Shown: positions 1-64,000 of the stretch, piece by piece
How positions within the stretch are numbered: the stretch's first letter is position 1
Layout: every line of letters begins with the position of its first letter
Assembly: GCA_963922205.1 (NCBI GenBank)
Contig: CAWUHX010000019.1
Coordinates: 62,001-126,000 of the forward strand
Source: Romanomermis culicivorax
Lineage: Eukaryota; Nematoda; Enoplea; Mermithida; Mermithidae
Reading direction: 5' to 3'
Length of the DNA stretch: 64,000 nt
Position numbers and translations under genes: made by a program
The notes under the pieces: generated by a model
What the model was told of the DNA's origin: nothing
The model's database searches: none
Seen by the model: the letters and a program-made list of their open reading frames with translations, nothing else

Positions 1-172
1 AATCTGGAGATGACGTAGTGTGTGAGAGGAGTTTAGGGAAACACTGTAGACCAGGACAGAAAGAAGAAGCTTAAGTTACAGTTAGAAAAAAAACAGAGAG
101 TTTAGATTTCCACCTTTTCTTCTCTCAGAAAAAGAGTCACCTGATCCTTAGAAGTTTAAATTTTTCAACCAA

Positions 173-501
173 GGGCCGTCTTGGTCAAGTGGTTATTGCC
201 TCTGACTGCTAGTCTCATAGAACCAGGTTCGATTTGGGGTGTAATGCGAAATTGAATTTGTGGTAGCTGTCCCAGGCAGACACAGCCTTTCATCCTCTCA
301 GGGTAGATAAATTGTGTAGGCAAGCTTGGAACGTTGCTTGCTGCTGTCCACTCAGCAAAGTTAGCATGCTGGTGATGGTGCAGGGAATGAGGAGGTGGGC
401 CTATTCCATTATGAGGTAGGTAGCCGATCAACTCCTGCCTGTCAGGCAGACCTCAGCCTGTGGAATGTGGCCTCCACTAGGCTGAACAGCGAAAAAAAAA
501 A
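173..501 (+). repeat. tRNA-derived SINE, copy 1
   Basis: The 5' head resembles a tRNA: a Pol III box A (TGGTCAAGTGG) near 182 and a box B-like GGTTCGATTTG about 45 bases later. A non-tRNA body follows, then a short poly(A) at 492-500. The same body occurs at 18893-19238 and 39299-39740. This copy was already inside the larger repeat before that repeat was duplicated, because both copies of the larger repeat carry it at the same place. Confidence 0.75.
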
Positions 502-759
502 TTTTCCAACCATTAATAAATAATTTTTCAGTAGTAATCAGGGTTAAATGATTTCGGATCAAATAGGATTCATGGGAATTTCAGGTCCCGGATAAGTTGA
601 AATATTACCTAGAAAGTAAATAAATAATGCTTTGGGAGGCTTAACTCCCTAGTAAAAACATCGAATAGCAATACTGCTAGCTTCTCCATATGTACAATTT
701 TCCAAAGCATTGACCAACTGTTCATGAAATTCATCCAGGCTACCGCATGGTCAACTTTG

Positions 760-1246
760 CAGATATGTAGACAGCAGCTGCATGGCTGGGGCTATTGTGA
801 ATGGCAGCTGCAGCTGGACTGATATCATTGATGCAAGCAACATCATAATTTTTGGTGGCTGCCTTCCAGTAGGTGTGATCATAAAGTGGTTGAAAATGAC
901 ATCAAATGTCTGCTACAATTTCCTCAACTCCGTGGGCTATATTGTAGTTGTTTAGATCGCCTCGTGGTGACTTCATTATCATTCTGGAGCTTTTATCCAC
1001 TTTAAGCAGTGGTTGGAGGCTGCCTGGAGGTAACGCACGACCAATATTCAAAACAAGGGAATTGGTAGTAAAGTTGGTTTTTCGTTTTTCACTGTCCACC
1101 AAGGGGGCAGAGTGATTAACTGTGGGGCTGTCATTAGGGATATCATATTGATTGGTGGTAACACTGGCATTTGCGATGGGGGAGGAGCCAGTCATGCTAC
1201 ATAAAATTGAAATGTTGGCCATCTCTGTAGGGCAGCTCGTTTTCAC
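760..1246 (-). pseudogene. Decayed repeat-encoded frame, divergent from PHD-like frame
   Basis: A 114-codon frame on the minus strand (902-1246) has a close counterpart at 18167-18487. In both copies the frame meets a TGA and then continues open in the same frame for about 50 more codons, with alanine-rich, tyrosine-containing sequence similar in the two copies. Differences between copies are largely amino-acid changing, so I see no sign of purifying selection. I do not recognise the product. It starts about 60 bases from the divergent PHD-like frame, so the two would share one short bidirectional promoter region. Confidence 0.5.
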
Positions 1247-1305
1247 TTATTTTAGGTTTTTACCATAAAATATTGAGGTACCTATAAACACAATTTTATT
1301 CGTAA

Positions 1306-1492
1306 ATGAGTTCAAAACGAAAACCATCGATTTATCAGGAGACGAAAAAGGCTCCAGCTGTGGATATTAGCAAGGCAGTGCCATGTTACAAATGTAAAGC
1401 TAACATCCACAACAATGATAATTATTCCCTAGTCTGCTATTTATGCAATAGTTGGGCTCATACACAATGTTTAATGATACCAGCCACAGTGA
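1306..1492 (+). pseudogene. PHD-like zinc finger N-terminus, truncated by assembly gap
   Basis: The visible 62 codons contain Cys27-x2-Cys30, Cys44-x2-Cys47, x4, His52, x2, Cys55. This is the first part of a PHD-type C4HC3 zinc finger, a fold known from chromatin proteins and from some non-LTR retrotransposon ORF1 proteins. The frame runs into the N gap and any translation beyond it is adaptor sequence. The paralogue on the minus strand near 17910-18085 has a stop in the middle of the finger. I therefore read it as part of a mobile repeat rather than a host gene; the parent element is not identified. Confidence 0.5.
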
Positions 1493-1592
1493 NNNNNNNN
1501 NNNNNNNNNNNNNNNNNNNNNNNNNNNNNNNNNNNNNNNNNNNNNNNNNNNNNNNNNNNNNNNNNNNNNNNNNNNNNNNNNNNNNNNNNNNN
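1493..1592. other. Assembly gap of exactly 100 N
   Basis: A run of exactly 100 N, the usual placeholder for a gap of unknown size between scaffolded contigs. Confidence 0.99.
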
Positions 1593-1616
1593 AGCAGTGG
1601 TATCAACGCAGAGTAC
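1593..1616 (+). other. SMART cDNA/PCR adaptor remnant (contamination)
   Basis: The 24 bases right after the N gap begin AGCAGTGGTATCAACG and end GAGTAC, matching the commonly used SMART amplification oligonucleotide. It is a library artefact at a contig end, not genomic sequence. It implies that template-switch or whole-genome-amplified material entered the assembly. Confidence 0.93.
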
Positions 1617-1879
1617 TAAATGAGGATACCATGTGTGCTCAAATATCATTTATTCATGCGCATAATTGACCAAATTATAAGAAAATTATCATTGGTACTT
1701 TTCAATACAAGTTCGTTAGGTCAATCCCATCATTGCGGACTCCCAATACTTGCCAGGAAAATGGGCACCACTGGTCGATGTGAGAACCTGCATTGTTGAA
1801 CCTGCCGACTGTGTAGGTTAAGAAGGGCAATCTTTCAGGGCAATGTGTTTAGCATAATCACTTTGCGCATAGTATTGCC

Positions 1880-2505
1880 TCTTTGCTTTGAAGCTTCCAT
1901 TTCTTATTTTAATGCTTCATCTTTTAGATTGTAGATATTCCGTTTATTCTCTTCTTTTTGTAGCAACAATTTCATCTTTAATTTGTGTTCTTCCTCAAAC
2001 TGACTTTGGGGCTCCTGCACAATGATTTTTCGATCTTGCCAAGTTACGGAAGCACTAGGGCGTGGCAATTTTTTATCTTTTTGACTTGTGTCAAGTTTAA
2101 TTTTTTTCACTTGATGGTTCACCGATGATGCTCTTATTGCGATTTTCTGGCAAAAAAAATGATTCGGTATCTGATTCTGCATCTTGGGGAGGACTACGAG
2201 TTGTACTATAATAGCCACCATCGCTTTTTTCCAAACTTGGGTCCACACTTGTAGAATGCAGCAGGGCTGTTTATGTGAAAAAGTTGTTACAAAATGTACA
2301 AGAAACACTAGACCATGGACTCACAAAAATTGAGGTCCACATCATCATCAAAGTCGTTTTTGATATGCTCAAATTGTTGTGGAATAATGTCATATATTTT
2401 TTGGTTGATGTCAGGCAGATTGGGGGTTGGCGGACCATCCCCAGTTGCTTTGCCGAGCTTCTTCAGTTCCGCAACCTTGCCTTTTGTGGCCTAAAATTAT
2501 GTTAA
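1880..2505 (-). pseudogene. Harbinger/PIF second protein (Myb/SANT-like), decayed
   Basis: On the minus strand, about 2505-2335 encodes a segment with a Lys/Ala-rich helix, a GDGPPTP motif and an IIPQQ motif followed by acidic residues. That is the hallmark order of the Myb/SANT-like protein encoded next to Harbinger transposases, which helps transposase bind DNA and enter the nucleus. A Ser/Asp-rich linker follows in a shifted frame, then 1904-2125 encodes a basic stretch and a C-terminal charged coiled coil (EEEHKLKMKLLLQKEENKR). At least two frame changes and several stops separate these pieces, so it is dead. It is divergently placed relative to the transposase, the usual arrangement. Confidence 0.7.
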
Positions 2506-2559
2506 AAATTGGGAAACTGAATATTAATTGATTTCCAGTGTTTTTCGTCTTCAATATAG

Positions 2560-3250
2560 GTTATGATGACATTATGATTCCTGGCAGCCTGTAGCTTTCA
2601 AAGGGAAGTTGGAGATATACATGGTGTCAGCCAGCCATCAGTTTCACAAACAGTACACAAAGTTATTGCAGCCATGGCCTCAATGCCTCCTGAATTCATC
2701 AAATTTCCCGAAAGTCATGAATTCATTCAACAGCAAAGATTATTCTACGAAAAGTATGGCGTTCCTGGAGTAATTGGTGCAATAGACTGCACACACGTCC
2801 CAATTCAGGGTCACGGAGGCAACCAAAATCTCTCAATTAATGTGCAGCTTATGTGTGATTCTAACATGCAAATTCGAAACCTAGTGGCCAGCTGGAAAGG
2901 AAGCACACATGATTCTAGAATTTTTCATGAATCAAATCTTAAAGATAAACTGAAAGCTATGCTGCCACAATTTCGCATATTGGGTGATCGAGGATATCCA
3001 TGCTATAGATATCTGCTGACTCGTTTACCAAACCCCCGAACGCCAGCCCACCAAAGCTACAATGTTGCCCATGTGAGGACTTGATCAGTCATAGAGGGTC
3101 TGAATGGAATTATAAAAAGACGTTTTCCATGCTTAAGCTCAAAGTTGAGATACCTGCAAAAAAAGCTGGTCATGTGATAGTTGCATGTGCAGTCTTGCAT
3201 AATTTATCACTGCAAATTGTGGATAGATTCGAAGAAGATGAAAATTGAGG
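2560..3250 (+). pseudogene. Harbinger/PIF (HARBI1-like) transposase, decayed
   Basis: Codons from about 2580 read into the helix-turn-helix region (GVSQPSVSQTV) and then 2674-3084 encode the DDE core: AIDCTHVPI (first Asp), SWKGSTHDSRIF, LGDRGYP (second Asp), and the Asn/Arg region ahead of VIEGLNGIIKRRFPC, whose Glu would be the third acid. A TGA at 3082-3084 interrupts just before that last motif. A frameshift near 3145 is needed to reach the C-terminal helix (VIVACAVLHNLSLQIV). Another stop precedes 2580. The family cuts and pastes DNA, usually at TWA targets; I could not locate terminal inverted repeats. Inactive. Confidence 0.85.
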
Positions 3251-3499
3251 CTGACGATATGGACGATAATGATGGGTACAATATAAATATTGCGAATGAT
3301 CCTTAGGGGACAGCAAAGTGCATGGACATCATAACTGACTATTTCAGTTGAAACGCGATAGTTTTGCATATGCAAATTATTTGTATAGTAAAAGTCATTT
3401 ATTTTCTTGAAGCTTTTCCATTTTTGTTCCAATTGTATTATGTTAGGCTGCTGTGGGTCGGAGATGGTGTAACTGGCCTTTGGGTTTAGATAAAGGAAG

Positions 3500-3962
3500 T
3501 TGCAACAGTTCTGACCACAGGCTAACAAAAACAATAAACTAAAAACTCTCTCAGACGTTTCACCAGATACTTGCCAGAACTTTTACCAAACCTCAGGCAG
3601 AACACCTTGGCACGTACCTCAGGAGATCCTACCCAAGTCTCCAATCCTAATCTTAGAAGATCCTCCACTACGCTCACAAAACAATACACGTTACCAGTTC
3701 AACTTGTATTGGGTGATGATGGGCGACGCCAAACAAAAATAATAATAATAATATTATAACTAAAGGCGATGGCGGCGACGCTCCATAAAAATAACATCAT
3801 ATTTTTCACACTGACCAATAAACACAAAAAACGCCAAACAGTGGCTGCATTTCTCTATGCAAATTTTCTTTTTCTTTTTCGCCACTTTTTGCTGCATCCT
3901 TCCGCCTGCCTGCGCACCAATGCCGGAAGCTGAACACGTGCACCTGTGGCAACCCCAACAGT
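3500..3962 (+). repeat. Dispersed repeat, copy 1 (inverted partner at 37999-38447)
   Basis: About 460 bp matching the reverse complement of 37999-38447 along its length, including the segments reading TSGDPTQVS and VLGDD in translation and a CGTGCACCTGTGGC-like end. Short frames inside it do not resemble known proteins and are not conserved in length between copies. Family unknown; probably a non-autonomous mobile element. Confidence 0.75.
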
Positions 3963-4287
3963 TACAGCCCGGGGCTTGCAACTGGGATCTGCAACAAACA
4001 TTTCAAACACTTTTTTCCACCTTTCTTTTTTGCATTGGGTGAAAGTGCATCAGTTCTTTTGTTTTCTAGAGTATCTAACTTTTCGGCTACCCATTCAATT
4101 GGGAAAAAAGTTTCTTCTGAAGAAAAATTTGTTTCACATTTTGTGGCCATTTATTATTGAGGATGGACAACTACCAAAAAAACAAGTGTATACACTGACA
4201 CACAAGATAGCACACACATCTTTCATACGATATTTCTAATATTTCGCAGGTTAACTAACTCATCATTGCCCTACCTTCTGCAATATG

Positions 4288-4450
4288 AATGTGGGCTAAA
4301 AGTCGGGCTAAACTAGAGTTAAACTTGGGCTAAAGCCTAGGGCAGATGGTGGGCTAAATGGCAGGCTAAATGGTGGGCTAAATGGCGGGCTAAATGGTGG
4401 GCTAAATGATGGGCTAAATGGCAGGTTAAATCTCCGGCTAAACCGTGGGG
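4288..4450 (+). repeat. 13-bp minisatellite (GGGCTAAATGGTG)
   Basis: About ten degenerate units of GGGCTAAATGGTG/GGGCTAAATGGCG, ending with decayed units. One more unit lies at about 5008-5020, on the other side of the solo LTR, so the LTR appears to have inserted into this array. Flanking versions of TTAACTCATCATT occur on both sides (about 4250 and 5040). Confidence 0.85.
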
Positions 4451-4456
4451 CAAATG

Positions 4457-5004
4457 TGTTGTATTTGTAAATGAGTCAGGGCTTGATGAATCTGGCAGGA
4501 GTGGGATCTCAGGATTCGTACTTAATGCACGTATTTCCTACGCCCACACTTACCCTATTAACTTAATTAAGTGTACTTAAACCCAACACTAATTACCACA
4601 CAAATTACGGAAAGATACTTCCTTAACATGTCTCCCAAATTGGAATAAAGTGAAGAAAGGAGACTTTTCTCCTATTTTATGTTTGCACAAAATAAACACC
4701 TACTATACAAAATGTAGCAGAGCCAGAAAATACAATCACTGCCACGCAGTGTGAGAAATACACCAAAGAAAGTGGGGTGCACGGGGAAGCAACAAGTATG
4801 AAGAAAATAACTAATGTAAAGAATACAAGAAACAATTTTAACACAGAATGATGAGAGTGACCAAACACACGCATACCGACATGCGCTACAGTAAGACGAC
4901 TGTTCTTGGTCTCCATCGCTCACTCCACTTGGTACTTGTGGGCCTCATGTGCAGAACAACAAAAGGACAAGTTACAGCAAAATCGGCGGAAACACACTAC
5001 AACA
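4457..5004 (+). mobile_element. Solo-LTR-like element, copy 1
   Basis: About 548 bp, begins TGTTGTATTTG and ends CTACAACA, the TG...CA inverted termini of an LTR. Flanks are AATG / AACG, a possible 4-bp target duplication with one mismatch. Related copies occur at 30254-30807, 31245-32717 (inverted), 44827-45163 (inverted, truncated), 49254-49801 (inverted) and 59123-59652. No internal element region is linked to any of them. Confidence 0.75.
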
Positions 5005-5930
5005 AACGGTGGGCTAAATGGCCTAAACTCAGGTTAGTTAACTCATCATTTAAGCCTAGCCTGACTCTAGCCTGCCCTTCATTCAGCAATTCGGTCCTAA
5101 ATAAGACTACTACTGATTTAATACTATGCCTATCAGGATGAAAAGAGTGGACTAAATCGGAAATATTTGTGCCTCATTTGCTCCACTTTTAGTCCACTCA
5201 TCTTTGAGCAAAAGCAACAAGGAGCAAATTTTAATACTGCTCCACTCTTGCGCTAGGTTTGCCACAGGTTTAGTCTGACTTTACTCCTAAACGGCCTCAA
5301 TACTGGTTTACTCCTCTTTCGACATTTGCAGCCTGAGCATTTATGCATAATAAAAATGCTAAAGCATAGTCCCAACTCAATCCCTATAGTTTATTATATG
5401 ATGATAATAAGGTGAATGAGCACGCTTAGAATTTCTGCATATCTTGATACACATTAAATAATATGTTTAATGAATATGTATTGACGAATACTGAAAAGGG
5501 TTTATCAACACTTATTAAACACGTTTGTACAGATAATATGCACACTTCATCGATTATAGAATTTTCTAGAAGCATAAAATTTGTTATTTTTTTGTGACTC
5601 AGCTGCTCTGTCCAATTTATATGTTTGTTTTTTCGAGAACTGATTTTGAATTTGAAGTAAGCTATTGTACATTTCTTTTTTTCTAGCAAATAATAACAAC
5701 ATTCCCTATTATGTGTGTCACGCCCCCTGTCAAAAAGAATGTTGTTTCAATTGAAACAAAGCTTGAGACCATCAAGGATGAAATAAAATTGTTTTCTAAA
5801 TGATGATTAGTGATTAATGTTGAAGTAAAATTTATGTTAAATTTGATCGAGTACTGATAATGAACACTTAGGGATAGTGAACACTTTTATTTTGGTCCAC
5901 TCGTGGTGTGCATTAACCTTTGTGGAGGTC
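5005..5930. other. Non-coding; small inverted repeat only
   Basis: AT-rich sequence without a credible gene. The arms GAGTGGACTAAA (5145-5156) and TTTAGTCCACTC (5188-5199) are a perfect 12-bp inverted repeat with about 30 bases between them, possibly a MITE relic. Confidence 0.5.
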
Positions 5931-5932
5931 TT

Positions 5933-6335
5933 CCCTTAGAGTTTCAAGAAAGATAGGTTTGGTTAGGGCTAAACTAGTTAGGGCTATTTCTTGGCTAGGC
6001 CTCAGATATTGCGCAACAGTTCTGTCCCACCAGACTTGGCAATAACGACAACTCACTTACCTTCTCTAAGGGCCCTCAGAACGGCTCCTTATAGGCTCCC
6101 AGAGGAAAATACTTGTCCTGAGGAAGGAACTTACTTGAAGGATCCCTTAAATGATCTTCCTTCTACTTGACGTCTGCAAGCAACAGCCCTTGGGCCTGTG
6201 GCCCTTCACTAATACTGTAATATGGATGCTAAAATAGTATATTAAGGAAATAAACAAATGGTAAAAGAAGGCAGAAGAACCACTAGATAATTTATGCAAA
6301 TTAAAACACTGTTGCTGGTGACAGGTTAATTGGTG
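5933..6335 (+). repeat. Dispersed repeat interrupted by the LTR element, left part
   Basis: This segment, joined to 15599-15770, aligns with the reverse complement of about 42690-43330. The 9.3-kb LTR element therefore inserted into a copy of a roughly 600-bp dispersed repeat, and the copy at 42.7-43.3 kb is an uninterrupted relative of the target. Confidence 0.7.
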
Positions 6336-7218
6336 TGTAACGACCAGTTTTGAGTGAGGTACTTTACTTCTCAACCAACGGCGTTACGGCGGGGCAAATA
6401 CGGGGCAGGGCGAACGGTTACAACAACAACGGTTAATTCGACGGTCGCTTGAACGTCGACAAATAAAACGCGCTTCGAATAAAAACGGATGGGGGCCTCG
6501 GTTTAAATGCTTTCGAATAGTCGGCCGCTTGCAAATGTATAAAGACGGGGCGAGCGCGGAAAAACACAAGAATAAGAATCAGAATATAATGACCAAAATC
6601 ACGCTTTGCTTCTTCTTTTATACGGCGATTTTGGCCACTCCCTGGACGCTGCGGGAGGTCGAGCTTCTGTCCATTTTCTTCCGCCAATCGTCGTTTCCGG
6701 CTACGCTTTTCATGCTTTCTTAACTACGCCTCTCTAATGCTTTTCTGGTACCGTATGCTTTCTGTGCTTTGCTTGCTTTCTACGGTGGGCTTGGCCACAC
6801 CTCTGTGCTTCTGTGCATGCTTCCTGTATCGGTTTCTTTGTATACACACGTTTTGTGGGGCCGCCGCTACTGTTACACTTGAGACTACTGTACGGCGGGG
6901 CTTCTACATATTTTACTGTGTGCAGGTGTTGTTTACGATTTTTACTGGGGATTACGGTAGCTGTGGAATGTGTAGTTTAGTGTGGGTTCTAGGGGAACAG
7001 CTGCCGTTTGTGCAAATTAATTAGGGCATCTTAATTGGGCTACCGGGGTGTGAACGGATCAAAATAAAGTACTTCACGTAATTTTGTAGGAATGTTTGGG
7101 TGTGAATCCCAGACATCCTTGAGACGATAAAATGTGAAAAATAAAATAATATCTAATAAATGTCTATTACATACAGTATGCTACATGTTTACAGTACTGC
7201 TTTAGCAGGTACGTTACA
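6336..7218 (-). repeat. 3' LTR (relative to element direction)
   Basis: 883 bp, TG...CA termini, with TGTAACG/CGTTACA as a short terminal inverted repeat. Identical by eye to 14716-15598. Small frames inside it occur in both LTRs only because the DNA is identical. Confidence 0.95.
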
Positions 7219-7230
7219 TTTCCCTCCTTC
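7219..7230 (-). promoter_or_regulatory. Polypurine tract
   Basis: On the minus strand GAAGGAGGGAAA directly abuts the 3' LTR. This is the expected position and composition of the plus-strand primer for reverse transcription. Confidence 0.8.
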
Positions 7231-7249
7231 CGGAGTTGAACGTCCTCGT

Positions 7250-10200
7250 TCAAGGCTTTCGAGGTGGAGGAGGGGTGGGGGTAGATTCGTTAGTTGCTTT
7301 CCGAGGGTAGAAAGGGGTTGTCTCGTTTACATGCACGGTAAATGTAATATTCTTATGGGGGTGTTTGAGTGTAACGTTGGGGTACATGAAATTTGTAACT
7401 GTATAGGGACCGTTTTGGCGAGGGAGGAATTTGGGAGTCAACCCTTGTTTACACGAATGATTTTTATAAAGAATAAGATCACCTGCCTTGTAATGTATGT
7501 TCTGAGCGTGCTTGTTATACTGACGGGTATAGTGGGCTTGGGCTTTTTGCAAACTTTTCTGCACAGTTGAGAGGGCTTCTGTAAAATGCGATTTTACACG
7601 AAGGGCGTAATCATTTAAATCAACCATGTAGGGTGTGGGGAAAAAACTTAAAGCTGCATCTGACGGCAGATTAGCTTGCCTAGCGTGGAGTAATTCAAAG
7701 GGGGGATATGATGTGCTATCATTTTTATGGATGTTGATCGAAAAAACGGCATAGGGCAGATAAGTATCCCAATCAGTGTGATTTGAATTGATGTACATGC
7801 GGATACGGGTGGCTAGGGTTTGGTTGCAACGCTCAACTTCTCCATTGGCAATGGGATGATATGGGGTAGTGTGAATTTTCTGAGTATTGCATAAACTGGT
7901 GATCCGTGAGAAAAGATCGGATACGAAATCGGTGCCACGATCACAATGGATGATTTTTGGGGACCCATGACGACAAACAATTTTGGTTACGAATAGCTTG
8001 GCAATAGTGGCCGCGGTGATGTCAGGGGTCGGGAATGCCTCGACATACTTTGTGAAATAATCGATGAAAACGACAATGAATCGGTTGCCGTCTTCAGTGA
8101 GGGGTAACGGTCCCATGCAATCAACACCGACTCTATCAAAGGGGCCAGTCGGCTGAATTGGTACCAAGTTTGCATGCACTTTGTGTCGGAGGGCTTTCTG
8201 TGTTTGGCATGGGTGACAAGTTTTGCAGTACCGTTTGATATCACGGCTCATTTGGGGCCAAAAGTATTTCTGTCTGAGCAAGTGTAAAGTTTTCCGGGCT
8301 GCAAAATGACCTGTGAATTTGCTGTCATGATGTGAGGCGATGAGATGCTGGACTTGGGACTTGGGAATGTATAGTTTTGCCTGTTTGTCGACTATACGGA
8401 AGAGAATGTTTTGATGCACTGCAAATTTGATAAGGGTAAGGGGGTGTTTTTGGGCGATTTTTGCTAAAATACTTTTGACAGTTGGATCAGTGCGTTGGAG
8501 TTCGGCAAAGTTTTTCTGTTGCTCTTCTTGTTCAGTTGCTTCGGCTTCCAAAACTGAATTGATAGTTGATATTTCGGGGCGGGTTTCTAATTGCTCAATA
8601 TCAAAGGATTGCTTTGCTGTCTGTGAGGGGAATCGAGAAACTGCATCTGCGTTGCGGTTAGCAGTGCCTTTCTTAGGTCGAATGTCGAGTTGAATACCAG
8701 AGAGGGCTAATCCCCAACGGGCAATGCGAGGGGACGGGTTTTCCTTTTGTAAGACTGCCTGAACTGCTGTGTGGTCAGTGTGTACAATAACATGTTGCTG
8801 GAAAAGATAAGGGCGGAAATACTTGACAAATTCGACTACTGCAAGGGTTTCCAGCTCAGTGATCGGGTAGTTGCGTTCTGCGGGTTTCAATGTGCGGCTC
8901 CCAAACGCAATGGGGCGATCCTGACCTTTACTATCTAGCTGACTGAGAATGGCGCCGATGCCGAGTTTTGAGGCGTCAGTTTGCAGGATAAACGGTTTTG
9001 TGAAATCGGGATGCTGTAGTATTGGGGCATGAATGAGTAATTCTTTTAGCTTAGTGAATGCATTTTGCTGTTCAGGGCCCCAGGAAAATTCTGAGTTCTT
9101 TTTGAGTAGCGATGTGAGTGGGCTAGAAACTTGAGAGCAATTTGGAATGAATCTGCGGTAATATGAGGGTAGGCCAAGGAATGATTTAACTTCTTTTGAG
9201 CTTTTGGGCGTGGGTATGTCATAGATTGCCTGTACCTTATGGGGATCTGGTGAAATGCCTTGCTGAGAAATGACGTGGCCTAAGTATTGGACTTGGGGCT
9301 GGCAGAATTTGCATTTTTGGATGTTTAGCTTAAGGCCTGCTTGTGAGAATCGGGCAAGAATAGTGTCTAAACGTTCCAGCATTTGGGCATGGGAGTCTGC
9401 GAATACTAAAACATCGTCGAGGTATACAAGGCATGTGTTCCATTGCAGACCCGAAAGAATAACATCCATTAACCTTTGGAATGTGGCTGGGGCATTAGTG
9501 AGTCCAAAAGGGAGGTAATTGAATTGATACTGGCCGGCTGAGCAATTGAAGGCCGTTTTTTCTCTGTCGGCTTGTGCTATGGGGATGGAATAGTATGCAT
9601 TAGATTGGTCAAGGGACGTGAAATATTTCATTCCACGTAGGGTGTCTAAAATTTCGTCTATGCGGGGCAGGGGGTATGTATCTTTTTTGGTGACTTTGTT
9701 GAGGCCTCTAAAATCAATGCATAAACGATGGCCTCCGTCTTTTTTGGGAACTAAAACTGTGTTGGTACACCATGGGGAATTGCTTTGGCTTATGACACCT
9801 GCTGCTGCGAGTTGCTCAACTTCTGCTTGTATGATTTGCTTTTCTTTTGGGGAAGTCCGATAAAGTTGTCTACGTACTGGTTGGGAGCCATTGGTGTCAA
9901 TTGTATGTGAAACGAGGGTGGTTCTACCTACATCCATTTTGGATTTAGCATATAATGTAGGGTACTTCGATAGGGCGCGTAGGAGTTGCATTTTCTCGGT
10001 TTCTGTGAGGTCACTGGAGGTCAAATTGACGTTTTCTTTTAACCATGTGAATGTATCAAAACGGTTGGGCTGGTTTTGCATTGAAGGGGTTAGATTAGCG
10101 GGAGCATTTTGTTTTGGGATGTAACATGAGACTGTACCAATGCATGTTCCAGGATAAAGAATTTGGGCTGTTTCTTGTGTGTTGAGGACGGATATGCGTA

Positions 10201-13200
10201 TGCGACTGTTTTGATTTTCCGAGATACAAGCTGCGAAATGGACTTTGGGATTCTGTTTGGGTTTTGGGGTGAATTCAAGCTGTTTGACCTGTAAGTAGGA
10301 TTTGGGCAAGGGGACAGTAAATTCGGTTACTGTACGGGGTGGTAATTCTAATTTTTCATCTAGATAAGTTCCACCACGAGTTGAAAGAGGGCTATATTCT
10401 AGGCCATCACAAGGTAGTATAACATTGCCAAATTTGACCTGTGATTTTTGATTGTTGATAGTGTATTCCGAAAATCGACTGAGAAAGTTTTTGCCTAGAA
10501 GGATGTCTGCTGTGCAATCTTTTTGGACATGGACCATGATTGTTTCCTGGATTGTTTGGGCTGTCACTGTGACAAAAGTGGTTCCTACAAAGTGAATCGG
10601 GAGATTATTTGCTGCTTTTGCTTGGACTAGCGGGGGTTTCATGTCTAACTGTAAAAGTTGCGCGACTCGGGAATCAATGAGTGAGTAAACTGCATCAGTG
10701 TCAATCATGCCTTTTGTCATTAATTTGCCGTTAAGTGTGATTGGGATGTGAGGGGTATGTTTTTCAGTTACATTCTGGGGTGGCTTGTTTGATGCAGACT
10801 GCTGAATTTGATTGATGAGTTCGATTGCAGGAGTTCGGGGGGTATCAATATCGACAAGGACGTATTTCTGCTGTGTTTGTGCCCCACGACGATTAGCTAA
10901 TTCTAAGAGGGCATGGCCGAATGATGGGGGTATGGCCTCATGTAAATGTCTGTTGTTTGATGGTATTTCGTATGCATGTTCGTTTGTTGCATGATGCTTT
11001 GGAGAGGGGAAATATTTTCGAAGAACGAGGAATGAATAAAAGACGCCTGCAATAACTACAGTAATAACGGCTAGATTTATAATGATTTGCAGGGGTCCTT
11101 TGAGTAAATTGTTTAATCCGTCCGTGAGACTTTGGGTGGTACCGGTTATTACATGTTCTATGCCTTGACCGGCGCCAGAGAGTGTATTTCCGAGTGCTTG
11201 GCCAGTGCCTGAGATCATGTTGTAAACTGTATCGGAATTGAGAGACATTTGGGCGGTATAATTGACGAGTTTTTTGACAGTGTTTTCGAGTGTGTGAGTT
11301 TTGTAAATGTATTGTTTCAAAAAGAGTAAGTTGGTTGAAATAGTTGCAAGTTGATCATGAAAAATGGCGGGTGTATTAAAATGGAAGAGGGAGAAATTTT
11401 GGTTCCAGACAATTTCTAAGGGTAAGTTTGTAACATGGGGGGATCCTGTTTCACTGACCCATGTATTATTCTGTTTGTAAAGGGCTACATGCATGTGATG
11501 GCAGTCAACGGTTTGCGAAAAAGGGGTCAAATCGTTGCCTCCTGGATTTGAAAACATGAGTTCAGTTCCTACGAGAATGGGCAAAAGTTTGTAGCATGTT
11601 TGGTTGATTTTATGGTTGTAAAAGACTTTGGATGCATTTACCTGCTTGCAGGGCCAGACTGTGAGGGCTTCTCCTGTGAATTCTGCTATTATGTCAGTTC
11701 GCTGTAGGAATGCACGCGCTCCAAGGGTTGCATCAAGACGTAAAATTTGCCATACGAGATCAAGGTGACGCTGTGCCTGTCTGCATAATTCATTCCATAC
11801 GTTTTTGAAATTTTGAATTTCGAATTCCTGTATTTTGTCTGCTAGATAGTTTAGTTTTGCATTGATGGGTTCAAAATCATCAAAATCGTATAATGTGGTA
11901 TGAGTTTCGTTGGTTTTTGGGGTTAAAAATGCATTACGATGTGGGGTGCTTTTGTCTAATTGTACAATAATGCCTTGTTCGGTTAGAATGCTGTCTTGGA
12001 TTTCTGGGCAATTGGGGTTTGAAAAGAGTGTGTTTTTAACCGAAAATGCACCTTGTAGCTCTTCTATTATCATGTGTGTTTGCGTGAGTTTGATGGGATG
12101 TGTATTTTTGTATTCGAAGGGGCATAAGTTTTCAAATGCTGTTTCATTCCAGATAATGGATCCGTCGGCTGTGACACAATGGCCTGATGTTGGTTTGCAT
12201 GACCCTAGGTCACCTAATGTACCTGTCATAGATTTTCCATTCCAAGATGCTATTTGTCCTATTTCTATGATGACGTTAGTGACTGAGGTACAATGGTCTG
12301 TACAACACCATGTGTATTCTACGCTTAAGGAGTTATTTGTTGACCAAAATCCTGGTTGGGTTTCGTATAATTTTTGACCGTTGTGTTCTTTGTCTATAAC
12401 GATTGCCTTACAAACATGTGGGGTTAGATTTTGCATTTCGGTTTGGTCGAAGACAATACCTTTTGATCCAAAAAATCCTGTATTAGTACAAATTTTGCGT
12501 TTGCGAACACTGCATTTGTATGCGTCTGTAATGTAGGGCTTAGTGGAGGGGATATAGATTTTTCCGAATGTTTGTACGGGTTTGTCTACTGTGGAAGGGG
12601 GCATGCATGATACAAGTTTTGGTATGCTGACTGAGTGACCGCTCAATGAAGTTCCACACATCTGAAATTGGGCACTACACGATGTGGGGATTATTATACA
12701 TAAAAATATACAATACAATGGCCAATGTAGTGTTTTATTGGAGGCGGCGGGGTACTGTATATTTTCGTTCTGCTCGATTTGGCGTGGCGGCTCTTGGTGT
12801 TGTTCGGTTTTGGGTTGAGGGGGTGGCCGGTTTGAAATCTGAACGGTCTGTAAAATTTTAGAAGTTGAGTTATGGGGTGGGGTTTGGACTTGCTTACTTG
12901 TGGGGGTCGGTAGAAGCGTTTGGCGGGGGCGGAATTGGTAGGGTTCAGGGGTCAGGCCATGGAGAAGGGATAACAAGTTGCGGCCTGTTTTTGACGGGGT
13001 TTCGGGGGCGGTGGGCGGCGTTGTGTCTTGCTTTCGGGGGATCTTGTAGCCTACGGGGATGGTGGGCGGCGATTTTTCGGTTTTTTCAGCTTCAGGCGTG
13101 GGGGGTGGTGACATGGCGCACCAATCGGGTACGTCCAGATCAAGGACGTATTCGTCACTGCGGCGGTGGGTGTTGGGCATGATAGTCCCTAAAGTAGTCT

Positions 13201-14473
13201 GAGGGCCGTTAGTTATGGCGGGTAATTTTGAGTAAAATGCGGGATCATCAATGTCCATGAGGGGTTGGGGTTGCCTGTACTCAATGCAATTTTGAATATT
13301 ACGACTCTGCTGATTTGGACAATACCTGCTTGTATGACCTCTCTGCTTGCATATAAAACATTGAAAATTGGAGTAGGATTTTGAAGGGCAGTTATCTGAT
13401 CTATGTCCTGTTTGGGAGCAGTGGATGCATGGGCTTTTACAATCACGTGTACTGTGATTATTACGGAAACAGATTTCACATGATTTTCGGGTGCCTACTG
13501 ATTTACAATTACGAGCTACGTGTCCGATTTGTCCACACTGGAAGCATGTGGGTTGCCTAGGGGTGGTATTGTTCCTGTGAGCATTATTCCTACTGTAAGT
13601 GTTGTTACCGAAATTGTTGTAGCTACTCTGTTTTGGGGGTTGAGGTTTTTGTTTGATCTGCAACTGTAAATCTTTTACTTGTTGTTCTAACTGATGCAAA
13701 AGATCCTGTTGGTCTGTATTTCTGGTTAGGGAAAAGATGGGTTCGGGTTTTGGGGGTATAAATGGAAGGGTGTTAGATTTCAGCTCATTTCTAAGGATTT
13801 GTTGTTCAATGTAAGCTGCTTCGTCTGACATTTCTTTTAGAGTTGCGAACCTTCTATACTTAATTGCTTCCCTGATTTCGTTTTGCATGCCTTCTACAAA
13901 GAGGGGTTTTATGATCATTTCTCGTGCGTCTGTGTTAAAGTTAGGGTAGGCGAGGGTTGCGAGATGTTCTAGATCAAATAAGAATTCCGTTACTGTTTCT
14001 GATCGCTTTTGTTTTCTTTCGCGTAAGAATTGTTGATGTAGCTCATTATCTCTATTGTTTGGGAAAAATGTCTGTAATGCGACTTTATACTGCTCGTATG
14101 TGTGGGGAGGGTTTTCAGAATTTGCTAAACTTTTGAATTTTGCTAACGCGGCTCCTCCTAAATGAATTTCTAAACATGCCAACTTTAACTGTACGTCTGT
14201 ATCTTTCATGCCTTGGAGTGCCATGAATTGTTCTAATCTTTTGTTCCATTCACCAAAATGTTGGGTCACGCCGCCCGTGAATACTGTAGGTTTCGCGTAG
14301 AAATTGTTTGCCATGTTATTACGAATGTTTGCTGTTCTTAGATCGTCTATTAGGGTAGGGTTTACTGTATTCTGATTCAATTGTGTGCGTAGGGTACGAA
14401 AATGTTCTGAAAATAAATCGTTTATCTGTTCTCTAACGATTTCTCCTAGATGATCTTGCGTTTGGTGGGTCAT
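7250..14473 (-). CDS. Gag-Env-Pol polyprotein of LTR retroelement, 2407 aa
   Basis: One frame encodes every element function. Gag capsid region: residues ~50-230; short coiled coil 253-275; four CCHC zinc knuckles starting at Cys310, Cys332, Cys349 and Cys372; Pro-rich linker 451-575. Then a hydrophobic signal-like segment 582-600, a Cys-rich ectodomain with about nine Asn-glycosylation sequons, and a transmembrane helix ~1130-1151. Protease ~1245-1335 has Asp-Thr-Asp at 1258-1260 where retropepsins have Asp-Thr-Gly. RT ~1540-1740 carries LPFGLTNAPATFQ and YLDD (1684-1687). RNase H ~1825-1945 has acids at 1833, 1875, 1900 and 1943. Integrase has the His2Cys2 finger (His2049, His2056, Cys2086, Cys2089), then Asp2118, Asp2178 and Glu2214 (35 residues between the last two), and a GPY motif at 2355-2357. 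The domain order PR-RT-RH-IN is Ty3/gypsy-like. The first Met is used here, but the frame is open for 77 codons upstream. Confidence 0.95.
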   Translation of the reverse strand: MTHQTQDHLGEIVREQINDLFSEHFRTLRTQLNQNTVNPTLIDDLRTANIRNNMANNFYAKPTVFTGGVTQHFGEWNKRLEQFMALQGMKDTDVQLKLACLEIHLGGAALAKFKSLANSENPPHTYEQYKVALQTFFPNNRDNELHQQFLRERKQKRSETVTEFLFDLEHLATLAYPNFNTDAREMIIKPLFVEGMQNEIREAIKYRRFATLKEMSDEAAYIEQQILRNELKSNTLPFIPPKPEPIFSLTRNTDQQDLLHQLEQQVKDLQLQIKQKPQPPKQSSYNNFGNNTYSRNNAHRNNTTPRQPTCFQCGQIGHVARNCKSVGTRKSCEICFRNNHSTRDCKSPCIHCSQTGHRSDNCPSKSYSNFQCFICKQRGHTSRYCPNQQSRNIQNCIEYRQPQPLMDIDDPAFYSKLPAITNGPQTTLGTIMPNTHRRSDEYVLDLDVPDWCAMSPPPTPEAEKTEKSPPTIPVGYKIPRKQDTTPPTAPETPSKTGRNLLSLLHGLTPEPYQFRPRQTLLPTPTSKQVQTPPHNSTSKILQTVQISNRPPPQPKTEQHQEPPRQIEQNENIQYPAASNKTLHWPLYCIFLCIIIPTSCSAQFQMCGTSLSGHSVSIPKLVSCMPPSTVDKPVQTFGKIYIPSTKPYITDAYKCSVRKRKICTNTGFFGSKGIVFDQTEMQNLTPHVCKAIVIDKEHNGQKLYETQPGFWSTNNSLSVEYTWCCTDHCTSVTNVIIEIGQIASWNGKSMTGTLGDLGSCKPTSGHCVTADGSIIWNETAFENLCPFEYKNTHPIKLTQTHMIIEELQGAFSVKNTLFSNPNCPEIQDSILTEQGIIVQLDKSTPHRNAFLTPKTNETHTTLYDFDDFEPINAKLNYLADKIQEFEIQNFKNVWNELCRQAQRHLDLVWQILRLDATLGARAFLQRTDIIAEFTGEALTVWPCKQVNASKVFYNHKINQTCYKLLPILVGTELMFSNPGGNDLTPFSQTVDCHHMHVALYKQNNTWVSETGSPHVTNLPLEIVWNQNFSLFHFNTPAIFHDQLATISTNLLFLKQYIYKTHTLENTVKKLVNYTAQMSLNSDTVYNMISGTGQALGNTLSGAGQGIEHVITGTTQSLTDGLNNLLKGPLQIIINLAVITVVIAGVFYSFLVLRKYFPSPKHHATNEHAYEIPSNNRHLHEAIPPSFGHALLELANRRGAQTQQKYVLVDIDTPRTPAIELINQIQQSASNKPPQNVTEKHTPHIPITLNGKLMTKGMIDTDAVYSLIDSRVAQLLQLDMKPPLVQAKAANNLPIHFVGTTFVTVTAQTIQETIMVHVQKDCTADILLGKNFLSRFSEYTINNQKSQVKFGNVILPCDGLEYSPLSTRGGTYLDEKLELPPRTVTEFTVPLPKSYLQVKQLEFTPKPKQNPKVHFAACISENQNSRIRISVLNTQETAQILYPGTCIGTVSCYIPKQNAPANLTPSMQNQPNRFDTFTWLKENVNLTSSDLTETEKMQLLRALSKYPTLYAKSKMDVGRTTLVSHTIDTNGSQPVRRQLYRTSPKEKQIIQAEVEQLAAAGVISQSNSPWCTNTVLVPKKDGGHRLCIDFRGLNKVTKKDTYPLPRIDEILDTLRGMKYFTSLDQSNAYYSIPIAQADREKTAFNCSAGQYQFNYLPFGLTNAPATFQRLMDVILSGLQWNTCLVYLDDVLVFADSHAQMLERLDTILARFSQAGLKLNIQKCKFCQPQVQYLGHVISQQGISPDPHKVQAIYDIPTPKSSKEVKSFLGLPSYYRRFIPNCSQVSSPLTSLLKKNSEFSWGPEQQNAFTKLKELLIHAPILQHPDFTKPFILQTDASKLGIGAILSQLDSKGQDRPIAFGSRTLKPAERNYPITELETLAVVEFVKYFRPYLFQQHVIVHTDHTAVQAVLQKENPSPRIARWGLALSGIQLDIRPKKGTANRNADAVSRFPSQTAKQSFDIEQLETRPEISTINSVLEAEATEQEEQQKNFAELQRTDPTVKSILAKIAQKHPLTLIKFAVHQNILFRIVDKQAKLYIPKSQVQHLIASHHDSKFTGHFAARKTLHLLRQKYFWPQMSRDIKRYCKTCHPCQTQKALRHKVHANLVPIQPTGPFDRVGVDCMGPLPLTEDGNRFIVVFIDYFTKYVEAFPTPDITAATIAKLFVTKIVCRHGSPKIIHCDRGTDFVSDLFSRITSLCNTQKIHTTPYHPIANGEVERCNQTLATRIRMYINSNHTDWDTYLPYAVFSINIHKNDSTSYPPFELLHARQANLPSDAALSFFPTPYMVDLNDYALRVKSHFTEALSTVQKSLQKAQAHYTRQYNKHAQNIHYKAGDLILYKNHSCKQGLTPKFLPRQNGPYTVTNFMYPNVTLKHPHKNITFTVHVNETTPFYPRKATNESTPTPPPPRKP
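11015..12730 (-). other. Env-like glycoprotein domain embedded between Gag and protease
   Basis: Residues 582-1153 of the polyprotein look like a type I membrane glycoprotein. There is a 19-residue hydrophobic signal-like segment ending in small residues (Ser-Cys-Ser-Ala, ~597-601). The ectodomain of ~525 residues has many Cys (including a CC pair at 723-724) and sequons at about 682, 713, 776, 855, 946, 957, 1002, 1026 and 1071. A helical stretch ~870-915 leads to a conserved-looking Cys942...Cys960-Tyr segment. Then come a Gly/Ser/Gln amphipathic stretch ~1088-1125, a TM helix ~1130-1151 and a basic stop-transfer (Arg1152-Lys1153). The overall pattern reminds me of class III fusion glycoproteins of the chuvirus / gB type; that is inference, not a demonstrated homology. 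Confidence 0.75.
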
Positions 14474-14704
14474 TCTCGGTTTACGTTGGGATTTCTGCTT
14501 AAATGCTTCAATTTTTGCTTCACGCTGTATTCGTTTAAATGTATCGCTTAATGCTTCGTTGGAGGGGGTTTCCAGTTTGCTTAATACGAATACCGTCTTA
14601 CTGTAGGAAATGATTACTACTGTATTACTAATGCTTCTAAACGCCCGGATAAGAGTACACCTAACTGGGGGCAGGGAGTTCCACTGGTTAACGTAACGGT
14701 ACGG
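14474..14704 (-). other. Open leader in frame with Gag
   Basis: Between a TGA inside the primer binding site (14705-14707) and the first Gag Met (14473) there are 77 codons without a stop in the Gag frame. The part nearest Gag is rich in Lys, Glu, Arg and Ala and reads like helical protein. No in-frame ATG is present, so any extension would need a non-AUG start or splicing. Confidence 0.55.
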
Positions 14705-14710
14705 TCACCA
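14686..14710 (-). promoter_or_regulatory. Primer binding site
   Basis: On the minus strand, TGGTGACCGTACCG starts five bases inside the 5' LTR edge. TGG at this point is the complement of a tRNA CCA end. The acceptor-stem part (GACCGTA) is closest to some tRNA-Arg acceptor stems, but I cannot assign the tRNA with confidence. Confidence 0.7.
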
Positions 14711-14715
14711 AAATA

Positions 14716-15598
14716 TGTAACGACCAGTTTTGAGTGAGGTACTTTACTTCTCAACCAACGGCGTTACGGCGGGGCAAATACGGGGCAGGGCGAACGGTTA
14801 CAACAACAACGGTTAATTCGACGGTCGCTTGAACGTCGACAAATAAAACGCGCTTCGAATAAAAACGGATGGGGGCCTCGGTTTAAATGCTTTCGAATAG
14901 TCGGCCGCTTGCAAATGTATAAAGACGGGGCGAGCGCGGAAAAACACAAGAATAAGAATCAGAATATAATGACCAAAATCACGCTTTGCTTCTTCTTTTA
15001 TACGGCGATTTTGGCCACTCCCTGGACGCTGCGGGAGGTCGAGCTTCTGTCCATTTTCTTCCGCCAATCGTCGTTTCCGGCTACGCTTTTCATGCTTTCT
15101 TAACTACGCCTCTCTAATGCTTTTCTGGTACCGTATGCTTTCTGTGCTTTGCTTGCTTTCTACGGTGGGCTTGGCCACACCTCTGTGCTTCTGTGCATGC
15201 TTCCTGTATCGGTTTCTTTGTATACACACGTTTTGTGGGGCCGCCGCTACTGTTACACTTGAGACTACTGTACGGCGGGGCTTCTACATATTTTACTGTG
15301 TGCAGGTGTTGTTTACGATTTTTACTGGGGATTACGGTAGCTGTGGAATGTGTAGTTTAGTGTGGGTTCTAGGGGAACAGCTGCCGTTTGTGCAAATTAA
15401 TTAGGGCATCTTAATTGGGCTACCGGGGTGTGAACGGATCAAAATAAAGTACTTCACGTAATTTTGTAGGAATGTTTGGGTGTGAATCCCAGACATCCTT
15501 GAGACGATAAAATGTGAAAAATAAAATAATATCTAATAAATGTCTATTACATACAGTATGCTACATGTTTACAGTACTGCTTTAGCAGGTACGTTACA
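14716..15598 (-). repeat. 5' LTR (relative to element direction)
   Basis: 883 bp, identical by eye to 6336-7218. It contains a minus-strand TATA box (see 14995-15002). Transcription from it would read into the polyprotein. Confidence 0.95.
14995..15002 (-). promoter_or_regulatory. TATA box of the 5' LTR
   Basis: TATAAAAG on the minus strand, about 280 bases upstream of the LTR end. This would put the RNA start near 14970, giving a U3 of about 600 bases. The position is inferred from the motif only. Confidence 0.5.
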
Positions 15599-15770
15599 GG
15601 TGGATGCTGGCATAAACCAAGAAAATATTATATCAAAACGAGAATGATTTCACAATCATTTTTCTGTCTTTCTGTGGCGCTCCATTGCTATGCAAATTTT
15701 CTGCACCACTGGTTGTCCACTTTGTCAATTTGCATGTGGAGTTCAAGATCGTGACTTTGCCAGCAAGAGA
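15599..15770 (+). repeat. Dispersed repeat, right part after LTR element
   Basis: Continuation of the repeat broken by the LTR element. Its ATGCTGGCAT and the later GGCGCTCCATTGCTATGCAA segment have counterparts in reverse orientation at about 42735-42930. Confidence 0.7.
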
Positions 15771-17904
15771 ATGCCCAACATCACCGTGTTCAACTGCATT
15801 TCTTTCTTCAATATTCATACTGCTTACAGTTGTTCAACCAGCATACTCGGTGGTCCATTTTCAGCCTGTTTTTGGACTGAAAAAGCCGCCAACTGCCTCT
15901 CCCTCCAGTGGAACTCCTGTCTCCCCCAAAATTTCAGAGCTGCGCAAGTCAGCTTATGAACTGCTGATGGCTGTGAGCAGTTGGTATAGCAGAAGCTTTA
16001 AGTGGCAGTTACAAGCAATGCTGTGTACTGGTCACCAGCATAGCTCCATAACTCATGAGCAGCAAAATCTGCCTAATGTTCAGAAAAATTATGGAATCAA
16101 ACCAACTTTGAGCCAAAAACAATTCAAACATAAGTTAAACTAGTTTATTAGAAAATGCACCCATGGGACAGGAAAAAAGAAAAATATACTTGCTTCAATA
16201 GTTGCCATGCTGGAAAAAGAAGTGGACTAGATTTTTGAGAACTTGGGTAAAAGTTGGAGAAAATTCACTTTCCTTATAGAATTTTCGTTCTTTCTCAAAA
16301 AAAATTTTCCATGTCTGTGAAAAAGTATATTCTGCAGCATCGTGCATTTCGTCCTTCCCCTGGCATCAACTACAGTAAAAGTTTTCTATATGACAATTCT
16401 ATGCACATGATTCCAAATGTGAAGAAATGATAAACCAACAATATTCTAAATCCAGACCAATTCCAAACTTCAGCCTCTCACACTAGCTGGAAAATAGTGT
16501 GGGAGGTATATTATAGTCATTTTCAGGACTATAAAGGAACCTGAGGTTGGTTACACAAACCCAACATGAGTAAAATCTCAACATTGGGATTAAATGATGA
16601 TCCTGAGTTTGAGCTAATCACTATGTCAAACAATACTAACGTCAGGTGTAACTAATGCTGAGGTTATATTTCGAGTTTGGGAATTGCACAAATTTTTAAT
16701 TCTATTTGCGTTAGGGATAAGAAAATTATGCGAAAATGTTAGTGCAACTGGACAGCCTGAGCTGGTGATAATCTGGACATTGAACTCGTTATGATCCTGA
16801 TGACATTCAAATTATACTGAACTTGAGATCAAACCTAGTCGCCTTTTTGTTCGAGATGACCTTGAGCTCGCACACAGAACCCTTTAGTGCAATTGGGCCT
16901 TGGTTACAGTTATTAGGCACCAATCTGCAAATGAGAGAATGGGTAAAGCGTACAAAAATGCTCCTGATTTAGCCGTGCCTGTATTAGGGGTGTGCACCAA
17001 ACCCCATACCTGGTTCTCCCTAACTCTACTGGCACTCCCACATCAACGGTACCACTTTTTATGTGCCACTTTCCCACAGTTGATTCCTTTTGTTGACACC
17101 AAATTCAGTTAAAAGTTTATCACACTTAGGTGGAAGCACACAAGTGTGAAGGGGACATGAGGGAACAAACTAACCCAAAGGTTTTGAAACTGGAAACTTT
17201 GTTATAAAAAAATTTTTTGGTCAACTTTTTTTTGAATTTTTTGTCTCCAAAAACGACATGAATCCAAGGGCCACCTCTGTATCCTCCTCAACATTTCCGA
17301 GATGCAGATATTTGGTAGTAGAGTATGTTGATGCACTCAGCTGCAGAATATACTTTTTCAAAGACATGCAGAAATTTTTTTGAGAAAGAATGAAAATCGA
17401 ATATAACAAAAGAGAATTTTTCCCAACTTTAATTGAATTCCCCATGATCAGAAACATCTACCCTCAAAAATCGCACAAATACATTTGCTCACACTAACAC
17501 ACAATCTCCCTTTTGATCCAGAATTAGATTTTCCTAATCTGTCCGCCATTACCTATCAAATTCTCAGAATTAAAGTTGTGAAACTTTTTATCAGTTGTGG
17601 ACTCAGATGGGTAGAAGCAAAACTCAATGGAACTGCTTATTATTGTGCTGCCCTGGATGTTTTGACAACCCCAATGTTAGATCAACATTTTCCTGTAAAG
17701 AAACTTTCTTGGACAAGAAACAATTCATGTGAGATTCCTTCCTGGATAATCCTCTGCTGTCTCCTCCATTTCAGAACCGACCAATACAGGAGAAAAAGGT
17801 CGAACCTTTGACCATCAAGCTTGGGCGTCAAAAAAACTTGTCACCTAGCAAAATCGTATTTTGCGTTTTTATATCCCTGGCTTTTAAAAAAATTAATCAC
17901 CGCC
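15771..17904. other. No identified gene
   Basis: AT-rich sequence. Frames of about 150 codons (15685-16143) and 108 codons (17485-17811) occur here but have no recognisable motif, no counterpart in the window and no supporting splice or promoter context. I regard them as chance frames. Confidence 0.5.
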
Positions 17905-18166
17905 ACTGGTATCATCAAACATTGCGTATGAGCCCAACTATTGCATAAAAATCAGACTACCGAATAATTATCATTGTTGTGGATGTTAGCTTTACATTTG
18001 TAACATGGCACTGCGTTGCTAAGATCCACAGCTGGAGCCTTCTTCGTCCCCTGAGAAATCAATGGTTTTCGTTTCGAACTCATTTACGAATAAAATTAAA
18101 TTTATAGGTACCTCAATATTTTAGGGTTGACGCCTAAAATAAGTAAAAACGAGCCGCCCTACAGAG

Positions 18167-18640
18167 ATGGTCAACATTTCAATTTTATATAGCATGACTG
18201 GCTCCTCCCCCATCGCTAATGCCAGTGTTACCACCAATCAATATGATATCCCTAATGACAGCCTGAAAGTTAATCGCTCCGCCCCTTTGATGGATTGTGA
18301 AAAACGAAAAACCAACTTTACTACCAATTCCCTTGTTTTGAATGTTGGTCCTGTGTTACCTCCAGGCAGCCTCCAACCACTGCTTAAAGTGGATAAAAGC
18401 TCCCGAATGATAATGAAGTCACCACGAGGCCATCTAAACCACCACAATATAGCCTGCCCAGTTGATAAAATTGTAGCAGACTTTTGATGTCATTTTGAAT
18501 CGCTTTATGATCACACCTACTGGAAGGCATTCACCAAAAATTATGATGTTGCTTGCTTCTATGATATCAGTCCAGCTGCAGCTGCCATTTACAATAGCCC
18601 CAGCCATGCGGCTGCTGTCTACATATCTTCAAAGTTGACC
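18167..18640 (+). pseudogene. Decayed repeat-encoded frame (partner of 760-1246)
   Basis: The frame 18167-18487 shares roughly 80% of residues with its partner, including STGSSPIANAS-like and LPPGSLQPLLKVDKSSRMI segments. It stops at the same TGA as the partner and then remains open in frame to about 18640. Function unknown; part of the duplicated repeat. Confidence 0.5.
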
Positions 18641-18892
18641 ATGCCATGGCCTGGATGAATTTCATGAACAGTTGGTCAATGCTTTGGAAAATGGTACAAA
18701 TCAAGAAGCTAGCAGTATTGCTATTCCATGTTTTTACTAGGGAGTTAAGTCTGCCAAAGCATAATTTATTCCCTTTCTAGGTAATATTTCAACTTATCCG
18801 GGACCTGAAATTCCCTTGAATCCTATTTGATTCGAAATCATTTAACCCTGATTACTACTGAAAAATTATTTATTTATGGTTGGAAAATTTTA

Positions 18893-19238
18893 TTTTTTTG
18901 CTCTTCAGGTGCTTTTTACCACATAGTGGAGGCCACATTCCACAGGCTGGGGTCTGCCTGATGGGCAGGAGTTGATCAGCTACCTACCTACCTACCTCAC
19001 ATTGGAATAGGCCCACCTCCTCATTCGCTGCACTATCACCAGCATGCTAACTTTGCTGAGTGGACAGCAGCAAGCAACGTTCCAAGCTTGTCTACACAAT
19101 TTATCTACCCTCAGAGGATGAAAGGCTGTGTCTGCCTGGGACAGCTACCACAAATTCAATTTCGCATTACACCCCAAATCGAACCTGGTTCTATGAGACT
19201 AGCAGTCAGAGGCAATAACCACTTGACCAAGACGGCCC
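18893..19238 (-). repeat. tRNA-derived SINE, copy 2
   Basis: Same SINE as 173-501, inside the inverted duplicate, with the poly(A) tail at 18893-18899 on the minus strand and the tRNA-like head at the high-coordinate end. It lacks about 95 bases near the tail relative to the copy at 39.3 kb. Confidence 0.75.
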
Positions 19239-19409
19239 TTGGTTGAAAAATTTAAACTTCTAAGGATCAGGTGACTCTTTTTCTGAGAGAAAGAGAGGTC
19301 AAAATCTAAATGCTCTGTTTTTTTCTAACTGTAACTTAAGCTTCCCCTACCTGTCCTGGTCTACAGTGTTCCCTAAACTCCTCTCATGCACTAAATCATC
19401 TCCAGATTA

Positions 19410-20590
19410 GCTTATTCATAGCTAAAATGTTTTTCTGGCTCGAGGCTAGAGCAATGCTTAAACTTTTTGCTAGACCAATTATTAAGAAACAGCTATAGAG
19501 AACCCTGACTTTTAGATCCTAAGAATTAGTGCTTTGATTTCTGACTTTCCCTGAGAATACAGATCTTACCATTTGATCATGGCCGTGTTTGTTCTGGCAG
19601 CCTCGATGCCACCATCATTGATCTATAAAAGGGTGACTGTGGTTGTTCTCTGCATTGCATTCCTCTGAGTCCGTTTTTTTGTCAGTTGCCATCCTGATAT
19701 CTTTGTTACATTATCTGCTCGTATATTAATCGCTTTTATTGGCAACTATTAATTTTATTCGGCAATATATTAATTATTAATCAGTCAAGTTTAGACATTG
19801 GGATCAACATGCATGTCTAGAATTCTTTAAGAAATTTATTCAAATCAGTTCAATAACAAGAGTTCTTACCTATTAGATCTCAAATTGTCTGGCTTGAGTT
19901 CGTTACCCTTTCTTATATTGGACTAGTTTTACTTGCAGATTGAGAAAATAAGCTACAGTATACCTGCTGCGTCAACCACTTCTCAAAGCCCCAACCCAAA
20001 CCCTTAGATTTTTACAATAACATGGTCAATATCTACAAGTTGCTGAACTATACTTCATTCATCTTGAAATCCCTTGTACCCAAGGGATACTACTAGAGAT
20101 AACCCCAACGACCTTAGGCCATGGATAATATTTTTGAATCATTGTGATATTCAGAACAAAATTTTTTCTGCAGATCAGAACTTGAAAGAAGTGCGATAGT
20201 GACTACAAACTTTTTTTGTACAGGCCTGCAGGATCACTAGCTCCATACTAGATTCAGGTTCTGTTGTTGGACAAAAGAATAAGTTGAAAAAACAAGAAAA
20301 GATTGATGTTAGATTTTCTCCTGTAATAGAAAACCTGTACTGAATTTTTGATTTCTATGGAGTGGATTTTGATGCATTTTAGACTACTTTTGCATGATAT
20401 TTGATGTATTCCAGCTCAGAAACTTTTGCACTCAAACTGATATAAATTAATTACTCTATCTTCCATTATTTGGGAGTTAGCAACTTCACAAAACTCATTT
20501 TTCCATCCATTGAAAATTTTGTTCCAATATGTGCTGACTTTTACATTTCCTTTAAGAGAAAAAATTTCGAGAAAAAGAGAAACTGGGTCA
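19410..20590. other. No identified gene
   Basis: AT-rich intergenic sequence upstream of the first secreted-protein gene. No frame, repeat or RNA gene that I can support. Confidence 0.5.
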
Positions 20591-20596
20591 GGGCGA

Positions 20597-20625
20597 GATA
20601 AGTGTGTTTATCTATAAAACTTTTT
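20597..20625 (+). promoter_or_regulatory. Candidate promoter of secreted-protein gene A (paired GATA sites, TATA-like)
   Basis: AGATAA and TTATCT form an inverted pair of GATA-factor sites about 90 bases upstream of the start codon, followed by TCTATAAAAC. A related block lies upstream of gene C (about 50480-50520). WGATAR sites drive intestinal genes in nematodes; tissue use here is inference. Confidence 0.4.
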
Positions 20626-20698
20626 TATTTATAGGGCCCTGAAACTCCTGAATGACATTTATGTTTATTGCGTAGACCATTTACCAAAAACTTTCACC

Positions 20699-23600
20699 AT
20701 GCAACAGTTGACGTTTGTTGTGCTCTTGGCTCTATTTTGTGGGACTTTTGTTTCAAAGAGTGCTGCAGCAGTTGTTTCGGATGCACAAAGATCCAAGGAA
20801 GCTGTTCGTTTATGGCTATTCCAAAAACCTATGGAAATCATGCTAGTTGAACCAACTTTGCCCGAATCTGAAATACGGACGGGAAAAGATGTATTAGGCA
20901 GAGTTGGCATGGATGACCCTGATTGTGATGTCGGACTGATACACAATTCCACTACTGAAAAATTTCTGGTAAGATATTCGTTAACTATGACAACATAATA
21001 AGATAGGATGCCCAATTTCTACCATAAACTTGATGCTGATGATGACTTAAACTTCAATTTCAAGTATGTGTGATGAGAAGTCTCAGGCCAGGAAAGCTTT
21101 GGACGAAATTTGTGAGTTTATTAACAAAAGTGATGACAATTTGCATTTCCGTCATTAAGAATCATAGTTGCAAATTATACAGGGACAATCTTGAATCATA
21201 GGCAGTAGGGATGCAAAGGAATAGCTTTGACACTTTTTTGGGTATTATTTGGGTTTATAGGAGACTTTAGAGCACCTATATTCTGGAAAATCAATTCATC
21301 AACAACAATATTTACTTATCAATATTTGTAATTTAATTTTAATAAATTAATGTTAACAAATAATAATTTTTCAGCAGTTTCGCCCTTCTGTTCGTTTCGA
21401 CTTGGTTCATAAGTTAGACATGCATGGCTATAGAATCTTTCTGAGGGAGATGATGCCGCTGGTGATGCCAAATATCTTCTTACAAGACACACCAAAATTG
21501 GAAAATTTTTTTTATGTAATGGCCACCAATCCAAATGCTCTTCGTAAATCCTAGATCCTTTCTTCTTTTTGTAATTTTCGATTTCCTGAAAGAGCTATAT
21601 TGAAGTATATATGATTGAGGAAGCATGTTCATGATTACCATATTAAACTAAGTGTACTAAATTTTTAGTATTTTCCTCTGAACTGCTATCTGATTCACTA
21701 GCAAAGTCTTCCATACTCAATCTGCCGAAGTTGTAGATATTCTTGTTTTGTTTCATTTCTTCATTGGCTGAGGTTCTATATCTACTGCACTTTGTTCAAA
21801 GTATTTTTCAATGGGACTGGCCGCCAGTCTTACCATTGAATTTTTGGGAAAAAAATCTTGTAGCATGGATCAAAGTATGTTGCAATGTGACAATGTGCAT
21901 TCTGAAATGTCATTGCTCTTTTAAATTTGTGCCCAGCTATCTACTGTAATTTTTTCTTACTCACTCTGTTCTACATTGCCAAGTCATTTCTCCATACCTT
22001 CAAAAACTGTGTCAACAAAAGTACTGATACTTTATTATATGAGAAGCACTGACACAATGATCATAACCCATTTACAAGTATGCATACTGCAATGCAGTAA
22101 TACTAGAAAAAAGTTAACCCATCTTTATTGAATTACCAGCATTTTAGGATCAATACCAGAACAAGAACCTGAACCCAAATAAATCAAATTGGACTACTTG
22201 GACCTGAAGCGGAGCTGGAATAAATCGAAATTCACTACCCGTTGCATCCCTAATGGGCAGTGTTGAAGTGTTGTATACCCAAATACCTCAAACCATTGAT
22301 CCTCTGCACACAAGGAGGATCTAATACTTACTGGACTAGCTGGACACTTGTATAGTTTGATTGTAGCTGTGATTGTGTGTACTTGTTGAACCAAGGGGTG
22401 GATAACCGGATTCACCAATACAATTAAGGCATATATGATCTCAAAATTTTTATAATGTTTGACTTCGTTCCATGTTAGATTAGAACAGTGCATCTTAGGT
22501 AAGAGACCAGGATTCAAATGTATAGGCCAGGGTTCAGATTTATCTGAGCTGCGGAGTTAGTTTGGGGAATCATAATGAGCAAAGTTTCAATCTAGGTCCA
22601 TAATTCAGAACAAAAGTTCTCAACATTAATATCAAGCATGAACAACAAAATTTTCAATAGGTAGAGGCATCTGCAAGCTTTTTTTTGTTCATATCAAAGC
22701 TATGTTTTTTGTCAATTTTGGCTACTAAGTGTTTCATTTTTTTACTGATAAATGTTTATATTGTGTCCTAGATTCATTTTATCACAAAAATATTTACTAT
22801 TTACCAAAAATTCAATGGTAAGACTGGTGGCCAGTCCCATTGAAAAATACGACATTAACAATGATGTTTATAAACAATTTGTAGTCATGTGTTTGGGAAA
22901 AATTGCTTAAATGCGCCTCCACAAGTTTATTAGAAAAGAGTTTTTGTTGTAAACAAATTATTGCTGAGAAAATGAATATTGGAACCAGGAAATCTTTCAG
23001 GTTATGTGTTCTGTCTTGGATAATGACTTGACCAAGTTGAAAATAGATTAGCCTTGGGATAAGTGGTAAATATCCAACTAGAATTATAGCTGATAAATAG
23101 CTAATTTTGATAAGGCTAACTAACACAACATATAATATCAAAGGACTGAATAGTACAATAAATAAAATGAATGAATGTAAAAAAGAACACAAGTTATATA
23201 GTATCGAAGAAAATCACAGAATGTTCTAGAACCTCAGAGAATATAGAAGAATATTATAGAATATTGTGGAAGGTTATTGAACTTTGTGGTATGATGCAGT
23301 ACATGGAATGTACCTGCACATGATATTATGTGATCATACTGCAAGATATGCATCACTTATACTCGAACATCATATTATGTGATCGTACTGTAAGATATGC
23401 ATCACTTATACTCGAACATCATATTATGTGATCATACTGTAAGATACGCATCACTTATACTCAAACATCATATTATGTGATCATACTGTAAGATATGCAT
23501 CACTTATACTCGAACATCATATTATGTGATCATACTGTAAGATATGTATCATTAAAATTGCACAATTTATGTGTTTGGCTCCTGATGTAAAACTGCTAAA

Positions 23601-26551
23601 TAAAGGTGCTAACTTGGTTGACCCTAAAAGACACCCCAATAAACAATATAAACAATTATTTGGCAACCAAGATACAGACAAAAAATTTGTTTCAACGGGC
23701 AGAAAATAAAGTTCCTGGAAAGGAAGAAATTTGCAGAGGGTGAGGAAAAATGATACAATTGCTCTGCAGATTTCACTGTCTGCAGCATATCACTACCCAT
23801 TTTTTGATTTGGAATGAACTTACGAAAAACCAGTAATGACATATTCTACTTAATATGGCTGTGGAACATTTGACTTTTATTGTAGCATGTAAATTGTGTT
23901 CAATAATGGATGCAGATGAAGGATAAAGTCTCAATTCTTGGCCACGTGAACCCTCTGTACCTTTATCAGTCTTCATGAACCATTTTCAGTTTGAAGGATA
24001 ACCAGGTATGTTAATTGAACATTATTTAAACTGACAGAAGTGCCTGTGAATTTGACTGTTCAGAGTACATGCACATAGGGGGTAGGGGGGAGAAAACCCC
24101 CATAACTGACCCGCCTTGCCAAAAAAAGCCGTCCAACAACCTCCTGAATTTTTTCCAAGACATATGTTTTGATGATTTTTGTGCATATTTCGTATGGAAA
24201 ACAGGCACACAGAACTTTTTTTTGTTTTTTTGCTCACCCACCCCCCTATCCCCCTGGAAAAAAGTCCATGGATCCTACCCTAAGGAAAATTGTAGCTGTG
24301 CATGTCTGATAGTAAAACATTAAAAATTCAGCAAAGAAAACCTGAGAATGGCATGTTTGATGCAGCTAATGCTTGTACAGATAAATTTAGCAATCTGTAG
24401 GAAAATTTGACTTTCCCATCAGCGCACACATTTAGTGAATGCTGTTGAATATTTTTTGCATGATTGTCGAGACAAGTATTCCATGGTTAGTATACAGGGA
24501 ACAGTTCAGTGATGAGCTGAACTATTTGTTGGAAAGTGCAGCTGGAGAACATTTGGATGTCAGGAGATCTGAATAAGTAATTGATCATTATAATTATGAA
24601 TCAGTTCTGAAATGAGGCATCTGCAAAGGAGTTGGATTGACCCGGGAACAGGATGTGCTGTAGATGGCATTGATGTCCATTGATGTCATTCTATAGCACT
24701 GATGTGCCTGATTTCCTCCATAGAGCAATAAAATAAATGTGCCAATTTGAAGGAGTCAAAACACACACACACATATGTATGAAAACATATGTCTAAACAC
24801 ACACACACATATGACAACTAAGTCCTTTTCTTTTATTTCCATAACACACTAAATACTGTAGATAGTAAAAAGAAAGCTGGCAAATAAAAAATTTGTATTA
24901 TCAATCATGAAGCACAATAACATGAAGTTTTATATTAAATTAGTGGGTTTCTTACAGGACATTCACTCACAATTGAGTTTTCTGAAAAAATACCCATATT
25001 GAGAAACCATTAAGTATTCTCTACAATTGTGCACCAATTTTTTATGCTACAGTATGATTGTCGATTTTTTTAGCTTGTGATTCAGGTCAAATGGCAACTC
25101 TAAAAACACTGTAAACATAAACTCTTGAAATTGGGGAGGAGGAAGACCAGCAAGGAAGCACAAAATGTCTGCTATACACAAACTTTTTCCCTTGATTTTG
25201 TCTGTTTTAACGTTTTCTTTTAAGCCACAGCTTAACTTTCTGGATGTGTTTTCTGCAGGAATTGAGATGCAGTCAAACCACACTTTAGTGACAGTGTAGA
25301 TATAGTCTGTGGGCTCGAACCGTCATTTGGAAGTTATGCATCTGATTTAGATCTCAGAATTTTTTTCATATTACAGTATTAATAGCCTAACTGCCTCAAG
25401 TGTTGAACATTCATGGTTAGAATTGCTGCAACTTGCATATTTTTCTAGAACATTGATTGGCAGTTCTTTAGCCAGTAATGCAATCCACTAATCCTATTTG
25501 GTGTCGATTCATCTCAAGTATGCTTTGGGGATATGTCAGTCTTGCTTGCAATATGTTCATTCTGCATTGACAACACTGAACAAAGCAGAGTACACAAGGA
25601 TCTTTGTGCATAACATTCCACGTTAGGCACAAAGATGATGGTGAGATTCAGCATTAACGATGAATCGATTAAGCCTCAAATAAATCTAAACTCATGAAAC
25701 TTACTAGGTCAATGATTAAGTGCACCCGTCACCAGTAATGAATTTTTTTTCACAGGTAATGTTGGACAAGTTTCGAGCTAAACAACTGCTCGATACTAAT
25801 GACTACACAGAGTTGAAGAGCCAGCTCGAACAAGGCCGACTATCTTCAAAGGACTTCATTAGCACAAAGTTGCACCAAGTTATCACTGGCAATATTCTCC
25901 TGGTTGATACGACAGTGTCGAGAAACGATCCAAAGAGCTTGAGCTGGTTCTACTCCATATGTAGAGTCAACTTCAAGCAGAATATTGTAATTACGGGGGA
26001 GGACCTAGAAAGTAAGCTATTAGCTTCAAGCTAGCCTGAAACTTGTTATTCTAGGCATCAGAAGAACTCATAGAATAATTGACATTCATTCACCAAACCA
26101 TTAATATAAATGATTTTTGGTTCTATATATGAGTCCTATGAGAAGAACATACTGTAACTGTTTTTGATGTGACTGTCCTCAGTGATGCAGTTCCACTATG
26201 ATTGTCCAAATAAGATGAGACACCATCAGAGAAAATAATTCTGGCTGCATGTAGGTAAGTATTATTAGTGCAGTAGTTTCATGGTTGCGGCCTGAGAATT
26301 TGTTCAATAATGTGACTTGAGTATTTGCTGAATTACCAACCTTGATGGTTGCTTTCTCTAATTGTAAAATTTTCTATCATTTAGAAATTAAGACCTATTT
26401 AATTTATCTGCGCAAAAAAGAATGGTTCGAAAGGAGTGGACCCTATTGTCGACTGCTGCTGGAAAAGTATGAAGAAAACAAGAAATATTTGCCTTTCAGT
26501 GGTGTCGATGAAACTTTCAATCCTGAAGACTATACACGTGGATCATTGTGA
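20699..26551 (+). CDS. Small secreted protein family, gene A (3 exons, ~230 aa)
   Basis: Exon 1 is 20699-20968 (90 codons), exon 2 25756-26011, exon 3 26385-26551. Donors GTAAGA and GTAAGC and acceptors CACAG and TTTAG fit, and the phases (0, then 1) are identical to those of gene C. The product starts with a signal peptide of about 22 residues (hydrophobic VVLLALFCGTF) and then a helical, soluble protein. Shared family landmarks are QRSKEA-x-RLWL, MLVEPT-x-x-ESE, DPKSLSWFYSICRV in exon 2 and SGPYCR plus a Tyr/Lys/Glu-rich helix in exon 3. Exon 1 is about half identical to gene C. Intron 1 is 4.8 kb and holds a hAT fragment, a TIR element, a 49-bp tandem array and a MITE, which explains its size. 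Function unknown; secretion is inferred. Confidence 0.75.
21319..21560 (-). pseudogene. hAT transposase C-terminal fragment
   Basis: About 79 codons reading IYEEHLDWW, then FPIL, RRYLASPAASSPSERFYS and LLFVNINL. This is the C-terminal dimerisation domain of hAT/ZBED transposases (the SSxxSER block is diagnostic). Nothing of the catalytic core is visible upstream. A relic inside intron 1 of gene A, on the opposite strand. Confidence 0.85.
21801..22850. mobile_element. Non-autonomous element with 47-bp terminal inverted repeats
   Basis: 21801-21847 and 22804-22850 are inverted copies of each other with one mismatch over 47 bases (outer end GTATTTTTCAATGGGACTGG). Each repeat is itself an imperfect palindrome: TCAATGG and GACTGGC pair with GCCAGTC and CCATTGA. 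The 1050-bp interior has no recognisable transposase. Target duplication not resolved. It lies within intron 1 of gene A. Confidence 0.75.
23320..23553 (+). repeat. 49-bp tandem repeat, ~4.7 units
   Basis: Unit starts (CATCATATTATGTGATC) at 23368, 23417, 23466 and 23515, spaced exactly 49 bases, with a partial unit before. Only a few bases differ between units, so the array is recent or homogenised. Confidence 0.95.
24061..24309 (+). mobile_element. MITE-like repeat with ACATGCACA ends, copy 1
   Basis: About 250 bp with inverted ends ACATGCACA / TGTGCATGT. The reverse-oriented relative at 57131-57374 matches throughout, including the G-run and C-run blocks and the TGATTTTTGTGCATAT core. No coding capacity. 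Confidence 0.75.
24761..24812. repeat. AC microsatellite, interrupted
   Basis: Two (AC)n runs separated by ATATGTATGAAAACATATGT, a short palindromic interruption. Confidence 0.85.
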
Positions 26552-26559
26552 AGACTACT

Positions 26560-28180
26560 ATGAAAAAAACAGTATTGTCACAGCTTAACGAATAATATAT
26601 TATGATTTTGGTCTGGGAAATGAAAATTATTTAATTAAAATTGTCTGCAAACTCTGCAATAATCATAATATGAGTCATTTTGCCATAAGAAATCATTACT
26701 AAATTGTCATACAACTTTCTTCCACTGATGAACGATAGTCCTCATTTGATATTAGTGTGGACATTTCACCTCCATCTAATATTGCCTGCACTGCTGATTC
26801 AGCCACATATGAGATTATTGTAGTGTGTTTCCGACAATATAGGCGGATTTCAATATAATTTGGGAGCTGTTGGGAGTCGCGCTTAGGTGCATCATAATTC
26901 CTGTAGTGGACCATTCCAAGGTAAATACTGTAGTTTTACATTCTGAAGGCAGTAGTACACGTTGTCTATAACTATTGGGTATTTTTCACCAGTCTGTACA
27001 TGCTCACTTGTCTCACCAAGCTCCTATAACTACTGCTGGAAAGTTTAGTTTATTGGAACATCAAAACAACAACTCTGGGTATGCAACTGGCAACATTTCT
27101 TCTACTCTCAACTCTGTGTTGAAGAGCTTAGTATTCAGAGATCCTAAAGCTAGGTGGGAAGGTAATTGTTGGACCATGCTCACATAGGTCAACTGGAATT
27201 TGACTTTGGACTCTTATACAGTACAATACCACTGTTGACAAAGTATGGATTAGATACACAGGAACACATTTTTCGTGGATGCAGTTTAGCATTCCCAGAT
27301 TTTCTAGCAACCTGAAGGTGAAACTGTCAAACATAGACACAGGTCAGAATTTTATGGTAAACAAATTTGGGGGCGTTTATTGAGGCAATCATTTACTAAT
27401 GCTGAGTTTTTTATATTAATGGCTAGGCTCAGTACCTGAGATAAAAATTGTCAAGGACTTTTAGGTAATAACTTTTAACTACTGCTTTCAGACCTTGAAC
27501 CCAATTAGAAGCATCAATAATAATTGAAAAACTGAGTAGGTCGAAACTCTTTGGATAACCTGCTGATCAAAGGTCAATTTTCGGACATAGAAATGACTTG
27601 ATGCTTGAAAATATTGAGTATCCGAATATAAAAGCTTTTTATAAGTTTCTATAAGAATAGCTTTTTGCTTTCTCTTTTGATTGTAATGACACTAGCCCTG
27701 TAGACATATATTTAAGGAAGAGTTTTTTGCATCTAATATTGAATCTAATGTTATGCTCTTCTAGTTTTTTACAACAAAGATTAGTGATAGAAAGCTGCCT
27801 ACTGCACCAAAAAATGCATATAAACAACTCCAACAAGTTAGTTATTACCTGTGTCTTATATTCCATGTTCATCACTGATTCCAAGTGTTTCCTTGTTGTT
27901 GGTATCTCACAATACAAGTAAACTTACAATTTCTTGCACTAACATTCACAAAGTGTATCAGCCAAGTCGTTAGCTTTTCAGTTGAAAGCTCTATGTAAAT
28001 ACAAACCTACAAGTTATAAACTAACACTCTAGAATTGTGTGGTATTCAAGTCAAGCTCTGCATTTAATCGGAAAGTGCCAATTTTATTGAATCTAATTCT
28101 TTAGTCAACAAATTCTATACTGTGTGCTGTGAATCATGCATGTAATAGGAGATGCTACGTACAGCTTGTGTCCATGATTT
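26560..28180. other. No identified gene
   Basis: 3' flank of gene A and AT-rich intergenic sequence. Short frames here have no supporting features. Confidence 0.5.
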
Positions 28181-28862
28181 TACAATTGAGCGTGGGACCA
28201 TTGAGCACCAGACAACTGAGCGCCAGACAACTGAGCGCCAGACACCTGAGCGCCGTGGCAACTGAGCGATAAGACAACTGAGTGCTGAGACAACTGAGTG
28301 CCAGACAACTGAGTCCCAGACAGCTGAGTGCCAGACAACTGAGCGCCAGACAACTGAACGCCAGACAACTGAGCACTGACAACTGATTGCGGGCAACTGA
28401 GCACCAACTATTTAATGGCTTAGGCTTAGGCTTAGGCCTAGGCTCAGGGTCAGGCTTAGGCTTAGGCTTAGGCTTAGGCTTAGGCTTAGGCTTAGGCTTA
28501 GGCTTAGGCTTAGGCTTAGGCTTAGGCTTAGGCTTAGCCTTAGGCTTAGGCTTAGGCTTAGGCTTAGGCTTAGGCTTAGGCTTAGGCTTAGGCTTAGGCT
28601 TAGGCTTAGGCTTAGGCTTAGGCTTAGGCTTAGGCTTAAGCTTAGGCTTAGGCTTAGGCTTAGGCTTAGGCTTAGGCTTAGGCTTAGGCTTAGGCTTAGG
28701 CTTAGGCTTAGGCTTAGGCTTAGGCTTAGGCTTAGGCTTAGCCTTAGGCTTAGGCTTAGGCTTAAAAAACGCTCAATTATAATGCATTAAATAGTCAGCA
28801 CTCAGTTGTGGGCACTCAGTTGTCATGGCGCTCAGTTGTCTGGTGCTCAGTTGTTGGTTAAC
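28181..28862 (+). repeat. Fold-back element with telomeric core, copy 1
   Basis: Left arm 28181-28417: about 15 degenerate 15-bp units of GACAACTGAGCGCCA. Core 28418-28764: about 57 units of TTAGGC. Right arm 28765-28862: inverted units (GCTCAGTTGTCTGGT) preceded by a unique spacer containing CGCTCAATTATAATGCATT. ACTATTTAATG just before the core is the inverse of CATTAAATAGT just after it. The right spacer is shared exactly with the copy at 36-37 kb, so this is one element type, not a chance array. Confidence 0.85.
28418..28764 (+). repeat. Interstitial telomeric repeat (TTAGGC)n, array 1
   Basis: Near-perfect TTAGGC hexamers with a few CTAGGC/TCAGGC variants, G-rich strand on plus. This is the nematode telomere repeat. 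All-frame-open translations such as Gly-Leu repeats are artefacts of the hexamer. Confidence 0.97.
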
Positions 28863-30253
28863 TTCTTATGTCAAGAGAGTCCTTCAATTGCTAATTTCAT
28901 GCTGTAGCATTACAATATCATTTTATAGTTCAAAGATATCTCACAATTGACCAAATATGCAGAACATGCTATACGACCCTTTGTTGTCCGAATCTCAAAA
29001 TACAGCTCGGAAAACAAATGTTGGCCAAATATGAAAGATGTGGGCTAGGTCGTGGAGGTGGAGGGGGAGACGATGGAGGGTAGGAGGAACCAGTTTGGAT
29101 CTTTGATGGAACAGGACTCTAGGTACCAGGGGAGGAGGCTAGACTAACAATTAATACTAAAACAACAAGTATGTCGCCCACATGTTTTTTCAGAGAGAAT
29201 CGGTACGACTTTACTTTGTTTACTAATAAAAACTAACACTAAAAAATGGCTCAACTATGACACGGAAAGGTTATGCAAATTAACCATAAACAAAAACGAA
29301 TGAAAATATATACTAGAACGGTTTTTTTATTATGAATGTGTTTTTATTTTATTGTTTACTGTAAATAAATGATTGAAGATTGATAGTATCGGTTTAGCTA
29401 ACTGTGGTATACTATACCCCTCCCCCCCTGGGGGAAGCAAAATGCGACTAAGGCAGAAAAGGAAGGAAGAAAAATAAGGATGAAGGTGAGGTGGAGGAAA
29501 AAGAGGAAGGAGGATGGTGGGGACTCAGATTCAGAGGGAATGTCACAAGGATGGATAAAAAATGGTTTTCGGGGAGTCATCAGATGCCAAATACTTAGGC
29601 CATGATGACCCCCGGGACTCATCACCACTACGTGGTGACCCTTTTAGTCTCAAAATGAAGCAAGTTTACTGTAATCTAGAGTCTGTAATTTTTATTTTAC
29701 TTCACATCATCAATTTTTTGTCGGTTTATCTCCCTGGGTCAGTTTTTTGCTGTCAGTTTAGAAAAAAACGTCAGAAACAAGTAAAAATGTGTTTATTGAC
29801 ATGCGTAAGGCATTTTACCATATCCGAATCCCTTCAGCCATTTTTTTCTAGATTTTTTTTCTAGCGTTTGATGCCTCATACAGCGCAGGAAATATTAGCT
29901 CATACAGGCCGCATGTACGATTCATCTGATTGGGTATCTGCAATATCTCATACCTTGGAAGGACTTTTCGCATCAGTCTGATAGTATTCCGGAGTAAAAC
30001 CAACAAGAAATCTGTTGAATGCAAAAAAACCAGTGCCTGGTGCAGAGCGGATGTGTCATTGCAGAAAGGGTCTCACATGCCCCAGCGGATTCATATGGGT
30101 TAATATACAACATTTTTTCAAGTCTTGATTTAAAGATTTTTAACTCGAATTTGGATAAAGAAACTTCTAGCATGAATTTATCCAGTTCATTGTACGAAGT
30201 GCACACTTTTTTAATGAAAAATTCAATTCTATACATCTATTCATAATTATATA
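28863..30253. other. No identified gene
   Basis: AT-rich with a purine-rich stretch near 29040-29090 and another near 29440-29520. No coding or RNA gene that I can support. Confidence 0.5.
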
Positions 30254-30807
30254 TGTTGTATTTGTATTTATGTGGGGCGGTGATGAGTCACAAGCAGGAT
30301 TGGGATTCCAGGGTTCGTCCTTAATGTAGGTGTTTCCCACGCCCACGTTTACCCGATTAACTAAATTACTTGTACTTAAACCCGATGCTAAAATTCCACC
30401 AATTACGGAATAAACACTTTCCTTAGTTGTCTCCCTAATTGTGTAAGACCGAAGGAGAAGAGTTTCGACCTTTAATATTACGCAATAAACAAACAAAAAC
30501 TTACTTACAAAACGAAAGCCGGCGGGAAAAAATAACAAATGGTCAACTCCCATGCACTGGAGAATAGAAGAAAAGAGAGCGTGGTGGGAGGCAACAAATG
30601 GTGAGAAAATAGCAGTTGCGGACAGGGTGCACAACTAGTACACAAAGTATACGTTATAAGGTGAACGACAATAATAATGAGAGAGACCAGCGCACGCGTA
30701 CCGACGTGTGCTACAGTAAGTCTGTGTTGCTTGCTCTACTTGCTACCTGCGGGCCTCATACGCTCTTTGACAAAATAGCGAAAATCGGCGGAAAACACAC
30801 TACAACA
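30254..30807 (+). mobile_element. Solo-LTR-like element, copy 2
   Basis: 554 bp, TGTTGTATTTG...CTACAACA, flanked on both sides by TATA (30250-30253 and 30808-30811), a clean 4-bp target duplication. Confidence 0.85.
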
Positions 30808-31244
30808 TATACCTGCTCCAGGATCATTCAGCCACCTTTGCTTTTGATTTCAGGGAAGTTTCACTCAGAAAGGGACAATTGATACCTTTTTGGTATTATT
30901 TCCAAGCTTATTTGTAATTTTCTGTACTTTGATGCCAGGTGTTATGAGGGTGCATACACAGACTACACAAAACAAAAACACATTATAAGTATAGGTTTCA
31001 AGGGCCATTAGTTGTTACATACTGGATCGTGCACATTGGTGCAGAAAGTATGGCTGAGTGTGAAATTTGATCTGAATTCATTGAACATGAGGGCATTTAA
31101 AAGGTATGTTTGGTAGTTCAATGTGTTAAGTTCCAAATCTATGAAAAAAGTACTCCAAAGGCTTTAATCTGTAAAAATCAATATTGCTGTAGAAAATGCA
31201 GAGATTGACTAAACCTGGTTCGGATTTTAAAATGTGAGGAGGTT

Positions 31245-32717
31245 TGTTGTAGTGTTTCTGCTGATTTTGCCATTTTTTGTCAATCCAGGCATGAGGCCCG
31301 CAAGTACCAAGTGGAGCAAGCAATGCGGACCATCAACAGTCATCTTACTGTAGGGCACGTAGGTAGGCATGCACTGGCTCTCTCCTTATGCATTATTCCT
31401 TGTCTTTTTTATTGCGCACATTGCCCACTAGTTACATGTTGAATTCTCTGCCTCCCCGCACACCCGTCTTTGTTTTGTTTTCTCCCTAGTACGTGGGAGT
31501 GAATTGTATGTACTCTCACCCAGCCGCGTTGTAAGTAAAGCCGGGTATATACTTACCCGTACGCACATGGGGAGCAGTTTTGCGACCTGCCAATGTGCAG
31601 CCAAAATGCGGGTTGTCAAAATATAGTTCAGCCAAAAATGCACATGCGGCCTCATTGTGGGCCACATTTGAATATACTTAACTGTACGCATACGGGTGTG
31701 AGGGAGGGCTGGAAAATCAAGTACAATCGTGCACCATGAGTAAAAAACGGTAGTTTACAATTATGATATGCTTACGGCCGCGCCTAATGGAAACTAGTTA
31801 AGATTATACCCATGACTGGTGCAAAGCGCCAGAAAATTTTGAGATTTTGACCCTTTTAAGTCCACCAAAACACATCTTTTCGGTTTTGAATTTCCCAAAA
31901 TTTTTTCCTCAATGAGAACCATACCCAAAATTTTTTTCCTCATTTCGAAATTTTTTTCCTCAAAACATCCGATTTGAGGGAAAAAAACGGTGCCCCTCCC
32001 CCGAACGTATGACATTGCGTTTTAAAACGCACCAGGCGCAGTAGCCATGTATTTTCCACGCGTAATGTTGTCCGAATTTTCCACTGTGCATCCCAAAATG
32101 TTTTTCCCAACTTGGGAAACAGTCCAAAGTTTTCCCCCCCATTTCAGAAACAGGTTAAAAATATTTGCATACGATCGCATCGCGCCAACGGGGGGCTCGA
32201 AAATCAAGTACAATCGTGCGCCATGAGCAAAAACAATACTTAACTGTACTGCGGCAGTGGTTCCTGATCTGCATGAATTACAGATGTGCGAAAAAGTAGA
32301 AATGGTTTCTACTTGCCCAAACGCGCAAAATTTTTGGGTCCCGCAAATTTTTCGCCCAGCACCCGCAATGCGGCGCATGATTGTGCGTTCAATTTCCGGG
32401 CTGCAAATTGCGGGGCCCGCTCAAAAATCGGCGGCGCAAGTGCGTACGGGTAAGTATATACTCGGCTTAAGTGTTTTTTGTTGCATAAGATAAAATTGAA
32501 GAAAGGATTTCTTCTTTCTTGTGTTTACCTTATTTTTGGGAGACAATTAAGGAAGTATCTTTCCTTGATTGGTTGGGTTATTAGTGTCGGGTTTAAGTAC
32601 TATTAATTAAGTTAATCGCGTAAGTGTGTGCGGGGGAAATACGTACATTAAGGACGGACCCTGGGATCCCAATCCTGCCCTAATCCATCAGTCCCTGACA
32701 CAAATACAAATACAACA
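31245..32717 (-). mobile_element. Solo-LTR-like element, copy 3, with nested insertion
   Basis: In plus orientation it begins TGTTGTAGTGT and ends ATACAACA, flanked by GGTT (31241-31244 and 32718-32721). It is 1473 bp because a 931-bp element (31538-32468) has inserted into it; subtracting that leaves about 540 bp, the family length. Confidence 0.85.
31538..32468. mobile_element. Nested DNA transposon with 29-bp terminal inverted repeats
   Basis: 31538-31566 and 32440-32468 are inverted copies with one mismatch (outer end AAGCCGGGTATATACTTACC). Flanks AAGTA / AAGTG may be a 5-bp target duplication. Inside, a ~50-bp segment (AAAATCAAGTACAATCGTGC) occurs twice in direct orientation near 31712 and 32198. 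No transposase seen; non-autonomous. Confidence 0.8.
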
Positions 32718-35566
32718 GGTTGACAGATCGTGATGGCAAAATTATCTCGAGAGCCCAAAATGTTGGAAATTTCTAATAAACTTAAAATGTTTGGCACATA
32801 AAACCAAACGTCCTCAATTTTATTTCAAAATTCTTTCCAAATATGATTTTTTTTCCATATTTTCTTTGCTTTCAAGAACATTTTCTTTCATTTTCTTTAC
32901 AAGAACATTTTCCTCAACAGTTTGAAACTTTTCATTCAGGAGCTAGTTTTTTTCTGTTCACTTTATCTCTGTCCATTTTCTTGCATATAGGTTTTATGTT
33001 TTTTCTTTTTTTTTTGATTCCTGTCCTAGTTGGCATTGGGTAATCAAAATTACTGTATTGTTTATACACATATTTGATGTAACTGGACAGATATCACTAT
33101 AACACTCTTGTCTATGTTTTGTGTGACTAATTTTCTTTTTCTCATTTTCTCATTTACAGTTATTTTACCAATTTTTAGTTGGTGGTTTGCCTCTATTCTA
33201 ATTTCTAAATCTTTTTTTTATTTGTCTCTTTTCCATTCTAGTTCTTTGATTCATTGTTTCCTATTTTTTTCAATTTTTTTGCTCAACATTTTTCGTTTTC
33301 TTCTTTTGTTTTGATACCTCATTCTGATCATCTTTAGTTGTTCCTTGTTTCCTTTCATTTTCAGTTGTATCTTTTGTTCTGTTTATGTTTCCTTTTTAAT
33401 TTTCTCTCTCTTATCATTGTTTTTCCTTGTTACAATATGATCGCAAAAACCAGTAGTCATATTGCAGGATTCAGTGATTAGCATGATATTCCATAACATT
33501 TTTATTCTTATATTCTTCTTTTTGTTTCAGTTTAGAATTTACTTTGTTTACTTACATTTTATACTTTAATTAATTTGTATTGAAATGTTCTATGCACCAC
33601 AAACTCTGCATGCACCACCAATGACATAAGCATTACAAAGGCCACAAGTGCCACATGCACAGAAAAGGTCACAAACCTAAAATTATTATTTTTCCAGCAA
33701 AAGTTTTAATAAATTTTGTAGAAATGAGGCACCAAATGTGGATTTTTGGATAATGAATTCCACTTCAAATTTGAGGTAAATTTTCCAAGTGTCCCCTCAG
33801 AATTTACCCAGAGACCTTCCAAAATAATAATTGAATATTTTTTGGATGGTGCCATTGAACTGGGTGCTTGAAATCAAAGTGATTTGGGGAGGAGAATTGG
33901 AGGCACAAAATCAATGAAAGTTAATGAGAATCCTCATGCCTAATTCAGAAGTGCAGTCACTGACTGTCACCAATTGTGGCCTATTGTCAGTAGCAAAATT
34001 GCTGGGATTTGTTCACTTCTGAATTGAACTTTTTGCAAATTTCCCATTCGTTCATGTGAGTAGCTGACTCTTGCCAAAAAAAACTTTTTTTCACTCCTCA
34101 TTTTCACTCTGTATTTTCACACTTTTTTGGTTTTCGCAATAAACAGTATATGTTGACCATTTGTTTTAAAGAGTTTTTATACTTGCCTGCCATGCACCAA
34201 AATGTAGAAAATCAATAGAACAAACAATTCTAACCCATCATTTATCATACAGATCTTGTTTTGAATGACATTATAAGATCTCAGGTACCAACCTGATTTT
34301 AATTGCACAGTCTATTGTCATGCTGTACAACCTGTTCTTAAAGTTTCATGGATTTTGATTTTTTTCAAATAGAGTGAACCATGATTTTGAGAATACAGGA
34401 ATCCTAAAATAGGAATATCCCCACTAGAAGAATGAAGTTTTTCTCACATACTTTATAATCTTCCACAGGATGGCTTTGTATAAATAACTTATTTACATAT
34501 ATCATTGTGTTCAATACTTTTATGCAATGGTAAGGCCAATAATAGCCAACAATGAATTATTATTATAACTAGTTGCGAACAACATTTCAAAAATTGTTAA
34601 TGATAAACACATGGGAATAACTTCAGTTCTATTGCATCACAAAGTGGGATCACATTTAATGGAGCAACAAAAACTTGTTAGTTTACCTGACAAACTATTC
34701 ACAAAACTGACACAGAAAACTTTATACATGGAAACACAGCAGACTCTGTTTCTGGGAGTCAATGAGCAGTTTCACATTTTTTACTCACCCCCCCCCCCAT
34801 AATTTTCTTCTGGATAGATAGAGTAGTTTAGCAATATATTTGATGGACTGCTGTTGTGTATGTTTCCCTGAATTTGTGGTCAAAGTTGAGCGCAGGGGAA
34901 AAATTCAACCAGAATCGGGAGTTTTTGTTGTAGTCAGCCAATCATGTTTTTTTCTAATCTAGACATTAGCTAAGAATATTATAACAAAACAGAACCGAAA
35001 AATGTGAAAAGTACATTTTCAATTATGCCCCAAAATGTTGTTGGGCATGGGATTGTTTGAATCAGGAAAAAATTGACTGTACAATCAATGAATTTTTGCG
35101 AAATTTGTGATTGATTACTGCTGCTAATGGAGAGCATTGTGAATCACAACTATTGTACAGATTGTTTGTCATGCTCTAATGAAGCTGTATTCACGGTAAC
35201 TAGCATAGTTTGGAAAATATTTAGTCAAAAAATCGAGTTTTGGCCTCATGTATTACTCATTCTACACCTCAAAATATCAGGAAGCGTTCTTTAAGCATTC
35301 ACTATAGGAACAAATACCAAGAATATTGCAATTATGTTCTATTTTTTCACAGTATTCACACTTTTTTATTTCAGGTTACTATTGACATGTCACATACGCA
35401 ATGCAAATTTTCATTGAGTTGTTTTTAATGCATGAAAATGATAATGTAAATTTTATCAAAGCCAGTAACTACCTACAAGATGAAGACAATCTCTAAATAA
35501 AAAATCTCAACAACCTCTACATCTTTATAAAAACAACTGCTACTCAAACAATATTGGGACATACTG
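32718..35566. other. No identified gene
   Basis: Very AT-rich. 32840-33420 on the plus strand is T/C-rich and long low-complexity frames result. 34788-34798 is a short C run. Nothing supportable as a gene. Confidence 0.5.
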
Positions 35567-35568
35567 TA

Positions 35569-35726
35569 CTACCCCTAATAAACGCACAGTGCATTTATTT
35601 TTTCAAACGGTCGCTGGAGGGTGCGTCTATTCAAGGGGTGCGTTAATTCCAGGGGGTGCGTTTATCGTTCCAAACCACAACTTCGAGGGGTGCGTTAATT
35701 CGAGGGGGTGCGTTTATTTGGGGTAG
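35569..35726. mobile_element. Tc1/mariner-type MITE (158 bp, TA target)
   Basis: Ends CTACCCCTAATAAACGCAC and its inverse (GTGCGTTTATTTGGGGTAG, one mismatch), flanked by TA on both sides (35567-35568, 35727-35728). The interior consists of further GGGGTGCGTTAATT-type copies of the end sequence. The TA duplication fits Tc1/mariner-class mobilisation. Confidence 0.85.
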
Positions 35727-35728
35727 TA

Positions 35729-36170
35729 TGGTAACTGCTGCAGAAATAACCATCTCTGATGCTGAATACCTAATAAAGAACACAAAATGTGTCTGTCTAC
35801 TACATGCACAATTCAAAAGTATCAGTTTTTGACTGCATATTCGACAAATTCATCAAGTGCAACATTAGTGGAGAAGTAACCTATGAAAGTAAAAAAGATT
35901 ATAACCACTGTCCACCTTGTAAGTGAACTAGCAGAATATTTTTCAACCCACTAATAATGAAAAAATTATGTGTGAATTACAATGTGTTTTTGAGTAAAAG
36001 TACATCTAGTTCCACACCATACTTTAAGCTGGAAACCTTGACCTTTATCCCTGACATTATATATGAACTCTTGAATTTTATGTATTGAACTGTTTCATCC
36101 TGTGTAACACTACTACTCAAAATAACTCAGGTTTCCATCATTACTGCAAAATAATCCAACTATAACATGA
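35729..36170. other. No identified gene
   Basis: AT-rich spacer between the MITE and the second fold-back element; nothing supportable. Confidence 0.5.
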
Positions 36171-37237
36171 CCCAACAATTGAGTGCTGGACAATTGAGCC
36201 CCGACAATTGAGCACCCACAACTGAGTGCCAGACAACTGAGCCCTGTGACAACTGAGCGCTGAGACAACTGAGCGCCAAGACAACTGAGCGCTAGACAAC
36301 TGAGCGCTAGACAACTGAGCGCCAGACAACTGAGTGCCAACAACTGAGGGCTGTGGCTTAGGCTTAGGCCTAGGCTTAGGCCTAGGCATAGGCCTATGCC
36401 CAAACTTAGGCTTAGGCTCAGGCTTAGGCTTAGGCTTAGGCTTAGGCTTAGGCTTAGGCTTAGGCTTATGCTTAGGCTTAGGCTTAGGCTTAGGCTTAGG
36501 CTTAGGCTTAGGCTTAGGCTTAGGCTCAGGCTTAGGCTTAGGCTTAGGCTTAGGCTTAGGCTTAGGCTTAGGCTTAGGCTTAGGCTTAGGCTTAGGCTCA
36601 GGCTTAGGCTTAGGCTTAGGCTTAGGCTTAGGCCTAGGCTTAGGCTAAGGCTTAGGCTTAGGCTTAGGCTTAGGCTTAGGCTTAGGCTTAGGCCTAGGCT
36701 TAGGCCTAGGCATAGGCCTATGCCCAAACTTAGGCTTAGGCTCAGGCTTAGGCTTAGGCTTAGGCTTAGGCTTAGGCTTAGGCTTATGCTTAGGCTTAGG
36801 CTTAGGCTTAGGCTTAGGCTTAGGCTTAGGCTTAGGCTTAGGCTTAGGCTTAGGCTTAGGCTTAGGCTTAGGCTTAGGCTTAGGCTCAGGCTTAGGCTCA
36901 GGCTTAGGCTTAGGCTTAGGCTTAGGCTTAGGCCTAGGCTTAGGCCTAGGCATAAGTCTAGGCCCAGGCTTAGGCTTAGGCTTAGGCTTAGGCTTAGGCT
37001 TAGGCTTAGGCTTAGGCTCAGGCCTCAGTAAATGAAAAAACGCTCAATTATAATGCATTAAATAGTTGGCGCTCAGTTGTGGGCACTCAAATGTCTGGTG
37101 CTCAGTTGTTGGTGCTCAAACATCTGCGGCTCAGTTGTCACAGTGCTCATTTGTCACGTTGCTCAGTTGTCTGGTGCTCAGTTGTCGGGCCCAATTGTCC
37201 GCACTCAATTGTCCGGCACTCAGTTATCCATTAACCC
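36171..37237 (+). repeat. Fold-back element with telomeric core, copy 2
   Basis: Left arm 36171-36354: degenerate 15-bp units (GACAACTGAGCGCTA type). Core 36355-37028: about 111 TTAGGC units. Right arm 37029-37237: the same spacer as copy 1 (AAAAAACGCTCAATTATAAT and onward to TAAATAGT), then inverted units CGGCACTCAATTGTC/GGTGCTCAGTTGTT. Both copies have the G-rich strand on plus. Confidence 0.85.
36355..37028 (+). repeat. Interstitial telomeric repeat (TTAGGC)n, array 2, with higher-order duplication
   Basis: TTAGGC hexamers with a distinctive interruption (CCTAGGCATAGGCCTATGCC) at about 36388 and again at about 36709, and a diverged version near 36948. The array therefore contains a duplicated block of about 320 bp. 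Repeating-residue frames in several frames are artefacts. Confidence 0.95.
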
Positions 37238-37998
37238 AATTATAAACCACCTAACTACATACAATACTTATTTATACCTGATAAATTTATCTAGCTACAG
37301 TAAATGACAAGAAAAACATTGCATTTTCCATGGGTAGTATAGGAGTCAAATTCATAGTAAAGTGCATCTGTTTAGAATTAATTGCACAAAAAATTGACAA
37401 AATCAAAACTGACACTACAACTGATGACATCACTATGCTCAACAAGCTAAACACTTGTAATCCAGTCTCTGAAGACCATAGTAAAGGGCTGATTGAGATA
37501 TCTGCTGATAAGAGCTATATCCTTTTATTTGGTAGATGATACATTTCTTCAGAATGGTTTTTGTAGAGGAAAGTGTGTAATTTTCAGTCTTTTTGTCACA
37601 AATCTTATGTTGCCTCTAGAATGTTTAGCAGCATTCTGGATCTAAATTTTAGTTAACATGGATCTAGTATTGTATCATGTTTGAAATGGAATCTCTGCTA
37701 AAAAATTCGGTGCTGTATGATCTACAAAATTTATTAATTCACAAATGTAAACCGAAATGTCAATTTAGGCCTAAATAACACCACAAAATATGATCAAATT
37801 AGTAAAATCAACAACTGCTCAGAAAAGGGACAGAAATTGGCAAATGTGGACTAGGGGTAGTGGCTGCTACAGTAAACAATAGTGGGATTGCTAATCCTGT
37901 GAGCAGTCTGCTAGTGGTTCACACTTGATCACATCTCTGTGGGCATGTTATTTCACATCAGCATGAGCCACGACAATTCAAATCTAGTTGGTCAGTTT
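37238..37998. other. No identified gene
   Basis: A 69-codon frame at 37330-37539 shows no motif or splice support. Otherwise AT-rich intergenic DNA. Confidence 0.45.
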
Positions 37999-38447
37999 GT
38001 TGGGGTGGCTCCAGGTGCACGTGTTCAGCTTCCGGCATCGGTGCGCAGGCGGTTGGATGCGGTGAAAAGTGGCGAAAAAAAAGATGATTTGCATAGATTT
38101 ATGCTGCCACTGTTTCACGATTTTTGTGTCTTTTTGTCAGTGTTAAAAAGATTGGTTTATGGAGCGACGCCGCCATCGCCTTTTTATAACATTTTTGTTT
38201 ATTATTGTTTGTTTGGTGTCGCCAGTCGTCACCCAATACACTTTGGACCTGTAAGTGTATTGTTTTGTGAGCGTAGGGGTTGGAGTGTATAAGGATAGGA
38301 GTGGAGACTTGGGTAGGATCTCCTGAGGTACGTGCCAAGGTGTTCTGCCTGAAGTTTGGTGAAAGTTCTGGTGAGTATCTGGTGAAACGTCTGGGAGAGG
38401 TTTGTGTTTGTTGTTGTTGTTAGCCTGTGGTCAGAACTGTTGCATCG
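37999..38447 (-). repeat. Dispersed repeat, copy 2 (partner of 3500-3962)
   Basis: Reverse-complement match to 3500-3962 over the whole length with moderate divergence. Confidence 0.75.
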
Positions 38448-39298
38448 TCTTGACCCCACAGCTGCCTAACAAGTTCTAAGTGACCAACAATGAGCAGAGT
38501 AGTTCACTTTGCTAAATATGAAATAAAGAAAAATTCTAAAAATTCTAGAAACTTAACCTAAGCTCAGCATTTTACAAATGCGAAATTTTCGAAATTCAAG
38601 TGCCTGTATCCCCTTTGAACAAACAAAAAGAGACTTTTCATCCTTAAGCCTTGATTACTGCCATAGTTATCTTCTATCCAATGTCTAAGTAAAGTGGCAT
38701 TCGATTTCAAACAAAGCCAAATTGATGATTTAAAGTGTGCAATTACCTATAACTCTCACTCTCTCAACTCTGTTTGGAAAAATATCTGGAAATAAAATGG
38801 ACAATCTGATTTATTCAAGGGCAATGCTAGCCCCTGGAGTTGGATCATCTGTGCTGGATCTGGATCATGATGCAGAGTTGCATGTGGGTTCCACCTAAGC
38901 CTGAATCTATCATAGGATATATGGCATTTAGAATTCTAGCCAATAACTATATGGAAATACTTTACTGCCCAATGAGGTCCATGCAGTGTTAATCATAAGC
39001 TTAAGTCACGAAAAACAAAAGTTGCAATGATAATCGAATGCAGAAGACTAACAGGCTCCTATAGAGTGCTATGTCCATTTGTCAACAGAACATCCATTAA
39101 TCCTTCGAGGTTTTTGGATGCTGAAACTTGGAATGTGCTAGCTTATCCTTCTACGAGTTGAACCCAAATACTCAAACTATTTTCCAAATAGTTTGGTTCA
39201 ACCTAGACCACACATTTGATTTTCGTTTTACTAGTGATGCACTCACAAGGAACCGACCACTCAGTAAGACGAATGAAACAACAACTAACTTTATCACA
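38448..39298. other. No identified gene; possible gypsy remnant at right end
   Basis: No supportable gene. The last part (about 39130-39290) may be a decayed continuation of the gypsy remnant that follows the SINE, but no protease active-site motif can be read. Confidence 0.4.
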
Positions 39299-39740
39299 AA
39301 CTTTTTTTTTTCCAAATTTTTGCGGGTACACCTACCCATTTTCCTATGGCCGGAAAGGCAGGCTTTACAGGACTATACGGTCATACAAGTGCCCACCTTG
39401 TATGAGAGGCGCTCTTTGGGTGCTTTTTACCGCCTAGTGGAGGCCACATTCCACAGGATGGCGTCTGCCTGACAAGCAGGACTTGATTGGCTACCTATCT
39501 CATAATGGAATAGGCCCACCTCCTTATTTGCCACACTATCGCCAACATGCTAACTGGGCTGAGTGGACCGCGGCAAGCTGCTTTCCAAGCTCGCCTACAC
39601 AATTTATCTACCCGGAGAGGATGAAAGGCTGTGTCTGCCTGGGCCAGCTACCAAAAATTCAATTTCGGCTTACACCCGGAATCGAACCTGGTTCTTGAGA
39701 CTAGCAGTCAGAGGCAATAGCCACTAGACCAAGACAACCC
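39299..39740 (-). repeat. tRNA-derived SINE, copy 3, with target duplication
   Basis: Longest and best-preserved copy: about 442 bp, tail poly(A) as T run at 39302-39311, tRNA-like head at the right end with box B reading GGTTCGATTCC on the minus strand and box A TGGTCTAGTGG. It is flanked by the 9-bp direct repeat TTTATCACA (39290-39298 and 39741-39749), the signature of LINE-mediated insertion. Confidence 0.88.
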
Positions 39741-39749
39741 TTTATCACA

Positions 39750-41205
39750 TCATTGTAATCCCAGAAGCAGGTGAAAATGTTATAGTGGGAACAAACTTTT
39801 TGGCTCATTCTCAAGTAAGAGCCATAGTAGATTTCAAGCATAGAACTATGACCCTCGACAATAGGCAACAAAGAATTTACATGACACCAAAGCACCCTCA
39901 AACAAATTTTGGAGAGGTATGACCACAAAAGTTATGGAATCTACAGGGTATGCCACCAATCAATGTCAGCCAAGGATTCGCCTTTCGAAGGTTTCAGTAC
40001 CTCTGGTAAGTTGAGTCTTCCTACCCACTGGTACTGATATAGTGGTCAAAGCAAAGCTTTGCAACAAGGTAAGCAAAAGTTGTATTAGTGGGATCATAGT
40101 AGAGTCTGAAGAAGAAGAGAAAAGGTTAGTACCACATAGTTTTTTAGTCGGTTTCTTTAGTTTTTAGTAGTCAAAGGTTAGTACCATGATACCATAGTAG
40201 ACTGTACTAGAAGTAATTTTGTGATAAAGATATCAAATAGCAAGGGATCAGGATGCCATCTGAAGCAGAATCAGATAATAGGCTATATTGATTCCATGTT
40301 ATGCAATACTTTAAATCAACATCAATTGAAAGGGAAGATAGTCGAAGTAGAGAAGCCGCAAACCAGTGCAGTTCAAGCAAAACCTAACTTGACTCAAACA
40401 TGAGAGAGAGTTTAGGGAAGCCCTGTACAAAGTGTTGGCTAAATCTGACATGCTTCCGATTAGTTGGAAGAAGCTCTAAAATGTTTCTCTAAATATACGG
40501 ACATGTTTAGCTTGTCCAATAATCATCCAACTACTACACCGAACATGAGCTGTAAAATAAATACAGGAAATTCAGCACCTGTGGCTAAATGTTATCACAA
40601 GACAGCTATTAATTTAAGATGGCACATTTGTGAGTGTGTACAAGACATGCTATGGAATGGTGTTATAGAACCATGAAGTGGCCTTGGGCATTGCCTTTGT
40701 TTTTAGTAGGAAAAGGGATGGTAGCAAGTGACCAATAGTGGACTTCAGGGGTATAAATGAGGTCACAAGGGACAACAAATATCCCATTCCCAGAATGGAT
40801 GATTATCTAGACTGTTTAGGAAGAGCCAAATTTTATACAACAATGGATCTGAAGTCTGGTTACAGGCAAGTTCCTATGAATGATGAGAGCGAGGAAAAGA
40901 CTGATTTCATATGTCAGGAAGGGCTATACCAGTTTAAGGTTATGCCTTCTTGTCTAAAAAATGTACCAGTGGAGTTTCAGCATATGATGGAAAGAGTTTT
41001 GCACCCATATGTATGGAAGATCTGTCTGATTCACATAGATAATGTAATCGCCTTCTCAAATACATTTGAGGAACACCTAGTTAATTTAGAGCTAGTCCTG
41101 CAAGCTCTTAAAAAGGCCCAGTTGACTCTAAAGCTGGAGAAGTCTTAATTTCTCCCTGAGAGAATCCATTTTTTGGGACAGTCTTTAGGGCCCTCAGATA
41201 CATGA
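39750..41205 (+). pseudogene. Ty3/gypsy retrotransposon remnant (protease end and RT)
   Basis: 39760-39880 reads the C-terminal half of a retropepsin (VIVGTNFLAHS, then VDFKHRTMTL). After several stops, 40464-40676 encodes the segment ahead of RT (KCFSKYTDMFS). 40738-41148 encodes the RT palm: MDFRGINEVT, YPIPRMDD, FYTTMDLKSGYRQVP, and IHIDN where the family has the YLDD catalytic motif, so the second catalytic Asp is lost. FLPERIHFLG follows beyond a stop. Old and inactive, and not the same lineage as the intact element at 6-15 kb. Confidence 0.88.
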
Positions 41206-42065
41206 CCCTCATGATATTTTTATGGCTGGATTTTGCTCTGATCACACCAACAGCCATTGGGAGGTGTTATGCACAAGTGCGCTCCTTTGCAAACAGACAG
41301 CTGGTCGTCAATGCCTAGGGAAGCCCAGTAGATGAATACTATATTGCGGCCTTTAATCAGTACATCTTTTTGGGCTTCCAAAGGCTACACATGGGCATGA
41401 ATCAAAAATCACCTGGGAATGACCAAGCACAACCTGATAAGTACCAGCCCACAGAGTCCAAAAGCCTAGGTAAGTTTAAAGTGCCAAAGCTTTTACTTAC
41501 TAAAAAATAACAGCCACCAACAAAACAAGCATCAAGTTCATCCAGCTACAGGTCACGAATGGAGCCTGCTAATTTTTTGTACAAAAGTCATTCCTAAAAA
41601 TCTCAATCATCTTCCTCTAATTCATTGAATTCAACTTTCGGCAACCAAATCAACAATATAGCTGCTCCACAAGCAGCAGATTGGCATGGAGGCAGCAGGG
41701 GAGAGATGAAACCATGGCAAGCCCTGCTCTGTACTGTTGTAGAGCAGGACATGGTTGAGGCCGATCCAAAGGAGGTTTCGAAGGGTGCATACCATGACCC
41801 TATGGAGGCGGAGGAAATTGGAAATGCCAGAACCAAGACCCAGATGTGTAATTCTACAATCCGAATTTTGAACCACATGGTCCACCAGATTCGAAGCAAG
41901 GAGGTCGAGATCACAGCCAAAATGAAGGTCAAACCAATGGCCAAAGCCAAAGGAGAGGCAACTCTGGTTGCTGAGGATTGTTTTGGGGAGGTTATAAAAG
42001 GGGCCAGCAGCAGCAGTAACCAGCAGCATATTTTGGCCCAAAAATTTTCTTTTTCACATAATATT
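41206..42065 (+). other. Possible decayed coding sequence, unidentified
   Basis: A 151-codon frame (41625-42080) overlaps a second frame that reads as Gly/Gln/Asn-rich protein across several stops. The mixture suggests a decayed, possibly gag-like or other repeat-encoded region next to the gypsy remnant. No motif lets me name it. Confidence 0.3.
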
Positions 42066-42689
42066 TCTCTTTTTTCATAAAACACAAAATCGAAAAGCAT
42101 TACTAAAATTACGAAAATCGAAATAAATTACAAAATCATAAAATCCAAAAATATTATTTAAATTTGCAGTGCTGCTGGCCTAAAAAAATTTTCTTTTTTG
42201 ACTAACAGGTACAAAAGCCACCACAAAATTTTTTTTCAAATTTTGGCTAATTTTTTCCTCAATTTCTAGTTCATTTTGATTTGTGATACTCATACATTTC
42301 CACCCCCTGTTTTTGGAATCACAATAATAATCTCGTAATTTGATATTTTAGAAAAAATTAAAGGCAGGAAAGGAATTTCCATGCTTGACTAAATCAATTG
42401 GCCAAGGACTTTGCCACAACACGCAGACCAAGAGATGGAGCCTGGAATTCACCTCATTTGGCATCAACGGCAATGTCATCTCTTTTGGGTGGGAGTTTAT
42501 TTCACCAAAGCCAAGGTCAACATGGACGTCACTTGCCAGCCATTGCTGCACAGTCCTTGGTATTTGTTGTGTCTGGTGACCTAGTAAGTACGGGACTAGT
42601 TTGAGCTAGACTGACCAGCTTGTTGGGAGCCGGCCAAATTAGGGCAGATATTTTGATGATGCTGAGGAAACTGGCAGAGAAATTATCTA

Positions 42690-43330
42690 CCTCCAGTAGG
42701 TCGGTTTTGATGCCTGAGGGTTGTGTGGCACCCTGTTGCTGTCAAAGCCCTGATTTGGAAGTTGACATGCAAATTGGCAAAGTGGATGACTGGTGGTGCA
42801 AACCAATTGCATAGCAATGGAGCACCATGGAAAAAGGAAGTGGTTATGCCACATTATTCCATCATGCATTCTAATTTTTATTATATATTTGGTATTAAAT
42901 GCTGACATCTACAGTAAACGTTTACCCAGCACAAGTCTTTAAATTACATATTTCTATAGTGGTTTGCCCGCATTCTTTGATAATAATTGTTTATTTGTTT
43001 AGTACTTTGAGGTTAACATTGGTTATGGTAGGTAGCAATGGGCCAGAGGCCCAGGCACCTGTGGCTTGCAGATCTCAAGAGTAAGGAAGACTGATCCAGG
43101 GATCCTTGGAGTACCATCCCTTCTGAGGATCTAGATTTTGCTCTGGGAGTCTATGAAGAGCTGTTGTGAGGCCCCTGGATAAAGGTAAGTGATTGTTGTT
43201 GTTGCCAGGTCAGGGGGAAGAATTCATGCACAACATACAAGGTCCAGCCAAGGAATAGCTCTAACTAGTTCAGCCCAAACCATAGCCTATCTTTCTTCAA
43301 ACCCTAAGGAAAGACCTGTACAAAACAGGC
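42690..43330 (-). repeat. Dispersed repeat, uninterrupted copy (empty-site relative)
   Basis: Reverse complement aligns with 5933-6335 joined to 15599-15770. Around the insertion point it reads TTTACTGTAGATGTCAGCAT, corresponding to TTAATTGGTG|GATGCTGGCAT of the occupied copy. It is therefore a natural unoccupied comparison for the LTR element. Confidence 0.7.
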
Positions 43331-44826
43331 AGTAGCTGGGAGATTTTGGGTATCAGCCCTAGCTTTTACTGAAAATCTGTGTGATATTTCCTCTAATAGT
43401 GAGGTTTTCGACTCTGCGCAATGCATATCTACTTTTTTAGCCGTCCACTACACCTAAGAGCTATAGACAAGGCACTAATGTGTTCGGTCAAATATTTTTC
43501 ATCCAACTCACTGTTCCAAACAGATCCATACAAATGTTTCTACTTTGTATACATGCCGCTGGCATTGGAACATAACAAGGAAATTTTCCTCAATTTCAAT
43601 CACTCACTACTGGTTATCAATTACAGCTTGGGCTCCAGCTTCCAGCAAATCTGGTTCATTTGCTCTCAAAAGTTATGATTTCATCAGCAATGTGAAAGAT
43701 TATGTACTGTATGTTTTAATGGTTCCAAATGTAGCACTGCGCTGCAGTTGTTTAGAAGTTGACTAAGTGTTATAATTTAATATTTGAGAGCTTGCTTAAT
43801 TACGCAATTTGAAGCATGCATTGTCAATTAAATATTTAGAAAACCTAAGTTCTTAGGTTGCTGTGAAATATCTCTCGGCCTACATAAGCTCTCGTGACTA
43901 GCAAGTGAATTAAAAAGTACTAGAAATGCTGCAAATTTCTCAGAATTTTTCAGAAGTTAAAACCATAAGAAGAGCTCCAAACTTAGATTTTTTAAGTCAA
44001 GTACAATTCATCCACTTTGTGTGTTCTTCAACAAATAAACATCCCAATCTTGACTCAAGAGCACATTGAAAGCAGTCAAAGTGAAAATAGTGATCGTGAA
44101 GTCAGTTGCATTATAGAATATAGAAACCTCTCCCAGGTTGAGTCAAGTTGATGACACCTGTTGGGGATGTACTTTTGGTAGCAGTCACGCCACATCTATG
44201 CAAAATTGATGAAGTGGACAAAGCCACAATTCGACCAAGAAACAGAATGTTTATCATTATTACAACTTGGTTGTGTTGTGGGCAAGTCAGTCCATTTCTT
44301 ATTGTATTTGTGTGTACTGCACCCAATAAAATGGAACATTGACAGCCCCAACAATTTACATATTTCTTATAACATTTTTATTATTATTGATAATATTTTA
44401 CTTGCGCTGTTAGTGGAGGCTGGCCCTAGCCTGCTTACATGGGGATAATTACCGAGGAAAAGCCCCAGCCTTCCTGGATGGTGTCATAGTGAGTTATCCT
44501 TATTTGTGCAAGCCTTTAGGAAGCATCTGGGAGACCCTGATTGCTTTTTGATTGCAAGAGTTAGAGTTTCCAGTTACTTATTAGTGACTGAAAGTTGTGT
44601 TTATTTCTGCTAGAGGACCGCTGCACTGTACTTAACTGATTACTTGCAGGAAGCTCCTTTGAGTGACCTACAGTAGCTAGTTGGATACAAGCCAATAGCT
44701 TCTTTATTTATATTGCTGACATCTTCAGATCTAAGCAGAGAAGTAAAGATAACACACCATCAACTTGAGTTAAGGCTAAAAATAAAAACCCAGGTTGGTA
44801 GCAAAGCACATTCTGGACTTCTGCAG
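43331..44826. other. No identified gene
   Basis: AT-rich, with short frames only (up to 85 codons near 43421-43678). No motif or splice support. Confidence 0.5.
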
Positions 44827-45163
44827 GCTAAAGTCCGCCGATTTTCCTGTATTTTTGTCGTTTTTGTCATTCCGCGCATGAGGCTGGCAAGTACCAAGTG
44901 GAGTGAGCGACGCGCACCATCAACAGTCGTCGTGCAAAGGTAAAATTGGAGAAAAGTCTCTGCTCTTTGCTTTATTCTAATTTGGGAGACAAGTTAATGA
45001 AGTATCTTTCCTTAATTTGTGGGATAATTAGTGTTGGATTTAAGTACATTTAATTGAGTAAATAGGTTGAGCGTGGGTGTAGGAAATATGTGCATTAAGG
45101 ACGAACCCTGGGATCCCACTCCTATCTAATACTCAAACCCCCGACTACATTTTAAATACAACA
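44827..45163 (-). mobile_element. Solo-LTR-like element, copy 4, truncated
   Basis: Matches the family from the GCATGAGGC block to the ATACAACA end at 45163, but lacks the TGTTGTAGTGT end and an internal segment. Confidence 0.75.
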
Positions 45164-46209
45164 CCACGATGTAACCCTCTCTATGAGCTAGTCAGTCTCC
45201 TAAAGCATATCCAAATGACATAGTAGCTACAGTAAGAAACTTAGCAGTCAGACAGTTACCTTTTTCTGCTATGACCATTCTTCTTCTGCATTCTACACAA
45301 TTCACCCATTTTCTTCTACAACATTTGTAGCACTGTATTACACCCTTTGTCTAGCTCCACCTAGTCTTCAGCTCAAGCCTGCAGCTGAGGGACTTCCAGT
45401 CAATTACTACTTCCTGCACAGAAATACTCTGACAATGATTCCATATTGAAGAGGTATCAAAGTTATTCAAAGAACATGTAATGTGGAGATTGTAACTATC
45501 CTTCACTGATTCACATATTGGGGACAGGCCTAGGTTTTATATCACCATTGGTAATAAGTAGAGACCCGATTTTTAAGGGCAAAATAATGATGATAAAAGA
45601 GCAGAAAAGGGGCATCAAAAAGTAGCAAAAAGGGGCAAAAATAGGGCAAAATTTTAGGTAATTAAGCTAATAAATTAACTCAAAAATCAATTTATTCCAC
45701 TTGTAATTTAAGGCAATGAAAAACTAATGTGAAATCAACAGTGTTATTCATTTAAAAACATATTGAATGCAACAACGATGACCATTTCAATATTTTGAAA
45801 TGTGAACATTTTTTTACTGTTCAATTTACTGGCCGAAATTTTCAGCACTTTTATTTGCTTGTTAAAAAATAGAGACTGCCTGAAAGAAGAGAATCAAATT
45901 AAGTTCAAACATATAGCACTTTCATGGAGGCAACCTGTGACAAATGAGTTAATGTTTAACAAAATTGATTCTGAGTATAACAAAAAGAGTGTTTCAGATA
46001 AAATAAAAGGCAAATTCTGGTAAAATGAACAAAAAAGTGAAGAAGGGGCAAAACATCAAAAAAGGGCAAACAAGGGCAAAAAAAAGTTATTCTACCTTGT
46101 CGAAAATTCATTTTTTCGACATTTCTTGAGGAGCTGCATTTGTACCTACTATCAGGAAAAAACTGCCCTCAAAAAATCGGTTTCTAGTTACAAGATTGCG
46201 TTTTTACAG
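45164..46209. other. Low-complexity upstream of pseudogene B
   Basis: Includes scattered AAAAAGGGGCAAAA units at 45580-45660 and again at 46030-46090. No first exon of the secreted-protein family is found here. Confidence 0.5.
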
Positions 46210-46916
46210 GAGATATTCGACAAGCTCCATGTTCAACCACTAATTAGTGATAGCGATTATGTAGCTTTGAAGAACGATTTAAAACACAGAAGTAGCCCAG
46301 TTAGGAACTTCAATTATTTGAGCGTTCGGAACCTGGTCACAGGCATTATTAACCTGACAGACATGACGCTTTCCACACATGATCCAAAGAGCCTCATGGT
46401 ATACTACGCCTTCTGTAAAGTACCAATCTATGGATATGCTTTCACCAGACTGAGAAATGAGAACAAAAAAGTAAGAGGATAGCGTTGAAGTGTGCTCAGA
46501 ACTTATGATTCTAGCCATCAGGCGAATTTATAGAAAAACACATATTTTCTGACATCCTCAAACTTCAGTGTGCTGTTGTGCACTATTTTCAATTGGAAAA
46601 TTGCAGAAATTAGTCTGGTAAATTATTTTTCTTGATGCAGGAAAAAAAGTTTCCCATTAACTATTATACGTGCAGACTGATATTTTTTGGATACAAAGAA
46701 ACAATGGAAATCACTACAGGTTACTGTGTCGAATTGAGGAAAATAGATGTGTCAGTACATGTAGCATTTTGTTATTCAGATTTGATGAGATATTTGACCT
46801 ATCTGCTTCGAAAACAATGGCTCCAAACAAGTGGACTGTATTGCTGATCGCTACAGGAATAGTATCAAGCCTTTAAAAAGTACTTGCCTGGTAATTTTCG
46901 TGGACAACAGCAATAA
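46210..46916 (+). pseudogene. Secreted protein family, paralogue B, dead
   Basis: Exon 2 homologue at 46210-46470 (starts after TTTTTACAG, contains THDPKSLMVYYAFCKV) and exon 3 homologue from 46780 (after TTATTCAG; YLTYLLRKQWLQTSGLYC). Exon 3 has a TGA at 46845-46847 where gene C has an Arg codon, and a TAG at 46860-46862. Exon 2 is one base short of the family length, so the splice phase no longer fits. No signal-peptide exon is visible upstream. Its second intron start resembles that of gene A. Confidence 0.8.
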
Positions 46917-46924
46917 ATTGAAAC

Positions 46925-48700
46925 CAGCACTGGAGATTTATTGTGAAAAATGGTTCAAAACATTACATAGCTTTATGCAGTATTTTTGATTTATATATTT
47001 CTGCAACTCAAGCTGATAAGATTTGTGCACCATTTACCAGCTTGGAAATCAAAATTATTCATTAAAGATAATCATCAAATGATCATTAATCTATAATTTA
47101 TATGATGAATTAAAGATAAGGTAAAAATCGATCCTGACCTATATCCAACAGCTACTGCGGTCCAACTGCTATTGGTTCCCTGTTTTTTTGATTAACCCCA
47201 CCAAAAAAGATTCAATGACAGTAGGAAAAAGTTTTAATAGTAGTATTTTGAGCCCACAATTTGGGTCTAGAGAACATACTCAACATTGAAATTAAAGAAA
47301 AAAAATGCAGGTGTCAGATGTAATAGGGAATAATGAAATTCTATGTAAATTATTGGATTATAAGGAAAGTACAATTCAGTCTTCAATATGCAAAAAGCTG
47401 AAATTTTGCAAATGCCCAAATTGATCCAAGGTAATCCAGGAAGTTTCAGACAAATTGGAAGTTGTTATATGGGCCCATACTGGGGTACATAGAACATAGC
47501 CGCACTATAACTATAGGCTTTGAATGTGCTGCTTAGAACAGGTGGGACTATACAGGGATGTAGAAACTACAGGCAAGTGATCAGGAACTGTAGAAAGTAT
47601 GGTCCTTGCTCTAATGTGCAAAATTGCATATTGCTGTAGAAAAGGCACTTCATGTGCGAAATTCCACATCACTGTAGAAAGTACAGCAAGGCTGATTATC
47701 AAACTGAAAATTCAATCCAACTTGCACGAGATCAAAAGTTGGTCGATTAATCAACATAATACAAAAGCTGGCATAAGGCCAAAAACATTAACATGCATGA
47801 AAATTTCAAAAATTTTGTATCTACCTATAATTTTCAAATAGTTTTTAAACTTTTGAATACTTCCAAACTGCAAAGCTGCAGATTTTTGTGTGTTTTTTAA
47901 GTTTGGAATTTTTAAAATCTGTGAAAATTTTACTAATTTTTGTTCCTAAAACCCAAAACTATAGATTATTGTAATTTTTAAATTTTGATTTTTTTCAATT
48001 TTGTAAAGATTTTTATAATCTTCACAAATGGAATCCTGAAACTTCATATAAAAGCCTATGTGGATTTTGTTTTGCTACATTATCCTTGAAATAATTCAAA
48101 ATGAATACACATGACCTGACTATTTGTTATGTTATATATCTGTTTAGGTCAAGAGATGTCAGCAGTATAACTAAAGAAGCCATTGGCTTGTAATAGACTG
48201 ATTACTGTAAGTTACTCAATATTACTTATTATAAATCTCTAAATGCCAAATTTTTCCGTGATTTGCCACTAAATCAAAAGCTTTTACTATTCTATCATGC
48301 TTCTGAATTTAAAAAAAAACTCAGAAAAATTCATTGATAATTCACAACTTATATGATAGAGTTGAGAAATGATGAAAACTAATTTCAACTCTAGATCATG
48401 AAATTGATACAGCAGGTACGTCTTAACTGTGGCTGTCATAAGATTCTTAATTTTTCTCAAATACGCAAAGCATTCAGGGCCAATTGGGGGAGTTTGTATA
48501 CCTTACACAATAGTATGTTTTTCAAATGCTATTGTTCAGGAAGAGTTGAAAGTGCCTACTTCATTCATGCAATAACTTACTGCATTCAAGTTGGCGTTGC
48601 ATGTTATTTGCTCCATTTCAACATGTAATTTTGCATAGTGAGAATAATTAGCGAGAAGCTGGTTCGGACACCATTTTGCTATTTGTCAAGATGGAACTTA
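46925..48700. other. No identified gene; dispersed short motif
   Basis: AT-rich 3' flank of B. 47600-47695 carries two copies of the GCGAAATTCCACAT...CTGTAGAAAGTA motif also seen near 52950 and 59800. Confidence 0.5.
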
Positions 48701-48710
48701 TTGTGTCTTG

Positions 48711-50060
48711 CTACAGCCACTATCCAACAATCAGAATTACCTCACTATAACCGCTGTCTCACTGTAGCCACCAAAGTATGTATAGGCATGCCACTATAGC
48801 CATCAACAGACAACATGTCAATGTCAACCTATAGCCACTGTCTCACTACAGCCACAAAGTTTATTTGAAAAATAATGTGAATGCTAATTTGCTAATTGTG
48901 GGGGTACTACTTAATTGGTAAAAGTAATATGAAATGATTTTTCCTGCTTGAAGTTTTTATTAATAAGATAAGAGTTTCACAGGCTTACAAGTTTCTAGAT
49001 TGCCCTCTTGTTGAAATCCTCAGACTTTGTGTTAGTTTCTATTGACAGCTACAAATACAGGCATCCAAACACATGACAGTATTCCAGATTTTTCATACAG
49101 TATCCTGGGCTATTATATATTTGATATGCATGCTTTTTTTTCTACTTGCTTTTTGTATTAACTAGTGGTACAAAGTCTCATAATTTAGAGTGTCCACCAC
49201 AGGTATATGCAACAACCTAATATCTCTGAAATAACTAGTTTTGAACATTCTTATGTTGTAGTGTGTTCCATCGATTTTGTCTTTTTTTGTCATTCCACGC
49301 ATGAGGCCAGCAAGTACCAAGTGGAGTGAGCAATGCAGACCATCCACAGTCGTCTTACTGTAGCACATGTCGGTATGGGTGCATTGGCTCTCTCAAATAG
49401 TATGTAAAAAGTTGTTTTTATATCATACGTTCAACATTGGTTTTCATACTGTACTCTCTGCCTCCTGGCACGCCTATTTTTCATTGTCTTTTCTGGATAG
49501 TGCATGCGAGTGAATTCATTGTACTCTCGCCCAACCCCGTTTTGTCAGTAAGTATTATTATTGCTTATGTAAAGGTAAAATTTGGAGAAAGGTTTCCTTT
49601 CTTGCATTTATTCTAATTTGGGGGACAAATTAAGGAAGCAGCTTTCCTTAATTTGTAGGGTAATTAGTGTCAGGTTTAAGTACATTCATTTAGCCTAATC
49701 GGGTAAGCGTGGGCATTGGAAATACGTACATTAAGAACAAACTCTTGGATCCCACTCCTGCCTAACTCATCCAGCACTGACCATACAATCAAAATACAAC
49801 ACTTACAGTTGTGCTATATTCTGGAAACAAATGGAGACTTTTCTCAAAAGTAAAAAAAATGCCTTGAAATATAAACACCAGTCAATCTGTTGGCGACTGT
49901 TAGGAGAGAGTGGCTGTATTGAGGCAGTTGCTAAGTGACAGTTGGCTATAGTAGGACACCTATCAATAGTTTGTTGGCTGTAGTGAGACAGTGGCTGTAG
50001 TAGAATGATAGTTGTAGTGAGACAGTGGTTGTAGTGAGATCAGTTGAAGTGACACTATCT
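48711..50060. repeat. Inverted minisatellite arms (TGTCTCACTACAGCCAC)
   Basis: 48711-48862 contains degenerate units ACTGTCTCACTACAGCCAC, and 49890-50055 contains the inverse (GTGGCTGTAGTGAGACAGT). The ~1-kb interior includes the solo-LTR copy at 49254-49801. The layout, inverted minisatellite arms around a core, parallels that of the telomeric fold-back elements. Confidence 0.65.
49254..49801 (-). mobile_element. Solo-LTR-like element, copy 5
   Basis: 548 bp, TGTTGTAGTGTGTT...AATACAACA, flanked by CTTA on both sides (49250-49253 and 49802-49805), a clean 4-bp target duplication. Confidence 0.88.
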
Positions 50061-50479
50061 CCTTTTTTCCACTGTTTTGGTCTACAGTGAAACCTGTCAA
50101 AATATGCCAACTTCTTACAAAATTTCCTCAAGTGTTTATTTTCCTAATTTTGTCCAAATTGGTTAAACTTAAATATCGATTTGATTTGTGTTTGTTGTTG
50201 TCATGCGTGTTTTTTTGGCCATGTTAGTCAACAAGTATTTTGTTGTCCTTCTCATGCTACTTTTTGACCATATTTTCGTCCATGTTGTGATGGCAACACC
50301 TCAAGTAACACTCAAGATTTCCTTGCATGGAAACATTTTTCAAAAAAATTCGCAAAACTTCTATCTCTCCGTTACGCATTGAGTAGCAAAAATATTTCTT
50401 TGGAACAGTGCAAGCTTTCAACTTTTTTTTTATTTTTCAGGAACATTTCGAAAAAAATTGGAACGCTTGAAGAGATAAA

Positions 50480-50575
50480 CCACACTTATTTATTTATTGG
50501 TGATAATATTTTGTTAGTTAAAGCAGCATAATATTTGTAGTAGAGGTTTCTGTTTATTGTATAACATATAAAAGA
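50480..50575 (+). promoter_or_regulatory. Candidate promoter of secreted-protein gene C
   Basis: GAGATAAACCACACTTAT and TGATAA resemble the GATA block of gene A. TGTTTATTGTATAACATATAAAAG follows in the same relative position as TGTTTATTGCGTA in gene A, with TATAAAAG about 20 bases before the start codon. Confidence 0.4.
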
Positions 50576-50587
50576 ACAGCCCTAAAC

Positions 50588-51703
50588 ATGCAGATAGCAA
50601 TGTTTCTGCTACTTTTGGCTGTCTGTTACACTACTTTTGTTGCAAAGAATGCTGCAGAGGAAGCTTCCAATGATCAACGATCGAAAGAGGCCATTCGATT
50701 GTGGCTTATTAGTGATCATCTTAAGCTTATGCTAGTTGAACCCACAATCCTAGAATCAGAATTACGGATTGGAAAACAATTACTGGACCAAGTATGCATT
50801 GGCAAGCCTGAATTCGATGCTGCTTTGGTATACAATTCCACTGTTGACAATGGGCTGGTAAGCCAGAAGATCTACTTTTGCCAATTCGTTTGTCACAATA
50901 CATCCAAACAGATAATTCTCAGACGACCTGAAAGTGGAAAAAATTTGTCCTTGTGACCCACTTTTGAAAAAATGGACTTTATATCTTGGCCAGATCATGG
51001 CCTAAGCTTGAGTCAGTCTAAAGCTTGGACAGGCCACATTTTGTGATTTGTGCTGATACTTGTTCAAACAGTCAGATAGATCCATCATCAGTAATAAAAA
51101 TGAATTATTCACAGGAAATGCTTAACAGGCTGCATGTTCAACAGCTAATTAACGATCATGATTATGCAGTTTCCAAGAACAACCTGGAACAAAGCCAAAA
51201 CTCTGCGAAGGAGCTTTATTATTTGAAGAGGCAGAGCATGATCATAGGAAATATTGGTATAATTGACACAAAAGTTGTGGCACAGGATCGGAGGAGCATC
51301 AGTTGGTACTACGCTTTCTGTAAAGTTGCTTTCAATGATTTGGCTTATGCAAGACTGACATTTGAAGAGCAAAGTGGTAAGCACCAAATCCAGCTTTGCA
51401 TTTTTCTTGCAGTCTTGCAATGGCTGTATGCCGGAGTCTTCCAAGGCAAACAACTTTGCTGCGTGCATTTTCTGTTCACTGATTTTATATGTTATTGCCT
51501 CTGATTGTACATTTTGTTAACACATCATGGTTTAAGATTGCTATAAGAAAAAATACATACTTTATTGTTCAGATTTGAAGACCTATTTGACTTATCTGCT
51601 AAGAAAAGAATGGCTCCAAACAAGCGGACCATATTGCCGACAACTACAGAAAAGGTATGAAGAATACAAGAAGTATCTACCTGCTAGATATCGTGGAGAG
51701 TGA
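50588..51703 (+). CDS. Small secreted protein family, gene C (3 exons, ~220 aa)
   Basis: Exon 1 50588-50857 (90 codons, donor GTAAGC), exon 2 51115-51376 (acceptor TTCACAG, donor GTAAGC), exon 3 51573-51703 (acceptor TTGTTCAG, stop TGA at 51701). Joining keeps one frame throughout. A signal peptide of about 21 residues (FLLLLAVCYTTFV) precedes a helical soluble protein with QRSKEAIRLWL, MLVEPT, two NST-type sequons, the SWYYAFCKV motif and SGPYCR. Introns are short (257 and 196 bp), unlike gene A. The 3' flank resembles that of paralogue B, so B and C look like a local duplication. AATAAA near 51860 may be the polyadenylation signal. I do not recognise the family. Confidence 0.82.
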
Positions 51704-53129
51704 CGAGAAATCAAAAACGTCGGCCAGAGATTATTTTGAAGAATGTTGCACAAAAGAACTATAAACCTATACACGATATTTTTGAATGTTATTGTGTCAT
51801 AACTTGAGCTATAATTTGATTGGTGCAGCATTTACCTGCTTGGGAGAGGAAATAATTTAATAAAAATATTCGGCAATTGATTAGTAATCAATGACTTATA
51901 TGATAAATTCAGGCTAAAGTAAAAGTGGCTCCAACTCATGATCTTCCAGCATGTACAGCCTGATAGGTATTTGATGAGCAGTGAACTTGAATTTACCTGT
52001 TTAGATTTGAGTTCAGCCATTAATCTTGAATTTATTCATGTTTAGGTCAAACTTTAAGCAAATCAATAAAAATTGGTGAGGTGTTATAGTTTTCTAGAAT
52101 GTTGGGAAATGAATCTTTTGAAGAGTAAAATATCAAACTATTTTCATAAAAGGATTGCATATCATGCTGTTTGGCATAGTCTATTCTGTTATTCCTACTA
52201 AATTATTCATGAACCTGTATAGGGGTACACAAAATATACTCACACCGTTATAAGTATAGGGTGACAGAGCCCATGTATGCTACATAGAATGCATAGGAGA
52301 GTGTTATGTTTGAAAATTAGATGAGCGGTTAAGATCCCTCAGGTGGAAAAACAGACTAGTTGATAAGTTGGAAAAAACTCAAGATTAGCAGAACAGATAA
52401 CCAGACAATCATCTGCAATGCATGGACATTCTACCAAACCCACACTCACCTGATAGAATAATAATATTTAACGTTGAACCAATAATAAATAACCCAAATT
52501 CTTAAACGTTTGGTTTCTTGATTTGAGTTAACACTAATTTCAGTGTTGACTGACGAGGAACAGGGGTTTTTCCAATTTATCTATGAAATCCTACTTGCAT
52601 GTCAATCTTCACCAAACAATTTGACAAGATTCATGAAAAATAGACAAACGTGGGCCGCAAAGTGTAAGACTAGTGATGAGTATACAACACTAGTGAGAAC
52701 ACAACAACAATGAAAATGTGCATAATTCTCCCTGTCGAATCTGGCTCCAGTAATTACCTTGAAATGTTCATCTAATGTTGGTTCAACATGTACTTGCCAG
52801 CAACTTGCAACAGTTGTCAAACTATTGAGAAATCCACCTAAATTGGCCGCATGAAATACTTTCAGGATGCGTTATAACATTTGGGATTAAACAAGTCATG
52901 TAAAAAGTATGTTTAACATGAAAAATTCCACATCACAGTGTGAAACACTTTAACATGGCAAATTCCACATTACAGTGCGAAATATAGTGAGGAGGTCCAA
53001 CGTCAGACTGACAGCTTTAGCAAGCAAAATTCCACCCTGACGTTTACAGTATGGTTTAAAGTGTCAATGTTGACACTGATGGTAATTCAATCACATCGGA
53101 TTCAATAAATCACCATATAAACTAAAAAG
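51704..53129. other. No identified gene; dispersed short motif
   Basis: 3' flank of gene C and AT-rich DNA. 52915-53050 contains three degenerate copies of an AAATTCCACAT..ACAGTG motif related to those at 47.6 and 59.8 kb. Confidence 0.5.
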
Positions 53130-53600
53130 ACATGCCAAAAAAACTTGATCCGGATCAAAATTAGTGATCTGGGTCAAAATCTGATCATTCGACGTGGAAA
53201 TACTAATCAGGACGAAAAAATAGTAAAAAAAATTTGGTATAGGTCAAAAAAATTGAAAAAAGCTGATCCGGATCAAAAGTAGTGATCTGGATCAAAATTG
53301 GAATATATGACGCAAAAGTACTCATCAGGACAAAAAAAATCCGAAAAAACTTGATCCAGATCAAAAAAATTTGATCTGGGTCAAAAGTTTGAGTTCCTGA
53401 TCAAAAATTAATACATTGAAGGCCGATCCGTGGAGGGTGATCCGTGACGAAAACCTGTGTTTTGGACGTATGTGCGACACATCCGGATCGGTTCACTGAT
53501 CCGTCATAATCCATGTTTTTGGCAACTGATCCGAATCCGGATCTGTCAGTCTGATCCGTGAATCCGGATCTGTCAGTCTGAGAAGCAGAAAATGCAAAAA
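53130..53600. repeat. Degenerate GATCCGGATCAAA repeat field
   Basis: Palindromic core units (GATCCGGATC, GATCTGGGTC, GATCCAGATC) recur about every 25-110 bases, first in an A-rich context (53130-53400), then as GATCCGTGA / CCGGATCTGTCAGTCT in direct repeat (53510-53585). Confidence 0.75.
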
Positions 53601-54480
53601 ACAAATGATACAAAAAAAATTTCATAAAAAATGTAAAAAGTTCGAAGCAATGACAAAAAAATTTACAAAAAAAGAAAAAATAAAGCAAAAAAGCTCGAAA
53701 ATCACACAAAAAACAGAAATATGGAAAACTAAAAAAAACTAAAAAAACCTAAAAATTGAAGCCAAAATACAAAATGGCAAAAATTGTAAGGAAATTACTA
53801 GGTGATTCAGATAATGTCATCAAAATCAACCAAAGCTGAAAAAATTGAATACAGAAAAATGGTTAAAAAATCGCACAAAAACAGAAAAAATGTATTCAAA
53901 ATTGAACAAAAATCGGTAAAAAACAGAAAAATACGAAAAAAAATTTAAAAACGTAACAAAATGTTGGAAAAAAGACAAAAACCAAAAAAATTGAGAAAAG
54001 TGGAGGAAATGTTTAGAAAACTGTTCGAAAATCGTGAAAAAAGTAGAAATAAATTTTGTAAATATAGCCAAATGCAAAAAAAAAAATTAAAATTCTAAAA
54101 ATTTTTACATTTTCCCAATAATGCCATCTATATATTTTGAATATCTATGGAAAAAAAGGACAAAACTATGGAAAAAAAGGACCTTCTAAAAACTGTACAT
54201 TCCTGTGTGGAACATTTTTTCCAGTATCACTGTTCTAAAAAATTACCATTTTGACTAATTTGAATGTTTTTTCTATTTTAGATTATGTATGGTAATTTCC
54301 ATTTGTAGAAGGGAAATAGTTTGCTCCACCCACCATAACGACCACCGCCTAATATAACAAACGACTAATCATTGATAACCTGATTGATATTTGGCAGCTG
54401 TCATTCTTCATCCCTACTCTCTACTGTTTTTATTCATTTTCTACTAGTTTTTATATTCCTACATTATTTTTTGCAGATTT
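53601..54480 (+). other. A-rich, strand-asymmetric tract
   Basis: 53600-54110 is dominated by AAAAA separated by short words such as ATCGCACAAAAACAG. Long frames on the minus strand are Phe-rich low complexity. No gene. Confidence 0.6.
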
Positions 54481-54499
54481 TTTGGCTAATTTTTCCAAA

Positions 54500-55600
54500 G
54501 TATTTCAGACTCGGGGGTGTCTCCGTTGATATATTCAGTTCGGGAACCTAACTCACCTGGTACTACCACAGGAAAACCCATGGTGTACCTCGGCCTTGTC
54601 CTTGGGTTCAGCTGTAAAATAGTGGACAACGCGGCTGGGTCAGGGGTGCCAATCCCTAATCCTCATTCACTGGAATGAGGGATAGTGCCATTCGCAGAAT
54701 GGTGTACTGTAGGGGACCCGATTGTTAACCTAAATCCCCTTATTGGCCCTGACCTTAAGGGTCCGAGGGCTTTCTCAACTGAGGGTACTCTCAAGGGAAA
54801 ACTAGCTTAATGAGGATTCCCACAAATATACCCTCAACAATAATAACCCCTGAGAAGACTCACTAAATCCTCTTCTCAAAGTACTTGGTGCTGGGCGACG
54901 GGTTCAAGGGTCAAAGCGTGGGTCCTACGGACAGCAGTGAGCGGGTACAGGAATCTGGAGCGATTCCGCGTAGAGGGTAATGCGGCTGCCGGTCGGCAAG
55001 CAATGGTATCAAACGTTTCCTCGGGGAGGCGACGGGGGTTCTCGATCAATGGCGACAGGGGTGAACTCCTACGGCTGGGTTACAGTAACTGGCAATGCAA
55101 GGGAGACCGAAGGCGCAATATGTAAATTTATTTGACGGGCAGCAAACACAGATAAAATATGTAAATTATAATAAAGACGATGTATGGCAAACGCGGGACG
55201 CAGGCTGTAAAAACGCAACAAGACGATTAGGCCCAGAAATGAGTGCAAAACTAACGAAACCTGCACTTTTAAAGGGCCCTGTAATCTACAGTATGCCTTG
55301 GGGGGAGTTAACACTCCCCCAAGCTAACTTCTGCAGCGATTTTCGCTGCAGAAGATGCCTATGGTCACATAGACATTTTCCAGTTCACTACGTTAAGCAT
55401 TGGGGCGAGTTTTCACTATCCATGCATAACATAGGAACGTCATCTAGTGAGAATTTCCAAGTAGGCGTTTCATGTTGCGAAAGGTCGCTAGTTTTTACTG
55501 GTAAGAGGTGCACATTGTGCTTCAATCTCAGGGATGAGATCGGAGAGCTTATCTTTAATGGAAATTCTTGACTAGCGGGTTACATACCGTAGTCTATGTG
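54500..55600 (+). other. GC-richer island with hairpins and overlapping frames, unidentified
   Basis: Base composition is clearly higher in GC than either flank. Two overlapping frames occupy it: 54937-55125 (62 codons, basic, Arg/Gly-rich) and 55095-55571 (158 codons, with a CSDFRCRRC cluster). Two adjacent hairpins sit inside the second frame: 55297-55323 (CTTGGGGGGAGT paired with ACTCCCCCAAG) and 55328-55354 (perfect 12-bp stem CTTCTGCAGCGA, TTT loop). I recognise no protein family. It could be the edge of an unclassified mobile element or an inserted foreign segment. Confidence 0.45.
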
Positions 55601-56139
55601 TATAACAAAATAACAAATCGAAACAGAAATAAAAGTGCACAAATGAAACAGAAACGAAACATAAAAAGTACACACAGAAAATGCATGTAAAAATTATAAA
55701 AACGAAACGTAAAATTGATGTATATTAATGTAACACAAAACCTGGCGAAAAACATAACAAAAAAATACGATGTGAATCAGGTGAGGTTCGGTGAAATTCT
55801 ACGGCACGTGACACTAATGTGATTCTACGAAAATAATTACTGCAGCATGGCCTTTGATGATATTTTTACGTTCGAGCTTCAATTCAGCTGAGGTAAGACT
55901 GGAACCAGCAAGGGCCCTTTATCAGATTTTTTTCCACAATAGAATTCACATAAACCTGGTTTGTGGATGGCAAATTTGATCAAAAATGGTTCTGATGACC
56001 TGCTCATGTGCTTCGTATCTTTGTTAAGTTGAACACCAGACTGAAAAGCTGAATCCACTGATTTGTTGATAACTTTGGCTGATATGATAAAGTGATCAAT
56101 TTTGCTCCCTCAATTTTTACGATACTATTTTTCTTTCAG

Positions 56140-56634
56140 AAATGGTTCGGAAGAAGTAAATGCCATAGATTTATTAGTTCAGTTTTTGTGTTTAGACTTG
56201 AATGAACATCAAGATGATCAATTCGAAAGTGCAATTGTGCAAGTTCTATACAAAGATGATGGAAAATCGGGGAAAGATCATGTGGCGCTTTTGCTAATGG
56301 TCGAGAATGTAACAAGTTGCTTAGACTTGCAGCCACTGATTTTTCTGAGCTTGAAGCCCAATTTGTACGAAAACTGTTCCATGACACACTGGCTTCACAA
56401 GTTCCATGACCAGAACTCAATTAAATCACTTCCAACAATTTTTAATGTTGAATTCACTGAAGAAACTTGTAACAACTTCAACATCAATGAGGAAAAAGGA
56501 ACTAAACAAATTGACAAAAAGAGCTATATCAATTTGAGATTGTTGCTGGATCGCCTATCATGTATTATACGAATTCTGAAAACAGCCCACAAGTTCAAGG
56601 TTTCGTCAAACAAAGTTTCCGTGATCGTTCTTAT
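56140..56634 (+). CDS. Possible internal exon of an unidentified gene (165 codons)
   Basis: Open frame from NGSEEVNAIDL to the end, preceded by a strong nematode-type acceptor (TTTTTCTTTCAG, ending 56139) and followed by a donor (TTAT|GTGAGT at 56635). Sequence is mixed acidic and hydrophobic with a Cys-containing middle; no known domain. The other two plus-strand frames contain stops. I found no convincing neighbouring exons; an ATG at about 55855 runs to a stop just before a GTAAGA donor. Low confidence as a gene. Confidence 0.35.
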
Positions 56635-57130
56635 GTGAGTTAATTATACATTGAGCTTCTGTGCAAATAATTTTTCGGACCTTCGAACCAATTCGAAATC
56701 ACCCGGACTTCAATTTAACAGATTCTTAAGGAACATTGTTGAGGCAACCTCTTCCCGCCACTCGGGGCTTCAGTAAAAGTTAGGCTTGGTCCGTGACTTG
56801 AACCGGTGACTTGCAGCTACCGGTCTGTGACTTGGTCCGTGACTTGAATGGGTGACCTTGCGGCTAAATTTGGACTATCAAAACCTAGACTGTAATGCTC
56901 TACCAATGAACAGTTTTGTAAATTTACCCAAGTTGATGCTCCAATCAATTTGACTTAACCTAGAAAAGCTGCAAGGGTTCTATAGTTTATTAAACAAAAC
57001 TTTTGTATATTTGTGAGGTGTGAGCTGCTATGCACCCATGTTCAGTTTGTGAGTCATCCTGTGGGCCTTGGGACCATGTATTATATTATTGCACTTTTTT
57101 TGGGGCCTGACACCAAATCCCACATTTCAG
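56635..57130. other. No identified gene; short GTGACTTG direct repeats
   Basis: 56780-56860 holds repeated GGTCCGTGACTTGAA / CCGGTGACTTGCAGCTACCGG units. Otherwise AT-rich. Confidence 0.5.
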
Positions 57131-57374
57131 ACATGCACAGCAAGAATTTGCAATCAGGGAGGGCCAAGGACTTTTTCCAGGGGTTAGGGGGGTAGATGGG
57201 CAAAAAAAACTAAAAAAATTTCTGTATGCCTGTTTTTCATCAAAAATATGCACAAAAATCATTAGAGAAGCTCTCTTTGAAAAAGTTCAAGAGGATGTTT
57301 GAAAATTTTTTTTAGTCAGGGTGGTGGCCAGGGTCTCAGGTATGGGGGTTTACCCCTGCCCCCTATGTGCATGT
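57131..57374 (-). mobile_element. MITE-like repeat with ACATGCACA ends, copy 2
   Basis: Inverted relative of 24061-24309 with the same end motifs and internal order. Confidence 0.75.
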
Positions 57375-58350
57375 ATGCTCCAACTTTAGTTATTCCTTAA
57401 TAATTGATTTAATGTTTGTAAATATGCTGAATTATTGGTCACTTTGAGAATCAATAAATCATTTGAACTTGATGCTTTCACCTGCTCAAGGTTCATTTAG
57501 TGGTAGCAATTGTCAAATAGTGGAAGCATTTTATGGAGCTAGTCACTACAGACAAGTACAATGGGGGAAAATCTAAACAATCTAAATATATAAAACAAGA
57601 CTATAAATGATTAAAGAAAGAATATAAGAACGAAAAGATGCACGATTTTTCATGTTACATCAATTTTCTGTCTTATGCATAACATTTGAAAAACATTGTC
57701 TGAAAGATTTGTGTAGCATGTAATTGCAAAAGGAAAATGACTGCAAAAAGATGATGAACAACAAGAAGTGAAAGGAGTCTATAAACCACTAAAGTAAGAT
57801 ACCTTGGAAAGAAGGCTGATCTGTAGTATGATGCTTTCCTTCGACCAGCAACCCACTCACACTTGCTTGATAGGATAGAGCATAGTGGCTCAGTGTCGAG
57901 AGTCATTGCACTAACCACATCAACTACAAAGTGATTCCATTTGAGCACACTTTTCCTATTTGGCTCTATTGTTTAGAGTTCGCTGAGCAGTGGGAATAGG
58001 TGTCCTAAACAGACCAGGCTCAATTTAAAATTGATGCAAAACAACACAAAAATTTTATTTCGCACAAAACCACAATTTTCCAACAGAATAATTCAGTTTT
58101 GTTATGGAAAAACAAAAGTGAAAATTTGAGATCAAATACAAATACTCAATTTTTTCATTTCTTTGATTCTCAATGCAAAATGCTCTAAGTTCACCAGTAA
58201 ATAGACTGTATGAATAATCACATAGATTTCTATGTTCTTGTTTGTTGATAGATGGACTCAACAATCACTCAATAATGAAATCAATCTGAATGATTCTTAT
58301 CTTGATATAAAGAACAGTTTTTGACATTAAAGAAGTAACATCAGGATAAG
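57375..58350. other. No identified gene
   Basis: AT-rich. A 91-codon minus-strand frame at 57673-57948 lacks any recognisable motif. Confidence 0.45.
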
Positions 58351-58357
58351 TATAATT

Positions 58358-58490
58358 ACAATAACAAAAATAAAAAAAGATAATAATAACAATAATAATA
58401 ATGAATAATAATAATAACAATAATAATAATGAATAATAACAATAACAATAATAATAATAAAGAATTATAATAATCCTAATAATAACAGCA
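58358..58490. repeat. AAT/AAC microsatellite
   Basis: Imperfect run of AATAATAAC and AATAATGAATAAT units. Confidence 0.93.
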
Positions 58491-59122
58491 GAGTAAAACG
58501 TATGATGAATTTGTTGCAAAACGTTTTAATAATCAGACAAATATCGAATAAAAAACTCTTTTTATTCTGTAGAATAGCTAATAGAAACATGATGGAAAAT
58601 CAGAAAGCACAACTACAATAATCATGAAAAAAGACCAAATCACTGATGTCCCAAATTTCTTTGAATTTTTAACTTGACTGATAATTTTCCTGGATAACAA
58701 CCTGCAAACAATGCTCGAAATAAGTCGAGAGTAAAAATTCAGAAGACAATGAAAAAAATGGCTCCTAGAAGTTTTCGAGCCTGTTATGCACATGTTCACT
58801 TCATGTATAAACTTCTTGTACTGCAACCTTTGGATGAAGAATTCATTGTTGTTATTGAATCATTTTTAGTGTGATTCATGTTTGCTGTGTTGGATACAGC
58901 ATTTGAGGATCCAAACAGAGGTTCTGCTAAAGCTTATTTCAGTTGTTTTACATTATATTTGTGGTTTATTTCGTAACATTTTGTTGTATAGTGGTGAGCG
59001 TCCACATAATAAACAGTTATTAGAAGACTGTATGATCAATCGGATTTGGATATTACTTACTCTCTTCAAACCCATTGGTAAGACAGGCAAACTTGTCTTA
59101 CATTAACAAAGACAGTTGAAAG

Positions 59123-59652
59123 TGTTGTATTTGGAATTCATCGAGTCATGGGAGGAATTAGCCTCAGGCAGGAGAGATAGCCAGCAATCGAACTTAATGC
59201 ACATATTTCCAACACCCACGCTTACCTGAGAAACTACTATGCTTGAAATACTTAAACCCCACAATAATATAACCAAAATTAGAAAACCAGAGCTGAAACT
59301 TCCATTTTCTAATTTGAATTCCCAGAGCTAAATCTAGAAGAGGAGAAGTTTCTCCTATATAAACTTTTACCTAAACTATACAACTTATGTAACCAGTACC
59401 ACAATTACGATATGGGCAGAGTTATACAATAAAGGTCTTGCTGGCTGAGAAAACTAAAGGCACATGGAACAGTGACTAATATATAACAAGAATAATAATG
59501 AGAGAGCTGAACCATGCATGTACCAAATTGGTGCTACAGTAAGATGCTTGAGATGATCCAGCTCCCCCATCTGAATTGTACCTGTGGCGTTTTTTCGAAA
59601 AATGACAAACTATCACAAAAATCCTAGAAATTGGCCGAAACACACTACAAGA
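59123..59652 (+). mobile_element. Solo-LTR-like element, copy 6
   Basis: TGTTGTATTTGG...CACACTACAAGA, the most diverged copy (last bases mutated). Flanks AAAG / AAAC, one mismatch from a 4-bp duplication. Confidence 0.75.
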
Positions 59653-62600
59653 AAACACTCAGAACAGAGGGTGTACAAACTTTGGGTGACTGTGAAATTC
59701 TATCCAAATTCATGTAACATGCACATGTGGTGTAGAAAGTATGGTAATGACTTCGAGGTGGTAATTCCAATTCATCCTAAAAAGTATGCTCAATGCTTTA
59801 ATGTGCGAAATTCCCCATAACTGTAGAAAGTATGATGACTCGACTTTACTAGGATATTAAAAATGTGATCAAGTCGACAGCTTGTTTACAAAGAAGATGC
59901 AAAGATTTGCCTGAGGTCATGCACAATTTTCACATTCTGAATTGAAAGTTTTCGAAATTCCTTGAAATTTCAAAAATTTCTGTACATAGGACAGTAAAAA
60001 CTGTACAGCCTTTATACTTTTTTACTCATAAAAAATAAAAGGTGTTGTGAAAATCTTTACTTATTGAATCTGTAGCATTTGACTCACACACAGAATCAAT
60101 TGAGAAAAATGAGTAAAAAAACAAAAGTTTTACATATAAATAGTTCAAGGATTCTCCAGTTTTACAATTTGACACACAAAAATAAGTTTATTTTCACAAA
60201 TTTTGGAAGTTTGAAACTCAGATCTGGAATATATTATGTGGATCATTGCCTGGATTCATCTTCTGTATCTTTTTTTAAATCAGCTGTTGATCTACTGGTA
60301 CGGGTGGAGTCACCATACTTTCTAGATTCATGTGAAATTTTGCCTCTTGAAGCATTAACTGTACTTTCTGTACCCCTGTATCACCCTTACAGATGGGACG
60401 AATCCCAGATTTGGATTCAGTCTTTTTTCTGAATTTGGATTCCAATTTGGATTTAACTTCACTGATTTTCCAGATTTAGATTTGGTGGTCCTGCCCAAAA
60501 TTTTAGACAAAATCCGAATTCATTCTCAATTTGAGGTATGTTGGTAAAAATTACTCTCAATCCCATTCATGTGGATTATCTAATATGAGAGTATCTTCAA
60601 ATTTTATTGGACTTGCAAAAAAAATCAACTAATATTTGAAATTCACCAATGGCAAATTATATTTCATAAAAAGTCATTACCAGAAATCCATTTATCCCAT
60701 CCAAGGTCTAGCTCCCTATACCTCGATGCCAGTTAAGGACGAGTGGAGAATAAGTGTGCTGAACAGGGCATCACAGTTGACTTTACTAGAACTCCCTTCA
60801 TCCCATCCAAGGTCTGGCTCCCTATACCTCAAACCCAGTTAAGGCTGAATGAAGGATAGTCCCACCAAAGGTTAGTAACATCAATAACTAGTATATGAAA
60901 CAAAGTAGACAATATTTTACCCAATGCTAAATAACTTTGGCGAAAATTAATGTAGGATTTGAATTTGGATTCACCCAAATCCTAAATGTCAGATTCAGCT
61001 TAGGATTTGGATTCAGTATTTACTGATTTCCTTGATTCGGATTCAGATTCAGAAACAACATAAAACTGGATTCATCTCATCTCTAATCACCCTGCATGTT
61101 GTATGAATTCAGATAGAATTTCACATTTGCTCATACTCACTATGCCCCTGTACTGCACCATATGTTGTAAGCAGCAGCTTTTGAATCATATACTTATACT
61201 GTACCTGAATTTTATGCACCTGATGTGTGGGGCCATATAACTACTCACCATTTTCTGTTTTCCTAACTTCATTATGGAGAAGTTGCAATAATCATTAAAC
61301 GTTGACTTCCATTTTCTCATGCTATCATTGAATTCGCAAATATACGGTCAACATTGTTTCCTGAGTATAAGGAAATAAGTAGTAACCTCTGTTGCCGAGA
61401 CTCATAGACCACCTACTGAGGTAACATAAACTTTTATTCAGTCTTGAGTCAAAAAATGAACATTCATAAGTCATATTTCATATAATCAGAAACTCTGACA
61501 TAATTCATGAACATAGAAAAAGTCCATGCAATATTCTTTACTAGTTTCATAAAACCTTTTTAAAGGCATGCATTACTTTTTCATTCCATACAAATGCATC
61601 ACAACCATTGAATTTCAGACTATAGTAATCCAGGAACAGGTGCCATCAGCTTTCCATATCTCCTAAAACTCCAAAGTCTGCTTGGACCAAAGATGAATCA
61701 TTGCTAATTTCCAAAGCTCTCATCTGAAATTTCCAACCTAATTGATGTGCTAAACATAGGAAAATATTATTCATCTGCTGAAATCAAGTACGAAAAAGTT
61801 CACCTATAATATTGATCCTGGCTTCATCTCGGTTATCTCTGCACCAAGTTTGTATACATAATTCTTCGATCAAATCACATACTTGTTTTTCATGCATATC
61901 ATCCTTTTTTTTTGCAAAATAGTTTTGGAATTGGTTGTGATAGGAATTTTGGTTGAAGCTAGCTTACTTGGTCTTTTAATTATGGTAGCATTTGCTGCAA
62001 ATGAGCCTGTAAAAATGTGATACTTTCATGGTTTATAACTCGAGACCGGATTTTTAGATGCAGAACATTGGCAGATTTGGTGCTGAAATAGGTGCAAAGA
62101 ATTTTCGAACCAGGTGCCATGAGTTTATATATCACAGTTGATCTGATCTAGTTATACAGGTGAAACCTGCTTACTATGAAAATTGTGGATGAAATAAAAA
62201 CTTTAGATGAAAATTTTAAGAAAGCCCTAATTAGGTGCAAGTGGGTCTCAGAACCCAAAAAAGGTGCACAAAGGTGCAATAAAAATGCATACAGGATGGA
62301 TGATAAGAAGCTCTCATATTTTTCATTTTCATGCTTTTTCTACATCCTCAATTTAAAAAAAATAGGACTGCACCTGAAAATCTGGTATCTATTTATAACC
62401 TCCTGATCATCAGTGATTAAGCGTACCATGGACATTTTTGATCACCAGTTTTAAACTTTCCCCTTTGATCTTGTCATCCTGCAAATTTGCGAGGTATCCG
62501 ATCATTGATTCACAAGTGAAAACGAAGAATGATTTTGGATTCCATGTATTGTCTGAAAAAAAATTCAAAAATTTTAGCTGCAACAGCTCTGAATATGATT

Positions 62601-62827
62601 TCGAATTCCAGTTCACTTCATTCAAAAAAGAAACAATCCTATGTATGCTGAAAATTCACAGACTAGTCTTTTGCTACTGTAGAACATCAATATGACAAAG
62701 TTCTTCCTGGGTCCTGTTTGGATTAAAATGAAAAAATTAAAACAAATTTGAAATTTTTTTTCAAATTGATATAATTGGCACTTTCACCCATAATTATTAA
62801 ATTTCGAACCATTGTAGCTCATTAATT
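59653..62827. other. No identified gene; local repeats
   Basis: 59700-59850 carries the GCGAAATTCC..ACTGTAGAAAGTA motif. 60380-60480 and 60955-61080 hold scattered GGATTTGGATTCAG words. 60693-60748 and 60798-60852 are a ~55-bp direct repeat (CATCCAAGGTCTGGCTCCCT). Frames up to 117 codons have no support. Confidence 0.5.
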
Positions 62828-63780
62828 ATGACCTGCACTTCCGGCTATTCTCAATTAGAGCTTAGCAAGCATCCCCAACCACATATGTCCTTCATTTTGT
62901 ATGAGTATGATCTGGGCAGAAGTGCAGCTGAGGTAATGAGAAATATATGGCAAGCATACAGTGAACCTGTTGTGTCTGAACATGCAGTTGAATGGTGCTT
63001 TGTGAAGTTCAGGACTGGCACCCGAAGTACCAAAGATGAGCTTCATATTGGATTACAAGGTGACGTATCAGAAGCAGACATTCAAGAACAGCTGAACCTT
63101 GATCCAAAAGCAACCACTAGGGAAATAGCAGAAGTCCTCGCTGTTACCCACAGTACTATTGAAAATCAAATTAAGCAGATAAACAAGGTTTGCAAGCTCC
63201 TAAAATTTGTTCCTCACAAGTTAAGTGATCATGCTATGCAGCAGCATGTTATCATCTCCATGTTGTTACTTTCATGATACAAAATCAAGCCTTTCCTTGC
63301 TCCAATCATCACTCGAGATGAAAAGTGCATTGTGCATGTTAACACCATCTGGAGGCAACAATGGGTTAACAATGGCCCTAAACCAGCGTGAATGCCAAGG
63401 CCCAATCTACAGCCAAACAAGGTTATGTTATGTTTATAATGGTCCACTTTGAGTTGCTTCCACCTGGTTTGACCATCACTACTAAAGTGTATGAACAGCA
63501 GCTTGATCATATACAAAATCCCTTGGTTCTAAAACAGCCTGCATTGGTAAACCACAAAGGGGTACTTCTGCTCCATGACGACGCCCATCCACATACTGCT
63601 ACCATTGTCCAGGCAAAAATCCATGAATAAAATTGGGAGTAGTTACGCCATCCACCATATTCACTAGACATTGCATCATCATATTATTATTTGTTCCCCT
63701 CATGGCAGAATAGCCTTGCCAATATAGAATTTGAAAACAATCACAAGGTTGAAATGTACATTCACAACATTTTTAATTCA
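62828..63780 (+). pseudogene. mariner-family transposase, decayed
   Basis: 62828-63277 encodes the paired helix-turn-helix N-terminus (EYDLGRSAAEVMRNI, WCFVKFRTG, DPKATTREIAEVLAVTHSTI, KLLKFVPHKLSD). After a stop, the frame shifts among pieces: TRDEKCIVHVN (first Asp), FELLPPGLTIT, QPALVNHKGVLLLHDDAHPHTA (second Asp) and PPYSLDIASSYYYLF (third acid), ending near 63780. Several stops and frameshifts; inactive. Closest in layout to Mos1-type mariners (D,D,34D). No terminal repeats located. Confidence 0.9.
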
Positions 63781-64000
63781 AAGATTTCTGAGATTTCAAG
63801 CATATTATTATACAAGCATAGCAAAGCTACTGGCAAAATAGCAAAGTATGATTGATAGTAATGGGGCATATTTTGATGATTAATCAGGGTTCACCTAAAT
63901 GTAATAAAAGTTTCAGAATAAAGTCATAGTTTGGACATTACTTTCTTGCCAAGGGTTTATATTGCAGTAGGAGCAGATGATCTATCTAACATTCTTTTTG
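63781..64000. other. No identified gene
   Basis: AT-rich flank of the mariner relic. Confidence 0.5.

What the first reader, a model, noticed from the sequence alone, without database searches (positions are those of the whole stretch)
6336..15598. Recently inserted LTR element with an Env-like glycoprotein embedded between Gag and protease in one uninterrupted frame
Seen: identical LTRs, 4-bp target duplication, one 2407-codon frame. Its order is Gag, four zinc knuckles, signal-like segment, glycosylated Cys-rich ectodomain, TM helix, protease, RT, RNase H, integrase. Established: retroviruses and errantivirus-like elements place env downstream of pol and express it from a spliced RNA. Inference: here Env would be made as an internal part of Gag-Pol, in equal amounts and membrane-anchored, a different strategy for building an infectious or cell-to-cell transmissible particle. 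The young age argues that this arrangement works or worked very recently.
Basis: partly seen in the sequence, partly recalled or inferred. Interest (0 to 1): 0.92.

Follow-up and report, generated by a model that had tools for sequence, protein, structure and literature searches.

The report
Retroelement with envelope inside Gag-Pol
A recently inserted virus-like jumping gene, probably in a nematode genome, carries an RNA-virus-type envelope protein in the middle of its single large protein, between capsid and enzymes, where known relatives carry it at the end if they have one.

Summary
Window 6336-15598 is one LTR element on the minus strand: two identical 883-bp LTRs, target duplication GGTG, one frame of 2407 codons. 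Order: Gag, four CCHC knuckles, signal-like segment, Cys-rich ectodomain, TM helix, protease, RT, RNase H, integrase. The ectodomain matches Pfam PF24664, Monjiviricetes_fusion, at 6.5e-19, a negative-strand RNA virus glycoprotein, most likely chuvirus-like. Pol is Ty3/gypsy type. A metagenome protein has Env-protease-RT-RNase H in one frame and keeps all 16 ectodomain cysteines. A Romanomermis (mermithid nematode) protein also matches Env. ICTV places Env of Metaviridae downstream of integrase (PMC7879559). Atlas virus has one Gag-Pol-Env polyprotein, with Env last (PMC9094657). New here are Env's place and the element type that captured it. Best model: flavivirus-like polyprotein topology, with Env in the lumen and Gag and Pol in the cytosol. 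RNA, processing and fusion are untested; the host genome could not be searched; this copy's protease motif looks damaged.

The parts
14716..15598 (-). 5' LTR of the element (sense is minus), 883 bp
   Evidence: Identical to the other LTR, 0 mismatches in 883
6336..7218 (-). 3' LTR, 883 bp
   Evidence: GGTG target duplication at 6332-6335 and 15599-15602
14692..14709 (-). Candidate primer-binding site, starts TGG 6 nt after the 5' LTR; tRNA not identified
   Evidence: sequence printed; inference
7219..7231 (-). Polypurine tract next to the 3' LTR
   Evidence: sequence printed
7250..14473 (-). Single open frame, 2407 aa, Gag-Env-Pol
   Evidence: longest run in 50 shuffles 191 codons
13946..14167 (-). 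Capsid region, Retrotrans_gag (aa 103-176)
   Evidence: E 2.1e-5, 25.1 bits against a cut-off of 24.1
13319..13546 (-). Four CCHC zinc knuckles (aa 310-385)
12731..13153 (-). C-rich, proline-rich linker (aa 441-581) without Met after aa 454
12671..12730 (-). Internal signal-peptide-like segment (aa 582-601)
   Evidence: holds the second most hydrophobic 11-mer of the frame; function and cleavage site inferred
11087..12670 (-). Glycoprotein ectodomain (aa 602-1129), 16 Cys, 9 sequons
   Evidence: all 16 Cys also in P0004
11393..11914 (-). PF24664 Monjiviricetes_fusion match (aa 854-1027)
   Evidence: E 6.5e-19, 67.8 bits against a cut-off of 27
11021..11086 (-). TM helix (aa 1130-1151)
   Evidence: only stretch of the frame above 1.6 mean Kyte-Doolittle over 19 residues; top 11-mer
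10475..10744 (-). Aspartic protease (aa 1244-1333); active-site triad reads D-T-D
   Evidence: gag-asp_proteas E 1e-6; D-S-G in P0004
9269..9751 (-). Reverse transcriptase (aa 1575-1735)
   Evidence: RVT_1 E 5.1e-39; Ty3 among the two best solved relatives
8699..9082 (-). RNase H (aa 1798-1925)
   Evidence: RT_RNaseH_2 8.4e-39, RT_RNaseH 2e-37
7853..8368 (-). Integrase: H2C2 zinc domain and rve core (aa 2036-2207)
   Evidence: 3.4e-21 and 9.7e-9; HHCC and D,D(35)E patterns

Best explanation
This is a Ty3/gypsy-type LTR retroelement, probably of a nematode, that carries a negative-strand-RNA-virus glycoprotein (Monjiviricetes type, most likely Jingchuvirales, probably class III) between nucleocapsid and protease, in frame. 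Shown: the order, the intact frame, the homology, and the recurrence of Env-protease-RT-RNase H in a second element. [quoted passage not shown] When the internal signal peptide emerges after Gag, the ribosome docks on the ER; signal peptidase cuts near aa 601; the ectodomain enters the lumen and is glycosylated; the TM helix stops transfer; and protease, RT, RNase H and integrase are made back in the cytosol. Gag and Pol thus start out tethered to the same membrane on either side of Env until the protease frees them. The topology is that of a flavivirus polyprotein (capsid, internal signal, glycoprotein, enzymes; established knowledge). It would couple Env to every Gag and Pol without splicing and so allow enveloped, possibly transmissible particles.
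Confidence: 0.68

Rival explanations
1. Env is made from a spliced subgenomic RNA: an exon with the Gag start codon is joined to a site just upstream of the signal peptide, giving Env or Env-Pol without Gag.
For: A fair acceptor-like site in phase 0 lies at aa 543, 39 codons upstream of the signal segment. Cer1 uses a spliced RNA for CERV (PMC10309623, passages). P0004 as called starts at a Met at the Env start, which could mean that Gag and Env-Pol are separate frames there.
Against: Acceptor-like sites are no more common than chance, 13 against 13.2; between the LTR and about aa 325 no donor scores above 4.5 of 7.5, though two inside the LTR score 5.0 and 5.2. No in-frame Met follows the aa 543 site before the signal, so a coding 5' exon would be needed.
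Confidence: 0.2
2. The Env segment is an in-frame retained intron or optional cassette: spliced RNA makes ordinary Gag-Pol, unspliced RNA makes Gag-Env-Pol.
For: A donor-like site at aa 526 (score 5.2, tied third of 401 GT sites) and an acceptor-like site at aa 1191 are in the same phase, so removal of the stretch between them would keep the frame.
Against: 183 of 2000 shuffles of the two regions have an in-phase pair at least as good by the same thresholds, which I set after seeing the pair; the acceptor is a TAG of middling score.
Confidence: 0.1
3. The glycoprotein no longer mediates entry: it serves only as a membrane anchor or is a passenger of a recent capture.
For: The protease of this copy looks damaged; no infectivity data.
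Against: The segment is kept at 41% identity over 97% of its length, with 16 of 16 Cys, in a second element whose protease is as diverged, 37%, so it is neither a recent passenger nor decaying there. A pure anchor role is not excluded.
Confidence: 0.2
4. Assembly or annotation artefact: two elements joined.
For: None beyond the unusual order.
Against: One frame, identical LTRs and matching target duplication, similar codon use of env and the pol parts (correlations 0.68-0.76), and the same Env-protease order in an independent record.
Confidence: 0.02

Closest known systems
Atlas virus of Ancylostoma ceylanicum (Belpaoviridae; PMC9094657)
   Same: Nematode LTR element with identical LTRs and a single intron-less polyprotein that includes an Env related to a negative-strand RNA virus (passages).
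   Different: Order Gag-Pol-Env with Env last, class II phlebovirus-type Env, BEL/Pao RT. Here Env lies between nucleocapsid and protease, is PF24664 type, and Pol is Ty3/gypsy type.
Nematode BEL/Pao elements with a herpesvirus gB-like Env
   Same: A class III-like Env in a nematode retroelement is already reported: for Tas by PMC9094657, for Cer-7 by PMC7642597; the two papers disagree on which element.
   Different: BEL/Pao elements, Env downstream of the polyprotein.
Anakin (BEL/Pao elements of mosquitoes; PMC7642597)
   Same: Chuvirus-type glycoprotein captured by an LTR retroelement (passages).
   Different: BEL/Pao family. The passages I saw do not state Anakin's own order.
Jingchuvirales glycoprotein EVEs (PMC10084718)
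   Same: Two nematode glycoprotein EVEs related to Charybdivirus (Natareviridae) are reported, and Gypsy fragments lie near glycoprotein EVEs in insects (passages).
   Different: The nematode EVEs are reported as flanked by simple repeats. Complete element boundaries were found in two cases only, Bemisia tabaci (unclassified) and an Anakin, and no clear capture by Gypsy. Here the glycoprotein is inside a complete Gypsy-type element.
Errantiviruses / env-bearing Metaviridae
   Same: Ty3/gypsy Pol with an Env.
   Different: Env encoded downstream of integrase (PMC7879559, passages).
Cer1 (C. elegans)
Flavivirus polyprotein (established knowledge, not tested here)
   Same: Capsid, internal signal, glycoprotein, TM, then enzymes in one chain.
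   Different: Unrelated genome and enzymes; analogy of topology only.

Membership tests
LTR retrotransposon, Ty3/gypsy (Metaviridae) type | Paired LTRs, target duplication, PBS, PPT | tested here: met
   PBS is a candidate only
LTR retrotransposon, Ty3/gypsy (Metaviridae) type | Pol order protease-RT-RNase H-integrase | tested here: met
LTR retrotransposon, Ty3/gypsy (Metaviridae) type | RT closest to Ty3/gypsy | tested here: met
   Best solved relatives by sequence: 4ol8 (295 bits; Ty3 by recall, its listed name does not say) and 7q5b, named Ty3-G Gag-Pol (293 bits); next 194 bits; 60 of 205 rows shown. No tree with BEL/Pao or Cer1 RT was made.
Metaviridae with env (ICTV description) | Env encoded downstream of integrase, where present | tested here: not met
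   Env lies upstream of protease; ICTV wording. So I file Pol as Ty3/gypsy type and do not file the element as an errantivirus.
Belpaoviridae (BEL/Pao) | BEL/Pao-type RT | tested here: inconclusive
   Ty3 is among the best matches, but no BEL/Pao RT is seen in the 60 of 205 rows shown, so the library may lack one
Jingchuvirales / Monjiviricetes fusion glycoprotein | PF24664 above curated cut-off | tested here: met
   67.8 bits against 27; relatives 52.4 and 61.6 bits. That Monjiviricetes holds Jingchuvirales is recalled.
Jingchuvirales / Monjiviricetes fusion glycoprotein | Signal peptide, ectodomain, one C-terminal TM helix | tested here: met
   Hydrophobicity only
Class III fusion protein | gB-like fold with long central helix and domain IV | tested here: inconclusive
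Infectious retrovirus-like agent | Enveloped particles that infect cells | not testable with these tools
   no experiment

The most novel reading that the evidence does not exclude
A lineage of Ty3/gypsy retroelements, in mermithid-like nematodes and possibly other animals, has replaced the retroviral gag-pol-env plan by Gag-Env-Pol in one chain. It uses a jingchuvirus-type class III glycoprotein and flavivirus-like membrane topology to build enveloped particles without splicing, with Gag and Pol delivered to the same membrane by Env itself.
Probability: 0.45. Interest if true: 0.88.

Novelty: new variant of a known kind. Interest (0 to 1): 0.78.

Why it matters
Capture of an envelope gene is how retrotransposons are thought to turn into retroviruses (stated in PMC9094657), and the cases whose order I saw put it downstream of pol. 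An in-frame Env between Gag and protease, with the Env-protease junction kept in a second diverged element, shows another route. It removes the need for splicing and RNA-export control of env, and it predicts a membrane-tethered Gag and Pol. It is also a Gypsy-type case of a Monjiviricetes glycoprotein inside a complete element, which a survey of such glycoproteins had not found clearly (PMC10084718, passages).

Tried and rejected
Structure of the whole Env segment: mean pLDDT 30.8 with three sequences, unusable. Core model: mean 38.9, only the blocks of residues 111-150 at 65-74; PDB Foldseek had no match better than E 0.79; viral library and VIA-align rows point to negative-strand glycoproteins and gB domain IV but are weak. 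Sequence search of Env and of its profile against solved structures: no row at E 1 and two unrelated weak rows at E 10. Viral contigs: 5 of 8 scans used, no relative (in 38, 57 and 75 there were 21, 70 and 148 pattern matches, none confirmed). One genome-contig scan: 84 pattern matches, none confirmed. Three protein searches returned one hit each: P0003, P0004, and P0003 again. N-terminal ectodomain alone: no Pfam match. NCBIfam: nothing for Gag or Env. Splicing: judged unsupported. dN/dS between copies could not be tested: the host genome search did not complete in 13 tries, and P0004 is protein only.

None showed an Env between Gag and protease in the listings and passages I saw. One search listed 15 of 15 papers, of which I opened only the Cer1 one; one search listed 15 of 220, none with the term gag-env-pol; two papers reached three terms, and the matching passage of one concerns integrase order in Pseudoviridae, the other (a spumavirus review) I saw as a listing only. 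Preprints and subscription journals are mostly not held.

On re-check I lowered the main confidence from 0.70 to 0.68 and raised the cassette rival from 0.07 to 0.10, because the two sites proved to be in the same phase.
Full report
What is there. The element fills 6336-15598 on the minus strand. The LTRs are 883 bp with no mismatch, bounded by the 4-bp repeat GGTG. One frame of 2407 codons runs 14473 to 7250; in 50 shuffles of the internal region no stop-free run exceeded 191 codons. Pfam on four overlapping pieces gives Retrotrans_gag (2.1e-5), zf-CCHC (1.2e-9), Monjiviricetes_fusion PF24664 (6.5e-19), gag-asp_proteas (1e-6), RVT_1 (5.1e-39), RNase H (8.4e-39), Integrase_H2C2 (3.4e-21) and rve (9.7e-9).

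Relatives. Three protein searches over 5.8 billion sequences, limited to candidates of similar length that share short words, gave two proteins and no glycoprotein of an exogenous virus. P0003 is a 357-aa protein of Romanomermis culicivorax, a mermithid nematode: 53% identical over 46% of the query, with PF24664. P0004 is a 1424-aa metagenome protein, 41% identical over 97% of the Env region, and it continues into protease, RT and RNase H in one frame. All 16 ectodomain cysteines are kept. Identity is 37, 39, 49 and 46% in four Env subregions and 41% in the TM helix, against 37% in protease, 30% in the protease-RT linker, 54% in RT and 63% in RNase H. So Env is neither a recent insertion nor decaying, and the Env-protease junction is shared. 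P0004 starts at the Env, so its Gag side was not seen. A second PF24664 protein in one frame with Pol also argues against an assembly join.

Host. The window holds long arrays of GGCTTA, the nematode telomere unit TTAGGC (that link is recalled). Together with P0003 this points to a nematode, perhaps a mermithid. The host genome could not be searched: 13 requests to the genome search did not complete.

Expression. No in-frame Met occurs between aa 454 and 605, so Env cannot start at its own AUG ahead of the signal. Acceptor-like sites number 13 against 13.2 expected in 200 mononucleotide shuffles, and the best of 401 GT sites scores 6.0 of 7.5 and lies inside Env. Two things deserve a look in RNA data: an acceptor-like site at aa 543 in phase 0, and a donor-like site at aa 526 with an acceptor-like site at aa 1191 in the same phase, whose use would remove Env and keep the frame. 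183 of 2000 shuffles have such a pair as good by the same thresholds, which were set after seeing it. The simplest reading remains translation as one chain with an internal signal peptide. Signal cleavage, stop-transfer at the TM helix and release by the viral protease are inferred. The topology equals that of flavivirus polyproteins (established knowledge, not tested here).

A caution. The protease active-site triad is D-T-D in this copy and D-S-G in P0004. The glycine is nearly invariant in such proteases (recalled), so this copy may be defective or depend on others. Identical LTRs show a recent insertion, not that this copy is still active.

Known background, all from passages. ICTV: in Metaviridae, Env where present is encoded downstream of integrase (PMC7879559). 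[quoted passage not shown] the same paper mentions a gB-like (class III) Env in Tas, while PMC7642597 gives the herpesvirus-like Env to Cer-7. Anakin: chuvirus glycoprotein in mosquito BEL/Pao elements (PMC7642597). A survey of Jingchuvirales glycoprotein EVEs found two in Nematoda, Gypsy fragments near glycoproteins in Hymenoptera and other insects, one Bemisia case within complete element boundaries, and no clear capture by Gypsy or Copia elements (PMC10084718). Cer1 has no stop between gag and pol, and its extra ORF lies after pol (PMC10309623). Ten literature searches, three of them aimed at the order, did not show an Env between Gag and protease, within an open-licence library only.

Verdict. 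It is a new variant of a known kind (envelope capture by an LTR retroelement), new in its place, its host element type and its implied topology.

Noticed in passing
10475-10744: Protease active-site triad reads D-T-D instead of D-T/S-G, while a metagenome relative has D-S-G: this copy's protease may be defective.
   Followed up: partly
28417-28764 and 36355-37023: Two long interstitial arrays of the nematode telomere unit (GGCTTA/TTAGGC), each flanked by arrays of a 15-bp unit (ACAACTGAGCGC-like), in opposite orientation on the two sides.
   Followed up: no
87-1492 and 17897-19324: Inverted copies of a repeat of about 1.4 kb, 92-96% alike in its longer blocks, on either side of the element; a further partial copy at 39411-39695.
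   Followed up: no
2578-3081, 40732-41145, 62801-63274: Other transposon fragments: DDE_Tnp_4, a reverse transcriptase piece, a Mos1-type HTH (ten ORFs tested).
   Followed up: no
12731-13153: Linker between the knuckles and Env is C-rich (40% C in the sense strand) and its codon use correlates poorly with gag, env and protease (0.18-0.25).
   Followed up: no
14474-14704: The frame stays open for 77 codons upstream of the first ATG, into the leader.
   Followed up: no
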